64,000 nucleotides of DNA from Actinocatenispora comari. GTDB taxonomy: Bacteria; Actinomycetota; Actinomycetes; Mycobacteriales; Micromonosporaceae. The stretch is from contig NZ_BOPO01000133.1 of assembly GCF_017312725.1 (NCBI RefSeq), positions 1-64,000 on the forward strand. The letters run 5' to 3'. This document shows positions 1-64,000 of this stretch, piece by piece. Within the stretch, counting starts at the first letter, position 1; each line of letters starts with the position of its first letter. Position numbers and translations under genes: made by a program. Below the pieces are notes generated by a model. The model was not told where the DNA came from. It made no database searches and worked only from the letters and a program-made list of their open reading frames with translations.

Positions 1-29
1 CGCCGGCGTCGCGGCACGGTGCCGGGGCG

Positions 30-1154
30 GTGTCCGACGGGCTGCGGCACGCGGACGGGTCGACCGCCGGTCACGGCGCGGCGGCACCGACCGCACGGCA
101 CGACCCGGCGCGGCACGGCGCCGAACCGGCGGCGGAGCCCGGCACGTACCGGGGTGGGTCGGCACGGCACGACCCGGCGCCACGCGGGCCGGTACCGGTG
201 TCACCGGCACCGCGGGGAGCGGCGCAGCGGGAACCGGTGGGGCGCGCCGGCACCGCGGTCCGGACGGCGGCACCGCGTACCGTGGCGCCGCCGGTGGCCG
301 ACGACGAGCCGGTCGGCGACTTCGAGCCGGGCGCGCATCGCCGGGAACCGCGGCTGGTCGCCGAGCTGCGGGTGATCGGCATGGTGGTCCGCCGCGAGCT
401 GAAGAAGTACCTGCGCTCCAAGGCGAAGATCCTCTCCAGCTTCGTGCAGCCGTTCTTCTTCCTGCTGATCTTCGGGTACGGGATGCGCACGCTGGTGCGC
501 ACCACCGGCGGCGTGAGCTTCGAGGCGTTCGTGTTTCCCGGCGTGATCGCGATGACCGTGCTGGGCCGGTCGCTGCTGTCGGCGGTGACGATCGTGCAGG
601 ACCGCGAGTTCGGGTTCCTGCGCGAGATGCTGGTGTCGCCGGCGAGCCGGGTCTCCATCGTGCTCGGCGCGATCCTCGGCGGCGCGCTGATCTCCACCGT
701 GCAGGCGGTGTTGCTCTTCGCCGGCGCGCCGATCATGGGCCTGTATCCCGGTCCGGGGACGATCCTGGCGGTGCTCGCCGGTACCGGGCTGATGGCGGTG
801 GAGGTGACCGCGCTCGGGGTCGCGCTGGCGACGTTCATCGCCAAGCCGCACAGCTTCACCGCGGTGACGCAGGCACTCACGTACCCGATGCTGGTGCTCT
901 CCGGTGCGCTGGTGCCGCTGGCCGGGCTGCCGTCGTGGGTCGGCCGGATCGCCACGTTCAACCTGTTCAGCTATCCGGTCGACGCGATCCGGCGGCTGCT
1001 GATCGGTTCGAACGTCCGCGCCGACCAGGGTGCGCTGACCGGCCTGGTGCTGCTCGGTCACCGGATGAGCGTGGCCGACGAGTTGGCCCTCACCGGCGGC
1101 TGCACGTTGTTCTTCGTGCTGCTCGCGGCCTGGCGCTTCGCCCGGGTCACCTGA
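30..1154 (+). CDS. ABC-2 type (DrrB-like) transport permease, possibly 5'-truncated
   Basis: Membrane permease half of an ATP-driven exporter; substrate unknown. The recognisable family core begins near residue 113 (VRRELKKYLRSKAKI) and runs to the end, about 260 residues with roughly six hydrophobic segments, which is the normal full length of DrrB proteins. The preceding 110 residues are a Gly/Ala/Pro/Arg-rich low-complexity tail I do not recognise. GTG 30 is the first start in the window, but the frame stays open to the left edge, so the true start may lie outside. The partner ATPase (DrrA-like) is expected immediately upstream, off-window. The core is confident; the N-terminal tail could be partly mis-called. 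Confidence 0.82.
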   Translation: MSDGLRHADGSTAGHGAAAPTARHDPARHGAEPAAEPGTYRGGSARHDPAPRGPVPVSPAPRGAAQREPVGRAGTAVRTAAPRTVAPPVADDEPVGDFEPGAHRREPRLVAELRVIGMVVRRELKKYLRSKAKILSSFVQPFFFLLIFGYGMRTLVRTTGGVSFEAFVFPGVIAMTVLGRSLLSAVTIVQDREFGFLREMLVSPASRVSIVLGAILGGALISTVQAVLLFAGAPIMGLYPGPGTILAVLAGTGLMAVEVTALGVALATFIAKPHSFTAVTQALTYPMLVLSGALVPLAGLPSWVGRIATFNLFSYPVDAIRRLLIGSNVRADQGALTGLVLLGHRMSVADELALTGGCTLFFVLLAAWRFARVT

Positions 1155-1230
1155 CCGGCCCGCGCCGCCCGACAGCGGTGCGGTGTCGCGGTGCCGGGTC
1201 GGTCGGCCGCGGCGCATCGTCGGCGGTGAC

Positions 1231-1375
1231 GGTGGGCGCATGGTGCCCTCGCGCGGCGACCCCCGCAGTCGGTGCGGTGGGCGCGTGGTGCCCTCGTGCG
1301 GCGACCCCCGCGGCGGTGCGGTGGGCGCGTGGTGCCCTCGTGCGGCGGCGACGCCCCGCAGCGATGCGGTGGTCC
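1231..1375. repeat. Three tandem 44-45 bp repeats
   Basis: Three near-identical units begin at 1231, 1276 and 1320, each opening GGTGGGCGC(A/G)TGGTGCCCTCG. They fill most of the 242-bp gap after the permease gene. Each unit contains GGTGCCCTCG followed by a GC-rich stretch. No protein is convincingly encoded. They probably arose by slippage; a transcript-end role is possible but not shown. Confidence 0.8.
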
Positions 1376-1396
1376 GCCGCACCGTCGGCGGCCGGA

Positions 1397-1948
1397 TCAC
1401 CAGACGTCCTGGAAGTCGGCGCAGCGCCAGACGCCGTCGAGGTGCACCAGGCGCAGCGCGACCGCGAAGACCTGCTCCCGGTCGAGATCGGTGAGCAGCA
1501 CGACCACCTCGGCGCGGCCCGGCAGTTGTTCGATGACGTGCAGCCGGAACAGCCGGAGCCGCCGCTTCGGGTCCGGCGTGACCTGGATGAGCTGGCGCGC
1601 CGCGGCCGGGGTGGCCGGGCCGGCGAGCTGGCTGGCGGGACGCCGGCCGGCCAGCACCTCGAGGTACCCGTTGATCAGCACCCAGGCGGCCCGCTGCGCA
1701 CCGGGCGGGTGCTCGGCCGGATCGGCGTCGTCGCTGTCGTCGGCGGCCGGCGACCAGGCCAGCGGCAGTTCGGTGCCGACCGCGGACAGCCGGGGACGCT
1801 CCCAGTACGGATCGGGGTCGGGGTCCGGCTCGGTGTCCGGTGGTGGCAGTACGCGCAGCGCGCCGCGGTCGTCGTCCTCGACCAGCCGCGGGTACGGGCC
1901 GGCGGGGATCGGCGCCGGGAGGGGATCGGCGGGGAGCGGAGTCGCCAT
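1397..1948 (-). CDS. Rv3235-like family protein
   Basis: 183-residue protein of unknown biochemical role, resembling the actinobacterial Rv3235 family. The first 80 residues are Pro/Asp-rich and probably disordered (for example PLPADPLPAPIPAGP). The C-terminal 100 residues hold the conserved part, including VLINGYLEVLAGRRPASQL and a closing beta-rich segment ending ADFQDVW. I chose ATG 1948 because GGAGA lies about 6 bases upstream; the open frame continues to 2200 without a better start. The next gene upstream on the same strand is the small HTH gene, and both promoters carry the same 10-bp-phased repeats. In mycobacteria this family lies in the secA region. Confidence 0.75.
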   Translation of the reverse strand: MATPLPADPLPAPIPAGPYPRLVEDDDRGALRVLPPPDTEPDPDPDPYWERPRLSAVGTELPLAWSPAADDSDDADPAEHPPGAQRAAWVLINGYLEVLAGRRPASQLAGPATPAAARQLIQVTPDPKRRLRLFRLHVIEQLPGRAEVVVLLTDLDREQVFAVALRLVHLDGVWRCADFQDVW

Positions 1949-1980
1949 GGGGATGTCTCCGATGCCAGAGGGGCGAATGC

Positions 1981-2010
1981 CTTCGTTTGCGTTCGATTGC
2001 TTCCGTTCTC
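1981..2010. promoter_or_regulatory. 10-bp-phased direct repeats upstream of the Rv3235-like gene
   Basis: Three consecutive decamers read CTTCGTTTGC, GTTCGATTGC and TTCCGTTCTC on the + strand, with an exact 10-bp period. They sit 33-62 bp upstream of the start at 1948. A possible minus-strand -10 (TATAGCT) lies just beyond them around 2018-2024, so they would overlap the transcript start. The same motif recurs at 2353-2382. Confidence 0.55.
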
Positions 2011-2091
2011 TTGAGATAGCTATACACGCTCGAAGGTGGACTCGCCCGGCTCCGGAGCTGACGAGTATGTGACAGCCGGCGGTCGGCGGCG

Positions 2092-2322
2092 CTACTCCGC
2101 GGTGTCGCGGGCGAGCAGCGGGTTGTCGGCCACCCAGGCCGCGGTCTCGGCGTACTTGCGCTCGATGAACTCCTCGAGCTTGGCCCGCTCGACCCGCCAC
2201 TGGCCGCGCCCGCCGATCTTGATGGCCGCCAGATCCCCGCTGCGCACCAGGTGGTAGACCTGTGACTCGGTGACGTTCAGCTCGTCGGCGACGTCGGCGA
2301 GCGGCAGGAAACGAGACGACAT
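2092..2322 (-). CDS. Small helix-turn-helix DNA-binding protein (excisionase/BldC-like)
   Basis: 76-residue protein made almost wholly of a MerR/excisionase-type winged helix: LPLADVADELNVTESQVYHLVRSGDLAAIKIGGRGQWR, then a helix EKAKLEEFIERKY-like and a short tail. This is the size and layout of BldC, which binds direct repeats head-to-tail as a multimer. ATG 2322 is preferred because it begins exactly at the domain; the frame upstream to 2460 is Arg-rich and unlike protein. It diverges from the DUF6912 gene, and its own promoter carries a three-fold 10-bp direct repeat also found before the Rv3235-like gene, suggesting autoregulation. True BldC orthology is not claimed. Confidence 0.85.
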   Translation of the reverse strand: MSSRFLPLADVADELNVTESQVYHLVRSGDLAAIKIGGRGQWRVERAKLEEFIERKYAETAAWVADNPLLARDTAE

Positions 2323-2352
2323 TCGTCGACTCCCGTCGTGGGCGGGCGGCCG

Positions 2353-2382
2353 GCGGCGTTGCGTTCGTTTGCCGCCGTTTGC
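2353..2382. promoter_or_regulatory. 10-bp-phased direct repeats upstream of the HTH gene
   Basis: Decamers GCGGCGTTGC, GTTCGTTTGC and CGCCGTTTGC follow one another with exact 10-bp phasing, 31-60 bp upstream of the HTH start (2322) and 66-95 bp upstream of the divergent DUF6912 start (2448). The spacing to the start matches the repeat at 1981-2010 almost exactly. Candidate binding site of the adjacent BldC-like protein. Confidence 0.55.
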
Positions 2383-2447
2383 TTGTACCGTAGCCGCACG
2401 GGCTGCCAGGCGGGCGGCCGGTCGGCGAGGAAGGATGTGCAACCCAG

Positions 2448-2954
2448 GTGTCCGAGGCATCGGTACGGGTCTATCTGCCGGCGACGTTGCCGCTGCTCGG
2501 CCGGCTGCACGCGGACGGCGCGGTGCACGTGGTCGCCGGCCAGGCGGTCACCGGCCCGCTGCGCGAGTGGTACGCGGAGGGCGACGACGAGGAACTGGAG
2601 TACGTCGCGTTCACCCGGGCGGCGCAGGCCGCGCTGGCGCTGCTCGCGGCCGATCCGTCCGCGCCGCGCCGCCGGGTGGTGGTCTCGGTCGACCTGCCGG
2701 CATCGCAGGCGCGTCCGGCGAGCACCGAGCTCGGCGACAGCGAGGTGTCGGTGACCGGTGCGGTGCCGCTGGCGGCGGTCGCGGCGCTGCACGTCGACGG
2801 CGCGGACGCCGAGCCGGCGGTGGCCGCCGCGGCGGACGCGATCCTCGCCGCGGCGAACGGCGACGCGGACGCCCAGTTCACCGTGGACGGCGCCGAGGAC
2901 CACGAGCTGGAGTGGTACGACGTGTCGGAGCTCGCCGACCTCCTCGCCGGCTGA
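2448..2954 (+). CDS. DUF6912 family protein
   Basis: 168-residue soluble protein of a conserved actinobacterial family with no assigned function. It starts [19 protein letters not shown], continues through [15 protein letters not shown] and [13 protein letters not shown], and ends with an acidic stretch [16 protein letters not shown], which is the typical C-terminus of the family. GTG 2448 is the first start in frame; AGGAAGG lies about 12 bases upstream. No signal peptide or membrane segment is visible. It is divergent from the BldC-like gene and the Rv3235-like gene, a neighbourhood these families often share, so co-regulation is plausible but the role remains unknown. Confidence 0.8.
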
Positions 2955-3033
2955 TCGATCCGGCGCCCGGACCGCGGCCGAGGCGCGGCGCCCCGGACCG
3001 CCGGCTCAGGTGCGGCGTGCCCGGACGGCCGGC

Positions 3034-4800
3034 TCAGGTTCGGGCGCGTCTGCGGTTGCCGGCCGGCTGGGCGGTGCTCCCGGTCGACGCGTTCCCGGTG
3101 TCGGTCGCCTCGGCGCCGGCAGCGCCCTCGGCCTCGGCGGTACCCGCGGTGCCCCCGGACGCGGTGCCCCCGGACTCCGTGCCCCCGGACTCCGTGCCCC
3201 CGGCCGTCTTGCCGCCGGGCGCCGTGGCGCCAGCCGTCTTGGCACCGGATGACTTGTTCCCGCCAGGCTTGCGTCCGGCTGCGCCCTTGCCGCCCGCGCC
3301 GTTGCCGCCGGCGCCGTTGCCGCCAGCGGAACTGTTGGCGCCCGCACCGGCCTTGCCGCCGGCGGAGCTCTTGTCGCTGGTGGCGGCCTTGCCGCTGGTG
3401 GGGTTCTTGCCGCCCGCGCTGCCCTTACCGCTGGTGGCGGTCTTGTCGCTGGCGGGGTTCTTGTCGCCCGCGCTGCCCTTGCCGCTGGCGGAGGTCTTGT
3501 CGGTGGTGGTGGTCTTGCCGGCGGTGGCCGACTTGCCCGTCGCCGCCTTGCCGGTGCCGGTCCTTCCGGTGGCTGACCTGCCGGCGGAGCTCTTGTTGCC
3601 GGTCGACGTCTTGCCGGTGGCCGAGTCGGCGCGCGCGGTGCGGTCGAGCTCGGCGGCGCGTCGCTCCTCCCGGACCGCCCACTCCGGCTTGCCGGTGGGG
3701 CGCTTCGGCCGGCGCGGGCGGCGTGGGCCGCGGGTGCGCCCGTACAGCAGCAGGGCGACGATCGCGCCGGCGAACAGCAGCGCGAGGCCGCCGTTGAGCT
3801 GGTACATGCCGGCGATGTGGAAGGCGAGCTGGTCGCCGAGGTCGAGGCCGCCGGCGCTGCTGATCAGCTGGCGGTCGAACACCCAGGTCAGCGCCAGCCC
3901 GACGAGCGTGAACACGCCGGCGGTGGCGCCGGCGCCGATGGTGCTGGCGATGCGCAGCCGGTTGCCGGTGCGCCGCGCGTACAGGTGGATCGCCACGCCG
4001 GCGACGACCCCGGCGACGACGAAGCTGACCAGGGCCAGCGTGGACTGCGCGCTGGCGTACTTCTGGATCGTGCCCTCGCCGCCGAACAGCCTGGTCAGCG
4101 GCGTGATGAAGACGCTGCGCAGGGCCAGCACGGCGAGCACGACCAGGGTGCCGAGCACGCCGGCCGCGACCATCAGTCCCGGGCGGAGCGCGGCCGCGGC
4201 GCCGCCGAGCAGCGCGCTGATCGCGATGCTGGTGCCGACCAGGAGCCGGTCGCCGCTGTGCAGGTCGGCCTCCAGCAGGTACGCGGCGCCGCCGGACACC
4301 ACGCCGGCGACCAGGCCGCCGAGCACGGCCAGCACGGTCCGGCGGGCGGCCCGGCCGAGCAGCGCGGTGCCGTCGTGGCCGGCGAACGCGCGGACCGCGG
4401 CGAGGCCGGCGGCGTTGCCGAGCATCAGCCCGGCGAACAAGATCGAGGACAGGAAGGTGGCGACCTGGATCGCGGCGACCGCCGGATCGCCGGCGGCGCG
4501 GACCAGGATGTGCTCGCCACGCAGCATCATCGCGAACAGCAGGATCGCGACGACCAGCAGAACCAGGGTGGAACGCAGGCCCGGCTCGGGGAGCTCGGCG
4601 GCCCTCGACGCCGGCCGTGAGCCGGCCGAACCAGGTCTCGAGGCGGGCCTCGAACCAGACCCAGAGGCGGGCCTCGAACCAGACCCGGAGGCGGGCCTCG
4701 AACCAGACCCAGAGGCGGGCCTCGAACCAGACCCGGAGGCGGGCCTCGAACCAGACCCGGAGGCGGGCCTCGAACCGGGCCCGGAGGCGCGCTTGGTCAT
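3034..4800 (-). CDS. Polytopic membrane protein with repetitive N- and C-terminal tails
   Basis: 588 residues. After MTKRA, an N-terminal cytoplasmic tail carries about six copies of the octapeptide GSGSRPAS. Residues roughly 75-385 hold eight or nine hydrophobic segments (for example LRSTLVLLVVAILLFAMML and LNGGLALLFAGAIVALLLYG). The last 200 residues are a Lys/Thr/Ser/Gly/Ala tail built on motifs such as TGKTSTGNKSSAGRSATG, resembling the lysine-rich tails of histone-H1-like proteins. ATG 4800 is chosen because AGGA precedes it and the repeat follows at once. I do not recognise a named family for the membrane core. The tails suggest contact with nucleic acid or acidic polymer at the membrane, which is only inference. 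Confidence 0.72.
   Translation of the reverse strand: MTKRASGPGSRPASGSGSRPASGSGSRPASGSGSRPASGSGSRPASGSGSRPASRPGSAGSRPASRAAELPEPGLRSTLVLLVVAILLFAMMLRGEHILVRAAGDPAVAAIQVATFLSSILFAGLMLGNAAGLAAVRAFAGHDGTALLGRAARRTVLAVLGGLVAGVVSGGAAYLLEADLHSGDRLLVGTSIAISALLGGAAAALRPGLMVAAGVLGTLVVLAVLALRSVFITPLTRLFGGEGTIQKYASAQSTLALVSFVVAGVVAGVAIHLYARRTGNRLRIASTIGAGATAGVFTLVGLALTWVFDRQLISSAGGLDLGDQLAFHIAGMYQLNGGLALLFAGAIVALLLYGRTRGPRRPRRPKRPTGKPEWAVREERRAAELDRTARADSATGKTSTGNKSSAGRSATGRTGTGKAATGKSATAGKTTTTDKTSASGKGSAGDKNPASDKTATSGKGSAGGKNPTSGKAATSDKSSAGGKAGAGANSSAGGNGAGGNGAGGKGAAGRKPGGNKSSGAKTAGATAPGGKTAGGTESGGTESGGTASGGTAGTAEAEGAAGAEATDTGNASTGSTAQPAGNRRRART
4640..4783. repeat. Six tandem 24-bp repeats coding for GSGSRPAS
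   Basis: Six perfectly in-frame 24-bp units start at 4640, 4664, 4688, 4712, 4736 and 4760 (GAGGCGGGCCTCGAACCAGA plus CCC and A or G). They encode the Ser/Gly/Arg/Pro octapeptide repeat at the N-terminus of the membrane protein. The sixth unit has diverged. Copy number is likely to vary between strains by slippage. Confidence 0.9.
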
Positions 4801-5136
4801 GCTGTCCTGGTCCCTCCGCCCGGTACGCCCGACGGGTGCCCAGCCTACGCCGGCCGCCGGGCGGCCCCGCGACAGCGGCGACCGGGTGACCGGCGGCACA
4901 GCCGGGACGTACGGTAGGGGTCGAATCGCCCGGTGCGACCGGGCGAGATCAGAAGAACCGGAGGTCACCGGGCTGCGCCGCCGACGTATCCCAGGTGCCG
5001 TGACAGTATTGAACCGACGTTCCGCGGGTCCCGGCCGACCGGGATCCGATCAGGTGGAACGACGAGGTCCGCACGGGCCTCGCAGCGTGCCGGCCGGGCA
5101 CGCACTCGCCAGCGTCGCCGAGTGAAGGTGTGGGAG
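4801..5136. other. Divergent intergenic region, nothing distinctive
   Basis: 336 bp between the minus-strand membrane protein and pruA. It must contain both promoters. I see no convincing inverted repeat, RNA or small gene; the 3' part (5105-5136) holds the pruA ribosome binding site AAGGTG. Confidence 0.5.
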
Positions 5137-6768
5137 ATGGACTCGCTCTTTCAGGTACCCGAGCCGAGCAACGAGCCGGTGCACCCGTACGCGCCGGGTA
5201 GCGCCGAGCGCGACCGGCTGACCCGCCGGCTGGCCGAGCTGGCCGCCGACAAGGTCGAGCTGACCATGACCATCGGCGGCGAGCAGCGGATGGCCGCCGG
5301 CGACCGGTTCTCGGTGGTGCAGCCGCACCGGCACGCGCACGTACTGGGAGAGAGCGCCCAGGCCAGCAACGACGACGTGGCGGCTGCGGTGGCGGCGGCC
5401 AAGGCGGCGGCGCCGGCCTGGCAGGCCCTGCCGTACGACGAGCGCGCCGCGGTGTTCCTGCGCGCCGCCGACCTGCTCGCCGGCCCGTGGCGGGAGACGA
5501 TCAACGCGGCGACCATGCTCGGCCAGTCCAAGAGCATCCAGCAGGCCGAGATCGACGCGGCCTGCGAGCTGATCGACTTCCTCCGGTTCAACGCGCACTT
5601 CGGCGCGTCCATCCTGGGCGAGCAGCCGCGCAGCGTGCCGGGCGAGTGGAACCGGTTCGACCACCGGCCGCTGGACGGGTTCGTCACCGCGATCACCCCG
5701 TTCAACTTCACCGCGATCGCCGGCAACCTGCCGACCGCGCCGGCGCTGATGGGCAACACGGTGGTGTGGAAGCCGACGCCGACCCAGCAGCTCGCCGCGC
5801 ACTACACGATGCGGATCTTCGAGCAGGCCGGGCTGCCGGCCGGGGTGATCAACCTGGTCACCGGTGACGGCCAGGCGGTCAGCGAGGTGGCGCTGACCGA
5901 CCCGGAGCTGGGTGGCGTGCACTTCACCGGCTCCACCCGTACCTTCCAGCACCTGTGGCGCACCGTCGCCGGCAACATCGAGCGGTACCGGGCGTACCCG
6001 CGGCTGGTCGGCGAGACCGGCGGCAAGGACTTCGTGATCGTGCACCCGAGCTGGGACGACCAGGAGGCGTTGACGGTCGCGCTGGTCCGCGGCGCCTTCG
6101 AGTACCAGGGGCAGAAGTGCTCGGCGGCATCGCGCGCCTACGTACCGCGGTCGATCTGGCAGGGCGGGCTGCGCGACAAGGTGGTCGCGACCACCGCCGA
6201 GATCAAGTACGGCGACGTGACGGACCTGTCCAACTTCGGCGGCGCGGTGATCGACCGCCGGGCGTACGACAAGCTCGTCGCGGCGATCGAGCGGGCCAAG
6301 GCGACCGACTCGTGCACCATCGTGGCCGGCGGCGGGTACGACGACAGCGAGGGCTTCTTCGTCGAGCCGACCGTGGTGGAGTGCACCGACCCGACCGACG
6401 AGGTGTTCACCACCGAGTACTTCGGGCCGTTCATCGCGATCCACGTGTACGACGACGCCGACTTCGAGCAGGTCACCCGGCAGGCCGCGGACGCCTCGCC
6501 GTACGCGCTGACCGGCGCGGTCTTCGCCACCGACCGCACGGTCATCACCTGGGCGAGCGACGTGCTGCGGTTCTCCGCCGGCAACTTCTACGTGAACGAC
6601 AAGCCGACCGGCTCGATCGTCTCCCGGCAGCCGTTCGGCGGCTCCCGCGCCTCCGGTACCAACGACAAGGCCGGTTCCTGGCAGAACCTGGTCCGCTGGG
6701 TGTCGCCGCGGGCGATCAAGGAGACCTTCGTCCCGGTGCACGACTGGCGCTACCCGCACATGGGCTGA
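5137..6768 (+). CDS. pruA: L-glutamate gamma-semialdehyde (1-pyrroline-5-carboxylate) dehydrogenase
   Basis: Oxidises glutamate-gamma-semialdehyde to glutamate with NAD+, the second step of proline breakdown in the cytoplasm. 543 residues, the usual length of stand-alone actinobacterial enzymes. The aldehyde dehydrogenase fold is complete: ITPFNFTAIAGNLP, the general-base Glu about residue 293 in VGETGGKDF, and the catalytic Cys about residue 328 in QGQKCSAASR, followed by NDKPTGSIVSRQPFGGSRASG near the end. ATG 5137 has AAGGTG upstream; in-frame GTGs at 5122 and 5128 are possible alternatives. No proline dehydrogenase gene lies beside it in this window. Confidence 0.95.
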   Translation: MDSLFQVPEPSNEPVHPYAPGSAERDRLTRRLAELAADKVELTMTIGGEQRMAAGDRFSVVQPHRHAHVLGESAQASNDDVAAAVAAAKAAAPAWQALPYDERAAVFLRAADLLAGPWRETINAATMLGQSKSIQQAEIDAACELIDFLRFNAHFGASILGEQPRSVPGEWNRFDHRPLDGFVTAITPFNFTAIAGNLPTAPALMGNTVVWKPTPTQQLAAHYTMRIFEQAGLPAGVINLVTGDGQAVSEVALTDPELGGVHFTGSTRTFQHLWRTVAGNIERYRAYPRLVGETGGKDFVIVHPSWDDQEALTVALVRGAFEYQGQKCSAASRAYVPRSIWQGGLRDKVVATTAEIKYGDVTDLSNFGGAVIDRRAYDKLVAAIERAKATDSCTIVAGGGYDDSEGFFVEPTVVECTDPTDEVFTTEYFGPFIAIHVYDDADFEQVTRQAADASPYALTGAVFATDRTVITWASDVLRFSAGNFYVNDKPTGSIVSRQPFGGSRASGTNDKAGSWQNLVRWVSPRAIKETFVPVHDWRYPHMG

Positions 6769-6774
6769 CCGCGG

Positions 6775-6804
6775 CCGGGTGCCGTCCGTGCGGGCGGCAC
6801 CCGG
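6775..6804. terminator. Bidirectional hairpin terminator
   Basis: Perfect 10-bp arms CCGGGTGCCG (6775-6784) and CGGCACCCGG (6795-6804) around a 10-nt loop, located in the 42-bp gap between convergent pruA and the SDR gene. No U-tract, as is common in high-GC actinobacteria. Confidence 0.75.
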
Positions 6805-6810
6805 GCGGTG

Positions 6811-7833
6811 TCATCGGGCGATCAGGCGTTCGCTGAGGTCCCAGAGCCGGCGCGCCGAGTCCGGGTCGATGGCGTGCGGGACGACGGTGGACGAGATGTC
6901 CTGCTGCGGGCCATGGAAGTCGATCGGCTGTCGGGTGCCGAGCGGTGAGACGTCGTTGTCCATCAGGTAGACGCCGCCGAGGTCGGCGAGCAGCGGGCTG
7001 GTGGCGGCGAACACGCTCGTACTGGCGCCCTGCTCGACCGTCTTGAGCTCGTACTCCGGGTCGATGACCGGTGCACCCGCGTCGTCGAGGATGCCCATCG
7101 CCTGCTGCTGCTCGGTGCTGAGCCAGGGCGGCCTCGGCTCGCCCTCCGCCCGTACCGGTCCGAGGCTCGTGGTGGCCACGACCCCCGGATGCACCGCGTA
7201 CCCGTGGATGCCCGCGTCGGCCCACCGCCGGTCCAGCTCGACGGCGAACAGCACGTTCGCGGTCTTCGACTGGCCGTACCCGAGCAGTCCCATCTCGTCG
7301 TACCCGTGCGCGAAGTGCGGGTCGTCCCACCGGATGTCGGACACCCGGTGGCCGCCGGAGGTCACGTTGACCACCCGGGCGCCGTGCGCGGCGCGCAGCG
7401 CCGGGAGCAGGCCGAGCGTCAGCTGGAAGTGGCCGAGATGGTTGGTCGCGAACTGCGACTCGTACCCCCGGGCGTCCCGGACCAGCGGGCCACCCATGAT
7501 CCCGGCGTTGTTGACCAGGATGTGCAGCGGTCGGCCGGAGTCGAGATAACGGGCGACGAAGGCGTCGATCGAGGTCGGATCGAGCAGGTCGAGCCGGTCC
7601 GCCTCGACGCGGTCGAGGTCGGCGAGCGCGGCGGCGGCGCGCGCCGGGTTGCGGACCGCGACGACGACCGTCGCGCCGGCCGCCGCCAGCGCCGTGGTGG
7701 TGGCGAGGCCGATGCCGCGGTGGCCGCCGGTGACGATGGCGTACCGGCCGGACAGGTCGATGCCGGCGGCGACCTCGGCGGCGGTCGAGGCCGGGGTGAA
7801 GCCAGTTCCGATGGGCTGCTGCTTGTTGGTCAT
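6811..7833 (-). CDS. Short-chain dehydrogenase/reductase (LPOR/retinol-dehydrogenase-like)
   Basis: NAD(P)H-dependent oxidoreductase, substrate unknown, 340 residues. The Rossmann motif GGHRGIG is near residue 37, NNAGIMGG marks the coenzyme fold, Ser of VNVTSGGH and the YGQSK catalytic Tyr-Lys pair (about residue 186) complete the active site. Length and the YGQSKTAN form place it among the longer SDRs close to light-dependent protochlorophyllide reductase and WWOX-type enzymes. The start at 7833 (MTNKQQ) leaves a 73-bp divergent promoter to the AraC-type gene; the frame could begin at 7908 but would then overlap that gene. The pairing suggests the AraC protein controls it. Confidence 0.85.
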   Translation of the reverse strand: MTNKQQPIGTGFTPASTAAEVAAGIDLSGRYAIVTGGHRGIGLATTTALAAAGATVVVAVRNPARAAAALADLDRVEADRLDLLDPTSIDAFVARYLDSGRPLHILVNNAGIMGGPLVRDARGYESQFATNHLGHFQLTLGLLPALRAAHGARVVNVTSGGHRVSDIRWDDPHFAHGYDEMGLLGYGQSKTANVLFAVELDRRWADAGIHGYAVHPGVVATTSLGPVRAEGEPRPPWLSTEQQQAMGILDDAGAPVIDPEYELKTVEQGASTSVFAATSPLLADLGGVYLMDNDVSPLGTRQPIDFHGPQQDISSTVVPHAIDPDSARRLWDLSERLIAR

Positions 7834-7906
7834 GCCTCCACGGTGCGCCGAGTCGCCGGTACTCTGAATAGTTGTCGGTTCGGATTTCTTGCGCGAGAGT
7901 ACGGGC

Positions 7907-8844
7907 ATGGCCGACGATCAGCTGTCCGAGGTGTTCGACCTCGTCGAGGTGCGCGGGGTGGTCTCCGGTGCCGTCGCGGTGCGCGGCCCGTGGGTGTCGC
8001 GGGTGGCCGTGGAGATCCCGCTCAAGTTCGTCGCGTTGGTGCGCGGCCGGGCCACGCTGACCGCCGACGGTGTGTCCGAGCCGATCGAGCTGGCGCCGGG
8101 CGACGTGGCGATCCTGAGCAACCGGTCGCGGCTGGAACTGTCCGGCGGCTCCGGCGACGGCCCGCCCCGCGAGGTCGTGCCCGACGAGGTGGAGCTGGAT
8201 CGCATCGTGGGCGCCGGGCCCGACGCCGACGTCGTTCTCGGCGGCCGGATCGAGCTGAACCAGACCGGCCGGGCGCTGTTGTTGCAGGCACTGCCCCCGG
8301 TCGCGCACGTGCGAGCGGCGGCGGCCGGGGCGACGAACCTGCGGGCGAGCCTGAAAAGGCTGTTCGACGAGGCCACCGGCGGCCGGATCGGCTCGGCGTT
8401 CGCCGTCCGGCAGTACGGCCAACTGCTGCTGCTCGACGTGCTGCGTGCCTACGTCGACCAGGTCGAGCTGCCGCCGGGCTGGCTGCGGCTGCTCACCGAC
8501 GACCGGCTCCGCCCGGCGCTCACCGGATGCACGCGGAGCCGGCCCGCTCGTGGAGCCTGCCGGAACTGTCCCGGCTCGCGGCGATGTCGCGCACCTCGTT
8601 CGCCGAGCGTTTCCGCGCGGTCGCGGCGATGCCGCCGCTGACCTATCTGGGCCGGTGGCGCATGATGCTCGCGCAGCGGGCGTTGCGGGACGGCGACAGC
8701 GGCGTGCGAGCGTTGGCGATCGAGCTCGGGTACGGGTCGGAGAGCGCGTTCAGCACGGCGTTCAAGCGCGAGGTCGGGGTCTCGCCGCTGCGCTACCGGC
8801 GGCAGGCCCGCGCCGGCGCGTCGGGTACGCCGCAGGTTCACTGA
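7907..8844 (+). pseudogene. AraC-family regulator with an apparent single-base frameshift
   Basis: An AraC regulator with an N-terminal cupin domain (MADDQLSEVFDLVEVRG, then a cupin strand set) is readable from ATG 7907 to about 8525. The reading frame then shifts: the C-terminal helix-turn-helix domain (MHAEPARSWSLPELSRLAAM, SFAERFRA, ALRDGDSGVRALAIELGYGS) continues one frame over to the stop at 8844. Comparing with the family, the missing base is most likely one G or C in ACCGGATGCAC near 8524-8528, where ACCGCGATGCAC is expected. Either a recently inactivated gene or a sequencing error; everything else is intact. It diverges from the SDR gene. Confidence 0.8.
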
Positions 8845-9407
8845 TCGCGGTGCAGCGCCTGGTGCAGGAACGCCAGGTAGGCGGGGCGGTCGGCGTCGGG
8901 GAGCAGGGCGCCGGCGGTGGCCCGCTGGGCTTGGAGGAGCCCGATGTAGGCGGTGTACCCGAGCACCGCCCGGAACCGCGCCTCCGGCTCCGGGCAGCCG
9001 GACTGCCGGTACGCGGCGGCGATGAAGTCGACCCGCCGCGCGGTCACGGCCGCGAGTACCGGTGCGACGGCCGGGTGGTCGGCGTGCGCGAGCAGCGCCA
9101 GTTCGGCCCGGTTCGCGGTGGTCCGGCCGATGGTGGCGGCGAGCAGCGCGTCGAGCCGGCGCTGCGGGTCGGTGATCGGTTCGAGGTCCCGGATCACCGC
9201 CTCGGTGTGCCGGTCCGCCCAGTACGCCAGGGCCGCGTCGATCAGCGCGTCCCGGTTGGCGAAGTGCCAGTAGAAGCTGCCCTTGGTGGTACCCAGCCGG
9301 GCCGCGATCGGCTCGACCGCGACCGCGGCGAGCCCACCGTCGGCGAGGGCGGCCAGTGCCGCGTCGGCCCAGTCGGTACGCGTCAGGTTCCGTCTCATCG
9401 CCTCCAT
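8838..9407 (-). CDS. TetR-family transcriptional regulator
   Basis: 189 residues. The N-terminal helix-turn-helix is complete (IAARLGTTKGSFYWHFANRDALIDAAL); the C-terminal ligand domain is of the usual length. The start is ambiguous: ATG 9407 lies inside an operator palindrome and would give a leaderless message, while ATG 9398 (MRRNLTR) has GGAGG only two bases away. It diverges from the SRPBCC gene over a gap filled with two nested palindromes, so it probably represses itself and that gene. Its 3' end overlaps the end of the AraC-type gene by seven bases on the opposite strand. Confidence 0.9.
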   Translation of the reverse strand: MEAMRRNLTRTDWADAALAALADGGLAAVAVEPIAARLGTTKGSFYWHFANRDALIDAALAYWADRHTEAVIRDLEPITDPQRRLDALLAATIGRTTANRAELALLAHADHPAVAPVLAAVTARRVDFIAAAYRQSGCPEPEARFRAVLGYTAYIGLLQAQRATAGALLPDADRPAYLAFLHQALHRDQ

Positions 9408-9433
9408 ACGCTAGCGTATGGTCAGACCATACG
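9405..9433. promoter_or_regulatory. Two overlapping operator palindromes
   Basis: A perfect 16-bp palindrome CATACGCTAGCGTATG (9405-9420) overlaps a second one, CGTATGGTCAGACCATACG (9415-9433, one central base). They share the half-site CGTATG. They sit between the TetR start and the SRPBCC gene, as expected of a TetR operator. Confidence 0.8.
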
Positions 9434-9454
9434 GTGGCGTACGGAGGTGTGGCG

Positions 9455-9988
9455 ATGCTCGACCGGATCCGCAACTGGGGCGGGAACGCCGCGGAGGTGG
9501 CCCGGCACTACCCGGGCGAGGACTACCTGACCGGGCCGGCCGAGCGGCTGACCAGGGCGGTGACGGTGGAGGCGCCGGCACCGGTGACCTACCGCTGGCT
9601 GTGCCAGCTCGCCGTCGCGCCCTACTCGTACGACTGGCTGGACAACCGGAGCCGGCGCAGCCCGGCGGAGCTGACGCCGGGCGCCGACGACCTGCACGTC
9701 GGCCAGCGGCTGCTGGTCTTCGAGCTGCGCGAGATCGAACCCGGGCACAGCTTCTCCGGTCGCGGGTATCCCGCCGCGGAACGGCTGTTCGGCCCGCTGG
9801 CCGGCACCTACGCCGTCGAGCCGATCGACGCGCACCGCTGCCGGCTCGTCTGCCGGCTGGTCTTCGCCCGCCGCCGCGGCCCCGCCCGCGCCCTCTCGAT
9901 CGCCCTCGCCTGCGGCGACCTGATCATGATGCGCAAACAACTACGCACCCTCAAATCCCACGCCGAACACCACACAACACCCCGATGA
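9455..9988 (+). CDS. SRPBCC (START-like) family protein
   Basis: 177-residue soluble protein with the helix-grip layout of the SRPBCC superfamily: an early strand TRAVTVEAPAPVTYRWLCQL, then a middle LHVGQRLLVFELREIEPGHSFSGRG and a C-terminal helix SIALACGDLIMMRKQLRTLK. Such proteins hold small hydrophobic ligands or act as lyases/cyclases; no catalytic residues can be named here. ATG 9455 is preceded by GGAGG with 7-base spacing, only 22 bp after the operator palindromes, so expression is probably controlled by the divergent TetR protein. The 181 bp after it carry no gene. Confidence 0.78.
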   Translation: MLDRIRNWGGNAAEVARHYPGEDYLTGPAERLTRAVTVEAPAPVTYRWLCQLAVAPYSYDWLDNRSRRSPAELTPGADDLHVGQRLLVFELREIEPGHSFSGRGYPAAERLFGPLAGTYAVEPIDAHRCRLVCRLVFARRRGPARALSIALACGDLIMMRKQLRTLKSHAEHHTTPR

Positions 9989-10169
9989 CGCTCCCGCCCC
10001 GCCATCCCGAAACAACCCCGAAACGGCCAGCCGCCGTCCGGATCCGATCACCGTTCCTCACAAGGGGTCGAAGAGCGAGCAGAGGTGCTCTTCACCCCAC
10101 GAACAGCAACCGACGCCGCAGCAGACACGATCACCAACACCACCTCGCCACGCGGTAGCGTGCGCGGAT

Positions 10170-10964
10170 GTGACGCACACCCACGACACCCACTTCGGCG
10201 AACAGGGTGGCCTGCTGACCTACGGCAGCTACCTCCGCCTGCCCGAGCTGCTCGACCAGCAGCGACCGCAGACCGACCCGGCGGCGCACGACGAGCTGCT
10301 GTTCATCACCGTGCACCAGGCGTACGAGCTGTGGTTCAAGCTGGCGCTGCACGAGCTCACCGACGCCCGCGACCGGCTGCTCGCCGGCGAGACGTACCTG
10401 CCCCGGGTACGGCTGGAGCGCTGTCGCGCGATCGGCCGGCTCGCGGTGCAGCAGGTCGACGTGATCGACACCATGACCCCGCAGGACTTCCTGGAGTTCC
10501 GCACGGTGCTCGCGCCGGCGTCGGGGTTCCAGTCGGTCCAGTTCCGGGAGATCGAGTTCCTGTCCGGGCTCAAGGATCCGGGCTACATCGAGCGGTTCCG
10601 CGGCCTGACCGAGCAGCAGCGCAGCGACCTGCTGCGCCGGCTGGAGGAGCCGAGCCTGTGGGACGGCTTCCTGCGGGTACTGGCGGCGGCCGGGTTCTCG
10701 GTGGACACCGCCGAGCAGCGGTTCACCGCGTACGAGACGATCGCCCGGGACCGGGCCCGGTTCGGCCCGCTGTGGGACCTGGCCGAGGCGCTGGTCGAGC
10801 ACGACCAGGTCTGGGCGCTGTGGCGGGCCCGGCACGTGCTGATGGTGGAGCGCCAGATCGGCACCAAGACCGGTACCGGCGGCAGCTCCGGCTCGCACTA
10901 CCTGCGCTCCCGGGTGGAGCTGCGCTTCTACCCCGAGCTGTGGGAGCTGCGCAGCCGCCTCTGA
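10170..10964 (+). CDS. kynA: Tryptophan 2,3-dioxygenase
   Basis: Heme dioxygenase that opens the indole ring of tryptophan to N-formylkynurenine. 264 residues, within the normal bacterial range. Diagnostic segments are LTYGSYLRLPELL, FITVHQAYELWFK (substrate pocket), GFQSVQFREIEF and the distal WRARHVLMVERQIGTKTGTGGSSG, which contains the proximal heme His and the substrate-carboxylate binding Thr/Gly loop. The GTG at 10170 gives the standard N-terminus THTHDTHFG. No kynureninase or formamidase gene is beside it, so it probably feeds NAD synthesis or a secondary pathway encoded elsewhere. Confidence 0.95.
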   Translation: MTHTHDTHFGEQGGLLTYGSYLRLPELLDQQRPQTDPAAHDELLFITVHQAYELWFKLALHELTDARDRLLAGETYLPRVRLERCRAIGRLAVQQVDVIDTMTPQDFLEFRTVLAPASGFQSVQFREIEFLSGLKDPGYIERFRGLTEQQRSDLLRRLEEPSLWDGFLRVLAAAGFSVDTAEQRFTAYETIARDRARFGPLWDLAEALVEHDQVWALWRARHVLMVERQIGTKTGTGGSSGSHYLRSRVELRFYPELWELRSRL

Positions 10965-11116
10965 CCGGGCCCCACGACGCGCGCGGCCGACCCCTCGACG
11001 GCCGCCGGAGCGGATCCGGCGGCGCGTGCTCCCGGGTTTGTGCCACCCCTCGGCTCGACCCCGCCACCGCGCCGGACAAGCCCCTAGCGTGAGGGTCCGA
11101 GTCAAGGGGAGGGGCC

Positions 11117-12598
11117 ATGACGAGGATTCTGGAGCAGCGGTACGAGCTGGAGGCGGAGATCGCGTCCGGCGCCGCCGGCACCGTGTGGCGCGCGCGGGAC
11201 CTCACCACCGGTACGCCGGTGGCGGTCAAGCTGTTGCACCCCTCGGCGGCGGCGCAGCCCGACGTGGTCGAGGCGTTCCGCGAGGAGGCCCGGGTCCTCG
11301 GCGAGCTGCGGCACCCCGGCGTGGTCCGCGCGCACGAGTTCCTGCACACCTCCGACGGGACGTACGCGCTGGTGATGGACCTGGTGGCCGGTCGTGACCT
11401 GCGCCGGCTGCTGATCGCCGACGGGCCGCTCGCACCGGCCGCCGCCGCCTCGGTACTGGCGCAGGTGGCCGCGGCGATCTCCGCCGTGCACGCGGCCGGC
11501 GTGGTGCACGGTGACGTCAAGCCGGGCAACATCCTGGTCCCCGAGCCGCCCGGTACCGACGGGGTCCGGCTGGTGGACTTCGGTGTGGCGCAACGGATGC
11601 AGCGGCCGGTCGGGGCGACGCACGCCACCCCGGAGTACGTCGCGCCGGAGGTGGTGGCGGGTCATCCGCCGATGCCGGCCAGCGACGTCTACGGCATCGG
11701 CATCGTGGCGTACGAGGCACTGTCCGGCCGCAGCCCGTTCCGCGGCGGCAGCGTCGACGAGGTGCTGCGCCGGCACCACGGCTGGACGGTCGTGCAGCTG
11801 CCCGGGGTGCCGAAGCCGTTGTGGGACTTGATCAACCGCTGCCTGGAGCTCGATCCGGCGGGGCGCCCGACCGCGGGCGAACTGAACGTGCGGCTGGCCG
11901 AGCTGGGGCCGGAGCTGGTCGGCCTGCCGCCGGTCGCGCTGGCGCCGGACAGCCCGACGCTGCAGCCCCGGGGCGACCAGGAGCCGACGGACGGCGGTTT
12001 CGTCAGCCTGGACAGCCTGCTCGGGGCGGCTCCGGCGGCGAGTTCGGTGGCCGAGCCGACCGCGGCCGACTCGATCCCGGCCGGCCCGATCCCGGTCGGC
12101 CCGGCGCTGGTCGAGCCGACGCCGATCGAGCCGGCCCGGTCCGGCCCGGTGCCGGTCGCCGCACCGGCCGAGCCCGCGCCGTGGCACGCCGACCGCGAGT
12201 CGGCGACCGGCGGCAACCGGGCCAGGCTGCTGCTCGGCGTGGCGGCCGGGGTAGTGCTGGTGGCGCTGCTCGCGATCGGCGGCTGGCTGCTGGTGGGCGG
12301 TGGGGGCCAGCAGCAGACGCCGCCGGCGGCGGACCCGAAGCACCCGTCCGCCTCGACGCCTGCCCGGCAGCACCACCGGTCGGCGAGCCCGCCGCCGTCG
12401 TCACCCAGCGCGACGCCGGGCGACGGCGGTACCGAGGCCGACGGCGGGGACGGCGCGGCGCCGGGCGGTGAGCAGGGCGGCGGGGCCGACGGCGGTGCCG
12501 GTACCGACGGGGGCGACGGCACCGGATCCGGTGGCACCGCGGGAAATCCGCCCGGTATCGGTGGGCCGATGCCGACGATGGGTGCCTTCGGCAACTGA
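11117..12598 (+). CDS. Transmembrane serine/threonine protein kinase (PknB-type)
   Basis: 493 residues. Residues about 8-265 form a Hanks-type kinase: VAVKLLHP with the ATP Lys, catalytic loop HGDVKPGNIL, and VDFGVA for DFG. The usual HRD Arg is Gly here, making it a non-RD kinase that may not need activation-loop phosphorylation. A Pro-rich linker follows, then one membrane helix near 375-395 (LLLGVAAGVVLVALLAIGGW) and an outer tail rich in Gly, Asp and Ala, without PASTA repeats. GGGGAGGGG precedes ATG 11117. It has no obvious operon partner; its substrate is unknown. Confidence 0.92.
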   Translation: MTRILEQRYELEAEIASGAAGTVWRARDLTTGTPVAVKLLHPSAAAQPDVVEAFREEARVLGELRHPGVVRAHEFLHTSDGTYALVMDLVAGRDLRRLLIADGPLAPAAAASVLAQVAAAISAVHAAGVVHGDVKPGNILVPEPPGTDGVRLVDFGVAQRMQRPVGATHATPEYVAPEVVAGHPPMPASDVYGIGIVAYEALSGRSPFRGGSVDEVLRRHHGWTVVQLPGVPKPLWDLINRCLELDPAGRPTAGELNVRLAELGPELVGLPPVALAPDSPTLQPRGDQEPTDGGFVSLDSLLGAAPAASSVAEPTAADSIPAGPIPVGPALVEPTPIEPARSGPVPVAAPAEPAPWHADRESATGGNRARLLLGVAAGVVLVALLAIGGWLLVGGGGQQQTPPAADPKHPSASTPARQHHRSASPPPSSPSATPGDGGTEADGGDGAAPGGEQGGGADGGAGTDGGDGTGSGGTAGNPPGIGGPMPTMGAFGN

Positions 12599-12640
12599 GT
12601 GCGACGGCGGTCGCGGGCACGGAACCGTTGCGCGGTAAGG

Positions 12641-12670
12641 CGGCGCCGGTCGGGACACCGACCGGCGCCG
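12641..12670 (+). terminator. Strong hairpin terminator after the kinase gene
   Basis: Perfect 13-bp arms CGGCGCCGGTCGG (12641-12653) and CCGACCGGCGCCG (12658-12670) with a GACA loop, 43 bp after the kinase stop. No U-tract. Confidence 0.8.
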
Positions 12671-12827
12671 TTCATGTCTGCGCTGCCCGGCTGACTGGTT
12701 CGCCCGTCCGGGCCCGGTGTGGCTGGCTGCCGGTCGACCCGACTGTCCAGTTGCGACCGTCCGGCCCGGACAGTACACAATGGATCGACGAAAAGTCTGG
12801 ATTTCACTGCGACGAGGTGGCAGCGTA

Positions 12828-13349
12828 ATGGCTATGGCGGATTCTGGTCTCAACGCGACGGCGGCGGCCCTGCTGGGGCTGCTGCACGAGGGCCCGATGA
12901 CGGGTGGGCAGTTGATGGCGGAGGCGGAGCGCAAGCTCGGCCCGTTCTGGTCGATGACCCGCAGCCAGGTCTACCGGGAGTTGCCCGCGCTGGCCGACGC
13001 CGGCCTGGTGCGGATGGGCAAGCCGGGCCCGCGGGCCAGCCAGCCCTACACGATCTCCGCGGCCGGCAAGCGGGCGTTCGCCCGCTGGCTGTCCGAGCCG
13101 GTCGGGCGCGACCAGCTGCGCAACCCGGTCATCCTGCGGGTGGCGTTCGGCAAGTTGCACAGTGGCCAGCAGCTCGCCGAGCTGTACTCGCAGGCCGAGG
13201 CGCAGCACACCGAGGCGCTGTCCGCGACGCGGGAGCAGGCCAAGCAGGCCGCCGCCGACGGCGACGAGTACGGCGCGGCGGCGCTCAACTTCGCCGTCTC
13301 GTACCACCGTGCCGCGCTGACCTGGCTGAAGAACGCCCCCCGCGGCTGA
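12828..13349 (+). CDS. PadR-family transcriptional regulator
   Basis: 173 residues: an N-terminal winged helix typical of PadR (ALLGLLHEGPMTGGQLMAEAE, SRSQVYREL-like MTRSQVYRELPALADAGLVR, PYTISAAGKRAFARWLSEP) and a C-terminal helical dimerisation domain of the Vir_act_alpha_C type. ATG 12828 has GAGG upstream; ATG 12834 is an alternative. It stands alone between the kinase gene and prfB, so its target is not evident, although PadR proteins normally repress a neighbouring gene in response to small aromatic or toxic molecules. Confidence 0.9.
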   Translation: MAMADSGLNATAAALLGLLHEGPMTGGQLMAEAERKLGPFWSMTRSQVYRELPALADAGLVRMGKPGPRASQPYTISAAGKRAFARWLSEPVGRDQLRNPVILRVAFGKLHSGQQLAELYSQAEAQHTEALSATREQAKQAAADGDEYGAAALNFAVSYHRAALTWLKNAPRG

Positions 13350-13413
13350 CTCCGCCCGGCCCGTGCGAACCGGGGGCGCGGCGGGCGAGCAGACGAAGCG
13401 TCGGCCCGCCGCG

Positions 13414-13427
13414 TACCCTTGGCAGAC

Positions 13428-13430
<3 letters not shown>
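13414..13430 (+). promoter_or_regulatory. Leaderless promoter of prfB
   Basis: A -10-like hexamer TACCCT (13414-13419) ends 8 bases before the GTG start at 13428, and there is no ribosome binding site. This geometry predicts a leaderless message beginning at the start codon. Confidence 0.5.
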
Positions 13431-14540
<1,110 letters not shown>

Positions 14541-14901
14541 CTCTTTCGTGTCATCCAGCGAGTCGACGCTCACTCCGGGGAGTGAGCACCCGGCGTTGCT
14601 ACGCCGTGCCGTACCGCAAAGAAGGTAACTTTCTGTGTGGGCGACCTCCCCAGTCGTCCACGGCCCGGGACGCTGTCGGTCGGTGGCGGTACGGGCGAAA
14701 CCCCTCGGGCCCGTCGTGTTTCCGGTCGCGACGGGCCCAGCCCGTGCCGGACCAATCGCCCACAATGGCGTGATTCGCGGCACGTCGAGCGGCGAATTTC
14801 GAGGTAAGAGCCACTGAAACGGCGGCCATCGATACAGGTACCGGACGAAGTACCCTGCCTGCCCCCGCCGGCACTTGTCGCTCCGCGTAAACTTCCGACC
14901 C
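14541..14901. other. Intergenic region between prfB and ftsE
   Basis: 361 bp without a credible gene. It holds a 20-bp palindrome just after prfB and, at its right end, the presumed ftsE promoter. A short AAGAAGGTAACTTTCT inverted repeat sits near 14621-14636. No RNA family is recognised. Confidence 0.5.
14568..14587 (+). terminator. Palindrome after prfB, probable terminator
   Basis: GCTCACTCC and GGAGTGAGC arms around GG form a perfect 9-bp stem 28 bp after the prfB stop. The loop is very short, so a protein-binding site is an alternative. Confidence 0.45.
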
Positions 14902-14904
14902 GTG
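14888..14904 (+). promoter_or_regulatory. Leaderless promoter of ftsE
   Basis: TAAACT (14888-14893) is a near-consensus -10 element ending 8 bases before GTG 14902, with no ribosome binding site between, the same arrangement as at prfB. Confidence 0.5.
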
Positions 14905-15582
14905 ATTCAGCTGGAGAACGTCACCAAGACCTACCCGCGGGCGACGCGACCCTCGTTGGAGGGTGCCAGCGCCTTCATCGAGAAGGGTGAGTTCGTCTTC
15001 TTCATCGGGCCGACCGGTTCCGGGAAGACCACGATCATCAGGCTGTTGCTGCGGGAGGAGACCCCCACCTCTGGTCGGGTGGTCGTCAACGGCCGCGACG
15101 TGGCCAACATGCACTCGTGGAAGGTGCCGGCGTTCCGCCGGTCCATCGGGTGCGTGTTCCAGGACTTCCGGCTGCTGCCGAACCGCACCGCGGCGGAGAA
15201 CGTCGCGTTCGCGTTGGAGGTCATCGGCAAGTCGCGGACCGTCGCGCGGCGCGTGGTGCCCGAGGTCCTGGAGTTGGTCGGCCTCGGCGGCAAGGAGAAC
15301 CGGTACCCCCATCAGCTGTCCGGCGGTGAGCAGCAGCGTGTGGCGATCGCCCGGGCGTTCGTGAACCGTCCGCTGGTGCTGCTGGCCGACGAGCCGACGG
15401 GAAACCTCGACCCGGACACCAGCATCGAGATCATGCGGCTGCTGGACCGGATCAACCGCACCGGTACCACCATCGTGATGGTCACCCACGACTCCAACAT
15501 CGTGAACCAGATGCGTCGTCGGGTGATCGAGATCGACACCGGCCGGATCGTGCGGGACCAGCCGCGCGGCGTCTACGGCTGA
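14902..15582 (+). CDS. ftsE: Cell division ATP-binding protein FtsE
   Basis: ATPase of the FtsEX complex, which couples the divisome to peptidoglycan hydrolase activation. 226 residues. Walker [10 protein letters not shown] lies about residue 36, the signature [14 protein letters not shown] and Walker [14 protein letters not shown] are intact, with the H-loop in [11 protein letters not shown] 14902 gives the usual N-terminus [12 protein letters not shown]; a -10-like TAAACT immediately upstream suggests a leaderless message. ftsX follows 57 bp downstream in the same direction, so the two are almost certainly co-transcribed. Confidence 0.97.
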
Positions 15583-15639
15583 CCCGGGTCGCAAGACTCC
15601 GTCCGAGATAGAGCGCGGCTCACCACCGGAAGGAAGCAG

Positions 15640-16521
15640 ATGCGCGCGAAGTACGTCCTGTCCGAGGTCTTCCTCGGACTGTGGCGCAACGTCACGATGA
15701 CGATCGCCATGATCATCACGATGGCGGTGTCGCTGTCGATGCTGGGCGCCAGCCTCCTGCTGTACTGGAAGGTCCAGGACATGCAGGACTACTTCAATAC
15801 GAAGGTGGAGATGTCGGTCTTCCTGAAGACCGGCTTCACGCAGGACCAGAAGCAGCAGCTGGCGACCGAGCTGAACAACGACAACCGGGTCGCGAAGCTT
15901 CAGTTCGAGAGCCAGAACCAGGCCTACCAGCGGTTCCGGACCGAGTTCAAGGACGCCAAGGACCTCGTCGACTCCACCAAGCCCGAGGCGCTGCCGGCGT
16001 CGTTCCGGGTCAAGCTGAAGGACCCGCACCAGTACGCCGAGGTCCAGGCCGACTACAAGGGCAAGCCCGGCGTCGAGTCGATCGTGAACCAGCAACAGAC
16101 GCTGGACAAGATCTTCTCCGTCCTCAACGGCATCCAGAACCTGGCCCTGGTGGTGGCCATCGTGCAAGGGTTGGCGGCGCTCCTGCTGGTGGCGAACACC
16201 ATCCAGGTCGCCGCGTACTCGAGACGCCGCGAGGTCGGCATCATGAAACTGGTCGGCGCATCGAACTGGTTCATCCAGCTACCGTTCGTGCTGGAGGCGG
16301 TGTTCGCCGGTCTGATCGGCGCCATCATCTCGTTCGTGGTGCTCGCCGTGGCCAAGGCGTTCCTGCTGGACAAGACGTTGTCGGGGATCTTCACCGCCGG
16401 CATCATCCCGCCGATCAGCTGGAACGACATCCTGCTGACGTTGCCGTTGCTGCTGCTGGTCGCCGCGGTGATCAGTGCCGTCACCGGCTGGGTCACGCTG
16501 CGGTTCCGACTGCGTACCTGA
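15640..16521 (+). CDS. ftsX: Cell division permease FtsX
   Basis: 293-residue membrane partner of FtsE. One helix near residues 22-45 ([20 protein letters not shown]) is followed by an extracellular domain of about 120 residues, the region that engages peptidoglycan hydrolases in mycobacteria, and then three C-terminal helices including [20 protein letters not shown] and [22 protein letters not shown] 15640 has a strong GGAAGGA upstream. Four membrane helices and an outer loop of this size are standard for the family. Confidence 0.96.
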
Positions 16522-16585
16522 CCTCAGGGTCTGTTCGGGCCTCCCGCGCCACCGGCCGGGCGCCGAACACGCACGTTCGACCGGT

Positions 16586-16622
16586 ACCGGCCGGGCGACC
16601 CACCGCGGGCCGCCCGGCCGGT
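16586..16622 (+). terminator. Hairpin terminator after ftsX
   Basis: 12-bp perfect arms ACCGGCCGGGCG (16586-16597) and CGCCCGGCCGGT (16611-16622) with a 13-nt loop, 64 bp after the ftsX stop. Confidence 0.7.
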
Positions 16623-16744
16623 TCGTGTCCGGCGAAAACTCCTTGGACGCGGTGGGTGGCCGGTCCCGTACCATGGGCGCTCGGTCGGGCAACAGAGGCG
16701 CCGGCGGGACGTCCCGGCGGAACCTCTCGGTGAGTGGAGGAACG

Positions 16745-17224
16745 GTGCCACGGGAACAGGGGCGCAAGCTCGTCGCGTCGAACAAGCGGGCCCGGCACGA
16801 CTACGCCATCCTCGACACGTACGAGGCGGGCATGGTGCTGACCGGTACCGAGGTCAAGTCGCTGCGGGCCGGCCGCGCCTCCCTGACCGACGCCTTCGCG
16901 CACCTCGACCGCGGTGAGGTCTGGCTCTACGGCATGCACGTGCCGGAGTACGTCAACGGCACCTGGACCAACCACGCACCGCGGCGCACCCGCAAGCTGT
17001 TGCTGAACCGGCGCGAGATCGAGAAGATCGCCGGCAAGCTGAACGAGTCCGGCGTCACCCTCGTCCCGCTGTCGGTCTACTTCAACAACGGGTACGCCAA
17101 GGTCGAGCTCGGCCTCGCCCGCGGCAAGAAGACCTGGGACAAGCGGCAGGACCTCGCCAAGCGCGACGCCGACCGCGAGATCGCCCGCGTGATGGGCCGC
17201 CGCCGCAAGGGCATCACCAGCTGA
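16745..17224 (+). CDS. smpB: SsrA-binding protein SmpB
   Basis: Binds tmRNA and delivers it to stalled ribosomes for trans-translation. 159 residues, standard. Typical motifs: [24 protein letters not shown] at the start (core), [17 protein letters not shown], and the basic tail [20 protein letters not shown] that folds in the decoding centre. GTG 16745 is preceded by GTGGAGG with suitable spacing. Its RNA partner, ssrA, lies 91 bp downstream, the arrangement also seen in mycobacteria. Confidence 0.97.
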
Positions 17225-17291
17225 TCCGGCCCGCCGCGCGGCGGCCACCCTCCGCCTCGATACCGGGAAGACAACCGGGGCGGGCGGGCGT

Positions 17292-17297
17292 TAAGAT
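17292..17297 (+). promoter_or_regulatory. -10 element of the ssrA promoter
   Basis: TAAGAT at 17292-17297, 18 bp before the predicted mature 5' end. The short extra leader would be removed by RNase P. Confidence 0.45.
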
Positions 17298-17315
17298 CGA
17301 TGTACAACTCAACAG

Positions 17316-17684
17316 GGGGGTGACTGGTTTCGACTTCGTACGTCGAGCCAGGGGAAGCGGGCTGAGGAAGCCGACGTCGTCTCATTAATCGGTCGTCGGA
17401 AACCAAAAAGCGCCAACTCTAAGCGCGCTGACTTCGCTCTCGCCGCCTGAGGCGACAGCAAGTCTGTCGGTCCGGAAGTGCCTTCGGTCCGGTAGCCGGC
17501 ATCAGCTAGAGGGCTTGCTGTCCGAGTTCGGCCGCGGAACTCGGACGGGACTTTCACAGCGGCTGGGCCTGTCACATCGTCTCGCTCGCGTGATCGATGG
17601 GGCCAAGTAGAGGCATAGCGAGCTGCGCCCGGAGAAGCCCTGGCAACACAGCGAAGGACCCGGGTTCAATTCCCGGCACCTCCA
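17316..17684 (+). ncRNA. ssrA: tmRNA (one-piece)
   Basis: Rescues stalled ribosomes with SmpB. The 5' end GGGGGTGACTGGTTTCGAC and the 3' end GGTTCAATTCCCGGCACCTCC are the conserved tRNA-like halves: GGGGGTG pairs with CACCTCC, and GGTTCAAT is the T loop. The 3' CCA is not encoded; A17684 is the discriminator. The tag frame (17412-17450) reads ANSKRADFALAA followed by TGA, a typical actinobacterial tag with the ALAA protease signal. Length about 369 nt. Confidence 0.96.
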
Positions 17685-17744
17685 CTCGTCGGATGGGCGG
17701 ACTGTGCTCGCGCTTGTGCGCTTGCCGGTCCGCCTCGTCATGTT

Positions 17745-17797
17745 GTGCGGGGGCGCGGCCCCCGCACCCCGCGCCGGAGGGGCTTCGCCCCCCGGCA
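17745..17797 (+). terminator. Terminator hairpins after ssrA
   Basis: A perfect 10-bp stem GTGCGGGGGC/GCCCCCGCAC (17745-17767, loop GCG) is followed by a second stem GCCGGAGGGGC/GCCCCCCGGC with one bulged A (17773-17797). The remaining bases up to 17915 hold only GC-rich low-complexity sequence. Confidence 0.75.
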
Positions 17798-17915
17798 CCC
17801 CCCTTCACTCGCTGAGGTGCTCGCCGTCGTTGGGTGCGGGCGCTTTGCTTCGCTCGCTGGTCTTGGCGTTGGGTGGGAGTGCTTCGCTCCGCTTGAACCC
17901 CTGTTTGGGCGGGGG

Positions 17916-19166
17916 TTACCAGTTGGGTTGGGTGGGGGTGGGCGGGAGGGGGGTTTGGGGGGTGTGGATGACGTAGGTGGTGCCGCCGGAGGTGGTGAGC
18001 CAGGCGGATTCGAACTCGGCGCGACCGACGGTCTTGCGGACGGCGGAGTCGGAGGCGGAGTACGGGTCGTTGAGGACCGGGCTGCCGTCGGCGGCGAAGC
18101 CGGCGAGCACCATCAGATGGCCGTTCGTGCCGTAGTCGAGCCCGGGGATCTCCCCCTTCTTGAACGACGCCGACAGCACCAGCGGGATCCCCGCCTGGAT
18201 GAACAGCTCCGCCTCGGCCAGCGACCGTAGCCGGGTCACGAACGTCGACAGCCCACCGAACCGGGCCGCGTACGCGGTGTTGAACGGCCAGTTCCCGCAC
18301 CCGGTGTACCGGTAGTCGTAGACGTTGCGGGCCGCGTGGTCCACCCACGGGTCGGCGTAGCTCGGGTCCACCCAGGCGTAGTCGTCGGCCGTCGGCCCGG
18401 TGCCCCAGTACGCGACGACCATCGACGTCGAGGTCGGGCTGCACCAGGCCTCGCCGCCGCCGTCCCACTGCGGGTACTGCCCGGAGTGGATCTCCTGCGA
18501 GTACGGCGGCACGTCCAGGACGGTGCCGGCCGCGGCGCCGGGCTCGCTCGCGGTGGGTTTGCTGCTCGGCAGCGCGGACGCCACCGCGCCGATCGACCGT
18601 ACCGCCGGGGCGTCGGTGCCGCCGGCCGGCCGGTACAGGGTGAGGCGCAGCTGCCAGCTGGTCAGCGTCACGCCCGAGGCGGCGACGAACGTGTCGACGT
18701 CGACGTCACCGGTGGCGTCGGACTGGCCGCCGACCGAGGTGCGGTGCAGCGACGTGTCGTCGGCGCACCACCGGCCCAGCACGTACCAGCCGGTGTTGGG
18801 GCCGCGCATCTCGACCTGCAGCCAGCTGCCGCCCGGGGTGTCGGCGTTCCAGGAGCCGATCAGTTGGGTGAGGCCGAAGCCGGGGTCGACCGACGGCGAC
18901 GTCCACTGTCCGTACTCGTAGGTCGCGGTCCCGCCGTACGGGTCGGTGTAGTCGACGGTGCCGATCGGCGTGCCGAGCACGATCGCGCCGCTCTCGACCG
19001 TGGTGCCGGCCGCGGTACCCGTGCCCAGTTCGGTACCGGACCAGGCGTGGTAGGCGATGTTGCGGGTGTCCGAGCGGGGCTTGCCGCCGGTCGCGTACGC
19101 CGGGTCGGCGCCGACGACGCCGAGCGCGAGTGCGGCACCACCGGCCAGCACGGTCCGTCGCTTCAT
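17916..19166 (-). CDS. Secreted C39-family-like cysteine peptidase
   Basis: 416 residues with a twin-Arg type signal (MKRRTVLAGGAALALG, cleavage after AYA). Residues about 40-200 form a beta-rich domain; the C-terminal part is a papain-like C39_2 peptidase: Gln/Cys region EAWCSPTSTSMVVAYWG with Cys near 237, and the His in NGHLMVLAGF near 348. Such enzymes act outside the cell on peptides or cell-wall bridges. GGAGGAAAG precedes ATG 19166. It is encoded convergent to ssrA and is probably monocistronic. The peptidase assignment is firm, the substrate unknown. Confidence 0.88.
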   Translation of the reverse strand: MKRRTVLAGGAALALGVVGADPAYATGGKPRSDTRNIAYHAWSGTELGTGTAAGTTVESGAIVLGTPIGTVDYTDPYGGTATYEYGQWTSPSVDPGFGLTQLIGSWNADTPGGSWLQVEMRGPNTGWYVLGRWCADDTSLHRTSVGGQSDATGDVDVDTFVAASGVTLTSWQLRLTLYRPAGGTDAPAVRSIGAVASALPSSKPTASEPGAAAGTVLDVPPYSQEIHSGQYPQWDGGGEAWCSPTSTSMVVAYWGTGPTADDYAWVDPSYADPWVDHAARNVYDYRYTGCGNWPFNTAYAARFGGLSTFVTRLRSLAEAELFIQAGIPLVLSASFKKGEIPGLDYGTNGHLMVLAGFAADGSPVLNDPYSASDSAVRKTVGRAEFESAWLTTSGGTTYVIHTPQTPLPPTPTQPNW

Positions 19167-19309
19167 GGCACTTTCCTCCGCCCAGAGTTGGTGCTTCGGA
19201 ATATTTGCACCAAACGGTAGCGGATCGCATCGCCGCTGGCTAGAGCGTGTCGTCCGGGTCCGTACGGGCGGAACCGGGCCGGCCGGGGACCCCCGACTCC
19301 CGACTGATT

Positions 19310-19334
19310 TTTACAAACATCACTTGTGTAAACT
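19310..19334 (+). promoter_or_regulatory. Inverted repeat with embedded -10 before the 154-aa membrane protein
   Basis: TTTACA (19310-19315) and TGTAAA (19327-19332) form an inverted repeat with 11-bp spacing, also readable as ACAA/TTGT. TAAACT (19329-19334), a good -10 element, overlaps the right arm. Candidate repressor site in an AT-rich island of this GC-rich DNA. Confidence 0.5.
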
Positions 19335-19346
19335 CGGTCGCATGGG

Positions 19347-19811
19347 ATGGACATCGAGGGACGGCGCGCCGATCGGCGGCCGATCGTGAGCGGGCTGGCG
19401 GCGCTCGGCGTCGCGGTGACGTTCACCTGGCTGGGCATGGTGCTGGCGATCTCGTTCCTGGAGGCGCCGCTGAAGTTCCGGGCACCGGACGTGACGCTGC
19501 GGGTCGGCCTGGGCATCGGCCGGATCGTGTTCCGCGCGCTGAACGTCGCCGAGGCCGCGTTCGCGGTGCTGGTACTGGTCGCGGCCGGTTTCGGCGGTCT
19601 GCCGGCGCCGGCGGTCGCGCTGCTCGTGGCGGCGGCGGTACTGCTGGTGGGGCAGCTGGCGCTGGTCCGTCCACGGCTGACCCGGCGCTCGAACGCCGTC
19701 CTGGCCGGCGAGGACGCGCCGCGCTCGCACGCGCACTACGCGTACGTCGCGCTGGAGTCGGCGAAGGTGCTCGCGCTGGTGGTCGGTGGCGCCCTCACCC
19801 TGGCCGGCTGA
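19347..19811 (+). CDS. Small four-helix membrane protein
   Basis: 154 residues with four hydrophobic segments (GLAALGVAVTFTWLGMVLAI, the loop LEAPLKFRAPDVTLRVGL, then FRALNVAEAAFAVLVLVAAG, PAVALLVAAAVLLVGQLAL and a last helix at the C-terminus). The segment LEAPLKFRAP recurs in many uncharacterised actinobacterial and proteobacterial membrane proteins; no function is known to me. ATG 19347 has no clear ribosome binding site and lies about 13 bases after a -10-like TAAACT, so initiation could be nearly leaderless. Convergent with the DedA gene. Confidence 0.75.
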   Translation: MDIEGRRADRRPIVSGLAALGVAVTFTWLGMVLAISFLEAPLKFRAPDVTLRVGLGIGRIVFRALNVAEAAFAVLVLVAAGFGGLPAPAVALLVAAAVLLVGQLALVRPRLTRRSNAVLAGEDAPRSHAHYAYVALESAKVLALVVGGALTLAG

Positions 19812-19860
19812 ACCGCCCGGGCACGGCACGGTACGGCGACGAGCCTGTCGCCGTACCGCC

Positions 19861-20520
19861 TCAGTCGCGCTTGGCGGGAGCGAGGGGCTCGGTGGGCTCG
19901 TGCTCCGGCTCGGCGGCGGGGATCGCCCGGGCCCGGTGCCGGACCACCAGCGCGGTCACCACCCCGCCGAGCACCACGACGGCCAGCAGCGCCCAGGAGA
20001 AGTCCTTCAGCCAGCGCTCCGCGGCCCGGCCGAGGAAGTAGATGACCGCCGTCGTGCCGCCCGCCCAGAACACCCCGCCACCGGCGTTGGCCAGCAGGAA
20101 CTTCCAGTACGGCATGCGCAGCGAGCCGGCGATCGGGCCGGCCAGGATGCGCAGCAGCGCGACGAACCGGCCGAAGAACACCGCCCAGACGCCGTGCCGG
20201 TGGAACGTCCGCCGGGCCCGGTCGATCTTGTCCGGACCGAGGTGCCTCGGGAACCGCAGGCCGAGCCGATCGAACACCGCCTGTCCGCCGCGCCGGCCGA
20301 TCCAGTACCCGATCGAGTCGCCGATGATCGCCCCGGCCGCGGCGGAGATCCCGACCCCCCAGGGTGAGACGGCCCCGGTGGCGGCCAGCAGCGACGCGCT
20401 GACCAGCGCCACCTCGCCGGGCAGCGGAATGCCCATCGACTCGATGCCGATGACCGCGAGCAGCAGCAGGTACACGGCGATCGGGGGAATCGTGCCGAGC
20501 CACGCTTCCACACCGTGCAC
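19861..20520 (-). CDS. DedA-family membrane protein
   Basis: 219 residues, the usual length. DedA proteins are now thought to move lipid carriers such as undecaprenyl phosphate or phospholipids across the membrane. Conserved segments are present: PLPGEVALVSASLLAATG, GAIIGDSIGYWIGRRGG, and FGRFVALLRILAGPIAGSLRM with the family's FxR and G residues. GTG 20520 is chosen because GGAGGTG precedes it by 7 bases; the longer open frame to 20592 lacks hydrophobic sequence. No operon partner is evident. Confidence 0.93.
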   Translation of the reverse strand: MHGVEAWLGTIPPIAVYLLLLAVIGIESMGIPLPGEVALVSASLLAATGAVSPWGVGISAAAGAIIGDSIGYWIGRRGGQAVFDRLGLRFPRHLGPDKIDRARRTFHRHGVWAVFFGRFVALLRILAGPIAGSLRMPYWKFLLANAGGGVFWAGGTTAVIYFLGRAAERWLKDFSWALLAVVVLGGVVTALVVRHRARAIPAAEPEHEPTEPLAPAKRD

Positions 20521-20697
20521 CGCCGCACCTCCAGGTCGTCCCCCTCGGTGCGCCGCCGCTGCCTCCGCTCGACCGAGCGGGCCGGCGACCACCGCTGGGA
20601 AAACCCTAGGCGGCGGTCGCCAGCGGTGTCATCCCACCTTGGAAGGTCCCGGCCGACCCGGTTCTCCATCCTTCGAATGAGTCGCGGCCGCGGCGGC

Positions 20698-21135
20698 TCA
20701 GGGTTTCGCCCGAGGGCGGGAGGGCGCGGACGCGTCGGTGCGCCGGTGGCGCCGGCGCAGGACGGCGAGGGCGGCGGTGACCAACCAGACCGCGGCGAGG
20801 GTGACGGCGAGGCCGAGCGGGTAGTCCAGCGGCAGCGCGGACGGGTTGGTCGTCCGGTGGCCGAACCCGAGCACGGTCGGCAGGAACGCGAGGACCACGG
20901 CACCGGTGACGATCAGGCCGCCGCGGACCACCGGGTACAGGTCGGCGGGAACCACGCGGCGGGCCAGCACCGCGACCAGCAGCGCCAGCGGGGCCAGCAG
21001 CAGGTCGTGGCCGAGGATCGCGACCACGGCGAACAGCCCGACCGAGACCGGCCGGGACTCGGTCGCGAGCCCCAGCGCGCCGTAGCCGACGCCGGCGAGG
21101 CCGAGCGCCACGAGGGCGGCGCGGACCGCTCTCAT
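20698..21135 (-). CDS. Four-helix membrane protein, last gene of the operon
   Basis: 145 residues with four predicted helices (ALVALGLAGVGYGALGL, LFAVVAILGHDLLLAPLALLV, GGLIVTGAVVLAFLPTVLG, LAVTLAAVWLVTAALAVL). It starts at ATG 21135, overlapping the stop of the molybdopterin oxidoreductase gene by four bases, so it is translationally coupled to it. I do not recognise a named family; by context it may support the membrane-anchored oxidoreductase. Confidence 0.8.
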   Translation of the reverse strand: MRAVRAALVALGLAGVGYGALGLATESRPVSVGLFAVVAILGHDLLLAPLALLVAVLARRVVPADLYPVVRGGLIVTGAVVLAFLPTVLGFGHRTTNPSALPLDYPLGLAVTLAAVWLVTAALAVLRRRHRRTDASAPSRPRAKP

Positions 21136-22349
21136 GGCAGTACCACCAGGTGCTCGACCCACTTGGTCTGCAGCACGCCGGGCAGGTTGGGCGCGATCAC
21201 CCGGCACGGGTAGCCGTGGTCGAGGTCGAGTTCGGCGCCGTTGAGCCGCAGCGCGAGCAGGCTGCGCGGATCGCGACAGTGCGCGGCCGGCAGCGTCGCC
21301 GCCCGGTACAGGCCGCCGCGCTGCGCCGAGGACACCCGCAGCCGGCTGCCCGGCGGCGCGCCGACGAGCGCGAGCAGGTGCCGGATCGGTACGCCGGTCC
21401 AGTGCCCGGTGGCGCTCCAGCCCTCGACGCAGGCGATCGGCAGCGCGACGGTGCGCTGCGGCAGGGCGGTCAGCTCGGCGAGCGTCAGGGTGCGCGGGCG
21501 CGGCCCGTCGATGCGCAGCCGGTACCGGTCGTCGGCCCGGCTGACGCCCGCCTCCACGGCCGACTTGTTCACCGGCAGGTGCTGCGGGCCGATGTCCGGC
21601 CGGCGCGGCGCGAGCAGGTCCAGCCGGGACAGCGGCCGTACGGTCTGGCCGACGGAGACGAGCGTGACCACGCCGACCGCCGCACCGACCGCGCTGAGCA
21701 CCCCGCGCCGCCGCACCGCGTGCCCGCCACCAGGATCGGCCGGGTGGCGGGCGAGCGCGGTGCGTACGGTCGGGAGCTGGACCGCGATGTGCACCAGCAA
21801 CGCGCCGATCGCGATCCACGCCAGCCAGTGGTGCGCCACGGTGAAGAAGAACGGCATCGGCGGGTACCACCGGGCGATGTTCAGGATGCCGGTGGTGACC
21901 TGTGCCAGCGCCGCGCCGATCAGCACGAACACCGACAGCCGGGACAGCAGGTGGGCCAGGTTGCGCACCGGCGGCCACTCGAACAGCTTCGGGTAGACCG
22001 ACCACAGCTTCGCCAGCAGGATCGGTACGGTGGCGATGCCGGTCGCGACGTGCACGCCCTGGGTGACGCGGTACAGCTGGGTCGGTGTCGACGGCCAGTC
22101 GAACCAGCCCGGCGGGTGCTGGATCAGGTGCGAGACCAGCCCGGTGGCGAAGCAGACCGGGAACGTGACCGCGAGCGCGATGCCCAGCCACGAGGTGACC
22201 CGGGTCGACCGCAGCGACGAACCGAACACCGGCAACCGGTCGCGCACCAGCGCCCCGATCGTGGCCGCCCGCCGTCGGACCGGGCGGGGCAGCAGCGCGA
22301 CCGGGTCGGCCGTCCAGAGCCGCCTCAGCCGGTCAGCTCGGCGAACCAT
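21132..22349 (-). CDS. Molybdopterin-dependent oxidoreductase fused to a cytochrome-b-like membrane domain
   Basis: 405 residues. The N-terminal half has about four membrane helices with several His residues suited to heme binding (GIALAVTFPVCFATGLVSHLI, QGVHVATGIATVPILLAKLW, AHHWLAWIAIGALLVHIAV). The C-terminal half is a sulfite-oxidase-fold molybdopterin domain with the Mo-ligand Cys in PIACVEGWSATGHWTGVPI and the closing GYPCRVIAPNLPGVLQTKWVEHL. It thus resembles a YedY catalytic unit and YedZ-type electron donor in one chain. Start ATG 22349 overlaps the methyltransferase gene by 25 bases. Substrate unknown. Confidence 0.88.
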   Translation of the reverse strand: MVRRADRLRRLWTADPVALLPRPVRRRAATIGALVRDRLPVFGSSLRSTRVTSWLGIALAVTFPVCFATGLVSHLIQHPPGWFDWPSTPTQLYRVTQGVHVATGIATVPILLAKLWSVYPKLFEWPPVRNLAHLLSRLSVFVLIGAALAQVTTGILNIARWYPPMPFFFTVAHHWLAWIAIGALLVHIAVQLPTVRTALARHPADPGGGHAVRRRGVLSAVGAAVGVVTLVSVGQTVRPLSRLDLLAPRRPDIGPQHLPVNKSAVEAGVSRADDRYRLRIDGPRPRTLTLAELTALPQRTVALPIACVEGWSATGHWTGVPIRHLLALVGAPPGSRLRVSSAQRGGLYRAATLPAAHCRDPRSLLALRLNGAELDLDHGYPCRVIAPNLPGVLQTKWVEHLVVLP

Positions 22350-23038
22350 CGCCCACCCTCCGTCCACTGTGTACGGACGTGCAGCCCGGCCGTGGCGGCG
22401 GTGCCGGCCAGCGCGTCCACCGCCAGGTACGCCCAGCGGAACGGGGCGCTGCAGCGTTCCCCGTCGCGCAGCCGGAGCGCCGCGGTCCCGCTGCCCGACC
22501 CGGGCGCCCCGACCTCGACCAGTACCGTCCCGCCGGGTGCGAGCAGTTCCCGGCAGCGTCGCAGCAGCCGTACCGGGTCGGCGCCGATGCCGATGTTGCC
22601 GTCGGCCAGCAGCACGTGCTGCCAGCGGCCGCGGCCGGGCAGCCGGCCGAACACCGACCGGCGCAGGGCGATCCCGCCGCGGGCGCGGACCAGCGCGACC
22701 GCGGCCGGGGCGATGTCGACGCCGAGCGCGGGTACGCCGGTGGCGGCCACGGCGAGGGTGAACCGGCCCGGGCCACACCCGACGTCCAGGGTGGCTCCGG
22801 TGCACCGGTCGACGAGCGCCCGGTCCGTCTCGCTCGGCGCCGCGCACCAGGTGGCGAGGTCCACTGTGGATGGTGTCGGACCGGTCGTGCCCGGGGGAGC
22901 GGCGGTCGACACCGAGTCGGCGGCCGGGTGCGCGGTCAGCGTCGCCGGTGCGCCGGCCACGTGCCGGGCCAGTGCGGCGTCGTACATCGCGACCGGGCTG
23001 TGGCCGGCCCCGGCGGTGTCCAACGAGACCGCGGTCAT
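22325..23038 (-). CDS. Class I SAM-dependent methyltransferase
   Basis: 237 residues. The SAM-binding motif LDVGCGPGRFTLAVAATG lies about residue 85, followed by GVDIAPAAVALVRARGG and the post-motif LLADGNIGIGADPVRLLRRC. Substrate unknown. Unusually, the N-terminal 70 residues precede the motif and may recognise the substrate. ATG 23038 overlaps the stop of the DUF2064 gene by four bases. The gene is the third of five tightly coupled genes with two glycosyltransferase-like proteins, suggesting a modified sugar or glycolipid product. Confidence 0.88.
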   Translation of the reverse strand: MTAVSLDTAGAGHSPVAMYDAALARHVAGAPATLTAHPAADSVSTAAPPGTTGPTPSTVDLATWCAAPSETDRALVDRCTGATLDVGCGPGRFTLAVAATGVPALGVDIAPAAVALVRARGGIALRRSVFGRLPGRGRWQHVLLADGNIGIGADPVRLLRRCRELLAPGGTVLVEVGAPGSGSGTAALRLRDGERCSAPFRWAYLAVDALAGTAATAGLHVRTQWTEGGRWFAELTG

Positions 23039-23724
23039 GCCGGCACCTCCGTCGCGGACCGCCCCGAGCCCACGGGGGCGGTGGTGTCCAGCTCCGCGGC
23101 GACGGTGGCGGCGAACCGGCCGGCCGGGCAGGACGGTGCGACCGCGCGGGCGTCGGCGGCGGTGTCCACGTCGCGCAGCGTCTCCAGCGATGCCACCCGA
23201 AGACCGCGGCGGTGCAACGCGGCGAGCGTCGCGGCACCGGTGTCCGACGTGGACATCGGTACTCCCCGCAGCGCCACCGCGTCCGCCGGCCGGCGCAGCC
23301 CCAGCAGCCACCAGCCGCCGTCCGCGGCGGGCCCCAGTACCGCGTCGGCGGTGCGCAGCGCGTCGCGCGCCGCGGTCAGCTGCGCCACCCGCACCTGCGG
23401 GGTGTCCATGCCGACCAGTACCGCGGCGGTGTCCGGCCTCGCGGTGTCGGTGAACGCGTGCACCAGCCGCTCGGCAAGCCCGTCCCCGCGCTGCGGTACG
23501 ACCGGGAACCGGGCCGCGTGCGGTACCGGATGGTCCGGGTGCGGTTCGCCGGCGGCGACCAGGGTGCGCCGGTCGGCGGGCGTCGCCGACACGGTGGCGA
23601 GCGTGTCGTCCAGTGCCGCGGCGGCGATCCGGGCCGCCTGCGTCGGCGTCGCGGGCGGGCACAGCCGGGTCTTCACCCGTCCCGGCGCCGGCCACTTCGC
23701 GATCACCAGCAGCTGTGTCCTCAT
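23035..23724 (-). CDS. DUF2064 / TIGR04282 glycosyltransferase-like protein
   Basis: 229 residues with the GT-A fold of the DUF2064 family: IAKWPAPGRVKTRLCPP at the start (nucleotide-binding loop), GDGLAERLVHAF, VGMDTPQV in place of a DxD region, and LGPAADGGWWLLGL, the most conserved block. These proteins resemble nucleotidyltransferases of the MobA/cofC type as much as glycosyltransferases, so the reaction is uncertain. ATG 23724 overlaps the upstream GT2 gene by four bases. Confidence 0.9.
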   Translation of the reverse strand: MRTQLLVIAKWPAPGRVKTRLCPPATPTQAARIAAAALDDTLATVSATPADRRTLVAAGEPHPDHPVPHAARFPVVPQRGDGLAERLVHAFTDTARPDTAAVLVGMDTPQVRVAQLTAARDALRTADAVLGPAADGGWWLLGLRRPADAVALRGVPMSTSDTGAATLAALHRRGLRVASLETLRDVDTAADARAVAPSCPAGRFAATVAAELDTTAPVGSGRSATEVPA

Positions 23725-24395
23725 CGGACACCCCCGGCCGGCAGGGCGCGCATGATCCGGCGCATGTCGCGGGCCGCTCGGGCGGTGCCGAGCACGGTAC
23801 CGGTCACCTTCGACCGGGTACCGGCGGCGCGAGGTCGGTAGTCCACCTCGATCTCGCGCAGCTGCCACCCGGCGGCTGCCGCGCGCAGCACCATCTCCAG
23901 CGGGTACCCGAAGCGGCGGTCGGTCAGGCCGAGCGACAGCAGTGGCCGCCGCCAGCCGGCGCGCATCGGGCCGAGATCGCGCAGCGGCACCCGGTACCGC
24001 CGGCGCAGCCGCCGTGCCAGCACGGCGTTGGCGAACCGGGCATGGGTCGGCCAGGCGGACCGGTCGGTGGGTACCCGGCGGCCGAGGACGAGATCGGCGG
24101 TGTGGTCCAGCAGCGGGGCGAGCAACTCGGGCAGCTGTGCCGGATCGCAGGAGCCGTCCGCGTCGGCGAAGCAGACGATCTCGGCGGTGGACGCGCACAG
24201 CCCGGCGTGCGCGGCGGCGCCGAACCCGCGACGCGGTACCGGCACCACGACGGCGCCGTGCTCGCGGGCCACCTCCGCCGAGGAGTCGGTCGAGCCGTTG
24301 TCCGCCACGATCGCGGTACAGCCGGGTGGGATCCGGGACAGCACCCAGGGCAGCGCCGCCGCCTCGTTCAGGCAGGGCAGGATGACGTCGGTCAT
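23721..24395 (-). CDS. Family 2 glycosyltransferase
   Basis: 224 residues, first gene of the operon running down to 20698. GT-A features: VILPCLNEAAALPWVL, VADNGSTDSSAEVA for the nucleotide, and the metal-binding DxD in CFADADGSCDP. It resembles short dolichyl-phosphate-mannose-synthase-like enzymes without membrane helices. The promoter lies in the 132-bp gap shared with the divergent membrane protein gene. The conserved order GT2-DUF2064-methyltransferase-molybdoenzyme suggests a single pathway. Confidence 0.92.
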   Translation of the reverse strand: MTDVILPCLNEAAALPWVLSRIPPGCTAIVADNGSTDSSAEVAREHGAVVVPVPRRGFGAAAHAGLCASTAEIVCFADADGSCDPAQLPELLAPLLDHTADLVLGRRVPTDRSAWPTHARFANAVLARRLRRRYRVPLRDLGPMRAGWRRPLLSLGLTDRRFGYPLEMVLRAAAAGWQLREIEVDYRPRAAGTRSKVTGTVLGTARAARDMRRIMRALPAGGVR

Positions 24396-24455
24396 GCCGA
24401 GAACCTAGGCACACCGGCGGTTCGGTGACCCTTACGGCTTTGTGACGCGATGGCC

Positions 24456-24471
24456 CGGTTCTTACGAACCG
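24456..24471. promoter_or_regulatory. Palindrome between divergent operons
   Basis: CGGTTC and GAACCG flank TTAC to form a 16-bp inverted repeat in the gap between the GT2 operon and the membrane protein/two-component operon. Candidate site for a regulator of both, possibly the adjacent response regulator. Confidence 0.45.
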
Positions 24472-24527
24472 CGAACGTCGCCGGCCGGCACATGAGGATC
24501 GCCCGCCCGGTCGGTTAGCGTCGGTGC

Positions 24528-26333
24528 GTGAGCAGTGCCGCACCGAAACCGGGCCGGGAGTCGGGAACCCGCGTCGGGGTCCTGGCCCCCGCCCCGGACC
24601 GCGTCGATGCCGCACCGGCGCGGCGTACCGGTCGATGGCCGCGGGCGCTGGTTCCGCTCGCGGTGGCCGGCGCGCTGGTGCTGGGCTGCCACCTGGCCGG
24701 GGTGCGGATCGCGGGGTCGCTGCACCTCGGCCAGACGTACCCGATCGCCGGGTCCTGGCGATCCTCGGTGACCGGCTGGCTCGCGGTACCGGTCGCGGCC
24801 GCGGCGCTGGCGTACTGGGGTTGGCCGCGGCTCGTGCTCCGGCTGCGCTGGCGGCCGCTGCTGGCACTGTCCACTGTGGTCGCCGCCGGCTGGTCGGTGG
24901 CGCTGGCGCTGGTGGACGGGCCGGCCGGGCTGACCGCGCCGCTCGCCCCGTACCAGCAGTACCCGCACGACGTGTCCCGGGTGACCGACCTCGGCGACTA
25001 CCTCGCCACGTTCGCCCGGCACGTGGTCGATCCCGCCAACGGCCCGGTGTGGGCGGTGCACGTCGGCGGTCACCCGCCCGGCGCGCTCGGCGTGTTCGTG
25101 CTGCTGGACCGGATCGGACTCGGTGGTCTCGGCTGGGCCGCCGCGCTGTGCATCGCCGGCGGCGCCCTCGCGGTGCCCAGCGTGCTCGCGCTGACCCGGT
25201 TGTACGGCGGCCCCGGTGCCGGCCGCCGCGCCGCGCTGTTCGTACCGCTGGCGCCGGCCGCGCTGTGGATCGCGACCAGCGCCGACGCCCTGTTCGCCGG
25301 CGTCGCCGCGGCCGGCCTCTGCGCCCTGGCCTTCGCCACGACAAGCGGTTCGCCTGCGGCCGGCGTGGGCGCCACGACGAGCGGTTCGCCTGCGGCCGGC
25401 GTGCGCACCATGACGAGCGGTTCGCCTGCGGCCGGTGTGGGCGGCCTCGACCTCGCTCCGACGAGCCGTTCGCGTGCGGCCGGCTCCGCTCGTACCGGCG
25501 GCTCCGCTCGTACCGGCGGCTCCGCCCGTGCCGGCGGCTCCGCCCGTGCCGGCGGCTCCGCCCGTACCGGCGGCTCCGCCCGGGCCACGGCCGTTCCGGA
25601 TCGGCGGGCGCGTGCGGCGCTGCTGGCGGTCGTCGGCGGGCTCGCGTTGGGCGGCTGCCTGTTCCTCTCGTACGGCCTCAGCCTGCTCGTGCTCCCGGCG
25701 GTCGCGGTGGTGCTGTTCGCCCCCGCACGGGGGCGTTCGGCCGGCATCGACCGCGGGGACGGCCTCGGGCGAGATCGCCCGAGGTGGCCGACGGCGCTGC
25801 GGGAGCTGCTTGCACCGCACCGGATCCGGCCGTTGCTGATCGGGGCGGCGACGGTGCTGGCGCTGTTGCTCGCGGCCCGGCTCGCCGGCTTCGACTGGTG
25901 GCACGGGCTGTCCCTGGCCGCCGAACGCACCCGTACCGGTGCCCGGTTCGTACACCCGCCGACCGTCTGGCAGGACCGGCCCACCTGGTACTTCCTGCTC
26001 GCGAACCCGGCCGCGCTGGCGGTGGTGCTCGGCCCGGCGACGATCGCCGCGCTGGGCTTCCTGCGCGGCCGGGCGCGATCCGACGCCCGCCGTTCCGGAT
26101 CGCTCCGGCGGTTCCGGTTGCTGGTGTTGCCGGTGGCCGCCGCGCTCGCCGTGCTCGGTGCGTTGCTGTCCGACCTGTCCAAGGGTGAGGTGGAACGCAT
26201 CTACCTTCCGTTCGCGATGCTGATGCTGCCGTTGACGGCGATGCTGCCGATCCGCCGCTACGGCCGGCTGCTGCTCGCGGTACAACTGGGCTGGGCGGTG
26301 CTGATCGCCCTGACGATCGAGACGTGGTGGTGA
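24528..26333 (+). CDS. Polytopic membrane protein, glycosyltransferase-39-like, with a repeat insertion
   Basis: 601 residues with about ten to twelve membrane helices and short loops rich in Arg, resembling actinobacterial GT39/ArnT-like integral membrane proteins (for example RVTDLGDYLATFARHVVDPANGPVWAVHVGGHPPG, an outer loop with conserved His/Asp). Between helices, about residues 270-355, lies an insertion made of three TTSGSPAAGV-type and six SARTGG-type repeats with no counterpart in the rest of the family. GTG 24528 is the start. The response regulator start overlaps its end by 10 bases, so the three genes form an operon. Confidence 0.75.
   Translation: MSSAAPKPGRESGTRVGVLAPAPDRVDAAPARRTGRWPRALVPLAVAGALVLGCHLAGVRIAGSLHLGQTYPIAGSWRSSVTGWLAVPVAAAALAYWGWPRLVLRLRWRPLLALSTVVAAGWSVALALVDGPAGLTAPLAPYQQYPHDVSRVTDLGDYLATFARHVVDPANGPVWAVHVGGHPPGALGVFVLLDRIGLGGLGWAAALCIAGGALAVPSVLALTRLYGGPGAGRRAALFVPLAPAALWIATSADALFAGVAAAGLCALAFATTSGSPAAGVGATTSGSPAAGVRTMTSGSPAAGVGGLDLAPTSRSRAAGSARTGGSARTGGSARAGGSARAGGSARTGGSARATAVPDRRARAALLAVVGGLALGGCLFLSYGLSLLVLPAVAVVLFAPARGRSAGIDRGDGLGRDRPRWPTALRELLAPHRIRPLLIGAATVLALLLAARLAGFDWWHGLSLAAERTRTGARFVHPPTVWQDRPTWYFLLANPAALAVVLGPATIAALGFLRGRARSDARRSGSLRRFRLLVLPVAAALAVLGALLSDLSKGEVERIYLPFAMLMLPLTAMLPIRRYGRLLLAVQLGWAVLIALTIETWW
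25338..25445. repeat. Three tandem 36-bp in-frame repeats
   Basis: Units at 25338, 25374 and 25410, each encoding a 12-residue TTSGSPAAGVGA-like segment inside the membrane protein gene. The copies differ at only a few bases. Confidence 0.85.
25482..25589. repeat. Six tandem 18-bp in-frame repeats
   Basis: Units begin at 25482 and recur every 18 bp to 25589 (GGCTCCGCTCGTACCGGC and variants), encoding the hexapeptide GSARTG. With the preceding 36-bp array they create an 85-residue low-complexity insertion. Confidence 0.88.
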
Positions 26334-27049
26334 GTGCGGTGAGCGAGCGGCCGGCCCGGGTCCTGGTGGTCGACGACGATCCGACCGTCTCCGACGTGGT
26401 TGCCCGCTACCTGCACCGGGACGGCCTGGATGTCCGGCTCGCCGCCGACGGGCCGGACGCGCTGCGCGAGTTCGCCGACTACCGGCCCGATCTGGTGGTA
26501 CTCGACCTGATGCTGCCCGGCCTGGACGGCATCGAGGTGTGCCGGCGGATGCGCGCCGGTGCCGACGTCGCGGTCATCATGCTCACCGCACTCGGCGAGG
26601 AGTCCGACCGGGTACTCGGCCTCGCCACCGGCGCGGACGACTACGTGACGAAGCCGTTCAGCCCGCGGGAGCTGGCGCTGCGGGTGCAGTCGGTGCTGCG
26701 CCGCTCGTACCGGCCGGTCGAGCCGGCGCAGCCGGAGGTGGTGCGCGACGGCGCGCTGGTGGTCGACACCGCGGCGCGGATCGCCACCCTGGACGGGCAG
26801 CGGCTCAACCTGACCGTACGCGAGTTCGACCTGCTGGCGTTCCTGGTACGCAACCCGGGCACCGCGTACCGGCGGGAGGAGCTGCTCGCGCAGGTGTGGG
26901 GCTGGACGTTCGGCGACCACTCGACGGTGACCGTGCACGTGCGCCGGCTGCGGGAGAAGGTGGAGCGCGATCCGGCCCAACCGCACCGGATCGTCACGGT
27001 GTGGGGTGTCGGCTACCGGTACCAGCCGGACGGGGGAGACGCGCGATGA
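26324..27049 (+). CDS. OmpR/PhoB-family response regulator
   Basis: 241 residues. Receiver domain residues about 10-125: acidic DDDP pocket, phospho-acceptor Asp near 60 in VVLDLMLPG, and Lys in VTKPFSPRE. Winged-helix DNA-binding domain at the C-terminus (TVREFDLLAFLVRNPG, TVHVRRLREKVE, TVWGVGYRY). GTG 26324 overlaps the upstream membrane protein gene; an internal GTG at 26339 is possible. The sensor kinase gene overlaps its stop as ATGA, so the pair is translationally coupled. Confidence 0.95.
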   Translation: MVVSAVSERPARVLVVDDDPTVSDVVARYLHRDGLDVRLAADGPDALREFADYRPDLVVLDLMLPGLDGIEVCRRMRAGADVAVIMLTALGEESDRVLGLATGADDYVTKPFSPRELALRVQSVLRRSYRPVEPAQPEVVRDGALVVDTAARIATLDGQRLNLTVREFDLLAFLVRNPGTAYRREELLAQVWGWTFGDHSTVTVHVRRLREKVERDPAQPHRIVTVWGVGYRYQPDGGDAR

Positions 27050-28053
27050 CCGACCGGATCCTGGTGGTGCTGATCGCGCTGGGCTGCTCGCTGGCGATCG
27101 CCGTGCCGGGCGCGGTGCTGCTGCGGCTGCGCCGTGGTTGGTCGGTGACCGTGCACGTGTGCGTCCTGATCGCGGTGACGGTGCTGGCGATGGCCGCCGG
27201 CGTCGTCGGTACCGCGCTGGCGATGTTCATCTCCCCGCACGACCTGTCCGTGCTGCTGACCGTCGTCGCAGTGGCCGGTGCGGTCAGCCTCGCGGTCGCG
27301 CTGTGGCAGGGCCGGCGGCTGGCCGCGGCGAGCATGTGGTCGGCCGAGGCGCGGCGCCGGGAACGCCAGCTGGAGGCGAGCCGGCGCGAGCTGGTCGCCT
27401 GGGTCAGCCACGACCTGCGCAGCCCGCTGGCGGGGCTGCGCGCGATGGCCGAGGCGCTGGAGGACGGCGTGGTCGCCGACCGCGGCACCGTCGACGAGTA
27501 CCACCGGCGGATCCGCACCGAGACCGACCGGATGGCCGGGCTGGTCGACGACCTGTTCGAGCTGTCCCGGATCAACGCCGGCGCGCTGCGCCTGTCGCTG
27601 TCCGCGGTGCCGCTCGGCGACCTGGTGTCCGACGCGGTCGCCTCGGCCGAACCGCTGGCTACCGCCAAGCGGGTCCGGCTGATCGCGGCGACCGGCGACT
27701 GGCCGGTGGTCCGGGCCAGCGAACCGGAACTGTCCCGGGTGCTGGCGAACCTGCTGCGCAACGCGATCCGGCACACCCCACCGGACGGTACGGTCTCGGT
27801 CGACGGCGGGCACGACGGGGCGAACGGCTGGTTCGCGGTCACCGACGCCTGCGGCGGCATCCCGGAGGCCGACCTGCCCCGGGTGTTCGACGTGGCGTTC
27901 CGCGGCGAGACCGCCCGCACCCCGCGGCCGGCCGGCGGTGGCGGCGGGCTCGGCCTCGCCATCGTGCGCGGCTTGGTCGAGGCGCATGCCGGGGAAGTGG
28001 CGGTGTCCAACGTGGACACCGGGTGCCGCTTCCTGGTCCGGCTGCCGGCCTGA
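27046..28053 (+). CDS. Sensor histidine kinase
   Basis: 335 residues: three or so membrane helices in the first 90 residues (LVVLIALGCSLAIAVPGAVL, VCVLIAVTVLAMAAGVVGTA, LLTVVAVAGAVSLAVALW) with almost no outer sensor domain, then the dimerisation domain with the phospho-His near 122 in WVSHDLRSPLAGL, and a HATPase_c domain (NLLRNAIRHTPPDG, ACGGIPEADLPRVF, GGGGGLGLAIVRG). Lacking an outer domain, it probably senses something within the membrane, perhaps via the co-encoded membrane protein. Starts at ATG 27046, overlapping the regulator gene by four bases. Confidence 0.94.
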   Translation: MTDRILVVLIALGCSLAIAVPGAVLLRLRRGWSVTVHVCVLIAVTVLAMAAGVVGTALAMFISPHDLSVLLTVVAVAGAVSLAVALWQGRRLAAASMWSAEARRRERQLEASRRELVAWVSHDLRSPLAGLRAMAEALEDGVVADRGTVDEYHRRIRTETDRMAGLVDDLFELSRINAGALRLSLSAVPLGDLVSDAVASAEPLATAKRVRLIAATGDWPVVRASEPELSRVLANLLRNAIRHTPPDGTVSVDGGHDGANGWFAVTDACGGIPEADLPRVFDVAFRGETARTPRPAGGGGGLGLAIVRGLVEAHAGEVAVSNVDTGCRFLVRLPA

Positions 28054-28174
28054 TCCCGGCGTCCGAAGGCCAGATCACCGCGTCCGGAGCCCTGAGCCCG
28101 GCGTCGGGAGGCCTGAGCCCGGCGTCGGGAGGCCTGAGCCCGGCGTCGGGAGGCCTGAGCCCGGCGTCCCAAGG
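28049..28174. repeat. Six tandem 21-bp repeats overlapping the kinase stop codon
   Basis: Units of exactly 21 bp start at 28049, 28070, 28091, 28112, 28133 and 28154 (CCTGAGCCCGGCGTCGGGAG plus G). The first two copies have diverged and the first includes the TGA stop of the histidine kinase gene; copies three to five are identical. The rest of the gap to 28357 holds nothing I recognise. Confidence 0.88.
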
Positions 28175-28357
28175 CGTGACCATGCGAGCTCGGCCGGGCC
28201 GTGTCGGTTCGGGTTGATCGTGGTGGTGTAACAGTAGACACCCCACCCACCCGGGGGGCGACCCCGCAACGACTCTATCCGCCGACCCTCGGGAGCCGCC
28301 CGCCCAACAGCTCGGCCTGTGCACAACCGCCACCCCTGTGGACAACCCGCGGGCGTC

Positions 28358-29425
28358 TCACCTGCGCAGCGGCGCACCGGCGAACTCGGCGATCCCGTCG
28401 CCGAACGCGATCGAGGCACGGAAGCCGAGCTCGCTGCGGGCCAGGTCCGGCGCGGCGACGACGTGCCGCACGTCGCCCAGCCGGTACCGGCCGGTCACCA
28501 CCGGCGCCGGCCCACCGAACGCCTCGGCCAGCGCGGCGGCCATCTCACCGACGGTGTGCGGCTGCCCCGACGCCACGTTGTACGCCCGGAACCCGGTCGC
28601 GGGCTCCGTCGTCTCTGCCCGGGCGGGCGGGCCGGCGGTCGCGCTCACCGCTGCCAGGTTCGCGGCGGCGACGTCGCGCACGTGCACGAAGTCGCGCCGC
28701 TGCGCGCCGTCCTCGTACACCTGGGGTGCCTCGCCTCGCTCCAGCGCCGAGCGGAACAGCGCCGCCACCCCCGCGTACGGGGTGTCGCGCGGCATCCGCG
28801 GCCCGTACACGTTGTGGTACCGCAAGGCGACCACCGATCCGCCGGTGTCCCGGGCCCACGCCGCGGCCAGGTGCTCCTGCGCCAGTTTCGTCGCCGCGTA
28901 GGTGTTCCGAGGATCCAGCGGGGCGGACTCGGCGACGTTGCGCGGCCGCAGCCAGGCGCCGCAGTGCGGGCAGGGCGGCTCGTACCGGCCGGCGGCGAGG
29001 TCGGCCTCGCGCCGCGGCCCGGGCCGCACCGTCCCGTGCTCGGCGCACGCGTAGCCGCCCTCGCCGTACACCACCATGGACGAGGCGAGCACCAGCCGGT
29101 GCACCCCGGCCGCGGCCATCTCGGCCAGCAGCACGGCGGTACCCAGGTCGTTGCAACCCACGTACTCGGGCAGGTCGGCGGTGTCGACACCGAGCCCGAC
29201 CATCGCCGCCTGGTGCACCACGACGTCCACATCGGACAGTGCGGCCCGCACCGCGGCGGCGTCCCGGACGTCCGCGCGCACCAGCTCGCCGTCCACATAG
29301 GACGGTACGGAGCGGTGTGCGGCGGGGTGCAGGCAGTCGAGCACCCGCACCGGCTCGCCGGCCGCGCGCAGCGCGTCCACCACGTGCGAGCCGATGAACC
29401 CGGCGCCGCCGGTCACCAGGATCAC
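28358..29425 (-). CDS. NAD-dependent sugar epimerase/dehydratase with a CxxC insert
   Basis: 355 residues of the extended SDR family: nucleotide motif VTGGAGFIGSHV, then LASSMVVYGEGG (Ser) and NTYAATKLAQEH with the YxxxK pair. Probably acts on a nucleotide sugar. Between them is an insertion with CAEHG and PPCPHCGAWLRP, which looks like a small zinc ribbon and is unusual for epimerases. GTG 29425 overlaps the stop of the MTA phosphorylase gene as GTGA, so the two are coupled. Confidence 0.9.
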   Translation of the reverse strand: MILVTGGAGFIGSHVVDALRAAGEPVRVLDCLHPAAHRSVPSYVDGELVRADVRDAAAVRAALSDVDVVVHQAAMVGLGVDTADLPEYVGCNDLGTAVLLAEMAAAGVHRLVLASSMVVYGEGGYACAEHGTVRPGPRREADLAAGRYEPPCPHCGAWLRPRNVAESAPLDPRNTYAATKLAQEHLAAAWARDTGGSVVALRYHNVYGPRMPRDTPYAGVAALFRSALERGEAPQVYEDGAQRRDFVHVRDVAAANLAAVSATAGPPARAETTEPATGFRAYNVASGQPHTVGEMAAALAEAFGGPAPVVTGRYRLGDVRHVVAAPDLARSELGFRASIAFGDGIAEFAGAPLRR

Positions 29426-30237
29426 GGCAGCGTCACCCCGGCCTCCTGGTACGACTCGGCGCAACCGCACGAGGGCTCGGCCGGCAGTGCCGCGGCGGCG
29501 CTCAGCAACAGCGTGCGCATCCGTTCGGTGTTGGCCGCGAACACCGCGAACACCTCGTCCTGGTTCACCCCGGCGCCCACCTCGATCCCCGCGTCCAGGT
29601 CGGTGACCAGCGCGATCGGCGTGTAGCACAGCCCGAGTTCGCGGGCCAGCACCGCCTCCGGGTGGCCGGTCATGTTCACCACCGACCAGCCCTGCGCGGC
29701 GAACCACCGGGACTCCGCCCGGGTGGAGAACCGCGGCCCCTCCACCACGACCATGGTGCCGCCGTCGACCACGTCGGTACCGGCGGCCGCCGCGACGCCC
29801 GCCACCCGCTCGCGCCCGACCGGGCAGTACGGGTCGGCGAACGAGACGTGCACCGCACCCTGGTCGTAGTAGGTCTGCACCCGTCCGCTGGTCCGGTCGA
29901 CCAGCTGGTCCGGTAGGACGAACGTGCCCGCCCCGAACTCCGGCCGCAGCGAGCCCACCGCACACGGCGCCAGCACCTGCCGTACCCCGAGCGAGCGCAG
30001 CGCCCACAGGTTCGCCCGGTACGGGATGCGGTGCGGCGGGAAGCGGTGGTCACGACCGTGCCGCGGCACGAACGCCACCCGCCGCCCGCCCGGTACGGCA
30101 CCGACCATCACCGGGTCGCTCGGCGGCCCGTACGGCGTGTCGACGACGTGCTCGACCACGTCGGGCAGCAACTCGTACAAGCCGGACCCGCCGATCACCC
30201 CGACGTCGGCCACCGGTTCCGCGCTCGCCTCGGTCAC
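29422..30237 (-). CDS. Methylthioadenosine / methylthioinosine phosphorylase family enzyme
   Basis: Phosphorolytic cleavage of 5'-methylthioadenosine (or a related nucleoside) to adenine and methylthioribose phosphate. 271 residues. Signatures: VIGGSGLYELLP, VPRHGRDHRFPPHRIPYRANLWAL, APCAVGSLRPEFGAG, and the substrate block VVVEGPRFSTRAESR and VNMTGHPEAVLARELGLCY. GTG 30237 has AGAGGTG upstream. Fine specificity (MTA, MTI or adenosine) cannot be told by eye. First gene of a two-gene operon with the epimerase. Confidence 0.92.
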   Translation of the reverse strand: MTEASAEPVADVGVIGGSGLYELLPDVVEHVVDTPYGPPSDPVMVGAVPGGRRVAFVPRHGRDHRFPPHRIPYRANLWALRSLGVRQVLAPCAVGSLRPEFGAGTFVLPDQLVDRTSGRVQTYYDQGAVHVSFADPYCPVGRERVAGVAAAAGTDVVDGGTMVVVEGPRFSTRAESRWFAAQGWSVVNMTGHPEAVLARELGLCYTPIALVTDLDAGIEVGAGVNQDEVFAVFAANTERMRTLLLSAAAALPAEPSCGCAESYQEAGVTLP

Positions 30238-30597
30238 CGGACCACCTCTCGCTCCTGCCCGCACCGGTCGGTCACGGGTCGCCCCACCATTCTGTCGGCC
30301 GTACCGCCGGCACCCGATTACCGATCGGTGACGGCCCGATCGTCACCGATCGTCGTGGCGTCGCCATCGCCGCTCACCTGCGGCTGGTACCGGTCGGACG
30401 TGGCGGGCGTCCGCCGAAGGACGGGTTTCCGACACTGTTCGTGACCGCAATCTCAACAATCTTGTTAGCTGGCGTTACGCACTTCGACTTCCGCGCGAGG
30501 GGTGCACGTCGATAGCGTTCGGGACAGCGGTGGCCGGCGGGTCACCGGTACGGCAGGGGAGGCGGGCGTGCGGCACGAGCCAGGAAGGATCGGGGAC
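30238..30597. other. Divergent intergenic region with two inverted repeats
   Basis: 360 bp between the MTA phosphorylase and YqgE genes. It contains CGATCGGTGAC/GTCACCGATCG (30322-30332 and 30342-30352, 11-bp perfect arms, 9-nt loop) and an AT-rich stretch around 30446-30475 with AACAATCTTGTT (30455-30466). No gene or known RNA is visible. Confidence 0.55.
30322..30352. promoter_or_regulatory. Perfect 11-bp inverted repeat
   Basis: CGATCGGTGAC (30322-30332) and GTCACCGATCG (30342-30352) around GGCCCGATC. Located upstream of two divergent genes, so an operator or a leader hairpin is likelier than a terminator. Confidence 0.5.
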
Positions 30598-31161
30598 ATG
30601 GCGGTCGAGTCGCTCACCGGGCGACTCCTCGTCGCCACCCCGGCCCTGCGTGATCCGAACTTCGAGCGCACCGTCGTGCTGCTGCTCGCCCACGAGCGCG
30701 GCGGCGCGCTCGGCGTCGTCCTCAACCGGGCGACCGAGATGCCGGTCAGCGACATCGAGGCGCTCGGCGGGTGGGCCGACCGCGCCAGCGACCCGGGCGT
30801 GGTGTTCGAGGGCGGCCCGGTCCAGCCCGAGGCGGCGATCTGCCTCGCCCGGGTCCGGCCGGAGCGCGACGTTCGCGGCGTCACCCGCGTCGCCGGCCCG
30901 GTCTGCTCGGTCAACCTGCCGGCCGGGCCGGACGACGTCGACGAGGGCATCGAAGGGGTGCGCGTGTTCTCCGGCTACGCCGGCTGGGAGGCCGGCCAGC
31001 TCGAGTCGGAGATCGACACCGGCTCCTGGCTGGTGTTCGACGGGCTGCCCGGCGACGCGTTCTTCCCCCGCCCGGACGACCTGTGGTCGATGGTGCTGCG
31101 CCGGCAGGGCGGGCTGCTCGCCGCCATCGCCCTGTTCCCGTCCGATCCGTCGCTGAACTGA
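30598..31161 (+). CDS. YqgE/AlgH (UPF0301) family protein
   Basis: 187-residue cytoplasmic protein of a widespread family without an established activity. Family blocks: LTGRLLVATPALRDPNFERTVV, HERGGALGVVLNR, VFEGGPVQPEAAICL, VFSGYAGWEAGQLESEI and WLVFDGLPGDAFF. ATG 30598 has AGGAAGG eight bases upstream and matches the usual N-terminus; the frame is open from 30502 without conserved sequence. It precedes the tRNA-Ala gene by 76 bp. Confidence 0.93.
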   Translation: MAVESLTGRLLVATPALRDPNFERTVVLLLAHERGGALGVVLNRATEMPVSDIEALGGWADRASDPGVVFEGGPVQPEAAICLARVRPERDVRGVTRVAGPVCSVNLPAGPDDVDEGIEGVRVFSGYAGWEAGQLESEIDTGSWLVFDGLPGDAFFPRPDDLWSMVLRRQGGLLAAIALFPSDPSLN

Positions 31162-31237
31162 CCCCGGGGGTACCCGCCTGGGCGGTCCGCGCCGGCTGTG
31201 TACACTTGCCACCGCACGTCGCTCAGGCGGCGGGCAT

Positions 31238-31310
31238 GGGGCTGTGGCGCAGCTGGTAGCGCACCACACTGGCAGTGTGGGGGTCAGGGGTTCGAGTCCC
31301 CTCAGCTCCA
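31238..31310 (+). tRNA. tRNA-Ala (anticodon GGC)
   Basis: 73-nt cloverleaf: acceptor GGGGCTG pairs with CAGCTCC, discriminator A; D arm GCGC-AGCTGGTA-GCGC; anticodon stem CCACA/TGTGG around loop CTGGCAG with GGC in the middle, reading GCC alanine codons; T arm AGGGG-TTCGAGT-CCCCT. The 3' CCA is not encoded. Confidence 0.97.
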
Positions 31311-31778
31311 CGAGTTCTCTGGGCGGCGTGTGTTCGCGGAAAGCGCGAACCGCGTCGCCCTCGTTATTTCTCCGCGGGGCCGAGCCCCGCGTACCCCACG
31401 GCGGTGGTCACCGTGTGTGGGTGGTTGGGGCGGGCTCTTTGGGGGTGTTCGCGGAAGGCGCGAGCCGCGTCGCCCTCGTTGTTTCTCCGCGGGGCCCGCG
31501 TACCCCACGGCGGTGGTCATCGTGTGTGGGCCGCTGGCAGACCGCTTGCCTTTTCGCTTCTCGGTGGGTCTGAACCCCACGGTTGGTTCCTGGTGCGTGG
31601 GTGGACTGTGTCGCTTTTGTCGGGTCTCGAGTCTGCGAACCTCACGGTGGGCGCGGGGCCCGGCAAGCGGAGGGTTGGGGACAGGAAACCCAGGAATTCG
31701 GACTGGGAGCGTCCGCGGGCCCCGACGGCCGGTCTCGGCCCGCACCATGTGAGCACGTCGAGACGAGAGGTCGTCGTC
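31311..31778. other. 468-bp region downstream of tRNA-Ala without a credible gene
   Basis: Contains a roughly 90-bp imperfect direct duplication (31330-31421 and 31445-31530) and no coding signal on either strand. Lower-complexity composition than the flanking genes. No integrase, attachment-site copy of the tRNA 3' end, or insertion sequence is visible. Confidence 0.6.
31330..31530. repeat. Direct duplication of about 90 bp after tRNA-Ala
   Basis: Copy 1 at 31330-31421 and copy 2 at 31445-31530 share GTGTTCGCGGAA, CGCGTCGCCCTCGTT, TTTCTCCGCGGGGC, GTACCCCACGGCGGTGGTCA and CGTGTGTGGG in the same order. Copy 2 lacks about six bases (CGAGCC). Separated by 23 bp. Confidence 0.88.
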
Positions 31779-32174
31779 ATGGTCAAGTACCTGCTCACCG
31801 CAGCCGCCGTCTACCTGGGGGCCATCGGGCTCGCGCTGCTGTTCGTACCGGCGCGGTTCGGCGTCGGCGCGGTGCCGCCGGACGCCTCACCCGAACTGCT
31901 CGCGCTGCTCCGGCTGCTCGGTGGTCCGCTCCTGGGCATCGCGGTGTTGAACTGGATGTCCCGCAAGGCACCGCCGTCGGGGCTGCGCCGGACGGTCCTG
32001 CTGGCGAACCTGGTCGGGTTCGGCGTCGTCGCCGCGAACGACGTCGTGGGCGTGGTCACCGGCGACGCGCGCGACCTCGCGCGGATCTTCGTGGTCGTGC
32101 ACCTGGCGTTCGCCGCCGCCTTCGCCGTCGCACTGGTACGCCGCGCGCCGGTCACCGCGAGCGGCCGGGCCTGA
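31779..32174 (+). CDS. Small four-helix membrane protein
   Basis: 131 residues with four hydrophobic segments (LLTAAAVYLGAIGLALLFVP, LLRLLGGPLLGIAVLNWMS, LLANLVGFGVVAANDVVGVV, FVVVHLAFAAAFAVALV). It resembles uncharacterised small membrane proteins of the DUF4345-like type, without certainty. ATG 31779 is preceded by GAGAGG. Convergent with the GlxA-type regulator six bases away. Function unknown. Confidence 0.75.
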   Translation: MVKYLLTAAAVYLGAIGLALLFVPARFGVGAVPPDASPELLALLRLLGGPLLGIAVLNWMSRKAPPSGLRRTVLLANLVGFGVVAANDVVGVVTGDARDLARIFVVVHLAFAAAFAVALVRRAPVTASGRA

Positions 32175-32180
32175 GCCGGC

Positions 32181-33146
32181 CTACGACGGGGACCGCACCT
32201 GGGTCTGCCGGAAGCGTCGGGGACTCACCCCGAACCGGTCGGCGAACGCCTGGCGCAGCGTCTCGGCCGACCGGAAGCCGCAGCGGTGCGCGATCTGGGA
32301 CAGCGGCAGGTCGGTGGTCGCGGCGAGCCGTGCCGCGATCTCCAGCCGCATCCGGCGTACCGCACTGGCCGGGGTCTCGCCGGCGTGCTCGCGGAACAGC
32401 CTGGTCAGCTGGCGCGCGCTGACGCCGGCACGCGCGGCGAGGGCCGGGACGCTCAGGTCGGCGTCCGGGTGCGCGACCACGTGATCGGTCACCAGCCGTA
32501 CGGTGGCGTGGTCGGGGCGCCGCGCGGACGTGAACATGCTCATCTGCGCCTGGTTGCCGGGCCGCTGCAGGTAGGTGACCATGCCCATGGCCACCCACCG
32601 GGCGAGCTCGGCGCCGTGGTCCTCCTCGATGAACGCCAGGGTCAGATCCAGCGAGGCGGTCACCCCGCCGGAGGTCGCGACCGCGCCGTCGCGCACGAAG
32701 ATCGGTGCCGGATCGACCCGTACCCGCGGGAAGGATCGTTCGAGCTCGGCCGCGTACAGCCAGTGCGTGGTCGCCCGCTTGCCGTCCAGCAGCCGCGCCG
32801 CGGCGAGCACGGTGGCGCCGGTGCAGACCGAAGCGACCCGGTGCGCGTCGGCGGCCAGCCGTCGGACCTGGCGTACCAGCTCGGCGTCGCGCGCGGCGGC
32901 CCGATGACCACCGCCCCCGGACACGATCACCGTGTCGGCGCGCCGGACCTCGTCGAGCCGTGCCTGGGCCGCCAGGGACAGCCCGGTCTCGCAGCGGACC
33001 GGGCCGCCCGACACGTTCGCGAACACCAGCTGGTACCGGGGATCGGCGCCGAGCCGGTTCGCGAGGGCGAACGCGGAGGTGACGCAGGCGATGTCGACCA
33101 GCTCCGCGTCGTCGTACCCGATCACCACGACCCGGTGCGAGTCCAT
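32181..33146 (-). CDS. GlxA-type AraC regulator with DJ-1/PfpI domain
   Basis: 321 residues. Residues 1-185 form a DJ-1/PfpI (glutamine-amidotransferase-like) domain with the nucleophile-elbow Cys in VASVCTGATVLAAA; residues about 215-315 are an AraC DNA-binding domain with two helix-turn-helix units (SVPALAARAGVSARQLTRLF and LSQIAHRCGFRSAETLRQAF). The sensing ligand is unknown. ATG 33146 (MDSHRVVVIGYDD) is preferred to 33152. No divergent partner gene is visible. Confidence 0.92.
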   Translation of the reverse strand: MDSHRVVVIGYDDAELVDIACVTSAFALANRLGADPRYQLVFANVSGGPVRCETGLSLAAQARLDEVRRADTVIVSGGGGHRAAARDAELVRQVRRLAADAHRVASVCTGATVLAAARLLDGKRATTHWLYAAELERSFPRVRVDPAPIFVRDGAVATSGGVTASLDLTLAFIEEDHGAELARWVAMGMVTYLQRPGNQAQMSMFTSARRPDHATVRLVTDHVVAHPDADLSVPALAARAGVSARQLTRLFREHAGETPASAVRRMRLEIAARLAATTDLPLSQIAHRCGFRSAETLRQAFADRFGVSPRRFRQTQVRSPS

Positions 33147-33293
33147 CCGCACACCGTACCGCCGCGCGCCGCCCCTTCCGCCCGGCCGAACGGCCGGCCC
33201 GTCCGCGGTCTCGACGGGCCTAACGGCGGCGCCCCGACCATCCGCCGCGTCGAGGAACCAGCGGGGGCACGGGTGGCGCGTGCGGGCGGCGGG

Positions 33294-34541
33294 TCAGAGC
33301 TGGCCGAGGTGGAAGCGCAGGCCCTGGTCATCGGCGCAGTCGGCGGTCAACCCGTACGGCTGACGCTGCGGGTCGCTCGCCGTACCGCCGTGCGCCCGGA
33401 CCGCCGCCACCGCCGCCGCGACGTCGTCGACCCGCCACAGCGGTACCGCGGTCGCCCGCTCGTGCCCGCCGGACAGCCCGGTCATCGGTACCGGTCCCTC
33501 GACCTGCCAGCCGTCGGCGACGGTGCCGGGCGCGAACCGCCAGCCCAGCACCGATCCGTAGAAGGCGCGGGCCTTCACCGAGTCGACCACCTCCAGCGTG
33601 AGGTAGCCCAGATCGCCGCGCCGGCGGCCGTTCGCGGGCGGGCGGGTGCCCACCGGGCCGGCCGGCGGCTGGTACACCGCGAACGCGGTGTCCTGGTCGT
33701 CGACGCACTCGACGACCGTGCCGAACGGTTCGGCGACCGGCTCGCCGGCGCTGCCGCCCGCGGCGCGTACCGCGTCGGCCGCCGCGCGCGCGTCGGCCAC
33801 CGCGTAGCAGCAGAACAGCGTCGGGCCCTCGGCGGTCGACCACAGCCCGATCGCCGGCAGCTGCCCGGACACGTGCCGCCGGTGCCCGGCCGGCACGTCC
33901 CAGCCGAGCACCGCGCGGTAGAACCGGGCGGCCCGGTCCCGGTCGGGTACCCACAGCGACACGTACCCGACGTCGCCGGTCCGGTACGCCGGTTCGGCCG
34001 CCGGGAGCGGCGAGTGCAGCCCCCAGCGGTGCCCGAACGGGTCGACGATCCACGCCATCCGCTCCCCGTACCCGTCGTACGGCGGGCGGTCCCCGGTGGC
34101 GCCGGCGTCGATCGCCGCGGCGCGGACCGCGTCGGCGTCGTGGACCGGCAGCATCAGGCTCACCGCGGCGGCGTTCGGCCGCGGCGCGGCGACGCCGATC
34201 TCCGGGTGCTCGTCGGCGAGGTAGAGCACGCCGTCGCCGAGGGTCAGTTCGGCGTGGCCGATCCGGCCGTCCGGCATGACGACCGGTTCGCCGTCGACCA
34301 CCGCACCGAAAACCTCGGCGTACCAGTCGATCGCGGCTCGGGCGTCCGTGACGGCGAGGTAGGGCACGGCGGCCGGCCGCGGCGTGGTCGCGGTCTCGGC
34401 CGGGGCAATCGTGGTCATCGGGATCACTCCTGACGGCAGGGCCAGCGCCCGCTCGACGCGGGCGCGCAGCGTACGGGCGAAGGCCGGATCGGGGTCCACC
34501 GGTGTCACCGGCTCGCGCAGCTGCTCGAACGGGTCAGTCAT
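33294..34541 (-). CDS. Triple VOC (glyoxalase/bleomycin-resistance fold) protein
   Basis: 415 residues: a 35-residue N-terminal segment (MTDPFEQLREPVTPVDPDPAF) followed by three VOC domains at about 55-175, 185-295 and 305-415 (YLAVTDARAAIDWYAEVFGA, YVSLWVPDRDRAARFYRAVLG, YLTLEVVDSVKARAFYGSVLG). The first has a DGYGERMAWIVDPFGHRWGL block typical of PhnB-like members. The role may be detoxification or ligand binding. ATG 34541 overlaps the ECF sigma gene by eight bases, so the two are translationally coupled; the N-terminal segment may be where it meets the sigma factor. Confidence 0.85.
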   Translation of the reverse strand: MTDPFEQLREPVTPVDPDPAFARTLRARVERALALPSGVIPMTTIAPAETATTPRPAAVPYLAVTDARAAIDWYAEVFGAVVDGEPVVMPDGRIGHAELTLGDGVLYLADEHPEIGVAAPRPNAAAVSLMLPVHDADAVRAAAIDAGATGDRPPYDGYGERMAWIVDPFGHRWGLHSPLPAAEPAYRTGDVGYVSLWVPDRDRAARFYRAVLGWDVPAGHRRHVSGQLPAIGLWSTAEGPTLFCCYAVADARAAADAVRAAGGSAGEPVAEPFGTVVECVDDQDTAFAVYQPPAGPVGTRPPANGRRRGDLGYLTLEVVDSVKARAFYGSVLGWRFAPGTVADGWQVEGPVPMTGLSGGHERATAVPLWRVDDVAAAVAAVRAHGGTASDPQRQPYGLTADCADDQGLRFHLGQL

Positions 34542-35067
34542 CGATCTCCCCCTCTCCCTCGGCGTAGACGGTCCGGAACTCCCGCCGGGCCCGGACGAGC
34601 AGCGCCTCGGTGGCCCGGACGGTACGGTCCAGCAGCGCCGCGACCCGCGGTACCGGCAGGTCGTCGACGTAGCGCAGGGTCAGCGCGGCGCGGTGCTGCG
34701 GCGCGAGCCGGTCCAGCGTGGCGCGGGCGCGCAGCGCGTCCAGCCGGCCGTCCCACGGGTCGTCCTCGTCGGCGGTGCGTTCGAGCGCGACGGCCCGCAG
34801 GTTGCGCTGCTCGCGCTGCTGCCGGCGCCAATGGTCGGCGAGCTTGTGCCGGGCCACGCCGATCAACCAGCCGACGTCGATGCGCGGTGGCATGCCGCGG
34901 CGCACCGAGTCGACCGCGGCGAGGAACGTCTCGGAGGTCAGCTCCTCGGCCACCTCCCGGCGCCCGCAGCGGCGCAGCAGGTAGCCGTACACCTGCGGCA
35001 GTGCCGGGTCGTAGAGGGCCAGCAGTGCGCTGCCCGCGTCGTCGGCCGGAGCCTGCGTTCCGTCCAC
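34534..35067 (-). CDS. ECF-type RNA polymerase sigma factor
   Basis: 177 residues with sigma-70 region 2 (VYGYLLRRCGRREVAEELTSETFLAAV, then WLIGVARHKLADHWRR for -10 recognition) and region 4 (RLAPQHRAALTLRYVDDLPVPRVAALLDRTVRATEALLVRAR). No SnoaL extension. GTG 35067 is the first start with conserved sequence after it. It is coupled to the downstream VOC protein gene; no classical anti-sigma factor with membrane helices is present beside it. Confidence 0.9.
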   Translation of the reverse strand: MDGTQAPADDAGSALLALYDPALPQVYGYLLRRCGRREVAEELTSETFLAAVDSVRRGMPPRIDVGWLIGVARHKLADHWRRQQREQRNLRAVALERTADEDDPWDGRLDALRARATLDRLAPQHRAALTLRYVDDLPVPRVAALLDRTVRATEALLVRARREFRTVYAEGEGEIDD

Positions 35068-35169
35068 ACCCTCATCGTCGTCGCGGGAGCCGAAACTCCG
35101 ACGGTCTCCGCCGGAATCGTCCCGCGCGCGTGCCGGCTCGGCCGGCGGGCCGGCTCGTTCGCGGCCGGG

Positions 35170-35760
35170 TCAGCCGAGCGAGGTCGCCGCGGCGTGCAGC
35201 TCGCGCAGCGCGGCGAGCGCGTGGTGGGCCAGCCCCTGGTCGTCCGCGCGATCGCCCTCGATCCACTGCGCGTACCCGCGCTTGAAGGCGAGCAGGCCGA
35301 GCTCCGCCGCCAGCTGCGCGGTCGCCTCCGGTACGCCGCGGGCGAGCAGCGCGGTGGTCATCGCGGCGGCGAGCCCGATGCTCTTGAGCGCGTCCCGTTC
35401 CTGCAGTTCGGTGCTGGCCGCCACCGCGGCCTTCAGCCGCGGGCCGAGCTCGCGGTTCGCCGGGCCCATCGCGCCGGAGACGCGTTCCAGGCCGGCGCCG
35501 ACCGCGGCCAGCGGGGTGGCGTCCGCGGGGGCCTCGGCGATGCCCTCGGCGAGCAGCCGGCTGAGCGTCTCCTGGCCGGCGACCAGCAGCTCCCGTTTGT
35601 CGGTGAAGTGCCGGAAGAAGGTGCTCTTGGTGACGCCGGCCCGCTCGGCGATCTGCGCGACGGTGGTGGCGTCGTAGCCCTGCTCGCCGAACAGGTCGAC
35701 GGCCGCGACGATCAGCCGCTGGGTGGTCTCCGGTTGCCATCGCGCCATGGCCCACATCAT
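35170..35760 (-). CDS. TetR-family regulator
   Basis: 196 residues. The helix-turn-helix reads VAQIAERAGVTKSTFFRHFTDKRELL; the C-terminal domain is helical. The first ATG is 35760 (MMWAMARWQP); ATG 35748 (MARWQPETTQ) is equally plausible. It diverges from an NAD(P)-binding oxidoreductase over a gap with two copies of a palindromic operator, so it probably represses both. Confidence 0.93.
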   Translation of the reverse strand: MMWAMARWQPETTQRLIVAAVDLFGEQGYDATTVAQIAERAGVTKSTFFRHFTDKRELLVAGQETLSRLLAEGIAEAPADATPLAAVGAGLERVSGAMGPANRELGPRLKAAVAASTELQERDALKSIGLAAAMTTALLARGVPEATAQLAAELGLLAFKRGYAQWIEGDRADDQGLAHHALAALRELHAAATSLG

Positions 35761-35764
35761 AGGC

Positions 35765-35819
35765 GACGGGACAATGGTCCCATCACTGTGTAGAGTGACG
35801 GGACAAAGGTCTCGTCACT
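35765..35819. promoter_or_regulatory. Duplicated TetR operator with embedded -10
   Basis: GACGGGACAATGGTCCCATC (35765-35784) and GACGGGACAAAGGTCTCGTC (35797-35816) are two copies 32 bp apart, each with GGGAC/GTC(C/T)C dyad symmetry; the second extends to a 26-bp dyad with outer arms AGTGACG and CGTCACT (35794-35819). TAGAGT (35791-35796), a -10 element for the oxidoreductase, lies between them. Confidence 0.8.
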
Positions 35820-35831
35820 TCGGGAGTGCTC

Positions 35832-36713
35832 ATGCAGGTCTTCGTCACCGGCGGTACCGGCACCATCGGCTCCGCCGTCGTCCCCGAACTGCTCGCCGCC
35901 GGGCACACCGTGCTCGCGCTGGCTCGCTCGGACACGTCCGCCCGGGCGCTCGCCGACGCCGGCGCCGCGGTGCTGCGCGGGCAGCTGAGCGACCGCGACG
36001 TGCTGCGCGCCGGCGCGGCCCGGTCCGACGGCGTGATCAGCCTCGCGTTCGGCACCGACTACAGCACCGAGGAGGCACTCGCCCGGTCGATCGCCGAGGA
36101 GACCGCCGCGCTCACCGTGTTCAGCGAGGAGCTGGCCGGCAGCGACCGCCCGCTGGTCACCGTGTCAGGTACCCCCTGGGTGCCCGGGCGAGCCGCCACC
36201 GAGGCCGACCCGCTACCCACGGAGGGGCCGGTGGGCGGTCGCGGCCGGGCCGTCACCGCACTGCTGGAGCGGGCGTCCCGCGGGGTGCGCAGCGCCGCCG
36301 TCCGGCTGCCCCGCACGGTGCACGCCGACGGCCGGGGCGGGTTCGCCGGGCTGCTGACCGAGCGGGCGCGCGCCACCGGGATCGTCGGCTACCCGGGTGA
36401 CGGCACTCAGCGCTGGCCCGCGGTGCACGCGCGCGACGCGGCGGTGCTGTTCCGGCTCGTGCTGGAGTCGGCGCCGGCGGGCAGTGCGTGGCACGCGGTC
36501 GCCGACGAGGGCGACGCGGTGCGCGACATCGCGGCGGTCGTCGGCCGCCGGCTCGGCCTGCCGGTCGGGACGGTACCGGCGGAGAGCTTCGGGCCGTTCG
36601 GTCCGCTCTTCGCCCTGGACCAGCCGGCCACCAGCGTGCACACCCGCGAGGTGCTCGGTTGGCTGCCGCGCCATCCCGGCCTGCTCGCCGACCTGGAGAA
36701 CCTGCGGCCCTGA
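35832..36713 (+). CDS. NAD(P)-binding oxidoreductase, atypical SDR
   Basis: 293 residues. Rossmann start VFVTGGTGTIGSAVVPELLAAGH; the usual YxxxK active site is not evident, so it belongs to atypical SDRs of the NmrA/epimerase-like type. Segments SGTPWVPGRAATEADPLP and RLPRTVHADGRGGFAGLL fit many such actinobacterial proteins. ATG 35832 has GGGAG upstream; GTG 35826 is the alternative. Probably induced when the divergent TetR protein binds its ligand. Confidence 0.85.
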   Translation: MQVFVTGGTGTIGSAVVPELLAAGHTVLALARSDTSARALADAGAAVLRGQLSDRDVLRAGAARSDGVISLAFGTDYSTEEALARSIAEETAALTVFSEELAGSDRPLVTVSGTPWVPGRAATEADPLPTEGPVGGRGRAVTALLERASRGVRSAAVRLPRTVHADGRGGFAGLLTERARATGIVGYPGDGTQRWPAVHARDAAVLFRLVLESAPAGSAWHAVADEGDAVRDIAAVVGRRLGLPVGTVPAESFGPFGPLFALDQPATSVHTREVLGWLPRHPGLLADLENLRP

Positions 36714-36735
36714 GCACCTCCGGCTCGCCGGTGGA

Positions 36736-36882
36736 TCACCGGTCGCCGCCATCGTCGTCGGGGTGCCGGATGCGGTGCCCGGCGGTGAGCGCGGCAGCCA
36801 GCTCGGCCCCATGCCGCCGGTACGCGTGGTCGTCGGGCACGCCGGAGTCGTGGCGTCGCCGGGCGGCCGTGATCCGCGCCAC
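36736..36882 (-). CDS. Possible small gene (48 residues) left of a double operator
   Basis: A GTG-started frame with about 90 percent G/C at third codon positions encodes VARITAARRRHDSGVPDDHA and RRHGAELAAALTAGHRI before TGA at 36736. It would diverge from the alpha/beta hydrolase gene across the double palindrome at 36902-36945. No family is recognised. Codon bias is the only support, so this is tentative; it could also be a remnant of a larger gene. Confidence 0.3.
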   Translation of the reverse strand: MARITAARRRHDSGVPDDHAYRRHGAELAAALTAGHRIRHPDDDGGDR

Positions 36883-36901
36883 CGGGCCGGTGCCACGGTG
36901 G

Positions 36902-36945
36902 TTATCGGAACGCTGTTCCGATAAAGTAATCGGAACAGCGTTCCG
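36902..36945. promoter_or_regulatory. Double palindromic operator before the alpha/beta hydrolase
   Basis: Site 1 (36902-36924): arms TTATCGGAAC and GTTCCGATAA around GCT, a perfect 10-bp dyad. Site 2 (36931-36945): CGGAAC-AGC-GTTCCG. The centres lie 25 bp apart. Form and placement are those of a TetR-type operator, but no TetR gene adjoins it. Confidence 0.8.
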
Positions 36946-36961
36946 CTAAATCGGCGGAGCC

Positions 36962-37888
36962 GTGCACCGGAAAGCAGCGGCAGCCATGCCCACACCCCAG
37001 CTCGAACAGCAACTGATCGCGATCAAGCCGATCACCGTTCCGCGCCTCGACCGCGGCCTCGACCTGCAGGTCAAGGTGACCGCACCCAGGACCGGCCGGC
37101 GGCTGCCGGTGATCGTGTTCTCGCACGGCAACGCCTGGTCGATGGACGGCTACGAGCCGCTCGTCGACCGCTGGGCCGCGGCCGGCTTCGTCGTCGTCCA
37201 GCCCACCCACCTCGACTCCCGCCGCAACGGCATCGGGCTCGACGATCCGCGGTACGGCACCATCTGGCGGGCCCGGATCGCCGATCTGCACGCGATCCTC
37301 GACCGGCTCGGCACGATCCTCGCCGAGGCGGACGGGCTGGACGCCCGGACCGACCTCGATCGGGTCGCCGTCGTCGGGCACTCCTGGGGCGCGCAGACCG
37401 TCGGTACCGTCCTCGGCGCGCGGGTGTTCGACGCGGCCGGCGTGCCGGGGGAGGACTTCCGCCACCCGGCGGCGCGGGCCGGCGTGCTGATCGCGGCGAC
37501 GGGCACCGGTGACACGCTCACCCCGTTCGCGGCCGAGCACCTGCCGTTCATGCGGCCCGACTACACCACCCTGCGCGCGCCGGCGCTGGTCGTCGCCGGC
37601 GGCCGGGACCGCTCCGCGCTGTCCACCCGCGGGCCGGACTGGTTCACCGACGCGTACCACCTCGCCCCGGCGCCGAAGAGCCTGCTCACCGTCGCCGCCG
37701 GTGAGCACTCCCTGGGCGGCGTCGCCGGCGAGAGCGTCGCGGAGACCACCGACGAGGACCCGGACCGGGTCGCCCTGGTGGCGTCCGCGGTCACCGCGTA
37801 CCTGCGTGCCGTGTTCGGGCTCGACCAGGACGGGTGGGCGGCGCTGCGGCGCGGGGCCGGTGACCGGTACGCCGTCGACGACAAGTGA
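36962..37888 (+). CDS. Alpha/beta hydrolase (chlorophyllase/acetylhydrolase-like)
   Basis: 308 residues. Oxyanion region VIVFSHGNAWSMDGYEPLVD, nucleophile elbow VVGHSWGAQTVG (Ser), an Asp in APALVVAGGRDRSAL and the His in AAGEHSLGGVAGE complete the triad. Resembles chlorophyllase-like and platelet-activating-factor-acetylhydrolase-like serine esterases; substrate unknown. Start is GTG 36962 or ATG 36986, neither with a strong binding site. Expression is probably under the double palindrome just upstream. Its last codons are duplicated downstream. Confidence 0.87.
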   Translation: MHRKAAAAMPTPQLEQQLIAIKPITVPRLDRGLDLQVKVTAPRTGRRLPVIVFSHGNAWSMDGYEPLVDRWAAAGFVVVQPTHLDSRRNGIGLDDPRYGTIWRARIADLHAILDRLGTILAEADGLDARTDLDRVAVVGHSWGAQTVGTVLGARVFDAAGVPGEDFRHPAARAGVLIAATGTGDTLTPFAAEHLPFMRPDYTTLRAPALVVAGGRDRSALSTRGPDWFTDAYHLAPAPKSLLTVAAGEHSLGGVAGESVAETTDEDPDRVALVASAVTAYLRAVFGLDQDGWAALRRGAGDRYAVDDK

Positions 37889-37980
37889 CAGCGGGCGTCC
37901 CCGGTTTCACGACGGGGCGCGGTGACCGGTACGGCATCGACGACTAGCGCCGGTGGGGCGTCCGGGCTCACGACGGGGCG
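37859..37980. repeat. 60-bp tandem duplication of the hydrolase gene's 3' end
   Basis: Copy 1 (37859-37919) contains the last codons GDRYAVDDK and stop; copy 2 (37921-37980) repeats GGTGACCGGTACGG, CATCGACGACTAG and CTCACGACGGGGCG in the same order, encoding GDRYGIDD and a stop. A recent local duplication. Confidence 0.88.
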
Positions 37981-38645
37981 CCGGTCGGGTGCGCCGACTC
38001 CCAGCGGCGCAACAGCTCGGCGAGGTACTGCTCGGCGGTGCCGGCGAAGGTCGCGTCGTTGCTGCCCCGGCGGACCAGTTCGAGGGCGCGGTCCGGGCCG
38101 ACCCGCAGCATCGTCGCCGAGCCGGACGGGATCGCCGGGTCGCGGTCCGGATCGCCGTCGACGACCAGCAGCCGGTCGTCGAACGCCGCGTTCGCCGCGC
38201 CGGCCGTGACCGCCACCGGGCCGCCGGTGCGGTTGGCGCTGCTGGCATAGAGGTGACCGTGCCGGTCGAGAAGCCCGCGGATCCGGGCGGGGAACCCGAG
38301 CATCAGGCCGAGCCAGCCCTTCGACGTGGACGGTCGCAACCAGGCCGGTGCGTCGTCGCCGACCGGAAGCAGCAGGTTGAGGGAGTGCTCGGCGGCGAGC
38401 CACCGGGCGAGGTCCCGGGTGTCCTCGTCGAGCAGCAGGAACGGTGTCACCGTCGCGAAGTCGGCGACCGCCGTACCGACGGGTTGGTCGGCCGGTCTGC
38501 CCTTCGCGAGGTTGACCGCCGCACCGTCGCGGCCGACCACGCCGTACGCGCGGGGCGGCGCGAACGGCACCACCACGGGCCGGCCCGCCGCCAGCTCGCT
38601 GTTCGCGGACCGGATTCCGGCCGCGGTTGCCGGCACGATGGGCAT
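37968..38645 (-). CDS. Sua5/YciO/YrdC-like domain protein
   Basis: 225 residues resembling the Sua5/YrdC fold, whose known members make threonylcarbamoyl-AMP for tRNA modification: a start IRSANSELAAGRPVVVPFAPP, the middle YGVVGRDGAAVNLAKGRPADQP, and YASSANRTGGPVAV, matching the SANxSG block. The usual KRP/Lys-Arg nucleotide residues are changed (KGRP), so a specialised rather than housekeeping role is likely. ATG 38645 has GGAG nine bases upstream. It diverges from the iron-box-controlled diiron pair. Confidence 0.75.
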   Translation of the reverse strand: MPIVPATAAGIRSANSELAAGRPVVVPFAPPRAYGVVGRDGAAVNLAKGRPADQPVGTAVADFATVTPFLLLDEDTRDLARWLAAEHSLNLLLPVGDDAPAWLRPSTSKGWLGLMLGFPARIRGLLDRHGHLYASSANRTGGPVAVTAGAANAAFDDRLLVVDGDPDRDPAIPSGSATMLRVGPDRALELVRRGSNDATFAGTAEQYLAELLRRWESAHPTGAPS

Positions 38646-38847
38646 GACGGTCACCTCCGAGCGACGGGGCGTCAACGGAAGGGTCTCAGAGCGGCCGGCG
38701 GCTGCCGCGGGCCGCACCGTGCCGGCGGTTCGCGCGGACGCCGGGTGCGCCGGTCGGACCGGCCGGTGCGTCGTCGCCGAACTCACAGAGGTTCGTCGCT
38801 AGCCGGGACGCCGCGACGTCTGTCACCATATCCGCAGCGACGGCCGT

Positions 38848-38871
38848 CGATCTGTTGCAAAGAGCAGATCG
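38848..38871. promoter_or_regulatory. Inverted repeat upstream of the diiron genes
   Basis: CGATCTG (38848-38854) and CAGATCG (38865-38871) with a 10-bp spacer, ending five bases before the iron box. Operator or leader hairpin for the divergent pair of transcription units. Confidence 0.5.
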
Positions 38872-38876
38872 GCTGG

Positions 38877-38895
38877 TTAGGTTAGCCTTTCCTGA
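38877..38895. promoter_or_regulatory. Iron box (IdeR/DmdR-type)
   Basis: TTAGGTTAGCCTTTCCTGA matches the 19-bp DtxR-family consensus TTAGGTTAGGCTAACCTAA at 15 positions, with the left half perfect. It lies 37 bp before the first diiron gene, in the place expected for iron-dependent repression. Confidence 0.72.
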
Positions 38896-38931
38896 AGGTT
38901 CAAGTGCGGTGGTGGCCGCCGGGGGTGGCCG

Positions 38932-39780
38932 GTGACTGGTGCGATCGGTTCCGACGACGCGGTGCGGGCGCTCGACGCCCGGCTGCGCGCGCACGCCTCC
39001 GCGGCCGACGAGGTGCACGACCCCATCGAGTACCCGACCGCGCCGGTGGCGAACCCGCAGTTCGCCGCCGCGGTACGGGCCGTGGCCCGGCTGGAGCGGT
39101 CCACGATCCCGCGGCTGCGCCGGATGCTCGTCTCGCCGACTCACCTGGACGCGCGACTGACCGCGTTCTTCTCCACCTGGGCCTACGAGCGGTACTGGAT
39201 CGCCGACCGGCTCGACCAGCTCGGCGCCGCCCACGCGGGCGACGGCACCGCCGGTATCCCGGCCGACGGTGCGGAGCCGCCCGTCGATCGGGCCGCACTG
39301 CGCCGGGACCGGCGCGAGCGGGTGTGGCTGCTCGGTACGGCGATCGCCACCAACCTGGTCGGCCCGCCGATGGTCGCCGTGCACGTCCTGCAGTGCCTGG
39401 TCGACGAGTGGGTGCTCGACGAGGTGTACGCGGCGTTGACCGCCGAGGTGCCGGACGACCGGTCGGCCGAGGTGGTCGCGGACATCCGGCGGGTGAAGGC
39501 CGAGCACGCCGAGATCCTGCGGCTGGCGTTCGCGCTGCGACTGCCGGAGCGGGGGAACGGACGGCGGCTGGTCGCCCTGGCACTGCGCCGGATCGGCTGG
39601 CCGGCCGACGCCGGGCTCGGCGCCGCGCACCTGCGCGCGCTGCGCCGGCTGGTACGCGGCGACCCCGGGAGCCTCTCCCGCATCACGGAACGGATCAACG
39701 CGCTCGGCCTCGGCGGGTACCGGGTCGCGCTGCTGGCACCGAGGCGCAGCACCGTCCTGCGCATCCGAAGGGTGAAGTGA
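38932..39780 (+). CDS. Degenerate acyl-ACP-desaturase-like (ferritin-like) protein
   Basis: 282 residues, an all-helical paralogue of the next gene. The four metal-binding helices are recognisable: LERSTIPRLRRM, TWAYERYWIADRL, QCLVDEWVLDEVYAAL and RRVKAEHAEILRLAF. Compared with the intact paralogue (EEYWH and ETRH), both iron-ligand His residues are replaced (by Ile and Glu) and one Glu by Arg, so a normal diiron centre cannot form. GTG 38932 follows the iron box. It may be a structural partner of the second protein. The next gene starts 2 bp after its stop. Confidence 0.78.
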   Translation: MTGAIGSDDAVRALDARLRAHASAADEVHDPIEYPTAPVANPQFAAAVRAVARLERSTIPRLRRMLVSPTHLDARLTAFFSTWAYERYWIADRLDQLGAAHAGDGTAGIPADGAEPPVDRAALRRDRRERVWLLGTAIATNLVGPPMVAVHVLQCLVDEWVLDEVYAALTAEVPDDRSAEVVADIRRVKAEHAEILRLAFALRLPERGNGRRLVALALRRIGWPADAGLGAAHLRALRRLVRGDPGSLSRITERINALGLGGYRVALLAPRRSTVLRIRRVK

Positions 39781-39782
39781 CC

Positions 39783-40586
39783 ATGGCGTTCGACACCACG
39801 AAGTTTGCCCGCGACTCCAGACGGATGGACTGGCAGGATCTCGACTTCGCCAGCTTCCGCACCGATCCGCTGCCCCCGGAGACGCTGCGCTGCCTGCGGT
39901 ACATGTGCGACATCGAGTTCCACACCGTCTGCTACATGCGCGACATGCTGATGACCCCGTCCCAGGTCGACGGCGAGGTCAACACGTTCATGACGATCTG
40001 GAACCGGGAGGAGTACTGGCACGGCGAGGCGCTCGCCGCGGTACTCGGCGAGCACGGCATCACCGTCGACTACGACGCGCTGAAGGCCACCCGGTTGCGC
40101 GCCGGCTGGAAGGACAAGCTGGCCCCGGTCCGGCAGGCGCTGGCCGGGATGCTCGTCGGCGCCGACTTCATCGCCGTACACATGAGCTGGGGTGCGGCGA
40201 ACGAGTGGTCGGCGGCGGCCGCGTACCAGCGGCTCGCGGCGATGGAGTCGCACCCGGCGCTGAGCCCGTTGCTGCGCCGGATCGCCAAGCAGGAGACCCG
40301 GCACGTGGCGTTCTACGCCTCGCAGGCACGTCGCCGGCTGGAACGCAGCCGCAAGGCGCAACTGCTCACCCGGTACGCGCTGCGCAAGTTCTGGGGCCCG
40401 GTCGGCTCCGGCGTGATGCCCGACGCGGAGGTCACCCACGTGATGGGCCACCTGTTCGCCGGAGCCGCCGGTGGTGAGCAGATCGACCGGATCGACGGGC
40501 ACATCGGCAACCTGCCCGGGATGAAGGGGCTGACGATCCTGCGGGACGCGTTCAGGTCGCGCCGGATCCCGCTGGGAGCCCACTGA
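39783..40586 (+). CDS. Acyl-ACP-desaturase-like diiron protein
   Basis: 267 residues. Four helices carry a complete diiron ligand set: Glu in MCDIEFHTVCY, EExxH in NREEYWHGEAL, Glu in GAANEWSAAAAY, and ExxH in AKQETRHVAFY. This is the arrangement of soluble acyl-ACP desaturases (DesA1/DesA2 in mycobacteria), though the chain is shorter, so desaturase, oxygenase and oxidase roles all remain open. Co-transcribed with its degenerate paralogue and probably de-repressed when iron is scarce. ATG 39783 has GAAGG upstream, within the end of the previous gene. Confidence 0.85.
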   Translation: MAFDTTKFARDSRRMDWQDLDFASFRTDPLPPETLRCLRYMCDIEFHTVCYMRDMLMTPSQVDGEVNTFMTIWNREEYWHGEALAAVLGEHGITVDYDALKATRLRAGWKDKLAPVRQALAGMLVGADFIAVHMSWGAANEWSAAAAYQRLAAMESHPALSPLLRRIAKQETRHVAFYASQARRRLERSRKAQLLTRYALRKFWGPVGSGVMPDAEVTHVMGHLFAGAAGGEQIDRIDGHIGNLPGMKGLTILRDAFRSRRIPLGAH

Positions 40587-40613
40587 TCCCGCCGGCGCCG
40601 GGGTGACTCCCGG

Positions 40614-40967
40614 TCAGGACAGCCAGCGCAGCGCGGCGTCGGCGCAGTCGTCCGGCGTGCTGTCGAACGCGATCGCCGCGGCCGGCGCGTGCCGCCGGAC
40701 CAGGTTGATCACCCGCTCGAACAGCTCCAGCAGCGGTTCGTAGGTGCGGATCCCGGCCCCGATCACCACGCACTCGTAGTCGCCGCCGCGCAGTGCCGCG
40801 GTGATCGTGGCCTCCGGGGAGTCGTCGAGGTCGACCAGGCACCAGTCGGCGTCCACGTCGAGTGCCCGGGCGCGCTCCTTCCCCCGGGCGATCGCCGCCA
40901 GCACCGGCTCCGGATCCCAACCGTGCAGCCGGGCCGGATCTAACCCCACCACCAGTACCCGTCCCAT
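40614..40967 (-). CDS. Conserved hypothetical cytoplasmic protein
   Basis: 117 residues with an alternating beta/alpha pattern (MGRVLVVGLDPARLHG, ADWCLVDLDDSPEATITAAL, YECVVIGAGIRTYEPLLELF, AAIAFDSTPDDCADAALRW). This looks like a small Rossmann-like or receiver-like fold without the phospho-acceptor residues. Similar short proteins occur in many actinomycetes; no function is known to me. ATG 40967 is preceded by GGGAGGTG at good spacing. Confidence 0.75.
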   Translation of the reverse strand: MGRVLVVGLDPARLHGWDPEPVLAAIARGKERARALDVDADWCLVDLDDSPEATITAALRGGDYECVVIGAGIRTYEPLLELFERVINLVRRHAPAAAIAFDSTPDDCADAALRWLS

Positions 40968-41004
40968 CGCGCACCTCCCGCCCCATCGTCCCGCGGCCGG
41001 TGGG

Positions 41005-41991
41005 TCAGGGGCGGGTCGGTTCGTCGATCGGCAGATCGGTGGAGTGGGTGGGTGCCGCATCGAGGGCGGCGAGGGCGTCGTCGGGGAGCTCGACGCTGCC
41101 GGCGGCGATGTTGGCCGCCAGGTGCTCGATGCTCGCCGTACCGGGGATGAGCAGGGTGTTGGCGGAGTGCCGGAGCAGCCAGGCCAGGCCGACCTGGGCG
41201 GCGGTGACGCCGAGCGACTCGGCGACGGCGACGACGGCCGGTACGTCCGCGACGTGGGTCATGCCCGGGAACGCGCCGCCGAGCGGGAAGAACGGTACCC
41301 AGGCGATCTGCTCGGCCTGGCACAGCCGCAGCGTCGCCTCGTCGTCCCGGGCGACCAGGCTGTACGCGTTCTGCACGCAGACGATGCCCGCCGGCAGCGC
41401 CCGGCGCAGCTCGTCCTCGGTCACCCCGCTGAGCCCGATGGCGCCGATCTTGCCCTCGTCGCGCAGCGCGGTCATCGCGGCGAGCTGGTCGTCCAGCGCG
41501 ACCACCTGGTCGCCGGTGGCGCGGATCCGGGGGCCGTTGTCGCCGAGCCGGCGCAGGTTGACCACCGGGATCTGGTCCAGGCCGAGGCTGCGCAGGTTGT
41601 CCTCGACGCTGGCGCGCAGTTGCTCGGGCCGCTGGGCGGGACGGATCGGGATGCGGGCGCCCGGATCGGGGTCGGCGCCGACCTTGGTGACGACCACGAT
41701 GCCGTCCGCCGGCCGGTACGCGTCGCGGATCAGCTCGTTGACGTACCCGTCGCCGTAGAACTGCGCGGTGTCGACGTGGTCGGCGCCGAGCTCGGCCGCT
41801 CGGCGCAGTACGGCGAGGGCACCGGCACGGTCGTCGGGCAGCCGGTCCAGCTGCATCGCGCCGTACCCGATGCGGGAGACGGTGTGCCGGCCGAGCGTCC
41901 CGGCCCCGCCGGCGTGCGGCGCGCCGAGTCGGGTCCGGTCGGCGGCGGCCTGGTGGCTCGTGCCGGCTGGGTACGGACGGTTCGTGGGCAT
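41005..41991 (-). CDS. Aldo/keto reductase
   Basis: 328 residues. The tetrad is recognisable: Asp in ADHVDTAQFYG with the catalytic Tyr, Lys in VVVTKVGADP; the His position lies in IPVVNLRRLG, where the usual His is not seen, as in several AKR13-like bacterial members. The NADPH block IPGTASIEHLAANI is intact. Resembles the AKR group of uncharacterised actinobacterial reductases. It diverges from a TetR gene over an 85-bp gap with an operator, so it is probably that regulator's target. Confidence 0.9.
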   Translation of the reverse strand: MPTNRPYPAGTSHQAAADRTRLGAPHAGGAGTLGRHTVSRIGYGAMQLDRLPDDRAGALAVLRRAAELGADHVDTAQFYGDGYVNELIRDAYRPADGIVVVTKVGADPDPGARIPIRPAQRPEQLRASVEDNLRSLGLDQIPVVNLRRLGDNGPRIRATGDQVVALDDQLAAMTALRDEGKIGAIGLSGVTEDELRRALPAGIVCVQNAYSLVARDDEATLRLCQAEQIAWVPFFPLGGAFPGMTHVADVPAVVAVAESLGVTAAQVGLAWLLRHSANTLLIPGTASIEHLAANIAAGSVELPDDALAALDAAPTHSTDLPIDEPTRP

Positions 41992-42020
41992 GGCGACCTC
42001 CGGTGTGCGACGATGGACCT

Positions 42021-42076
42021 AAGCGGAATTACCTCCGCTTCATCGACGGTAGCACTGTTCTGGAGGTGCCTCCGCT
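42021..42076. promoter_or_regulatory. TetR operator with a repeated half-site
   Basis: AAGCGGA (42021-42027) and TCCGCTT (42034-42040) form a 7-bp dyad with a 6-bp spacer. The half-site CCTCCGCTT recurs at 42069-42077, overlapping GGAGGTGCCTCC and the TetR start, so the regulator may also block its own translation start region. Confidence 0.7.
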
Positions 42077-42667
42077 TTGGCTGGGGAGAAATCCGGGGAG
42101 AAGACCGCCCGGGCGCCGCGCGCCGACGCGCAGCGCAACCGGGACAAGCTGGTCCGCGCCGCCCGGGCGGCGTTCGCCGACGCCGACGGTCCGGTACCGC
42201 TGGAGGACATCGCCCGCGACGCCGGCGTCGGCGTCGGCACCCTGTACCGCAACTTCCCGACCCGGGAGGCGCTGGTCGAGGCGGTGTACGCGAGCGAGCT
42301 GGCGGCGCTCACCGACAGCGCCGACGAGCTGCTGGAAAGGCATCCGCCGGACGTGGCGCTGCGGGCCTGGATGGGCGGGTACGCGCGGTTCTTCGCCGCG
42401 AAGCGGGGGATGGCCGACACCCTGCGTGCCGGCTGGGCCAGCGGCCGGATCGCCACGCCGAACACCCGGGAACGGCTCAGCGTCGCCATGGGACGCATCC
42501 TCGACGCCGGCGCCGCCGCCGGCGTGCTGCGCGCCGACGCCGACCCGTACGACGTGACCACGATGCTGCTGGGCAGCTTCCTCGCGACCGCCTCCGGCGA
42601 CAACGCGGACCGCATCGACCCGATGCTCGACCTGCTCGTCGACGCGCTCCGCCCGCCCCGAGCCTGA
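42077..42667 (+). CDS. TetR-family regulator
   Basis: 196 residues. Helix-turn-helix: LEDIARDAGVGVGTLYRNFPTREALVEAVY; C-terminal domain of the SACE_7040/TetR_C type by its length. The only usable start is TTG 42077, preceded by GGAGGTG with 10-base spacing; no ATG or GTG occurs in frame near the domain. Divergent from the aldo/keto reductase gene. Confidence 0.9.
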   Translation: MAGEKSGEKTARAPRADAQRNRDKLVRAARAAFADADGPVPLEDIARDAGVGVGTLYRNFPTREALVEAVYASELAALTDSADELLERHPPDVALRAWMGGYARFFAAKRGMADTLRAGWASGRIATPNTRERLSVAMGRILDAGAAAGVLRADADPYDVTTMLLGSFLATASGDNADRIDPMLDLLVDALRPPRA

Positions 42668-42743
42668 CCATCGCCGCGCCGCCGGGGCCGGCAACGGGTT
42701 ACCGTGAGCCGGTCGCGACCGGTGGTGCCGCGACGGTACGGGG

Positions 42744-43907
42744 GTGGCGGTGTTCGGCCTCGGCGGAGTGCGTACGGGTGGGGGCAACCGGCGTCGGCCG
42801 GTTCCGGTGCGGCGGGTGGCGGTCTCGGCGGCGGGCGCGCTGACGCTCCTGGTGCTGGCGGCCGGTTGCGGCGGCGAGCCGGCGGACGGTGCCCGGCCCG
42901 GTGCCGCGCCGGGCGCGTCGCGGTCCGGCGGCCACCCCGGCTCGCCGGACAAGCGCCAGCCGGAGGGCGCGTCGGTGGCGCCGAGCGCGTCCTGCGGTGT
43001 CGACGCGAACCTCGTCCCGAGCTGCGGCGCCTGGTTGGGGATCTGGCCGCGTACCACCGCGTCCGGCGCGAAGAGCACCGACCTGCGCGGCAACCTGGCC
43101 GGCATCGAGCGCCGGCTGGGGCAGCCGATCACGCTGGTCAGCCGGTACTACGGGTGGAACCAGCTGCCCGCGGACGCCACCGACCAGGCGTGGCGCGACT
43201 CCGATCACCTGGTGCTGATGGATCTGCGGGCCCGTGACTTCGGCACCGACCGGTACACCTCGTGGGCGTCGATCGCCGCCGGCGACCACGATGCGTACCT
43301 GCGGAAGGTGGGCCGGCGGCTGGCCGACTACGGCGCGCCGGTGCTGTTCTCGTTCAACCAGGAGCCGGAGCAGGAGCTGGAGCGGGGCAGCTCGGTCGCG
43401 GGCAGCGCGAAGGACTTCGCCGCCGCGTACCGGCACGTGCACGACGTGGTGGTCGCCGCCGGCGCGCACAACGTGCGCTTCGTGTGGTGGGTGATGGGCT
43501 CGATGGGCCACACCGCCTGGTACCCGGACCTGTACCCGGGCGACGGGTACGTCGACTGGGTCAGCTACGACCCGTACGACTTCAACACCTGCCACCGCAC
43601 CGACCCCGAGACGCCGGCACAGTCGGTACTGCCGTTCCTGCACTGGCTGGCGCACAGCGGCCTGGGCGACGGCAAGCCGGTCATGCTGTCGGAGTTCGGC
43701 TCGAACGGGTCGGCCCGCGGCGACTGGTACCGCGGGCTCGGCGAGCTGGTGCGCAAGACCACCCGGATCCGCGGCCTGATCTCGTTCGACTCGTCGGTCG
43801 CCGGCTGTGACACCCGGGTCACCAGCACCGACGACAACTGGTCCGGTTTCCGGTCGATCGCCACCGATCCGTACTTTCGCCCGCCCTACCCCGGTGGTGC
43901 CCGCTGA
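42744..43907 (+). CDS. GH26-like glycoside hydrolase lipoprotein
   Basis: 387 residues. Signal with lipobox LVLAAGC, then a Pro/Ser/Gly linker and a GH26-type (beta/alpha)8 domain from about residue 95: WLGIWPRTT, the acid/base region VLFSFNQEPEQE and the nucleophile in PVMLSEFGSNG, with WVMGSMGHTAWYPDLYPGD between. GH26 enzymes cleave beta-mannans and related glucans; here it lies at the head of an exopolysaccharide cluster, so it may trim or release that polymer rather than digest food. GTG 42744 has no clear ribosome binding site. Confidence 0.82.
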   Translation: MAVFGLGGVRTGGGNRRRPVPVRRVAVSAAGALTLLVLAAGCGGEPADGARPGAAPGASRSGGHPGSPDKRQPEGASVAPSASCGVDANLVPSCGAWLGIWPRTTASGAKSTDLRGNLAGIERRLGQPITLVSRYYGWNQLPADATDQAWRDSDHLVLMDLRARDFGTDRYTSWASIAAGDHDAYLRKVGRRLADYGAPVLFSFNQEPEQELERGSSVAGSAKDFAAAYRHVHDVVVAAGAHNVRFVWWVMGSMGHTAWYPDLYPGDGYVDWVSYDPYDFNTCHRTDPETPAQSVLPFLHWLAHSGLGDGKPVMLSEFGSNGSARGDWYRGLGELVRKTTRIRGLISFDSSVAGCDTRVTSTDDNWSGFRSIATDPYFRPPYPGGAR

Positions 43908-44122
43908 CCGGGCCCTACCGGTGGCGGTGGTGCATCGACAGGACCGGAGCGGTCGTGTCGCATCACCGACAGTGCGTTCTTACTGACCGAATGGTGGATT
44001 CCGGGAACGTACCGAGGTTTGCGAAGGTGCGCTGAGCGGCCCGACAGGACCTCTCGTGGTGCGCGCCGGCCGGGTCATCGGCGTCACGCGCGCCGTCACA
44101 CCAGACGCTGGAGGCGCGTCCC

Positions 44123-46081
44123 GTGAACCTGCCCTCGATCCATCGTCGTGCCCGCGTCTGGGTCTCGGCCGCCGCGCTCGGTGCCGCGGCCCTGCTCGGC
44201 TCGGTGCTGGTACCGACCGGCGCGGCCCAGGCGGCGCCGGTGCCGCATTCCGCGCCCGGCACGCTGGTCTCGACGAACCCGGACGACCGCACGCCGAACG
44301 CGCGCGACGGCGAGACCCGCGCGTTCGCCCGGATCGGCTCGACCGTCTACGTGGGCGGCACGTTCAGCCAGATCCGCGCCGCGGGCGCGTCCGCGTGGAC
44401 CTCCCGGTCCTACCTGTTCGGCTACGACGCGGACACCGGCGCGATCTCGACCACCTTCCTGCCGCAGCTCAACGGCGCGGTCAACGCGCTGGTCGCGAGC
44501 CCGGACGGGAAGCTGATCGTCGGTGGCGCGTTCAACACGGTCAACGGTGTCAGCCGCAAGCAGCTGGTCGAGCTCGACCCGTCGACCGGCGCCACGGTGA
44601 CGGCCTGGGACGCGCACTCCGACGGCGGCGTGGTGCGCACCCTGGCACTGCACGACAACCAGCTCTACGTGGGCGGCGCGTTCCACTGGCTCAACGGCAC
44701 CCAGCACTCGCTGCTGGGCCGGATGGACGCCACCACCGGGCAGATCGACCCGTCGTTCCAGGTCGACGCGAGCGTGCCGCGGTCCGGCTCCGAGTACGTG
44801 TGGACGATGGCGGTGTCGCCGGACGGCGCCACGCTGGTAGTGGGCGGCAACTTCACCCAGGTGAACGGGCAGGCCCGCAACCAGCTCGCGATGGTCGACC
44901 TGACCGGCACCCCGCAGCTCGCCGACTGGTCCACCCAGCGGTTCGTCGATCCGTGCTACAGCGGCTCGTTCGACAGCTACGTGACCGGCATCGACTTCTC
45001 CGACGACGGCAGCTACTTCGTGGTCAGCGCCAACGGCGGCCGGGGTACCACCGGTGACTGCGACGCGGTCAGCCGGTGGGAGACCGCGACCCGGGGCAGC
45101 GACATCGAGCACACCTGGGTGGATCGCACCGGTACCGACTCGGTCACCTCGATCCTCGCCGTCGACGGCGTCATCTACGCGGCCGGCCACTTCCGCTGGC
45201 TCAACAACGCCAACGGCAACGACGCCGCCGGCGACGGTGCGGTCGACCGGCTCGGCATCGCCGCGCTGGACCCGGTCAACGGCCTGCCGCTGAACTGGAA
45301 CCCGCGGCGCAGCGCTGGCAGCAACCTGCCGTCCGGCGCCACCGCCTGGGGTTCCAACGTGCCGGTGCTGTGGCGCGGTCCGGACGGCGTCTACTTCGGC
45401 CAGAACTCCGACGGGATGGGCAACGAGTACCACGGCCGGCTCGGCATGTTCCCCACCGCCGGCGGTCGCGCGATCAGCACCGACAACGGGGCGACCGGCG
45501 ACACCGGCTACCTGTACCTCGGCGCGGGCAACGGCGCGCTGACCAAGGTGCCGTACGACGCGGGCACGCTCGGCACCCCGGCGAGCACCAGCCAGCCGAA
45601 CCTGGTCGACGCGCGGGCCGCGTTCCCGGTCGGCAACAAGCTCTACTGGGCCCGCTCCGGCGTGACCAACCAGCTGCAGTTCTCCACCTTCACCGGCACC
45701 GTCGGCGCGCCCTGGACCAACGGGTACGACGATTGGTTCCAGGCCGCCAACATGAACGGCGCGTTCCTGCTCGACGGCCGGATGTACTACACCGTCGGCA
45801 ACGCCGACACGCTCTACTACCGGTACCTGGAGCCGGACAGCTACGTGGTCGGCTGCACCTACCTGAGCGTGCCGACCACCGGGGTCGCCTGGAGCAAGGT
45901 GCGCGGGATGACCTACGTGAACGGCACCATCGTCTACGGCTACACCGACGGGACGCTGCGCTCGGTGCCGTTCGACCCGGCCGCCGCGACCGCGGTGGAC
46001 GGGAGCGCCGCGACCACCGTGGCCACCGCCGGCGGCGGGCTGACCTGGTCGAACCAGACGCTGTTCTTCGCGACCCGATGA
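44123..46081 (+). CDS. Secreted beta-propeller-like repeat protein
   Basis: 652 residues with a Sec signal (VWVSAAALGAAALLGSVLVP, cut after AQA). The mature chain has five or more repeats of the form VYVGGTFSQI, LIVGGAFNTVNGVSRKQL, LYVGGAFHWLNGTQHSLLGR, LVVGGNFTQVNGQARNQL and IYAAGHFRWLNN, the delta-60-like or propeller pattern, with a pair of Cys in FVDPCYSGS and GDCDAVSR. No catalytic residues are evident, so carbohydrate binding or cell-surface structure is likely. GTG 44123 has GGAGG upstream. The acyltransferase gene overlaps its stop as ATGA. Confidence 0.8.
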   Translation: MNLPSIHRRARVWVSAAALGAAALLGSVLVPTGAAQAAPVPHSAPGTLVSTNPDDRTPNARDGETRAFARIGSTVYVGGTFSQIRAAGASAWTSRSYLFGYDADTGAISTTFLPQLNGAVNALVASPDGKLIVGGAFNTVNGVSRKQLVELDPSTGATVTAWDAHSDGGVVRTLALHDNQLYVGGAFHWLNGTQHSLLGRMDATTGQIDPSFQVDASVPRSGSEYVWTMAVSPDGATLVVGGNFTQVNGQARNQLAMVDLTGTPQLADWSTQRFVDPCYSGSFDSYVTGIDFSDDGSYFVVSANGGRGTTGDCDAVSRWETATRGSDIEHTWVDRTGTDSVTSILAVDGVIYAAGHFRWLNNANGNDAAGDGAVDRLGIAALDPVNGLPLNWNPRRSAGSNLPSGATAWGSNVPVLWRGPDGVYFGQNSDGMGNEYHGRLGMFPTAGGRAISTDNGATGDTGYLYLGAGNGALTKVPYDAGTLGTPASTSQPNLVDARAAFPVGNKLYWARSGVTNQLQFSTFTGTVGAPWTNGYDDWFQAANMNGAFLLDGRMYYTVGNADTLYYRYLEPDSYVVGCTYLSVPTTGVAWSKVRGMTYVNGTIVYGYTDGTLRSVPFDPAAATAVDGSAATTVATAGGGLTWSNQTLFFATR

Positions 46082-46674
46082 GATCCGACACCGGCGCGGC
46101 GCCGGTCACCGTCAACCCGCCGGAGCGGTACGCCCTGGCCGCGAAGGCACCGGGTGCGGTGCGCGCGCTGTACGCGGCCCGCCGCGCCTGGTACCGGCTG
46201 CGGTACCGGCGGCTGACGCTCGGCGACGGGGTGCAGATCCGCGGCCGGATCCGGCTGCGCCGTGGGGTGACGGTGACCATCGGCGACCGGTGCCGGATCA
46301 ACAAGCACGTCCGGTTCGCCGGTACCGGGCGGATCACGGTCGGGCCCGACACGCTGCTCAACGACAGCTGGATCGGCTGCTGGAGCACCGTGACGGTCGG
46401 CGCCCGCTGCCTGCTGTCCGACTGCCAGATCGTGGACAACGACTTCCACCACGTCGACCCGGCCCGCCGGCACGATCCGCCGGACGCGTCGACGAAGGCG
46501 CCGATCTCGATCGGCGACAACGTGTGGATCGGCAGCAACGCGATGGTGCTCAAGGGCGTGTCCATTGCAGCCGACAGCGTCGTCGGTGCGGCGTGCGTGG
46601 TCCGTTCCGACGTACCGGCGCGCTGCGTGGTCATCGGAAACCCGCAACAGGTGGTCAAGAGGTTCGATGTCTGA
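46078..46674 (+). CDS. Hexapeptide-repeat (left-handed beta-helix) acyltransferase
   Basis: 198 residues. After 50 residues comes a run of hexapeptide repeats (GVTVTIGDRCRINKHVRFAG, RITVGPDTLLNDSWIG, APISIGDNVWIGSNAMVL) with the catalytic His in IVDNDFHHVDPARR, as in WbbJ/maltose O-acetyltransferase proteins. It probably adds acetyl groups to a sugar of the exopolysaccharide. ATG 46078 overlaps the previous stop by four bases; the next gene overlaps its end by eight bases. Confidence 0.9.
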   Translation: MRSDTGAAPVTVNPPERYALAAKAPGAVRALYAARRAWYRLRYRRLTLGDGVQIRGRIRLRRGVTVTIGDRCRINKHVRFAGTGRITVGPDTLLNDSWIGCWSTVTVGARCLLSDCQIVDNDFHHVDPARRHDPPDASTKAPISIGDNVWIGSNAMVLKGVSIAADSVVGAACVVRSDVPARCVVIGNPQQVVKRFDV

Positions 46675-48388
46675 TCGACTGGGCACCCGCGACATCCCTT
46701 ACGGCGACGCCGATCCCGCCGCCACACCGACGATGACACTGACCCAGCTGCTGGCCGTACCGCGGCGGCGGTGGCGCTGGGTGCTGGCCTGCGCGCTGCT
46801 CGGCGTCGCCGCGGTCGCCGGCTACCTGACGCTGCTGCCCGCCACGTACACGGCGACCGCGGTGGTCACGGTCCGCGCGGTGGTCACCGACCCGTTCAGC
46901 TACCCGGGGCCGGGCGCCGACCGGGCGGTCAACATGAACGTGGAGACCGGCATCGCCACCGGCAGCCGGGTCGCCGACGCGGTCGCGAAGGCGACCGGCA
47001 GCAGCCGGGCCGCGGTCGACGACGCGCTGAAGGTCGAGGTGCCGGTCGGTGGCCAGGTGCTGCGGTTCGAGTACGCGGCGCGCAGCTCCGCCGACGCGAT
47101 CCGCGGCAGCAACGCCGCCGCCCGTGCCTACCTGCAGGTACGCCGGGACGACTACCGGGACCAGCAGCAGCGCCGGCTGGCCGGGTACGACGCCACGCTG
47201 AAGAAGCTGAACAGCAAGCTGGACGCCGCCGAGAAGGACGCCAGCAAGAACGGCCAGGTGGGTCAGAACGGCGGTACCGGCAACGACACGACCCGCGCGC
47301 TCAACGACCAGATCAGTACCGTCACCGAGCGGCGCGCGGACGTGGCCGCGATCGACCTGACGCCGGGCACGCTGACCAGCCCGGCGGCGGCACCGGTGCC
47401 GTCCAACCACGACCGGCCGCTGCTGTTCGGGCTGGCCGGGCTGCTCGGCGGCGCGCTGCTGGGTGCGGCGGCGAGCTTCGTCCGGGAGTCCACCGACCGC
47501 CGGGTACGCGGCGCCGCGGACGTCACGATCGCCGTGGCCGCACCGCTGCTCGGGGTGGTACGGCGGGGCAACCGGACGCCGGCGCGGGCCCGGCACGCCG
47601 ACGTGGACCACGTGGCGCTCGCGGTGGCCCGGCTCGGCGCCGACGGCCGGCCGGTGATGCTGCTGTCGGCCCGCGACGACGAGGGCCGCGCCGACCTGTC
47701 CGCCGACGTGGCGGTGGCGCTGGCCGGGTTCGGCCGGGACGTCTTCCTGGGCGACGTGGTCGGCACCGGCAGCGAGCTGTGCGCCCGGGTCCGCGGCGCG
47801 TCGACCGGCCGGCCGCGCGACTCGGTGCGGGTGGATCCGTCCGCCGACGCGAACACCCCGACGCCGGAACGGATCGCGGCCCAGCGCGCCACTGCCGACC
47901 GGATCGCCGGCCAGCGCACCGGTACCGACCGCGGCACGCTCGAGGCGGCCGCGGACCTGACCGACACGGTGCAGTTGCCGGCGATGCGGCTGGCCGAGGG
48001 CAGCGCCGACCGCGGCACGGTACGGGCGCCGGTCAACGGCACCCCGCGGCGGATCGTCAGCATCCGGCCCGATTCCGACGATGCGTTGAGCGCCCGGCCG
48101 ATCCCGGTGGTACCGGTCGGCAAGGGCACCGTGGCGGTCGGCCCGGCCGGCGCCGCGCCGCACGACGCCGGGTTGGTGCTGCTCGACGCGCCGCCGCTGG
48201 ACGACGACGCCCGCGGCGTCCGGATGCTCGCCGACGCGCAGGGCGTCCAGCTGGTGCACGCCGCGGCCGCGGTGCTGGTGGCCGTGCCACACCGGACCAA
48301 GCTGGCCGAGCTGCGGCGCGCCGCCGACCGGCTCGCCACCGCCGGCTGCCCGGTGTCCGGCGTGGTCCTGGTCCGGGGCCGACCGTGA
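46667..48388 (+). CDS. Wzz-type polysaccharide copolymerase with degenerate kinase domain
   Basis: 573 residues. Membrane helices near 42-62 (WVLACALLGVAAVAGYLTLLP) and 255-275 flank a periplasmic Wzz domain of about 190 residues. The C-terminal half aligns with bacterial tyrosine-kinase (BY-kinase) domains, but the Walker A is destroyed: LLSARDDEGRADLSADVAVAL stands where TSxxxGxGKST is expected, and no Tyr cluster ends the protein. It probably sets chain length without phosphorylation. ATG 46667 overlaps the acyltransferase gene. Confidence 0.82.
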   Translation: MSDRLGTRDIPYGDADPAATPTMTLTQLLAVPRRRWRWVLACALLGVAAVAGYLTLLPATYTATAVVTVRAVVTDPFSYPGPGADRAVNMNVETGIATGSRVADAVAKATGSSRAAVDDALKVEVPVGGQVLRFEYAARSSADAIRGSNAAARAYLQVRRDDYRDQQQRRLAGYDATLKKLNSKLDAAEKDASKNGQVGQNGGTGNDTTRALNDQISTVTERRADVAAIDLTPGTLTSPAAAPVPSNHDRPLLFGLAGLLGGALLGAAASFVRESTDRRVRGAADVTIAVAAPLLGVVRRGNRTPARARHADVDHVALAVARLGADGRPVMLLSARDDEGRADLSADVAVALAGFGRDVFLGDVVGTGSELCARVRGASTGRPRDSVRVDPSADANTPTPERIAAQRATADRIAGQRTGTDRGTLEAAADLTDTVQLPAMRLAEGSADRGTVRAPVNGTPRRIVSIRPDSDDALSARPIPVVPVGKGTVAVGPAGAAPHDAGLVLLDAPPLDDDARGVRMLADAQGVQLVHAAAAVLVAVPHRTKLAELRRAADRLATAGCPVSGVVLVRGRP

Positions 48389-49299
48389 CGGCGCAGCCGC
48401 CGGTCAGCGTGGTCATCGCCACCTGCGACCGGCCCGGCAAGCTGGAACGTGCGGTGCGCGCCGTGCTCGACCAGGACTACGCCGGCAGCGTGCAGTGCCT
48501 CGTCGTGTACGACGGGGTCGAGGTGCGACCGCTCGCCGTCGACGTGCCGCCGGGCCGGGAGCTGGTGCACCTGGCCAACGCCCGCACGAAGGGGCTGCCC
48601 GGTGGCCGCAACACCGGCTGCGACGCGGCGTCCGGCGAGCTGCTGGCGTTCTGCGACGACGACGACTGCTGGCAGCCGGACAAGCTGCGCCGCCAGGTCG
48701 AGGCGCTGCTCGCCGACCCGGCCGGTGTCGCGGTGACCTGCGGGGTGCGGTTGGCGGGCCCCGGGATCGACCGGGACCGCCCCGGCCCGACCCGCCCGGT
48801 CACCCTGGACGACCTGCTCGCCGACCGGATCATGGAGGTGCACCCGTCCACCCTGCTGGTGCCGCGCTCGACGGTGGCGGCGGCCGGGCCGGTCGACGAG
48901 GACATTCCCGGCGGGTACGCCGAGGACTACGAGTGGCTGTTGCGCATCGCCGCGCTGGGGCCGATCGCCGTGGTGCCGGCGCCGCTGGTGGTGGTCGAGT
49001 GGCACGGCGGGTCGTTCTTCTTCGGCCGCTGGGCCACGATCGTCGACGCGCTGCGCTACCTGCTGGAGCGGCATCCGGAGTTCGCCCGCAGCAAGCACGG
49101 CACGGCCCGGATCCGGGGTCAGATCGCGTTCGCGCTGGCCGCCTCGGGTCGGCGCCGGGAGGCGCTGCGCGAGCTGCGGACCGTGGCCCGGCTCAACCCG
49201 GCGGAGAAGCGGATCGCGGCGACCATGCCGGTACTGGCCGGGCTGGTGTCGGGGGAGCGGGTGCTGGCGCTGGCGCAGTCGCGGGGCCGGGGTGTCTGA
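48385..49299 (+). CDS. Family 2 glycosyltransferase
   Basis: 304 residues with a GT-A fold: VSVVIATCDRPGKLERAVRAVL, GLPGGRNTGCDAASGELLAF and the metal site FCDDDDCWQPDKL, then ED(Y)EWLLRIA for the catalytic base. Adds one sugar to the growing exopolysaccharide repeat unit on the cytoplasmic side. GTG 48385 overlaps the copolymerase stop as GTGA. The C-terminal 50 residues are helical and may contact the membrane or the polymerase. Confidence 0.92.
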   Translation: MTAQPPVSVVIATCDRPGKLERAVRAVLDQDYAGSVQCLVVYDGVEVRPLAVDVPPGRELVHLANARTKGLPGGRNTGCDAASGELLAFCDDDDCWQPDKLRRQVEALLADPAGVAVTCGVRLAGPGIDRDRPGPTRPVTLDDLLADRIMEVHPSTLLVPRSTVAAAGPVDEDIPGGYAEDYEWLLRIAALGPIAVVPAPLVVVEWHGGSFFFGRWATIVDALRYLLERHPEFARSKHGTARIRGQIAFALAASGRRREALRELRTVARLNPAEKRIAATMPVLAGLVSGERVLALAQSRGRGV

Positions 49300-50590
49300 G
49301 TACGCCGCGCTGGCCCGCACCGCACCGCTGCCGGCCTGGCCGCTGGTGCTGATGTTCGGGCTGGTACCGGTGTGGTGGCTGGCCGGCGCGTTCTACCTGG
49401 TATGGCCGGTGTTCGGGCTGCTGCTGGCCGGGCTGCTCGCGGCCCGGGGCGGGGTCCGGCTGCCCACCGGGGCGCCGGTCTGGCTGCTGTTCTGCGCGAT
49501 CGCGGCGCTGAGCCTGGTGGAGGTCGAGCGGGTCACCGAGGTGGCCACGGCGCTGCTGCGACTGGCGTTCTACCTGACCGCGCTCGCGGTCGGCGTCTAC
49601 GGGTACACGCTGGCCCGCGAGCGCGGGGTGCGGGTGTTGTGGCTGCCGCTGATGCTGTTCTGGGCGTCGCTCGCGGCACTCGGCTGGGTCGGCGTGCTCG
49701 CACCCGGCCTGTCGTTGGCCACGCCGGTCGAGCGGCTGCTGCCGCACGGGCTGGCCGCCGCCCCGTACGTGCACGACATGGTGCACGCGAGCGGCGCGGA
49801 GCTGCGCGCCGACGGGGTGTCGACGCTGCGCCCGTCCGCGCCGTTCCCGTACACGAACCTGTGGGGCAGCTGCTTCGCGATCCTGCTGCCCGCGGTGCTG
49901 GCGTGCGTGGCGTCGCTCCGGGCCGGCTGGCCGCGGCGGCTGCTGATCCTGTCGGTACCGCTGGCGCTGCCGCCGGCGTTCCTGACCCTCAACCGGGGCA
50001 TGCTCGTCAGCCTCGGCATCGGGCTGGTGTTCGTCGCGCTGCGGGCGGTCCGGCGGGGCCGGCCGCGGCTGCTCGCCACCATCGCCGTGCTGGGCGTCGT
50101 CGCGGTCGCGCTGACCTGGTTCATCCCGATCGACACGCTGATCGCCGCGCGCACCGAGACCAGCGACAGCACCGCCGACCGGCTCAGCCTGTACGGCGAG
50201 GTGCTGCACCGCATCGTCGACTCGCCGCTGCTCGGGTTCGGCGCCCCCACCACCGTCGACACCACCAGCGCGCCGGCCCCGGTGGGTACCCAGGGGCAGT
50301 TGTGGATGGTGTTGTACAGCAACGGGATCCCGGCGCTCGCGGTGTTCCTGGGCTGGTTCCTGGTGACGGTACGCGCCGGGTTGCGGCTGAGGCGCCCGGC
50401 CGGGCTGTGGCTGTCCGCGGTGCCGCTGATCGCGCTGGTGCAGCTGCCGTTCTACGGCCTGAACTACCAGAACCTGTCCGTGCTGTTCCTGGTCGCCGGC
50501 GCGATCGCCGCCGCGGCCACGCCCCGGGTGCGCCGCGCCGCGATCGAGCGCGCCGCGGTGCGCCCGCCGGTACCGGTGGGGTCCCGGTGA
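49292..50590 (+). CDS. O-antigen ligase/Wzy-like polysaccharide polymerase
   Basis: 432 residues with about eleven membrane helices. The Wzy_C block TLNRGMLVSLGIGLVFVALR and the later SPLLGFGAPTTVD (in a loop after about 310) match the O-antigen ligase/polymerase family, which joins lipid-linked repeat units outside the membrane. GTG 49292 overlaps the glycosyltransferase end by eight bases. Probably the polymerase of this cluster. Confidence 0.88.
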   Translation: MSEYAALARTAPLPAWPLVLMFGLVPVWWLAGAFYLVWPVFGLLLAGLLAARGGVRLPTGAPVWLLFCAIAALSLVEVERVTEVATALLRLAFYLTALAVGVYGYTLARERGVRVLWLPLMLFWASLAALGWVGVLAPGLSLATPVERLLPHGLAAAPYVHDMVHASGAELRADGVSTLRPSAPFPYTNLWGSCFAILLPAVLACVASLRAGWPRRLLILSVPLALPPAFLTLNRGMLVSLGIGLVFVALRAVRRGRPRLLATIAVLGVVAVALTWFIPIDTLIAARTETSDSTADRLSLYGEVLHRIVDSPLLGFGAPTTVDTTSAPAPVGTQGQLWMVLYSNGIPALAVFLGWFLVTVRAGLRLRRPAGLWLSAVPLIALVQLPFYGLNYQNLSVLFLVAGAIAAAATPRVRRAAIERAAVRPPVPVGSR

Positions 50591-52215
50591 CCGCGCCGGC
50601 CGGCCGGCACCGCGCCACCGCGGCCCGCCTCGTCCCGGATCCCCGGGGCCGCAACGGTACGCGGCCGGCGGGCGGCAGCGGCGCGACCCCGGCGGGTGGC
50701 GGCGGTACGGACGGCGGGGAGAGCGTCCGGCGCAGCGCGCGCAGCGGCGCGCTCGGTCTCGCCGGTGCCGCGGTGAGCGGGCTGTTCGGGTTCCTGCTGA
50801 CCGTCGTGGTCACCCGCGGCTTCGGTACCGCCGGGTCCGGCGCGTTCTTCGCCCTGGTCGGCGTGATCACCGTCGCCGGCGCGCTGTGCTGCCTCGGCGC
50901 CGACACCGGGCTGATCTGGGCGCTGCCCCGCTGGCGCGACCGCGGGGTGCGGATCCTGATGGTGGCGCTGGTCCCGCCGTTGCTGGCATCGGTGCTGCTC
51001 GCCGGCGCGGTCGCCGCCGCGGCGGGTGCGCTCGCGCCGCGGCTTCTGCCGGACGCGGGCGGCGACGGCGTGGTGCTGCTGCGGCTGGTCGCCGCGGCGC
51101 TGCCGGTGGCGGTGGCCATGACCCTGCTGCTGGCCGCGGTCCGGGCGGTACGGCCGATCCGGCACTACGTCGCGGTCCAGTTCCTGCTGCTGCCGATCAG
51201 CCGGCCGGTGCTGGTCGGTGCCGTCGCGCTGGCCGGCGCCGGACTGGTCGCCGCCGCGATCGGTTGGCTGGTACCGGTCGCGGTCGCGGTGCTGGTCTGC
51301 GCCGCGATGCTGGTGCCGGCGCTGCGCGGGGCCGGCGGCGCTCGACCGGACGGTACCGACTGGCGCCGGTTCTGGGGCTTCGCGTCCGCACGGGCGGCGT
51401 CGGCGGCGATCGACGCGGCGAGCATGTGGGTGGGTGTGCTGCTCACCGCGGCCCTCGCCGGGCAGTCCGAGGCCGGCGTGTTCGGCGCGGTCGGCCGGTA
51501 CGTGCTGGCCGGTCAGCTCGCGATGCAGGGGCTGCGGGTGGCGGTGGCGCCGCAGCTTTCCGCGCTGCTGGGCGCCGGCCGCCGGGCCGACGCCGCGGCG
51601 GTGCACCGGCAGACGACGACCTGGGTGATCGTGCTGTCCTGGCCGGTCTACCTGCTCCTGGCGTTCTTCGCGCCGGGTTTCCTGCGGCTGTTCGGCTCCG
51701 GGTTCACCGCGGGCACCGGCGCGCTGACCGTGCTGGCGGTGGCGATGCTGGTCAACGTCGGGCTCGGCAACGTGCAGACGCTGCTGCTGATGAGCGGCGC
51801 GAGCCGGATCCATCTGGCCGCGGCGGCGGCCGGCCTCGCCGTCACCCTCGGCGGCGGCATCGCGCTGATCCCGCGGTACGGGGCGCTCGGCGCGGCGCTC
51901 GCCTGGGCCGGCGGGATCGTGGTGGAGAACGTGTCCGCGGCGCTGGCCGCCCGCCGCGTGATCGGCGAGCCGTTGCTGTCCGCGGCGCTGGTCCGTACCG
52001 CGCTCGGCGTCGGCGCCGCGGTCTGCGCGGTCGGCGCGGCCGTCGCGGTACCGGCCGGTCGCGGCGTCCTGCCGCTGCTGGTCGCGGTCGGGGTGCTGGC
52101 GCTGGGCGCCGGCGGGGCGCTGGCCGTACCGGGAGTGCGCCGCCGGGTCACGGGGGTCGTCGCGACGTTGCGGCCCCGGCCCGGTGCGGTGTCGGAGAAC
52201 AGGGAAGGGCGGTAG
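50587..52215 (+). CDS. Wzx-like lipid-linked oligosaccharide flippase (MVF/PST superfamily)
   Basis: 542 residues. After a 50-residue cytoplasmic, Gly/Arg-rich tail come about 12 to 14 membrane helices (ALGLAGAAVSGLFGFLLTVVV, VLLTAALAGQSEAGVFGAVG, LTVLAVAMLVNVGLGNVQ). This fits polysaccharide-synthesis flippases of the PST clan. It would turn the lipid-linked repeat unit across the membrane before polymerisation. GTG 50587 overlaps the polymerase gene stop by four bases. Confidence 0.88.
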   Translation: MTAPAGRHRATAARLVPDPRGRNGTRPAGGSGATPAGGGGTDGGESVRRSARSGALGLAGAAVSGLFGFLLTVVVTRGFGTAGSGAFFALVGVITVAGALCCLGADTGLIWALPRWRDRGVRILMVALVPPLLASVLLAGAVAAAAGALAPRLLPDAGGDGVVLLRLVAAALPVAVAMTLLLAAVRAVRPIRHYVAVQFLLLPISRPVLVGAVALAGAGLVAAAIGWLVPVAVAVLVCAAMLVPALRGAGGARPDGTDWRRFWGFASARAASAAIDAASMWVGVLLTAALAGQSEAGVFGAVGRYVLAGQLAMQGLRVAVAPQLSALLGAGRRADAAAVHRQTTTWVIVLSWPVYLLLAFFAPGFLRLFGSGFTAGTGALTVLAVAMLVNVGLGNVQTLLLMSGASRIHLAAAAAGLAVTLGGGIALIPRYGALGAALAWAGGIVVENVSAALAARRVIGEPLLSAALVRTALGVGAAVCAVGAAVAVPAGRGVLPLLVAVGVLALGAGGALAVPGVRRRVTGVVATLRPRPGAVSENREGR

Positions 52216-52219
52216 CCAG

Positions 52220-53113
52220 GTGGCGACGATCAAGGACCGGGTCAAGGAGCTCACCCCGGCGCCGGTGACCGGCGGAGTCAAGCGGGCCCTGGTGCGGTAC
52301 GGCCAGGCCACCGCGTCGCGCCGGCCACTGCCGGACTTCCTGATCATCGGTACCAAGCGCGGCGGCACCACCTCGCTGTGGAACTACCTGCTGCGCCATC
52401 CCGGTGTGCCGCACCTGTTCCCGGCCTGGAACACCAAGACCTCGCACTACTTCGAGGAGAACTGGCACCGCGGCGTCGACTGGTACCGGTCGCACTTCCC
52501 GACCGAACGGCAGCGCGCGGCGCAGTCGGCCCGCTACGGCGGGCCGGTCCGTGCTGGCGAGGCGGCCCCGCTGTACATGTTCCATCCCCTTGCGCCGCAA
52601 CGGGTGCACGAGCTGATGCCGCAGGTGCGGCTGATCGTGCTGCTGCGCGATCCGGTGGAGCGGGCGTACTCGCACTGGAAGGAGCGCCGCACCGAGGGCC
52701 ACGAACCGCTCGACTTCGCCGCCGCACTCGCCGCCGAGCCGGCCCGTACCACCGGGGAGCGGGACCGGCTGATCGCCGAGGAGAACCACTTCAGCGAGCC
52801 GTACGACTGGCACACCTACCGGGCCCGCGGCCGGTACCTGGAGCACCTTGAGCCGTGGCTGGACCGGTTCGACCGGGGCCAGCTGCTGTTCCTGCCCAGC
52901 GAGTCGCTGTACCGGGATCCCGCCGCGACCTACCGCCGGGTGCTGGAGTTCGTCGGGCTGCCGCCCTACGACCCGGGCGAGTTCCGGGTGTACAACGACC
53001 GCCGCTCGGCGCCGATGGACCCGGCGGTGCGCGCCGAGCTCACCGACTACTTCCGGCCGTACAACCGGGCGCTGTCCGAACGGCTCGGCATGCGGTTCGA
53101 CTGGGCGGACTGA
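52220..53113 (+). CDS. PAPS-dependent sulfotransferase
   Basis: 297 residues. The 5'-phosphosulfate loop FLIIGTKRGGTTSLWNYL lies about residue 36 and the 3'-phosphate block LIVLLRDPVERAYSHWKE about residue 135, both as in heparan-sulfate-type sulfotransferases; the C-terminal YRRVLEFVGLPPYDPGEF is also typical. It presumably sulfates the polysaccharide or a lipid-linked precursor. GTG 52220 has AGGGAAGGG upstream, 4 bp after the flippase stop, so it is in the same operon. Confidence 0.92.
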   Translation: MATIKDRVKELTPAPVTGGVKRALVRYGQATASRRPLPDFLIIGTKRGGTTSLWNYLLRHPGVPHLFPAWNTKTSHYFEENWHRGVDWYRSHFPTERQRAAQSARYGGPVRAGEAAPLYMFHPLAPQRVHELMPQVRLIVLLRDPVERAYSHWKERRTEGHEPLDFAAALAAEPARTTGERDRLIAEENHFSEPYDWHTYRARGRYLEHLEPWLDRFDRGQLLFLPSESLYRDPAATYRRVLEFVGLPPYDPGEFRVYNDRRSAPMDPAVRAELTDYFRPYNRALSERLGMRFDWAD

Positions 53114-53156
53114 GCACCGCGCCGGCACCGACCCCGGAACCGGCACGGCTTCGGCC

Positions 53157-53172
53157 GGCCCGGAACCGGGCC
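53157..53172. terminator. Small hairpin between convergent genes
   Basis: GGCCCGG-AA-CCGGGCC at 53157-53172, in the 66-bp gap between the sulfotransferase and APH-like genes. Short loop; terminator role is only probable. Confidence 0.45.
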
Positions 53173-53179
53173 GCGGGTG

Positions 53180-54415
53180 TCACGGCTGGGCCAGGCGGTT
53201 CGCCAGCACGTCGAGGAGGTGGGGATGCAGCAGGGTGTTCCAGCCGGCGCCGGCGTCGGCGATGCGCCAGGTCCGCAGCCACAGCTCCAGCAGGTAGCAG
53301 TCCAGCACCGCGCGCTGCGCCCCGGCGTCCAGGCCGAGCATCGGCCCGTACCGGGCCAGCGCCGCCGCGGCGGCCTCGGTGGCGGCGGCCGCCGGTACCC
53401 CGTCGAGGGTCAGCGCGCGCTGGAAACCGTGGTGCGCCAGGTCGAACCCGACCGGTACGTCGGCGGCGTGGTGCTCCCAGTCCCAGGCGACCAGCCGGCC
53501 GCCGTGGGTGCCGAGGTTCCACGGCACCCAGTCGCCGTGCCAGTGCCCGAACTCCACCGCCACCTCGCCGTACCGTTCCCGCAGCGCCGCGGCGGTCCGG
53601 ACCGCCCGACCGGCCCCGTCGCCACCGGCCGCCACCGCGCCGGTGGCGCCGTCGGCGAGTCCGATGAAGAACTCCGAACCGCGCAGCGGTCGGGGCCGCG
53701 TTGCCGCACCGCCGTTGCGGGCCACCGCGAGCAACTCGGTCGGGTACGGGTCGTCGGGCCGCGGCACCGCCCGCACGTCGGCCGGCAGCGGCTCGATCAC
53801 CGCGATGCTGCGGTCCCGCCACTCCCCGGCGTACCGCAGCCGCGGTACGAACGGGAACCCGGCGCCGGACGGCAGCCCGGCCAGGGTCGCCGCCTCGGCC
53901 CGGACCAGCGCGCGGGTGGCACCGTTCCAGCCGATCTTCGCGTACCCGCGGGGTGCGCCGGTCGGGTCGAACAGCTGCACCGTCGGCTTGTGGTGCGGGT
54001 CCGGCGGCCGTACCCCGATCGCCGCGTGCAGCTCGCCACCGCCGAGACGCTCGGCGAGATGGTGCACCACGTACCGGTCCCGACCGTCCACATCGGACGG
54101 AATGGACACGGTCAGCGACGGCAGCACGCGGGCGGCGCCGGTGCGGGCCGCGGTGCCCAGCGCCCAGCGCAGCGCCCGGGTGCGCGGCTCGCGCAGCGCG
54201 TTGAAGCACAGCAGCGACGCCGCGGTCACCCGGGCCGAGGTCACCGGCAACAGGAACCGGGCCCGCGCCGCGTCCGGCACCACCGCGAACCGGCCCACCG
54301 TGCGCCAGCCGTCGGCGGGTGGCTCACCCGGTACCGACACCCGCACGTCTTCGCCGGCGAACAGCGCCCGGCACACCCACCCCAGCCCGCCCGTCCCAGC
54401 GCGCGGATCGCTCAT
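53180..54415 (-). CDS. APH-like phosphotransferase (small-molecule kinase fold)
   Basis: 411 residues. The C-terminal half has the aminoglycoside-phosphotransferase-type catalytic loop HGDWVPWNLGTH with the Asp/Asn pair and the metal Asp in LVAWDWEH. The N-terminal 150 residues are unlike APH and could hold the substrate. In this cluster it may phosphorylate a sugar or lipid precursor; antibiotic resistance is unlikely from context. ATG 54415 (MSDPRAGTG) begins 32 bases from the divergent WecG-like gene. Confidence 0.8.
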   Translation of the reverse strand: MSDPRAGTGGLGWVCRALFAGEDVRVSVPGEPPADGWRTVGRFAVVPDAARARFLLPVTSARVTAASLLCFNALREPRTRALRWALGTAARTGAARVLPSLTVSIPSDVDGRDRYVVHHLAERLGGGELHAAIGVRPPDPHHKPTVQLFDPTGAPRGYAKIGWNGATRALVRAEAATLAGLPSGAGFPFVPRLRYAGEWRDRSIAVIEPLPADVRAVPRPDDPYPTELLAVARNGGAATRPRPLRGSEFFIGLADGATGAVAAGGDGAGRAVRTAAALRERYGEVAVEFGHWHGDWVPWNLGTHGGRLVAWDWEHHAADVPVGFDLAHHGFQRALTLDGVPAAAATEAAAAALARYGPMLGLDAGAQRAVLDCYLLELWLRTWRIADAGAGWNTLLHPHLLDVLANRLAQP

Positions 54416-54447
54416 CCACCCATCCCTTTCGCCCCTCGGAGCACGCC

Positions 54448-55233
54448 ATGTACGCACCGCAGCGCGTCCACGTCGGCGGTACCCCGGTCGACCTGTGCGA
54501 CACCGACGATCTCGTCGGCCTGACCACCCAGTGGGCCGCGACCGGACGCCGGGCGACGGTCGTCGGGGTCAACGCCCACGTCGTCAACCTCTGCGCCCGG
54601 CAGCCGGCGTTCGCGACCGCGATCGCCGCCGCGGACCTGAACTTCCCGGACGGCCAGTCCATCGTGTGGGCGGCCCGGCTGCTCGGCAACCGGCCGAAGG
54701 GCCGGGTACCGCTCACGCACGTGACGGCGCCGCTGTGCGGCGCCTGGGCCGCGGCCGGGCTGCCGGTGTTCCTGCTCGGCGGCAAGCCGGGCGTCGCCGA
54801 ACGCGCCGGGCAGCGGCTGCGCGCCGAGCACGGCGTGCGGATCGCCGGCGCCCGGCACGGCTACTTCGGCCCGGCCGACGAGCCGGGTCTGCTCGCCGAG
54901 ATCAACGCCAGCGGCGCCCGGATCCTGCTGGTGGGGTTGGGCAACCCGCGCCAGGAACTGTGGCTCGCCGAGCACCGCGACGCGCTCGTACCGCCGGTCG
55001 CGCTGACCTGCGGCGGCTGGCTGGACTGGACCGCCGGCGAGCGCCGCCCGTGCCCGCCGCTGGTGTACCGGTTCGGCCTGGAGTGGGCGTACCGGCTGGC
55101 GCAGGAGCCGCGCCGGCTGTTCGCCCGCTACGTGCTGGGCAACCCGCGCTTCCTCTACCACGTGGTACGGCGTGGCTCCCGCCCGCTGGCCGTCCCGGCC
55201 GCCGAGCGCCCGATGGCACGCCAGGGATCCTGA
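54448..55233 (+). CDS. WecG/TagA/CpsF family glycosyltransferase
   Basis: 261 residues. The GT26 blocks NAHVVNLCARQPAFATAI, LNFPDGQSIVWAARLLGN, GYFGPADEPGLLAEIN, LVGLGNPRQELWLAEH and CGGWLDWTAGERRPCPP are present. Such enzymes add the second sugar (often N-acetylmannosamine-type) to undecaprenyl-linked GlcNAc. ATG 54448 is the biologically sensible start; an open frame runs further left to 54319 without conserved residues. Convergent with the priming transferase. Confidence 0.93.
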   Translation: MYAPQRVHVGGTPVDLCDTDDLVGLTTQWAATGRRATVVGVNAHVVNLCARQPAFATAIAAADLNFPDGQSIVWAARLLGNRPKGRVPLTHVTAPLCGAWAAAGLPVFLLGGKPGVAERAGQRLRAEHGVRIAGARHGYFGPADEPGLLAEINASGARILLVGLGNPRQELWLAEHRDALVPPVALTCGGWLDWTAGERRPCPPLVYRFGLEWAYRLAQEPRRLFARYVLGNPRFLYHVVRRGSRPLAVPAAERPMARQGS

Positions 55234-55262
55234 GCCCGAACCCGGCCGGCGCCGACGATCCA

Positions 55263-56783
55263 TCAGTAGGCGCCGGAACGGCGGAGCACCGCGGTCACCG
55301 TGCGCAGCAGGATCACCAGGTCCAGCGACAGCGACCAGTTGTCCACGTACCGCAGGTCGAGCCGCACCGCGTCGTCGAACGACAGGTCGGCCCGGCCGGA
55401 GACCTGCCACAGCCCGGTGATGCCGGGCCGTACGACCAGCCGCCGGCCCATGTCGGCGGGGTAGCGGGCGACCTCGTCCGGCAGCGGTGGGCGGGGGCCG
55501 ACCAGCGACATGTGCCCGGCCAGCACGTTGAACAGCTGCGGCAGCTCGTCGACGGACAGCGCCCGCAGCACCCGGCCGGCCCGGGTGACGCGCGGATCGT
55601 CGTGCAGCTTGAACAGGACGTTGTCCGGATCGTCGCCGCGCAGTCCGGCGAGCCGGTGCTCGGCGTCGACGTACATGGTGCGCAACTTGATCATGGTGAA
55701 CGGGCGGCCGTCGCGGCCCACCCGCACCTGCCGGAACAGCGCCGGGCCCGGTGAGGTGAGCCGGATCCAGGCGATCGCGGCGGCCAGCAGCGGCCAGGTG
55801 AGCGCGAGCAGCAGCGCGGCGCCGATCCGGTCGGACAGCGCCTTGGCCAGCCGACCGGTACCGCGCAGCCGCGGGTGGGTCACCTGCAGCATCGGCAGCC
55901 CGTCCACCGGGCGCACGGTGATCCGGCCGCCGGACACGTCCATCAGCGAGTTGGCGAGGATCAGGTCGGTGTCGTCGTTCTCCACCTGCCAGGCCAGCCG
56001 CCGCACCGCCGGCCCGTCCAGCTCCGGGCAGGACAGCACGATCACCGCATCGGCCTGGGCCGCCTCGACCGCGTACGCGGCGTCGTCGAAGCTGCCGTAC
56101 ACCGGCAGGTCGACGTCCGGGATCACCAGGTGGCCGCCGAGCCGGTCGAGCCCGCCGTGCCGGGCCAGGTTCGCCACCGGCACGCAGGCGCCGGCGACGC
56201 TCATCCCGTGGTACCGCTCCCGGCGCAGCTGGCGGCACAGGTCGGCGACCGCGCGCACGTGCCCGACGACGACCACCCGGCGCAGCCAGCGGCCGTGCCG
56301 CCGGCCGTGGTGCAGCACCCGCCGCATCACCATCCGGCCGAGCACGGTGCCGGGCACCGTGACGGCGAGGCTGACCACCGTGTACGCCCGGGACAGCCCC
56401 AGATCGCCGAGGTAGGCGGCGAGCGCGACCAGCGCGACGAGCACCACCCCGGATCGGACCACGCGATCGTATTCGGCACTGCCGACGAACAGCTGTCGCC
56501 GGTCGTAGCACTGGTTCGCGGCCAGCACGACCGGCCAGGCGATCGGCAGCGCGCCGGCCATCACCAGGTGGACCACGTTGGCGTGCAACGGAACCGCGCC
56601 GAACACCACGCCCAGCGCGGCCCAGCTGGCGAGCACCGCGACCGTCACGTCCAGGCCGACCAGCCCGACCACGTACCGGCCGACCCAGCCGTGCCCGGGA
56701 CTGCGCTTGTCGGGCTTGCCCGGCGAATCGGGCGTCGGCGGGAACGGTGCGGGTCTTGCGGTCAGAGTCTCCGCAGCCACCAC
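55263..56783 (-). CDS. Undecaprenyl-phosphate sugar phosphotransferase (priming glycosyltransferase)
   Basis: 506 residues of the polyprenyl glycosylphosphotransferase family. Four or five N-terminal helices, a CoA-binding-like middle domain (VVVVGHVRAVADLCRQLRRE), one more helix near 345 and the cytoplasmic catalytic domain: TSPGPALFRQVRVGRDG, FTMIKLRTMY, SVDELPQLFNVLAGHMSLVG and RPGITGLWQVSGR. It starts the repeat unit by moving a sugar-1-phosphate to the lipid carrier. GTG 56783 has GGAGG six bases upstream. A long, structured leader precedes it. Confidence 0.94.
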   Translation of the reverse strand: MVAAETLTARPAPFPPTPDSPGKPDKRSPGHGWVGRYVVGLVGLDVTVAVLASWAALGVVFGAVPLHANVVHLVMAGALPIAWPVVLAANQCYDRRQLFVGSAEYDRVVRSGVVLVALVALAAYLGDLGLSRAYTVVSLAVTVPGTVLGRMVMRRVLHHGRRHGRWLRRVVVVGHVRAVADLCRQLRRERYHGMSVAGACVPVANLARHGGLDRLGGHLVIPDVDLPVYGSFDDAAYAVEAAQADAVIVLSCPELDGPAVRRLAWQVENDDTDLILANSLMDVSGGRITVRPVDGLPMLQVTHPRLRGTGRLAKALSDRIGAALLLALTWPLLAAAIAWIRLTSPGPALFRQVRVGRDGRPFTMIKLRTMYVDAEHRLAGLRGDDPDNVLFKLHDDPRVTRAGRVLRALSVDELPQLFNVLAGHMSLVGPRPPLPDEVARYPADMGRRLVVRPGITGLWQVSGRADLSFDDAVRLDLRYVDNWSLSLDLVILLRTVTAVLRRSGAY

Positions 56784-57332
56784 GCACCACCTCCGCCGCA
56801 GTGCCGGCGACGCGCCAGCTCCAGTTGAGGTCCTCGAAGCCGCAGCGTCGTCGCGAAGGCGACGGGCTGGCGGGGATTTCCGAGGACGTCTCAACTTTAG
56901 AGTGAACCGTTCGTTAACCCAATCCTTCTGTTAGCGATCTGACCGATCGTCGTCCGGCATCCACCCAAACGCGCCATCCTGTTCCGGTGCCGCCGTTCGT
57001 TCGGTCGGCCGAGCGATCGGGCGCCCGGCGACGGGAGGGACCAACCGCGCTCTGCTTGACGCATACTCCGCGGAGCCGTCTGAAACCCGGTGTTCCCGTT
57101 CTTGTCTCGCGGCTCGGCCGGACGCCCACGCCAACAAGGACAGGGAAGCCTGCCCACCTGTGACTGCCCGTTCCACGTCGCGGCACTCCTTGCGGCGCCC
57201 GCCCCGACCGCGAACGCCGGCGTCACCTCGCCCGTACCCGGCGGGCGGGCCCTCAACCGGCGGTTCCACGCGTACCGGGCAGAGCCGGGCGGCCACCACC
57301 TTCACCGGCGACCGGCCGTCGGCTGGTTGCGG
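56784..57332. other. 549-bp intergenic region with EPS leader and promoter
   Basis: Lies between the priming transferase (to the left, minus strand) and the 3' end of the GH43-like gene. It contains a long inverted repeat near 56823-56896 and an AT-rich stretch (56893-56940) that probably holds the minus-strand promoter. The right 390 bp, 56941-57332, shows no gene or known RNA. Confidence 0.55.
56823..56896 (-). promoter_or_regulatory. Structured leader of the priming transferase gene
   Basis: AGTTGAGGTCCTCG (56823-56836) pairs with CGAGGACGTCTCAACT (56881-56896) as a 14-bp stem with a two-base bulge, closing a 44-nt loop that contains a second stem (CGTCG/CGACG around 56846-56864). It ends 39 bases before the start codon's leader. 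Candidate RNA control element of exopolysaccharide synthesis. Confidence 0.5.
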
Positions 57333-59354
57333 TCACGTGGGCGAGTTGGTGGGCCGTACGGCGACGGCGGGGCCGGGCAGCGTCTGCCAGTCACCCCAGC
57401 CGGAGCTCGGGGCGAGCTGGGCGCGGCTGCGGACCACGCCGTTCGGGGTGACGACGAACAGGTGGAGCCGGCCGGCGACGTCGCTGCCGAGGCCGGGTGC
57501 GCCGGCGAAGTCCCCGGTACCGAACTGTTCGGCCGCCGACCAGCTGCCGTCGCCGTTCTGCCAGCGGTGGGTGAGAATCGCCCCGCCCGGCGGCATCAGG
57601 AACGCCTCCAGCCTGCCGTCCGCGCTCGCGGCGACGGTCGGCGACGCGTCCGACCAGGACCCGAATCCGCCCCAGTCGCCCCAACCGCCGCTCGGGGTGG
57701 TCTGGGTCCGGGCGTTGACGCCGACGCCGACCGGGGCCAGTGCGAACACCGTCAGCCGGCCGTCGACGCCGCGCGCGATCGACGGCGCGGAGCCGGCCGG
57801 GGTGGGGCCGAGGGTGGCGTCCCAGTCGCTCCAGTCGCCGTTCGGGGTGTTCTGCCAGCGGTGTGCGAGGTACGCGGCGTCCGGGCCCAGCGCGACGACC
57901 TCCAGCCGGCCGTCGGCGTTGGCGGCGACCACGGGTGGTGCGCCGGCCGGGCCGCCGAAGGTGTTCGCCGCGCCCCAGTCGCCACCCGGCGTCGTCTGCG
58001 ACAGCGTGCTGATGCCGGTACCGGCGGGGTCGAGCAGGAACGCGGCCAGCCGGCCGTCGGCGTGCTGGTCCAGTGCCGGTACCGAGCCGGCCGGGATGCC
58101 GAGATCGACCCAACCGAGCCAGCTTCCGTCGGCGCGCTGGCGCCGGTGCCGCAGCGTTCCGGCGACGACGGCGAACGCCTCCAGCCGGCCGTCGGCGTTG
58201 CGGCCCAGCGCCGGTACCGCGTCGGCGGCCGGGCCGAACGGCGCCCAGTCGGTCCAGCCGGCGTCCGTCTGCTGTCGCACGATCATGCTGGAGTCGTTGC
58301 GGGACAGGGCGAACAGTGTCAGCGTGCCGGTTGCGTCGAGTGCCACCGCCGGATTCGCCGGACCTTGCCAGACCGGCGGTGTCGACCGCCACCGCAGCGG
58401 CGCGAGGTAGATCCCGTGCTCGAACGACCCGGCGCCGGTGACCCACCAGTCGTCGCCGTCGTCGACCACCTCGGCCGCGTGTGTCGGTACGTGCCCGGCA
58501 TCCTCGCCCGGTGCGAACGCGAACGGATCGGTGCTGACGAACACGTCGGTACCGACGTAGCCGTTGCGCGGCCCGATGAACAGGTACCAGGAGTCCCCGC
58601 GCTGCAGGACGAAGGGGGACTCGGTGACCGACGCCGACACGTCGTCGGTCGCCGCGTCGGTGAACACCGTCCGCGGTGCGCTCCAGTTCCGCAGGTCGGT
58701 GCTGGTACGGCAGGCCACGATGTGGTGTGAGTGCCAGGCGGCCAGCTCGCAGTAGTACATCACCCACTGCTCGCCGATCCGCACCACGTACGGGTCCCGC
58801 GCCACCAGGCCGCGAAACAGCGGCCCGGTCGGTACCCGGCTCCAGGTGGTGAGGTCGGTGGAGGTGGCAAGGTTGATCGCGGAGTCGTCGACCCCACCGG
58901 CCGCGTAGAACATGTGGTACGTACCGTCGTGGTACACCACGTGCGGCGCCCACAGGTGCACCTCGCCGAAGTAGTCCGGATCCGCGGTGAGCGCGTCCGG
59001 CAGGGTCGTCCACGGCCCGTGCAGGGCGGGCGCGGTGGCGTGCGCGAAGTGGATCTCCTTGGCACCGTCGGGAAACCGGCCGGGCGGTGCGGCGTCGCCG
59101 ATGATGCCGAACAGGTGCCAGCTGCCGTCCTGCGCCCGGATCACGGTGTGGTCGTTGAGGTACTTCGGCGCGCCCGGAACGGATGCGTCGTAGACGTGCT
59201 CCAGGTCGCCGGCGCCCACCCAGGTGCCCGCCGGTGCGTCGTGGCTGCGCACGGCAGCACGGGTAGCGGCGGTCGCGGCGCCCGCCCGCAGCATCACCCC
59301 GGCGCCTCCGAGTCCACCCAGTACCAGCAGATTCCGGCGCGAGATCGGTGTCAT
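57333..59354 (-). CDS. Secreted GH43-like glycosidase with PLL-like propeller domain
   Basis: 673 residues. A twin-Arg signal (SRRNLLVLGGLGGAG) is followed, about residues 45-330, by a five-bladed propeller of the GH43/GH32 type (YLNDHTVIRAQDGSWHLFGI, LWAPHVVYHDGTYHMFYAAG, ESPFVLQRGDSWYLFIG). Residues 330-665 are six or so PLL-like repeats, each with NADGRLEAFAVV and a W-x-DW motif, a second propeller that often binds sugars. Lies 40 bp downstream of the GH172 gene on the same strand, so they form one operon. Linkage specificity cannot be read from sequence. Confidence 0.85.
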   Translation of the reverse strand: MTPISRRNLLVLGGLGGAGVMLRAGAATAATRAAVRSHDAPAGTWVGAGDLEHVYDASVPGAPKYLNDHTVIRAQDGSWHLFGIIGDAAPPGRFPDGAKEIHFAHATAPALHGPWTTLPDALTADPDYFGEVHLWAPHVVYHDGTYHMFYAAGGVDDSAINLATSTDLTTWSRVPTGPLFRGLVARDPYVVRIGEQWVMYYCELAAWHSHHIVACRTSTDLRNWSAPRTVFTDAATDDVSASVTESPFVLQRGDSWYLFIGPRNGYVGTDVFVSTDPFAFAPGEDAGHVPTHAAEVVDDGDDWWVTGAGSFEHGIYLAPLRWRSTPPVWQGPANPAVALDATGTLTLFALSRNDSSMIVRQQTDAGWTDWAPFGPAADAVPALGRNADGRLEAFAVVAGTLRHRRQRADGSWLGWVDLGIPAGSVPALDQHADGRLAAFLLDPAGTGISTLSQTTPGGDWGAANTFGGPAGAPPVVAANADGRLEVVALGPDAAYLAHRWQNTPNGDWSDWDATLGPTPAGSAPSIARGVDGRLTVFALAPVGVGVNARTQTTPSGGWGDWGGFGSWSDASPTVAASADGRLEAFLMPPGGAILTHRWQNGDGSWSAAEQFGTGDFAGAPGLGSDVAGRLHLFVVTPNGVVRSRAQLAPSSGWGDWQTLPGPAVAVRPTNSPT

Positions 59355-59394
59355 CCGGTGCCTCCTCGGTGGATCGGTCCGGCGCGCAGCGGGC

Positions 59395-62202
59395 TCAGCC
59401 GGAGCGGGCTGCGCCGGTGCGGGTCAGCGACAGGTAGTCGAGACCGGCGTAGTAGTTCGTCGCGGCGTCGTTCTTTCCGGTGACCGTCAGCGTCAGCGTG
59501 TGCGTGCCGGCGGTCAGGGTCTTCGTGCCGAGTGGCAACGGATCACCGACCGCGACGGACCCGGCGTGGTACCCGTCGAACGTCTCGCCGGCCGGCTCGC
59601 CGTCGACGGCGAGCGTGGTGGTCCCGTAGTCGGGCGCTTCGGTCTGCACCGCCTGCAGCGCATAGGAACCGGCGGTCGGCACCGTGAACGACACGGTCAC
59701 CCCATTGCCCGCTGCGGTCGGGGTGAACCACAGCTGCGCCGAGCCGGACCAGTGCACGCCGCAGCAGTCCGACTGCGCCACCACGCCGGCGGTACTGGAC
59801 ACCGGGGGCAGCAGCGACTCCGCCTCGACCACCAGCGTGTTGCTTGCGGTGCCGGCGATCTGGGCCGAGAACGCGCCGCGGTGCCCGGCGGCGTCGACCG
59901 CCCGGATCCGGTACCAGCGGTGCTCGCCGGGCCCGCGACCGGTGTCGGCGAACGCCGGCAGTTCGGTACTGCCGAGCAGGGTGGCCGGGCCAGGCGTGAA
60001 CCCGTCGGTGTCGGAGCCGTAGACCTGGTACCGCGGCTGGTACACGTCGTCGGTGGTCGCCGGCCAGGCGAGCGACACCGCGCCGGAGGCCGGCGTGGTC
60101 TGCACCCCGCCGACCCGGCCGGGTGTGGTCCGGTCGGTGAACGGCGGCACGATCGACAGCGCATGGTACGCCGCGGCGGTCCAGGAAGGCGCGCCGTCGG
60201 CCGGCGTGAGCGTGACGGTCACCGTGCTGCGGCCGGCGGTGAGCGCCGCCGGCAGCACGTACTCGTCGTCGAGCAGCCGGTGGTCGGTGTTGGCGAGCGG
60301 TTGGGTCCAGGTGCCGGCGTCGGCGCCGTCCACCGCGACCTGTACCTGCTGGTAGGCGTGCTGCTGATCGCTGGTGCGCCGCAGCCGTACGCCGGTGTTG
60401 TCCGGATCGACGGCGAGCCGGAACGACACCGCCGTGGCGCTCGCCCGTACCGGGACGGTGAACGGGGTCGGCGTCCCGTCGTTCCCCTCGTACGTGCCGG
60501 TCAGCGGTTGCGGGCCGGCGGAATCACGGGCGTGGTAGCGGTGTGCCGCCTCGCTCGCGGCGTCGCCGACGGTGATCCGGTCGGTCCAGCGGGCGGTGCC
60601 GGTGGGCTGGCCGTACCAGAAGGCGGTGGAGCCGTAGGTGGCCGGATCGTGGTCGCCGGGGCCGTGCTCGATGCCGAACCGGATCGAGCTGCCGAACGCC
60701 GGCCCACCGCCGAGCAGCAGCCGGTAGGCGCTGGTGCAGTCGTACGCGCAGCCCGCGGTCTGCGTCTCGTGCCCGGTGTTGCCGTTGAGCGGATCGGTGT
60801 AGGTGCCGTGGTTGAAGTACCAGCCGCTCTGGTAGAAGTCCTCGGTTCCGGTGCCGTGCATGGCGGGGCTGGCGCTGCCGTCGACGTACAGCCGCTCGTC
60901 GCCTTCGAGGTAGTCGCGCAGGTTCCCGCTGGTGATCTTGCCGATCATGGTCTGGCTGACGCCGATCAGCCGGCCCCGGCCGCTGGTGTCGAGGAACGTG
61001 TGGTCGCGCCCGTCGACGGTGCCGGCGCGGTGCGCGGTGGCGCGGAAGTACCCGTCCGGTCCGCCCGGCGCGAGATCGCGCGCCCAGTGGTCGGCCGGCG
61101 CCGCGGTGACGGACACGTCGCCGCCGCGTATCGCGGTGTCCGAGGAGTTCACCAGCTGCACCGTCGCGCTCTGCCGGTACGGCATCAGCCACCAGCTGGT
61201 GAGCGTCCGCGCGTCCGGGTCGACCCCGAAGTACAACGAGCGCACCGGGTACAGCCCGAGGCCGGTGCCGAAGAACTCGCCGAGCGGGGCGTCGACCGTG
61301 CGCTCGCCGTCGAAGCTGATGCGCAGCCGGACGTGGGCGAGGATCCGGTCGGTGTGCGCGACCGCGTCCGGGTCGCCGCCGGGCGCGGTCAACTGCGGCA
61401 GGTGCAGTCGCAGCGCGGTCAGCGCGCCCGGGCCCTGCTCGGTGTCCAGGGTCGCGGTGTGGCCGGCGGCGACGTCCACGGTGTGCTGCGCCGTGCGGGC
61501 ACCGGGCTGCGCCGGCTTGGGATCGGCGGTACCGGCGGCGGCCAGGGTGGTGAGGACGTCGCTCGCCCGGTCGCTCGGGTCGAACCGGGCGACATGCGCG
61601 CCGGCCGGGAACTGCCGGTAGGTCACGTGGTAGAAGAGCGGGTTCGCGTCGGTGGTCACCCGCATCGAGTGCGCGAACGGCATCGGCACGTCGATGTACA
61701 CCCCGCCGGAGCTCTGGGACGCGTTGGCCACCAACGGATACACGAACGGCGCGCCGATCTTGCCGTCGACCACGTCCTGCAGTGGCGCGTGCAGCACGTC
61801 GGTACCGTCCAGCGTCACCGTGATGTTGCCGGTCCGGCTGACGTCACCGTTGTCCCGGGTGAACCAGATCGAGTCGATCTCGCCTGGTCCGGTGCGCTCG
61901 GCGATCACGCAACCGTCGCCCGTGGTGCGAAGGCACGAGTACGTGCCGTCGAAGCCGTCGCCGTTGCCGCCGGTGCGGTCGAAGCTGGAGAACTGCGCGG
62001 TGCGGCTGCCGGTCGGCAGCTCCGCCAGCCGCTCCGGATGGCGGTAGGTGTCCCAGCCGACCGGGCCGAGCTCCGCCGCGGCGTGCGGTGCGGGGTCGGC
62101 CGCGGCCGGTGCGGCGGTGGCGAGCACGGGTGCGCCGGCGCCGACGAGGACCAGCGCCGAGGCGATGGTCGCGAGGCGGCGCGACCACGGGGATGCGGAC
62201 AT
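59395..62202 (-). CDS. Secreted GH172 (DUF2961) glycoside hydrolase with FN3 and CBM domains
   Basis: 935 residues. Sec signal (SALVLVGAGAPVLATAAPAAA), DUF2961 core about residues 45-420 with SSFDRTGGNGDGFDG, GPGEIDSIWFTRDNGDV, ALRLHLP and ERLYVDGSASPAMHGTGTED; then a beta domain, an FN3-like domain (VGGVQTTPASGAVSLAWPAT) and a C-terminal CBM35/6-like module (VVEAESLLP to NYYAGLDYLSL). Known GH172 enzymes act on alpha-furanosides: fructans, fructofuranosides or D-arabinofuranosides including mycobacterial arabinan. ATG 62202 has GGAGG upstream. Promoter carries GAAATCGATTTC. Confidence 0.9.
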   Translation of the reverse strand: MSASPWSRRLATIASALVLVGAGAPVLATAAPAAADPAPHAAAELGPVGWDTYRHPERLAELPTGSRTAQFSSFDRTGGNGDGFDGTYSCLRTTGDGCVIAERTGPGEIDSIWFTRDNGDVSRTGNITVTLDGTDVLHAPLQDVVDGKIGAPFVYPLVANASQSSGGVYIDVPMPFAHSMRVTTDANPLFYHVTYRQFPAGAHVARFDPSDRASDVLTTLAAAGTADPKPAQPGARTAQHTVDVAAGHTATLDTEQGPGALTALRLHLPQLTAPGGDPDAVAHTDRILAHVRLRISFDGERTVDAPLGEFFGTGLGLYPVRSLYFGVDPDARTLTSWWLMPYRQSATVQLVNSSDTAIRGGDVSVTAAPADHWARDLAPGGPDGYFRATAHRAGTVDGRDHTFLDTSGRGRLIGVSQTMIGKITSGNLRDYLEGDERLYVDGSASPAMHGTGTEDFYQSGWYFNHGTYTDPLNGNTGHETQTAGCAYDCTSAYRLLLGGGPAFGSSIRFGIEHGPGDHDPATYGSTAFWYGQPTGTARWTDRITVGDAASEAAHRYHARDSAGPQPLTGTYEGNDGTPTPFTVPVRASATAVSFRLAVDPDNTGVRLRRTSDQQHAYQQVQVAVDGADAGTWTQPLANTDHRLLDDEYVLPAALTAGRSTVTVTLTPADGAPSWTAAAYHALSIVPPFTDRTTPGRVGGVQTTPASGAVSLAWPATTDDVYQPRYQVYGSDTDGFTPGPATLLGSTELPAFADTGRGPGEHRWYRIRAVDAAGHRGAFSAQIAGTASNTLVVEAESLLPPVSSTAGVVAQSDCCGVHWSGSAQLWFTPTAAGNGVTVSFTVPTAGSYALQAVQTEAPDYGTTTLAVDGEPAGETFDGYHAGSVAVGDPLPLGTKTLTAGTHTLTLTVTGKNDAATNYYAGLDYLSLTRTGAARSG

Positions 62203-62259
62203 CACGAAACCTCCGAGGGGCGAACCAAGGCATCGAGGGGGCGAGGCCGGAAAGGAGGT

Positions 62260-62271
62260 GAAATCGATTTC
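62260..62271. promoter_or_regulatory. LacI-type operator before GH172
   Basis: Perfect 12-bp palindrome GAAATCGATTTC, 58 bp upstream of the GH172 start. Identical to the palindrome at 63732-63743 before the sugar ABC transporter. Confidence 0.85.
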
Positions 62272-62398
62272 TCGGTAAACTAGCGTTACCGCCACAAACG
62301 TGTCAAGAGCCGATCACGGCGTGCAAATCCGGCGCGCGGTCCAGGCTTGCGGCACCGGCCGGGCACCACGCGGCGTCACCAGTGCCGGCGCGGTCACA

Positions 62399-62438
62399 CC
62401 CGACGGGCCGGAGCCTGTCCCGGCTCCGGCCCGTCGGG
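62399..62438 (-). terminator. 17-bp hairpin terminator
   Basis: Perfect arms CCCGACGGGCCGGAGCC (62399-62415) and GGCTCCGGCCCGTCGGG (62422-62438) with a TGTCCC loop, downstream of the DPBB gene on the minus strand. Confidence 0.8.
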
Positions 62439-62488
62439 CGCGCAGGGCGATGCGGCGGCAGTACGGCCGGCGCCGAAGACCGGGGCGA

Positions 62489-63439
62489 TCAGCCGGTCCA
62501 GAGGAAGCTCACGTCCACGTAGCCGTTGTCGCTCAACCCCAGGTCGGCGAAGGTGCCGTCGGCGAGGTCGATGCCGGCCGGGTTCGCCACCGACCGGCCG
62601 AACTCGTCCTTGCCCCCGTTGTACCCGTCGTCGTACGCGGCCTGCGCCTCTGGCGTGCCCTGCGGCAGGTCCTGCCACCGTTCCCGGCTGGCCGGCGGTG
62701 ACCAGTAGTCGTCGTGGGTGTTCCACGGTCCGACGTCCCACACCGGCTGGTCCAGGCAGGTGCCGGTGGCCGGGTTGCACACGTGCACCGAGTAGTCGTC
62801 GCTGCCCTTCGGCGACAGCCCGCGGCCGGACGGCAGCGCGACGAAATGGTCGTTCTTGGTGATGACGTGGCCGTTCGCGGTGGTGCCGCCGACCAGCCCC
62901 TCGCGGGTGGCGAAGACGTGCGCGGTGGCCGCCGCTCGCGGCGCCCGGGCGCTCTCGCCGGAGTTGCGTGCCTCGGCCCGGATCCGTTGTACCACCGGCG
63001 TTCTCGTGATCGTCGTGGTCAGCGTCACGCGGGCCTGCACCTGGCGTACCGCGGTGTCGAAGTGCGCGTCCGTGCCGGGCTGCCAGCCGGTCCACCGGCC
63101 ATCCGACGACCGGCCCCGGACCTCGAGCGTCACCGTGGTGCCGTTCGGCGTGCGGGCGACCGCGGTGGCGTGCACCGTGTCGGCCGGTGCGCTCAGGGTG
63201 TGCGCCGGCAGAATCTCGCTCGCGTACCCGCCGCCGCCGGACGAGGCGGGATGCCAACCGGTGTGGTGGATCCGCAGCGCGCCGCCGGAGTACTCGGTGT
63301 TGACCTGCTGGCCGTCGGCGAGGTCGCTGGTCCACGACTGGACGGCGGTGGGCGGCGCGGCGAGCGCCGCGGCCGGTACCGCGGCGGCCAGCAGTGCCGC
63401 CGCTGCCGCCGCGGGCAGGCGGAGAGCCGGATGTCGCAT
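62489..63439 (-). CDS. Secreted DPBB-like (double-psi beta-barrel) protein
   Basis: 316 residues with a Sec signal ([20 protein letters not shown]). The middle is a beta-rich domain of about 110 residues ([20 protein letters not shown]); the C-terminal 140 residues ([22 protein letters not shown], then [17 protein letters not shown]) resemble the double-psi beta-barrel of RlpA/3D-type proteins, with the conserved Asp and Gly. Such domains bind or cleave peptidoglycan or polysaccharide. ATG 63439 has AGGAGG upstream. It is not in the LacI-type regulon by its own promoter. Confidence 0.72.
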
Positions 63440-63810
63440 GCAGCCTCCTGACACGTGTCGCTGTGACCGATAAGACGCTTTTATACGTTTCATCCGTATA
63501 TATTGTAAGGAAGTGCCCACGGATCGTGCGGGGATTCCCGCGAACGTGGGCGTCGGCGGGCCTGCCGCCGAGACCTTCGGTGGCGACCGGAGTGTGGTGT
63601 CGCCGTTGGGCGGGAACGAGGGTGCGCAACCGTAGTGCCTCGTCGCTGCCCCGTCAACCGATTCGTGCTGGTTTCCGGGAGTTTTCGCGGCGCCTTGACA
63701 CGACTTGCGTGCAACGCCTAGCTTCTCATCAGAAATCGATTTCCTCTGGCTGTGCTGTCTTCGGTCGGCCGCGCCGCCGACCGCGTGACCCGCCCCCTAG
63801 GAGGCGCGCC
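63440..63810. other. Divergent promoter region
   Basis: 371 bp between the DPBB gene and the sugar ABC importer. The left end is AT-rich (63475-63510, with TATACGTTTCATCCGTATAT, near-palindromic), presumably the DPBB promoter; the right end holds the importer promoter and operator. No gene is visible. Confidence 0.6.
63695..63743 (+). promoter_or_regulatory. Importer promoter with LacI-type operator at +1
   Basis: TTGACA (63695-63700), 18-bp spacer, TAGCTT (63719-63724), then the operator GAAATCGATTTC (63732-63743) over the expected transcription start. A repressor bound here would block initiation. The palindrome is identical to the one before GH172. Confidence 0.85.

Positions 63811-64000
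<190 letters not shown>

Follow-up and report, generated by a model that had tools for sequence, protein, structure and literature searches.

Two exact copies of the 12-bp palindrome GAAATCGATTTC, located upstream of a secreted GH172 operon and of a CUT2-type sugar importer operon in Actinocatenispora comari, are very probably operators bound by a LacI-family repressor whose regulon serves D-arabinan catabolism and occupies several chromosomal loci; the likely repressor is the LacI protein encoded on contig C23. Mycobacterial arabinogalactan and lipoarabinomannan contain D-arabinan, and genes for enzymes that cut this polymer were identified only in 2023. The window, by which is meant the whole stretch of DNA analysed, comprises the first 64,000 nucleotides of contig NZ_BOPO01000133.1 (C133).

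Both copies of the palindrome were found at the positions that the first-pass annotation had given (Table 1), and a search of the draft genome (7.96 Mb in 151 contigs, 96.5% complete) retrieved no others, the two copies comparing with approximately 0.02 expected from base composition. The exact motif is hence not scattered through the genome. Read backwards, GAAATCGATTTC was absent from the whole 7.96 Mb, whilst matches with up to two mismatches numbered four in the window against 0.18 expected. Each copy lies behind a TTGACA and TAG(T/C)TT pair separated by an 18-nt spacer, with a gap of 5 nt (operator 1) or 7 nt (operator 2) between the -10-like box and the palindrome, and for this reason both are placed over the predicted transcription start. 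Such a position is a common arrangement for a repressor site, and the earlier proposals of a common LacI-type operator and of a second copy covering the presumed start site of the importer transcript are supported. The ATG codons of the GH172 gene (62202) and of RbsA (63811) lie 57 nt and 67 nt, respectively, from the operator ends. The gene between the two operons, which encodes a secreted protein previously annotated as DPBB and had no Pfam or NCBIfam family match at E 0.001, was correctly described as having no site of its own; in the divergent direction, operator 2 is found 292 nt ahead of this gene's start.

Table 1. Positions of the predicted operators, promoters and genes; the last two rows lie beyond the window on the same contig
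Feature	Position	Strand	Evidence or comment
GH43/GH32-like domain fused to PLL-lectin repeats	57333..59354	-	Second gene of the GH172 operon
Secreted GH172 (DUF2961), C-terminal CBM-like domain	59395..62202	-	PF11175, 200.8 bits
Operator 1, GAAATCGATTTC	62260..62271	.	Exact match; precedes the secreted GH172 gene
Promoter-like TTGACA (62306-62301), 18-nt spacer, TAGTTT (62282-62277)	62277..62306	-	Direct reading
Secreted protein between the operons	62489..63439	-	
Promoter-like TTGACA (63695-63700), 18-nt spacer, TAGCTT (63719-63724)	63695..63724	+	Direct reading
Operator 2, GAAATCGATTTC	63732..63743	.	Exact match; precedes the importer operon
RbsA-type double ATPase	63811..64000, on to contig position 65397	+	Pfam ABC_tran
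RbsC permease	65399..66493	+	Pfam BPD_transp_2; same operon
CUT2 substrate-binding lipoprotein (SBP)	66490..67491	+	Pfam Peripla_BP_4; same operon

The protein encoded behind operator 1 consists of 935 aa with a signal-peptide-like N-terminus, and its DUF2961 catalytic domain scored 200.8 bits against a cut-off of 27, with further matches to solved GH172 enzymes and to the module 7ehg. Its catalytic glutamate motifs, YLEGDE and GTGTED, correspond to E233 and E254 of DgGH172c and are kept in relatives, which share 51-72% identity. At the position that selects between Fruf and Araf it carries a Tyr, common to all of the relatives listed, which is neither the Asn253 of ExoMA1 nor the Gly299 of αFFase1, and no characterised Tyr-type enzyme was found. 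The second gene of the operon encodes a domain matching Glyco_hydro_43 (44.3 bits; cut-off 32.2) as well as GH32N (23.9 bits; cut-off 22.1), joined to repeats that matched PLL lectins at 151 bits. The earlier assignment of the two products, one to secreted GH172 and the other to a GH43-like/PLL enzyme, is supported. A Tat-like leader (SRRNLL) was recognised by eye, the acidic motifs NDHT, ARDP (or GRDP) and TESPFV are kept in close relatives with conserved D, D and E residues, and an AlphaFold2 prediction of the GH43-like domain made without an alignment had a mean pLDDT of 33 and was set aside. In three relatives (L063, L066 and L068), proteins of approximately 2000 aa that appear SpvB/RHS-like by eye adjoin the secreted GH172.

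The RbsA-like importer was found to be complete as one operon, in which the double ATPase is followed by the permease and a Peripla_BP_4 SBP, all with Pfam matches above cut-off; no NCBIfam equivalog cut-off was reached. The expectation that a permease, a binding protein and a LacI regulator would be read downstream held for the first two but not for the third, as none of the 24 LacI HTH matches in the genome lies on this contig and the likely regulator is the one on C23. Fructofuranose carries a D-arabino ring, so that the best solved match of the SBP, the fructose sensor BT1754 (2x7x; 150 bits, the next being 108), cannot separate D-arabinose from fructose as its putative cargo. The importer resembles the CUT2 systems RbsABC and YtfQRT-YjfF in its double ATPase, permease and Peripla_BP_4 SBP, and differs from them in that the SBP is nearest to BT1754 and in a distribution tied to the secreted GH172. 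Strong matches to the latter were present in 21 of 151 family genomes, and the SBP orthologue in nine of the 151, all nine being among those 21 (hypergeometric 3e-9, uncorrected for kinship). In one of the nine (G117) the SBP and GH172 genes are on different contigs, yet two exact operators lie upstream of RbsA.

The regulon is not the compact pair of operons first proposed, as it extends to at least contigs C23 and C50 and probably to C36; its genes, dispersed here over C133, C23, C50 and C36, are partly joined in relatives. When the genome was searched at up to two mismatches, one-mismatch sites were found at six further places, two on C23 and one each on C50, C55, C73 and C127. On C23, GAAACCGATTTC separates the LacI gene from a second, divergently oriented GH172 gene, at approximately 110 nt from both starts, and this GH172 gene is followed by a CUT1 importer. 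A further copy of GAAACCGATTTC on the same contig precedes a gene for a secreted protein weakly like DUF4185. On C50, GAAATCGAATTC, within GTGAGAATTCGATTTCTCAC, lies just upstream of the sole clear DUF4185 (GH183) gene of the genome, a member of the endo-D-arabinanase family (170.7 bits). From the positions of the exact and one-mismatch sites it follows that an operator precedes each of four genes, namely the only two GH172 genes in the genome, the clear GH183 gene and that of the DUF4185-like protein. A shared palindrome at the promoters of linked genes, together with a lacI gene that itself has the operator upstream, is the pattern expected of a LacI-type regulon, and the predicted system is like other LacI-family sugar regulons with CG-centred palindromic operators in that the operator lies over the promoter start and that both enzymes and importers appear to be controlled. 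No regulon gene was evident next to the sites on C73 and C127, which were discounted as probably due to chance. The 563-aa protein of C23 had been read by eye as DUF4185, a family for which it scored 28.6 bits against a cut-off of 39.5, with no match by hmmscan or in the PDB; owing to this weak support it is labelled DUF4185-like only. On C55, at position 2372 (L019), GAAAACGATTTC precedes the likely start of a gene for a secreted BNR/sialidase-like protein by approximately 50 nt, and this gene may be another regulon member.

The enzymes linked to these sites have close characterised counterparts. The C23 GH172 matched the exo-alpha-D-arabinofuranosidase ExoMA1 (8ic8) at 504 bits, the next best being αFFase1 at 137, and has Asn at the position of ExoMA1 Asn253. 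Contig C36 encodes a GH116 that matched ExoMA2 (8ic6), an exo-beta-D-arabinofuranosidase, at 423 bits, with the next family members at 90, in a cluster that also contains a clear FGGY kinase, a fucose-isomerase-like protein, a LacI and a CUT1 importer. The isomerase-like protein is only weakly so (24.9 bits, below the Pfam cut-off of 29.3), and is 82% identical to one encoded beside LacI, secreted GH172 and RbsA-RbsC genes in a relative. Sites with two mismatches precede the kinase gene and the gene of the CUT1 SBP, and on account of these mismatches C36 is assigned to the same regulon less firmly than C23 and C50, though its membership remains likely; the cluster may also be under its own LacI.

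The argument that the palindromes merely fell into two unrelated promoters, with no regulon behind them, can draw on the shortness of the motif and on there being just two exact copies; it is nonetheless vanishingly improbable, given the low expected count and the matching promoter positions of both operators, and is already contradicted by the conservation of the predicted sites, which recur before orthologous genes within the genus (L061 and L090) and in other genera (L060, L069, L071 and L095). In L061 the promoter of the secreted GH172 repeats the arrangement of the window, with TTGACA, 18 nt, TAGCTT, 9 nt and the operator. It is rather unlikely, though far from negligible, that the D-arabinan regulon is real but has a different LacI protein, for instance that of C36, or several that share the palindrome, bound at the operators of the window. 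The genome has 24 LacI-type HTH domains, which leaves room for a paralogue, for example the C36 LacI, to occupy these operators; identity between this protein and the C23 LacI orthologues is approximately 48%, its gene is inside the isomerase, kinase and GH116 cluster, C23 is unlinked to the window, and the palindrome is also frequent around other lacI genes. Where those genes are more distant (33-48% identity), the surrounding loci were enriched too, with 44 sites against 1.75 expected, and GAAATCGATTTC is hence a fairly generic LacI-type palindrome rather than one unique to the C23-type regulator. Five loci in relatives nevertheless favour the C23 LacI, its orthologue being encoded there near genes for an importer, a secreted GH172 and a GH43-like protein; in L069 and L071 the secreted GH172 gene is nearby and the GAAATCGATTTC sites are exact, and in L053, L056 and L057 the two genes are adjacent and the sites near-consensus; the palindromic C36 site, GTAATCGATTGC, in turn deviates from GAAATCGATTTC at the second and penultimate bases. 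In named genomes (Actinocatenispora rupis, Nonomuraea, Micromonospora, Hamadaea and Jiangella, amongst others), 20 loci with LacI orthologues (57-82% identity) together contained 36 sites that differ from the palindrome by no more than one base, where 0.1 were expected; 15 of the 20 had at least one such site, and many of the orthologues have an operator and are surrounded by genes for GH183, GH172, kinase and isomerase. A C50-type GH183 gene adjoins the LacI gene in A. rupis, which ties C50 to C23. The C23 LacI is thus retained as the likely regulator of the window operators.

With regard to the polymer, the earlier choice between arabinan and fructan can be narrowed to D-arabinan, since a GH183, an ExoMA1-type GH172, an ExoMA2-type GH116, an isomerase-like protein and a kinase are linked to the sites, and D-arabinan is the most likely substrate. 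A system for fructan or difructose anhydride, with the GH172 as an αFFase1-like alpha-D-fructofuranosidase, the GH43/32-like enzyme acting on fructan and a fructose importer, would be in keeping with the membership of αFFase1 in GH172, the GH32N match and the resemblance of the SBP to BT1754, a resemblance expected under both readings. αFFase1 of Bifidobacterium dentium (PMC8605356; PDB 7V1V) indeed shares the DUF2961 family and the catalytic Glu motifs, but has Gly299, which admits the hydroxymethyl group of fructose. Operator-linked GH172s instead carry Asn, Cys or Tyr at this position, with Tyr in the secreted and Asn in the cytosolic enzyme here, and the corresponding Asn253 of ExoMA1 is reported to block fructose. 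Gly-type GH172s do occur in relatives (L076 and L078-L081), where most have a GH32-like gene and a LacI of another kind (32-34%) as neighbours. No site matching the operator pattern was found at these loci, which are probable alpha-fructofuranoside clusters and thereby contrast with D-arabinan-type loci. Following this comparison of selector residues and neighbouring genes, the fructan reading was set aside as very improbable; the Tyr of the secreted GH172 alone would decide neither way, and it is the linkage of the gene that favours D-arabinan. Whole-cell hydrolysates of Micromonosporaceae contain arabinose, which might suggest that the enzymes recycle or remodel the arabinose-containing wall of the producer itself, and mycobacteria likewise retain GH183 enzymes thought to be active on their own walls (PMC10115798). 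Such self-turnover is improbable, as the presence of similar sites at importer, isomerase and kinase genes points to catabolism and no match to the Emb-type arabinosyltransferase (PF04602) was obtained in the 96.5% complete genome, a draft in which this absence is not final, whereas the Corynebacterium glutamicum control was positive. Taken with the import and catabolism genes, the missing Emb match favours foraging on D-arabinan of other organisms, for which Mycobacteriales are the most plausible source, and fits the original suggestion that other actinobacterial cell walls could be the target.

In the D-arabinan pathway proposed here, the C23 LacI would block the promoters at their start sites until D-arabinose or an arabino-oligosaccharide is present. 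Outside the cell, the C50 GH183, and possibly also the DUF4185-like protein of C23, would cut alpha-D-arabinan, from whose chain ends the secreted GH172 of the window would remove alpha-D-Araf, with the GH43-like/PLL protein either removing another furanosyl linkage or anchoring the enzymes. Free pentose would then enter through the CUT2 importer of the window, and oligosaccharides through the CUT1 importers of C23 and C36, to be degraded by the cytosolic ExoMA1-type GH172 and the ExoMA2-type GH116. The C36 fucose-isomerase-like enzyme and FGGY kinase are predicted to convert the D-arabinose to D-ribulose 5-phosphate.

The enzymology of D-arabinan is already known (PMC10115798, PMC10509167). 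The locus of Microbacterium arabinogalactanolyticum comprises a GH183 endo-enzyme, a cytosolic GH172 (ExoMA1), a GH116 (ExoMA2), an SBP_bac_8 importer, an isomerase and a kinase, and is induced by D-arabinose and by mycobacterial wall extract (PMC10509167). The genes predicted here match it in the GH183, the ExoMA1-type GH172, the ExoMA2-type GH116, an SBP_bac_8-type importer, the isomerase-like protein and the kinase. That system is, however, a single locus whose GH172 has no signal sequence and for which the main text mentions no regulator (PMC10509167), whereas in A. comari the genes form several unlinked loci with LacI-type operators and include a secreted GH172 with a CBM-like domain, a CUT2 importer and a GH43-like/PLL enzyme. 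PUL42 of Dysgonomonas gadei (PMC10115798) is a Bacteroidota locus, and thus from another phylum; the present system is distinguished from it by ABC importers and predicted LacI control. Secreted GH172s like the present one, CUT2 importers and GH43-like/PLL partners are described in neither PMC10115798 nor PMC10509167, and in a limited literature collection we found neither a description of an operator or LacI regulator for D-arabinan nor a joint mention of D-arabinan and LacI. It is about an even prospect that the secreted Tyr-type GH172s and the GH43-like/PLL proteins of the same operons constitute an undescribed extracellular branch of D-arabinan degradation in actinomycetes. This branch would release D-arabinose outside the cell for uptake by a dedicated CUT2 importer, the GH43-like enzyme would attack an additional linkage or a cap in mycobacterial arabinan or galactan, and a D-arabinose-responsive LacI would control the whole. 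An operator that marks the pathway would allow further D-arabinan genes to be found by scanning for the site, and the analysis defines candidates in a clade of secreted GH172s, an importer for pentose, a hydrolase of the GH43-like/PLL type and a regulator with potential as a D-arabinose sensor. It also suggests regulated feeding on Mycobacteriales walls by soil actinomycetes that themselves have no match to the Emb arabinosyltransferase.

Some minor observations were made alongside these results. Approximately 10 of 29 exact sites inspected in family genomes had no regulon gene nearby (within 1.5 kb), which weighs against the palindrome being specific to this regulon; seven such loci, L106, L107 and L110-L114, belong mostly to one genus and may represent either another LacI regulon or chance. 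In L061 (genome G012, same genus), at approximately 6690-9450, the secreted GH172 is encoded as two overlapping frames with a stop, either a broken gene or a sequencing error, and its operator and promoter are intact. Positions 49292-56894 of the window appear by eye to be a surface-polysaccharide cluster, encoding polymerase-, flippase- and sulfotransferase-like proteins together with a WecG/TagA-like protein and an undecaprenyl-phosphate sugar transferase-like protein.
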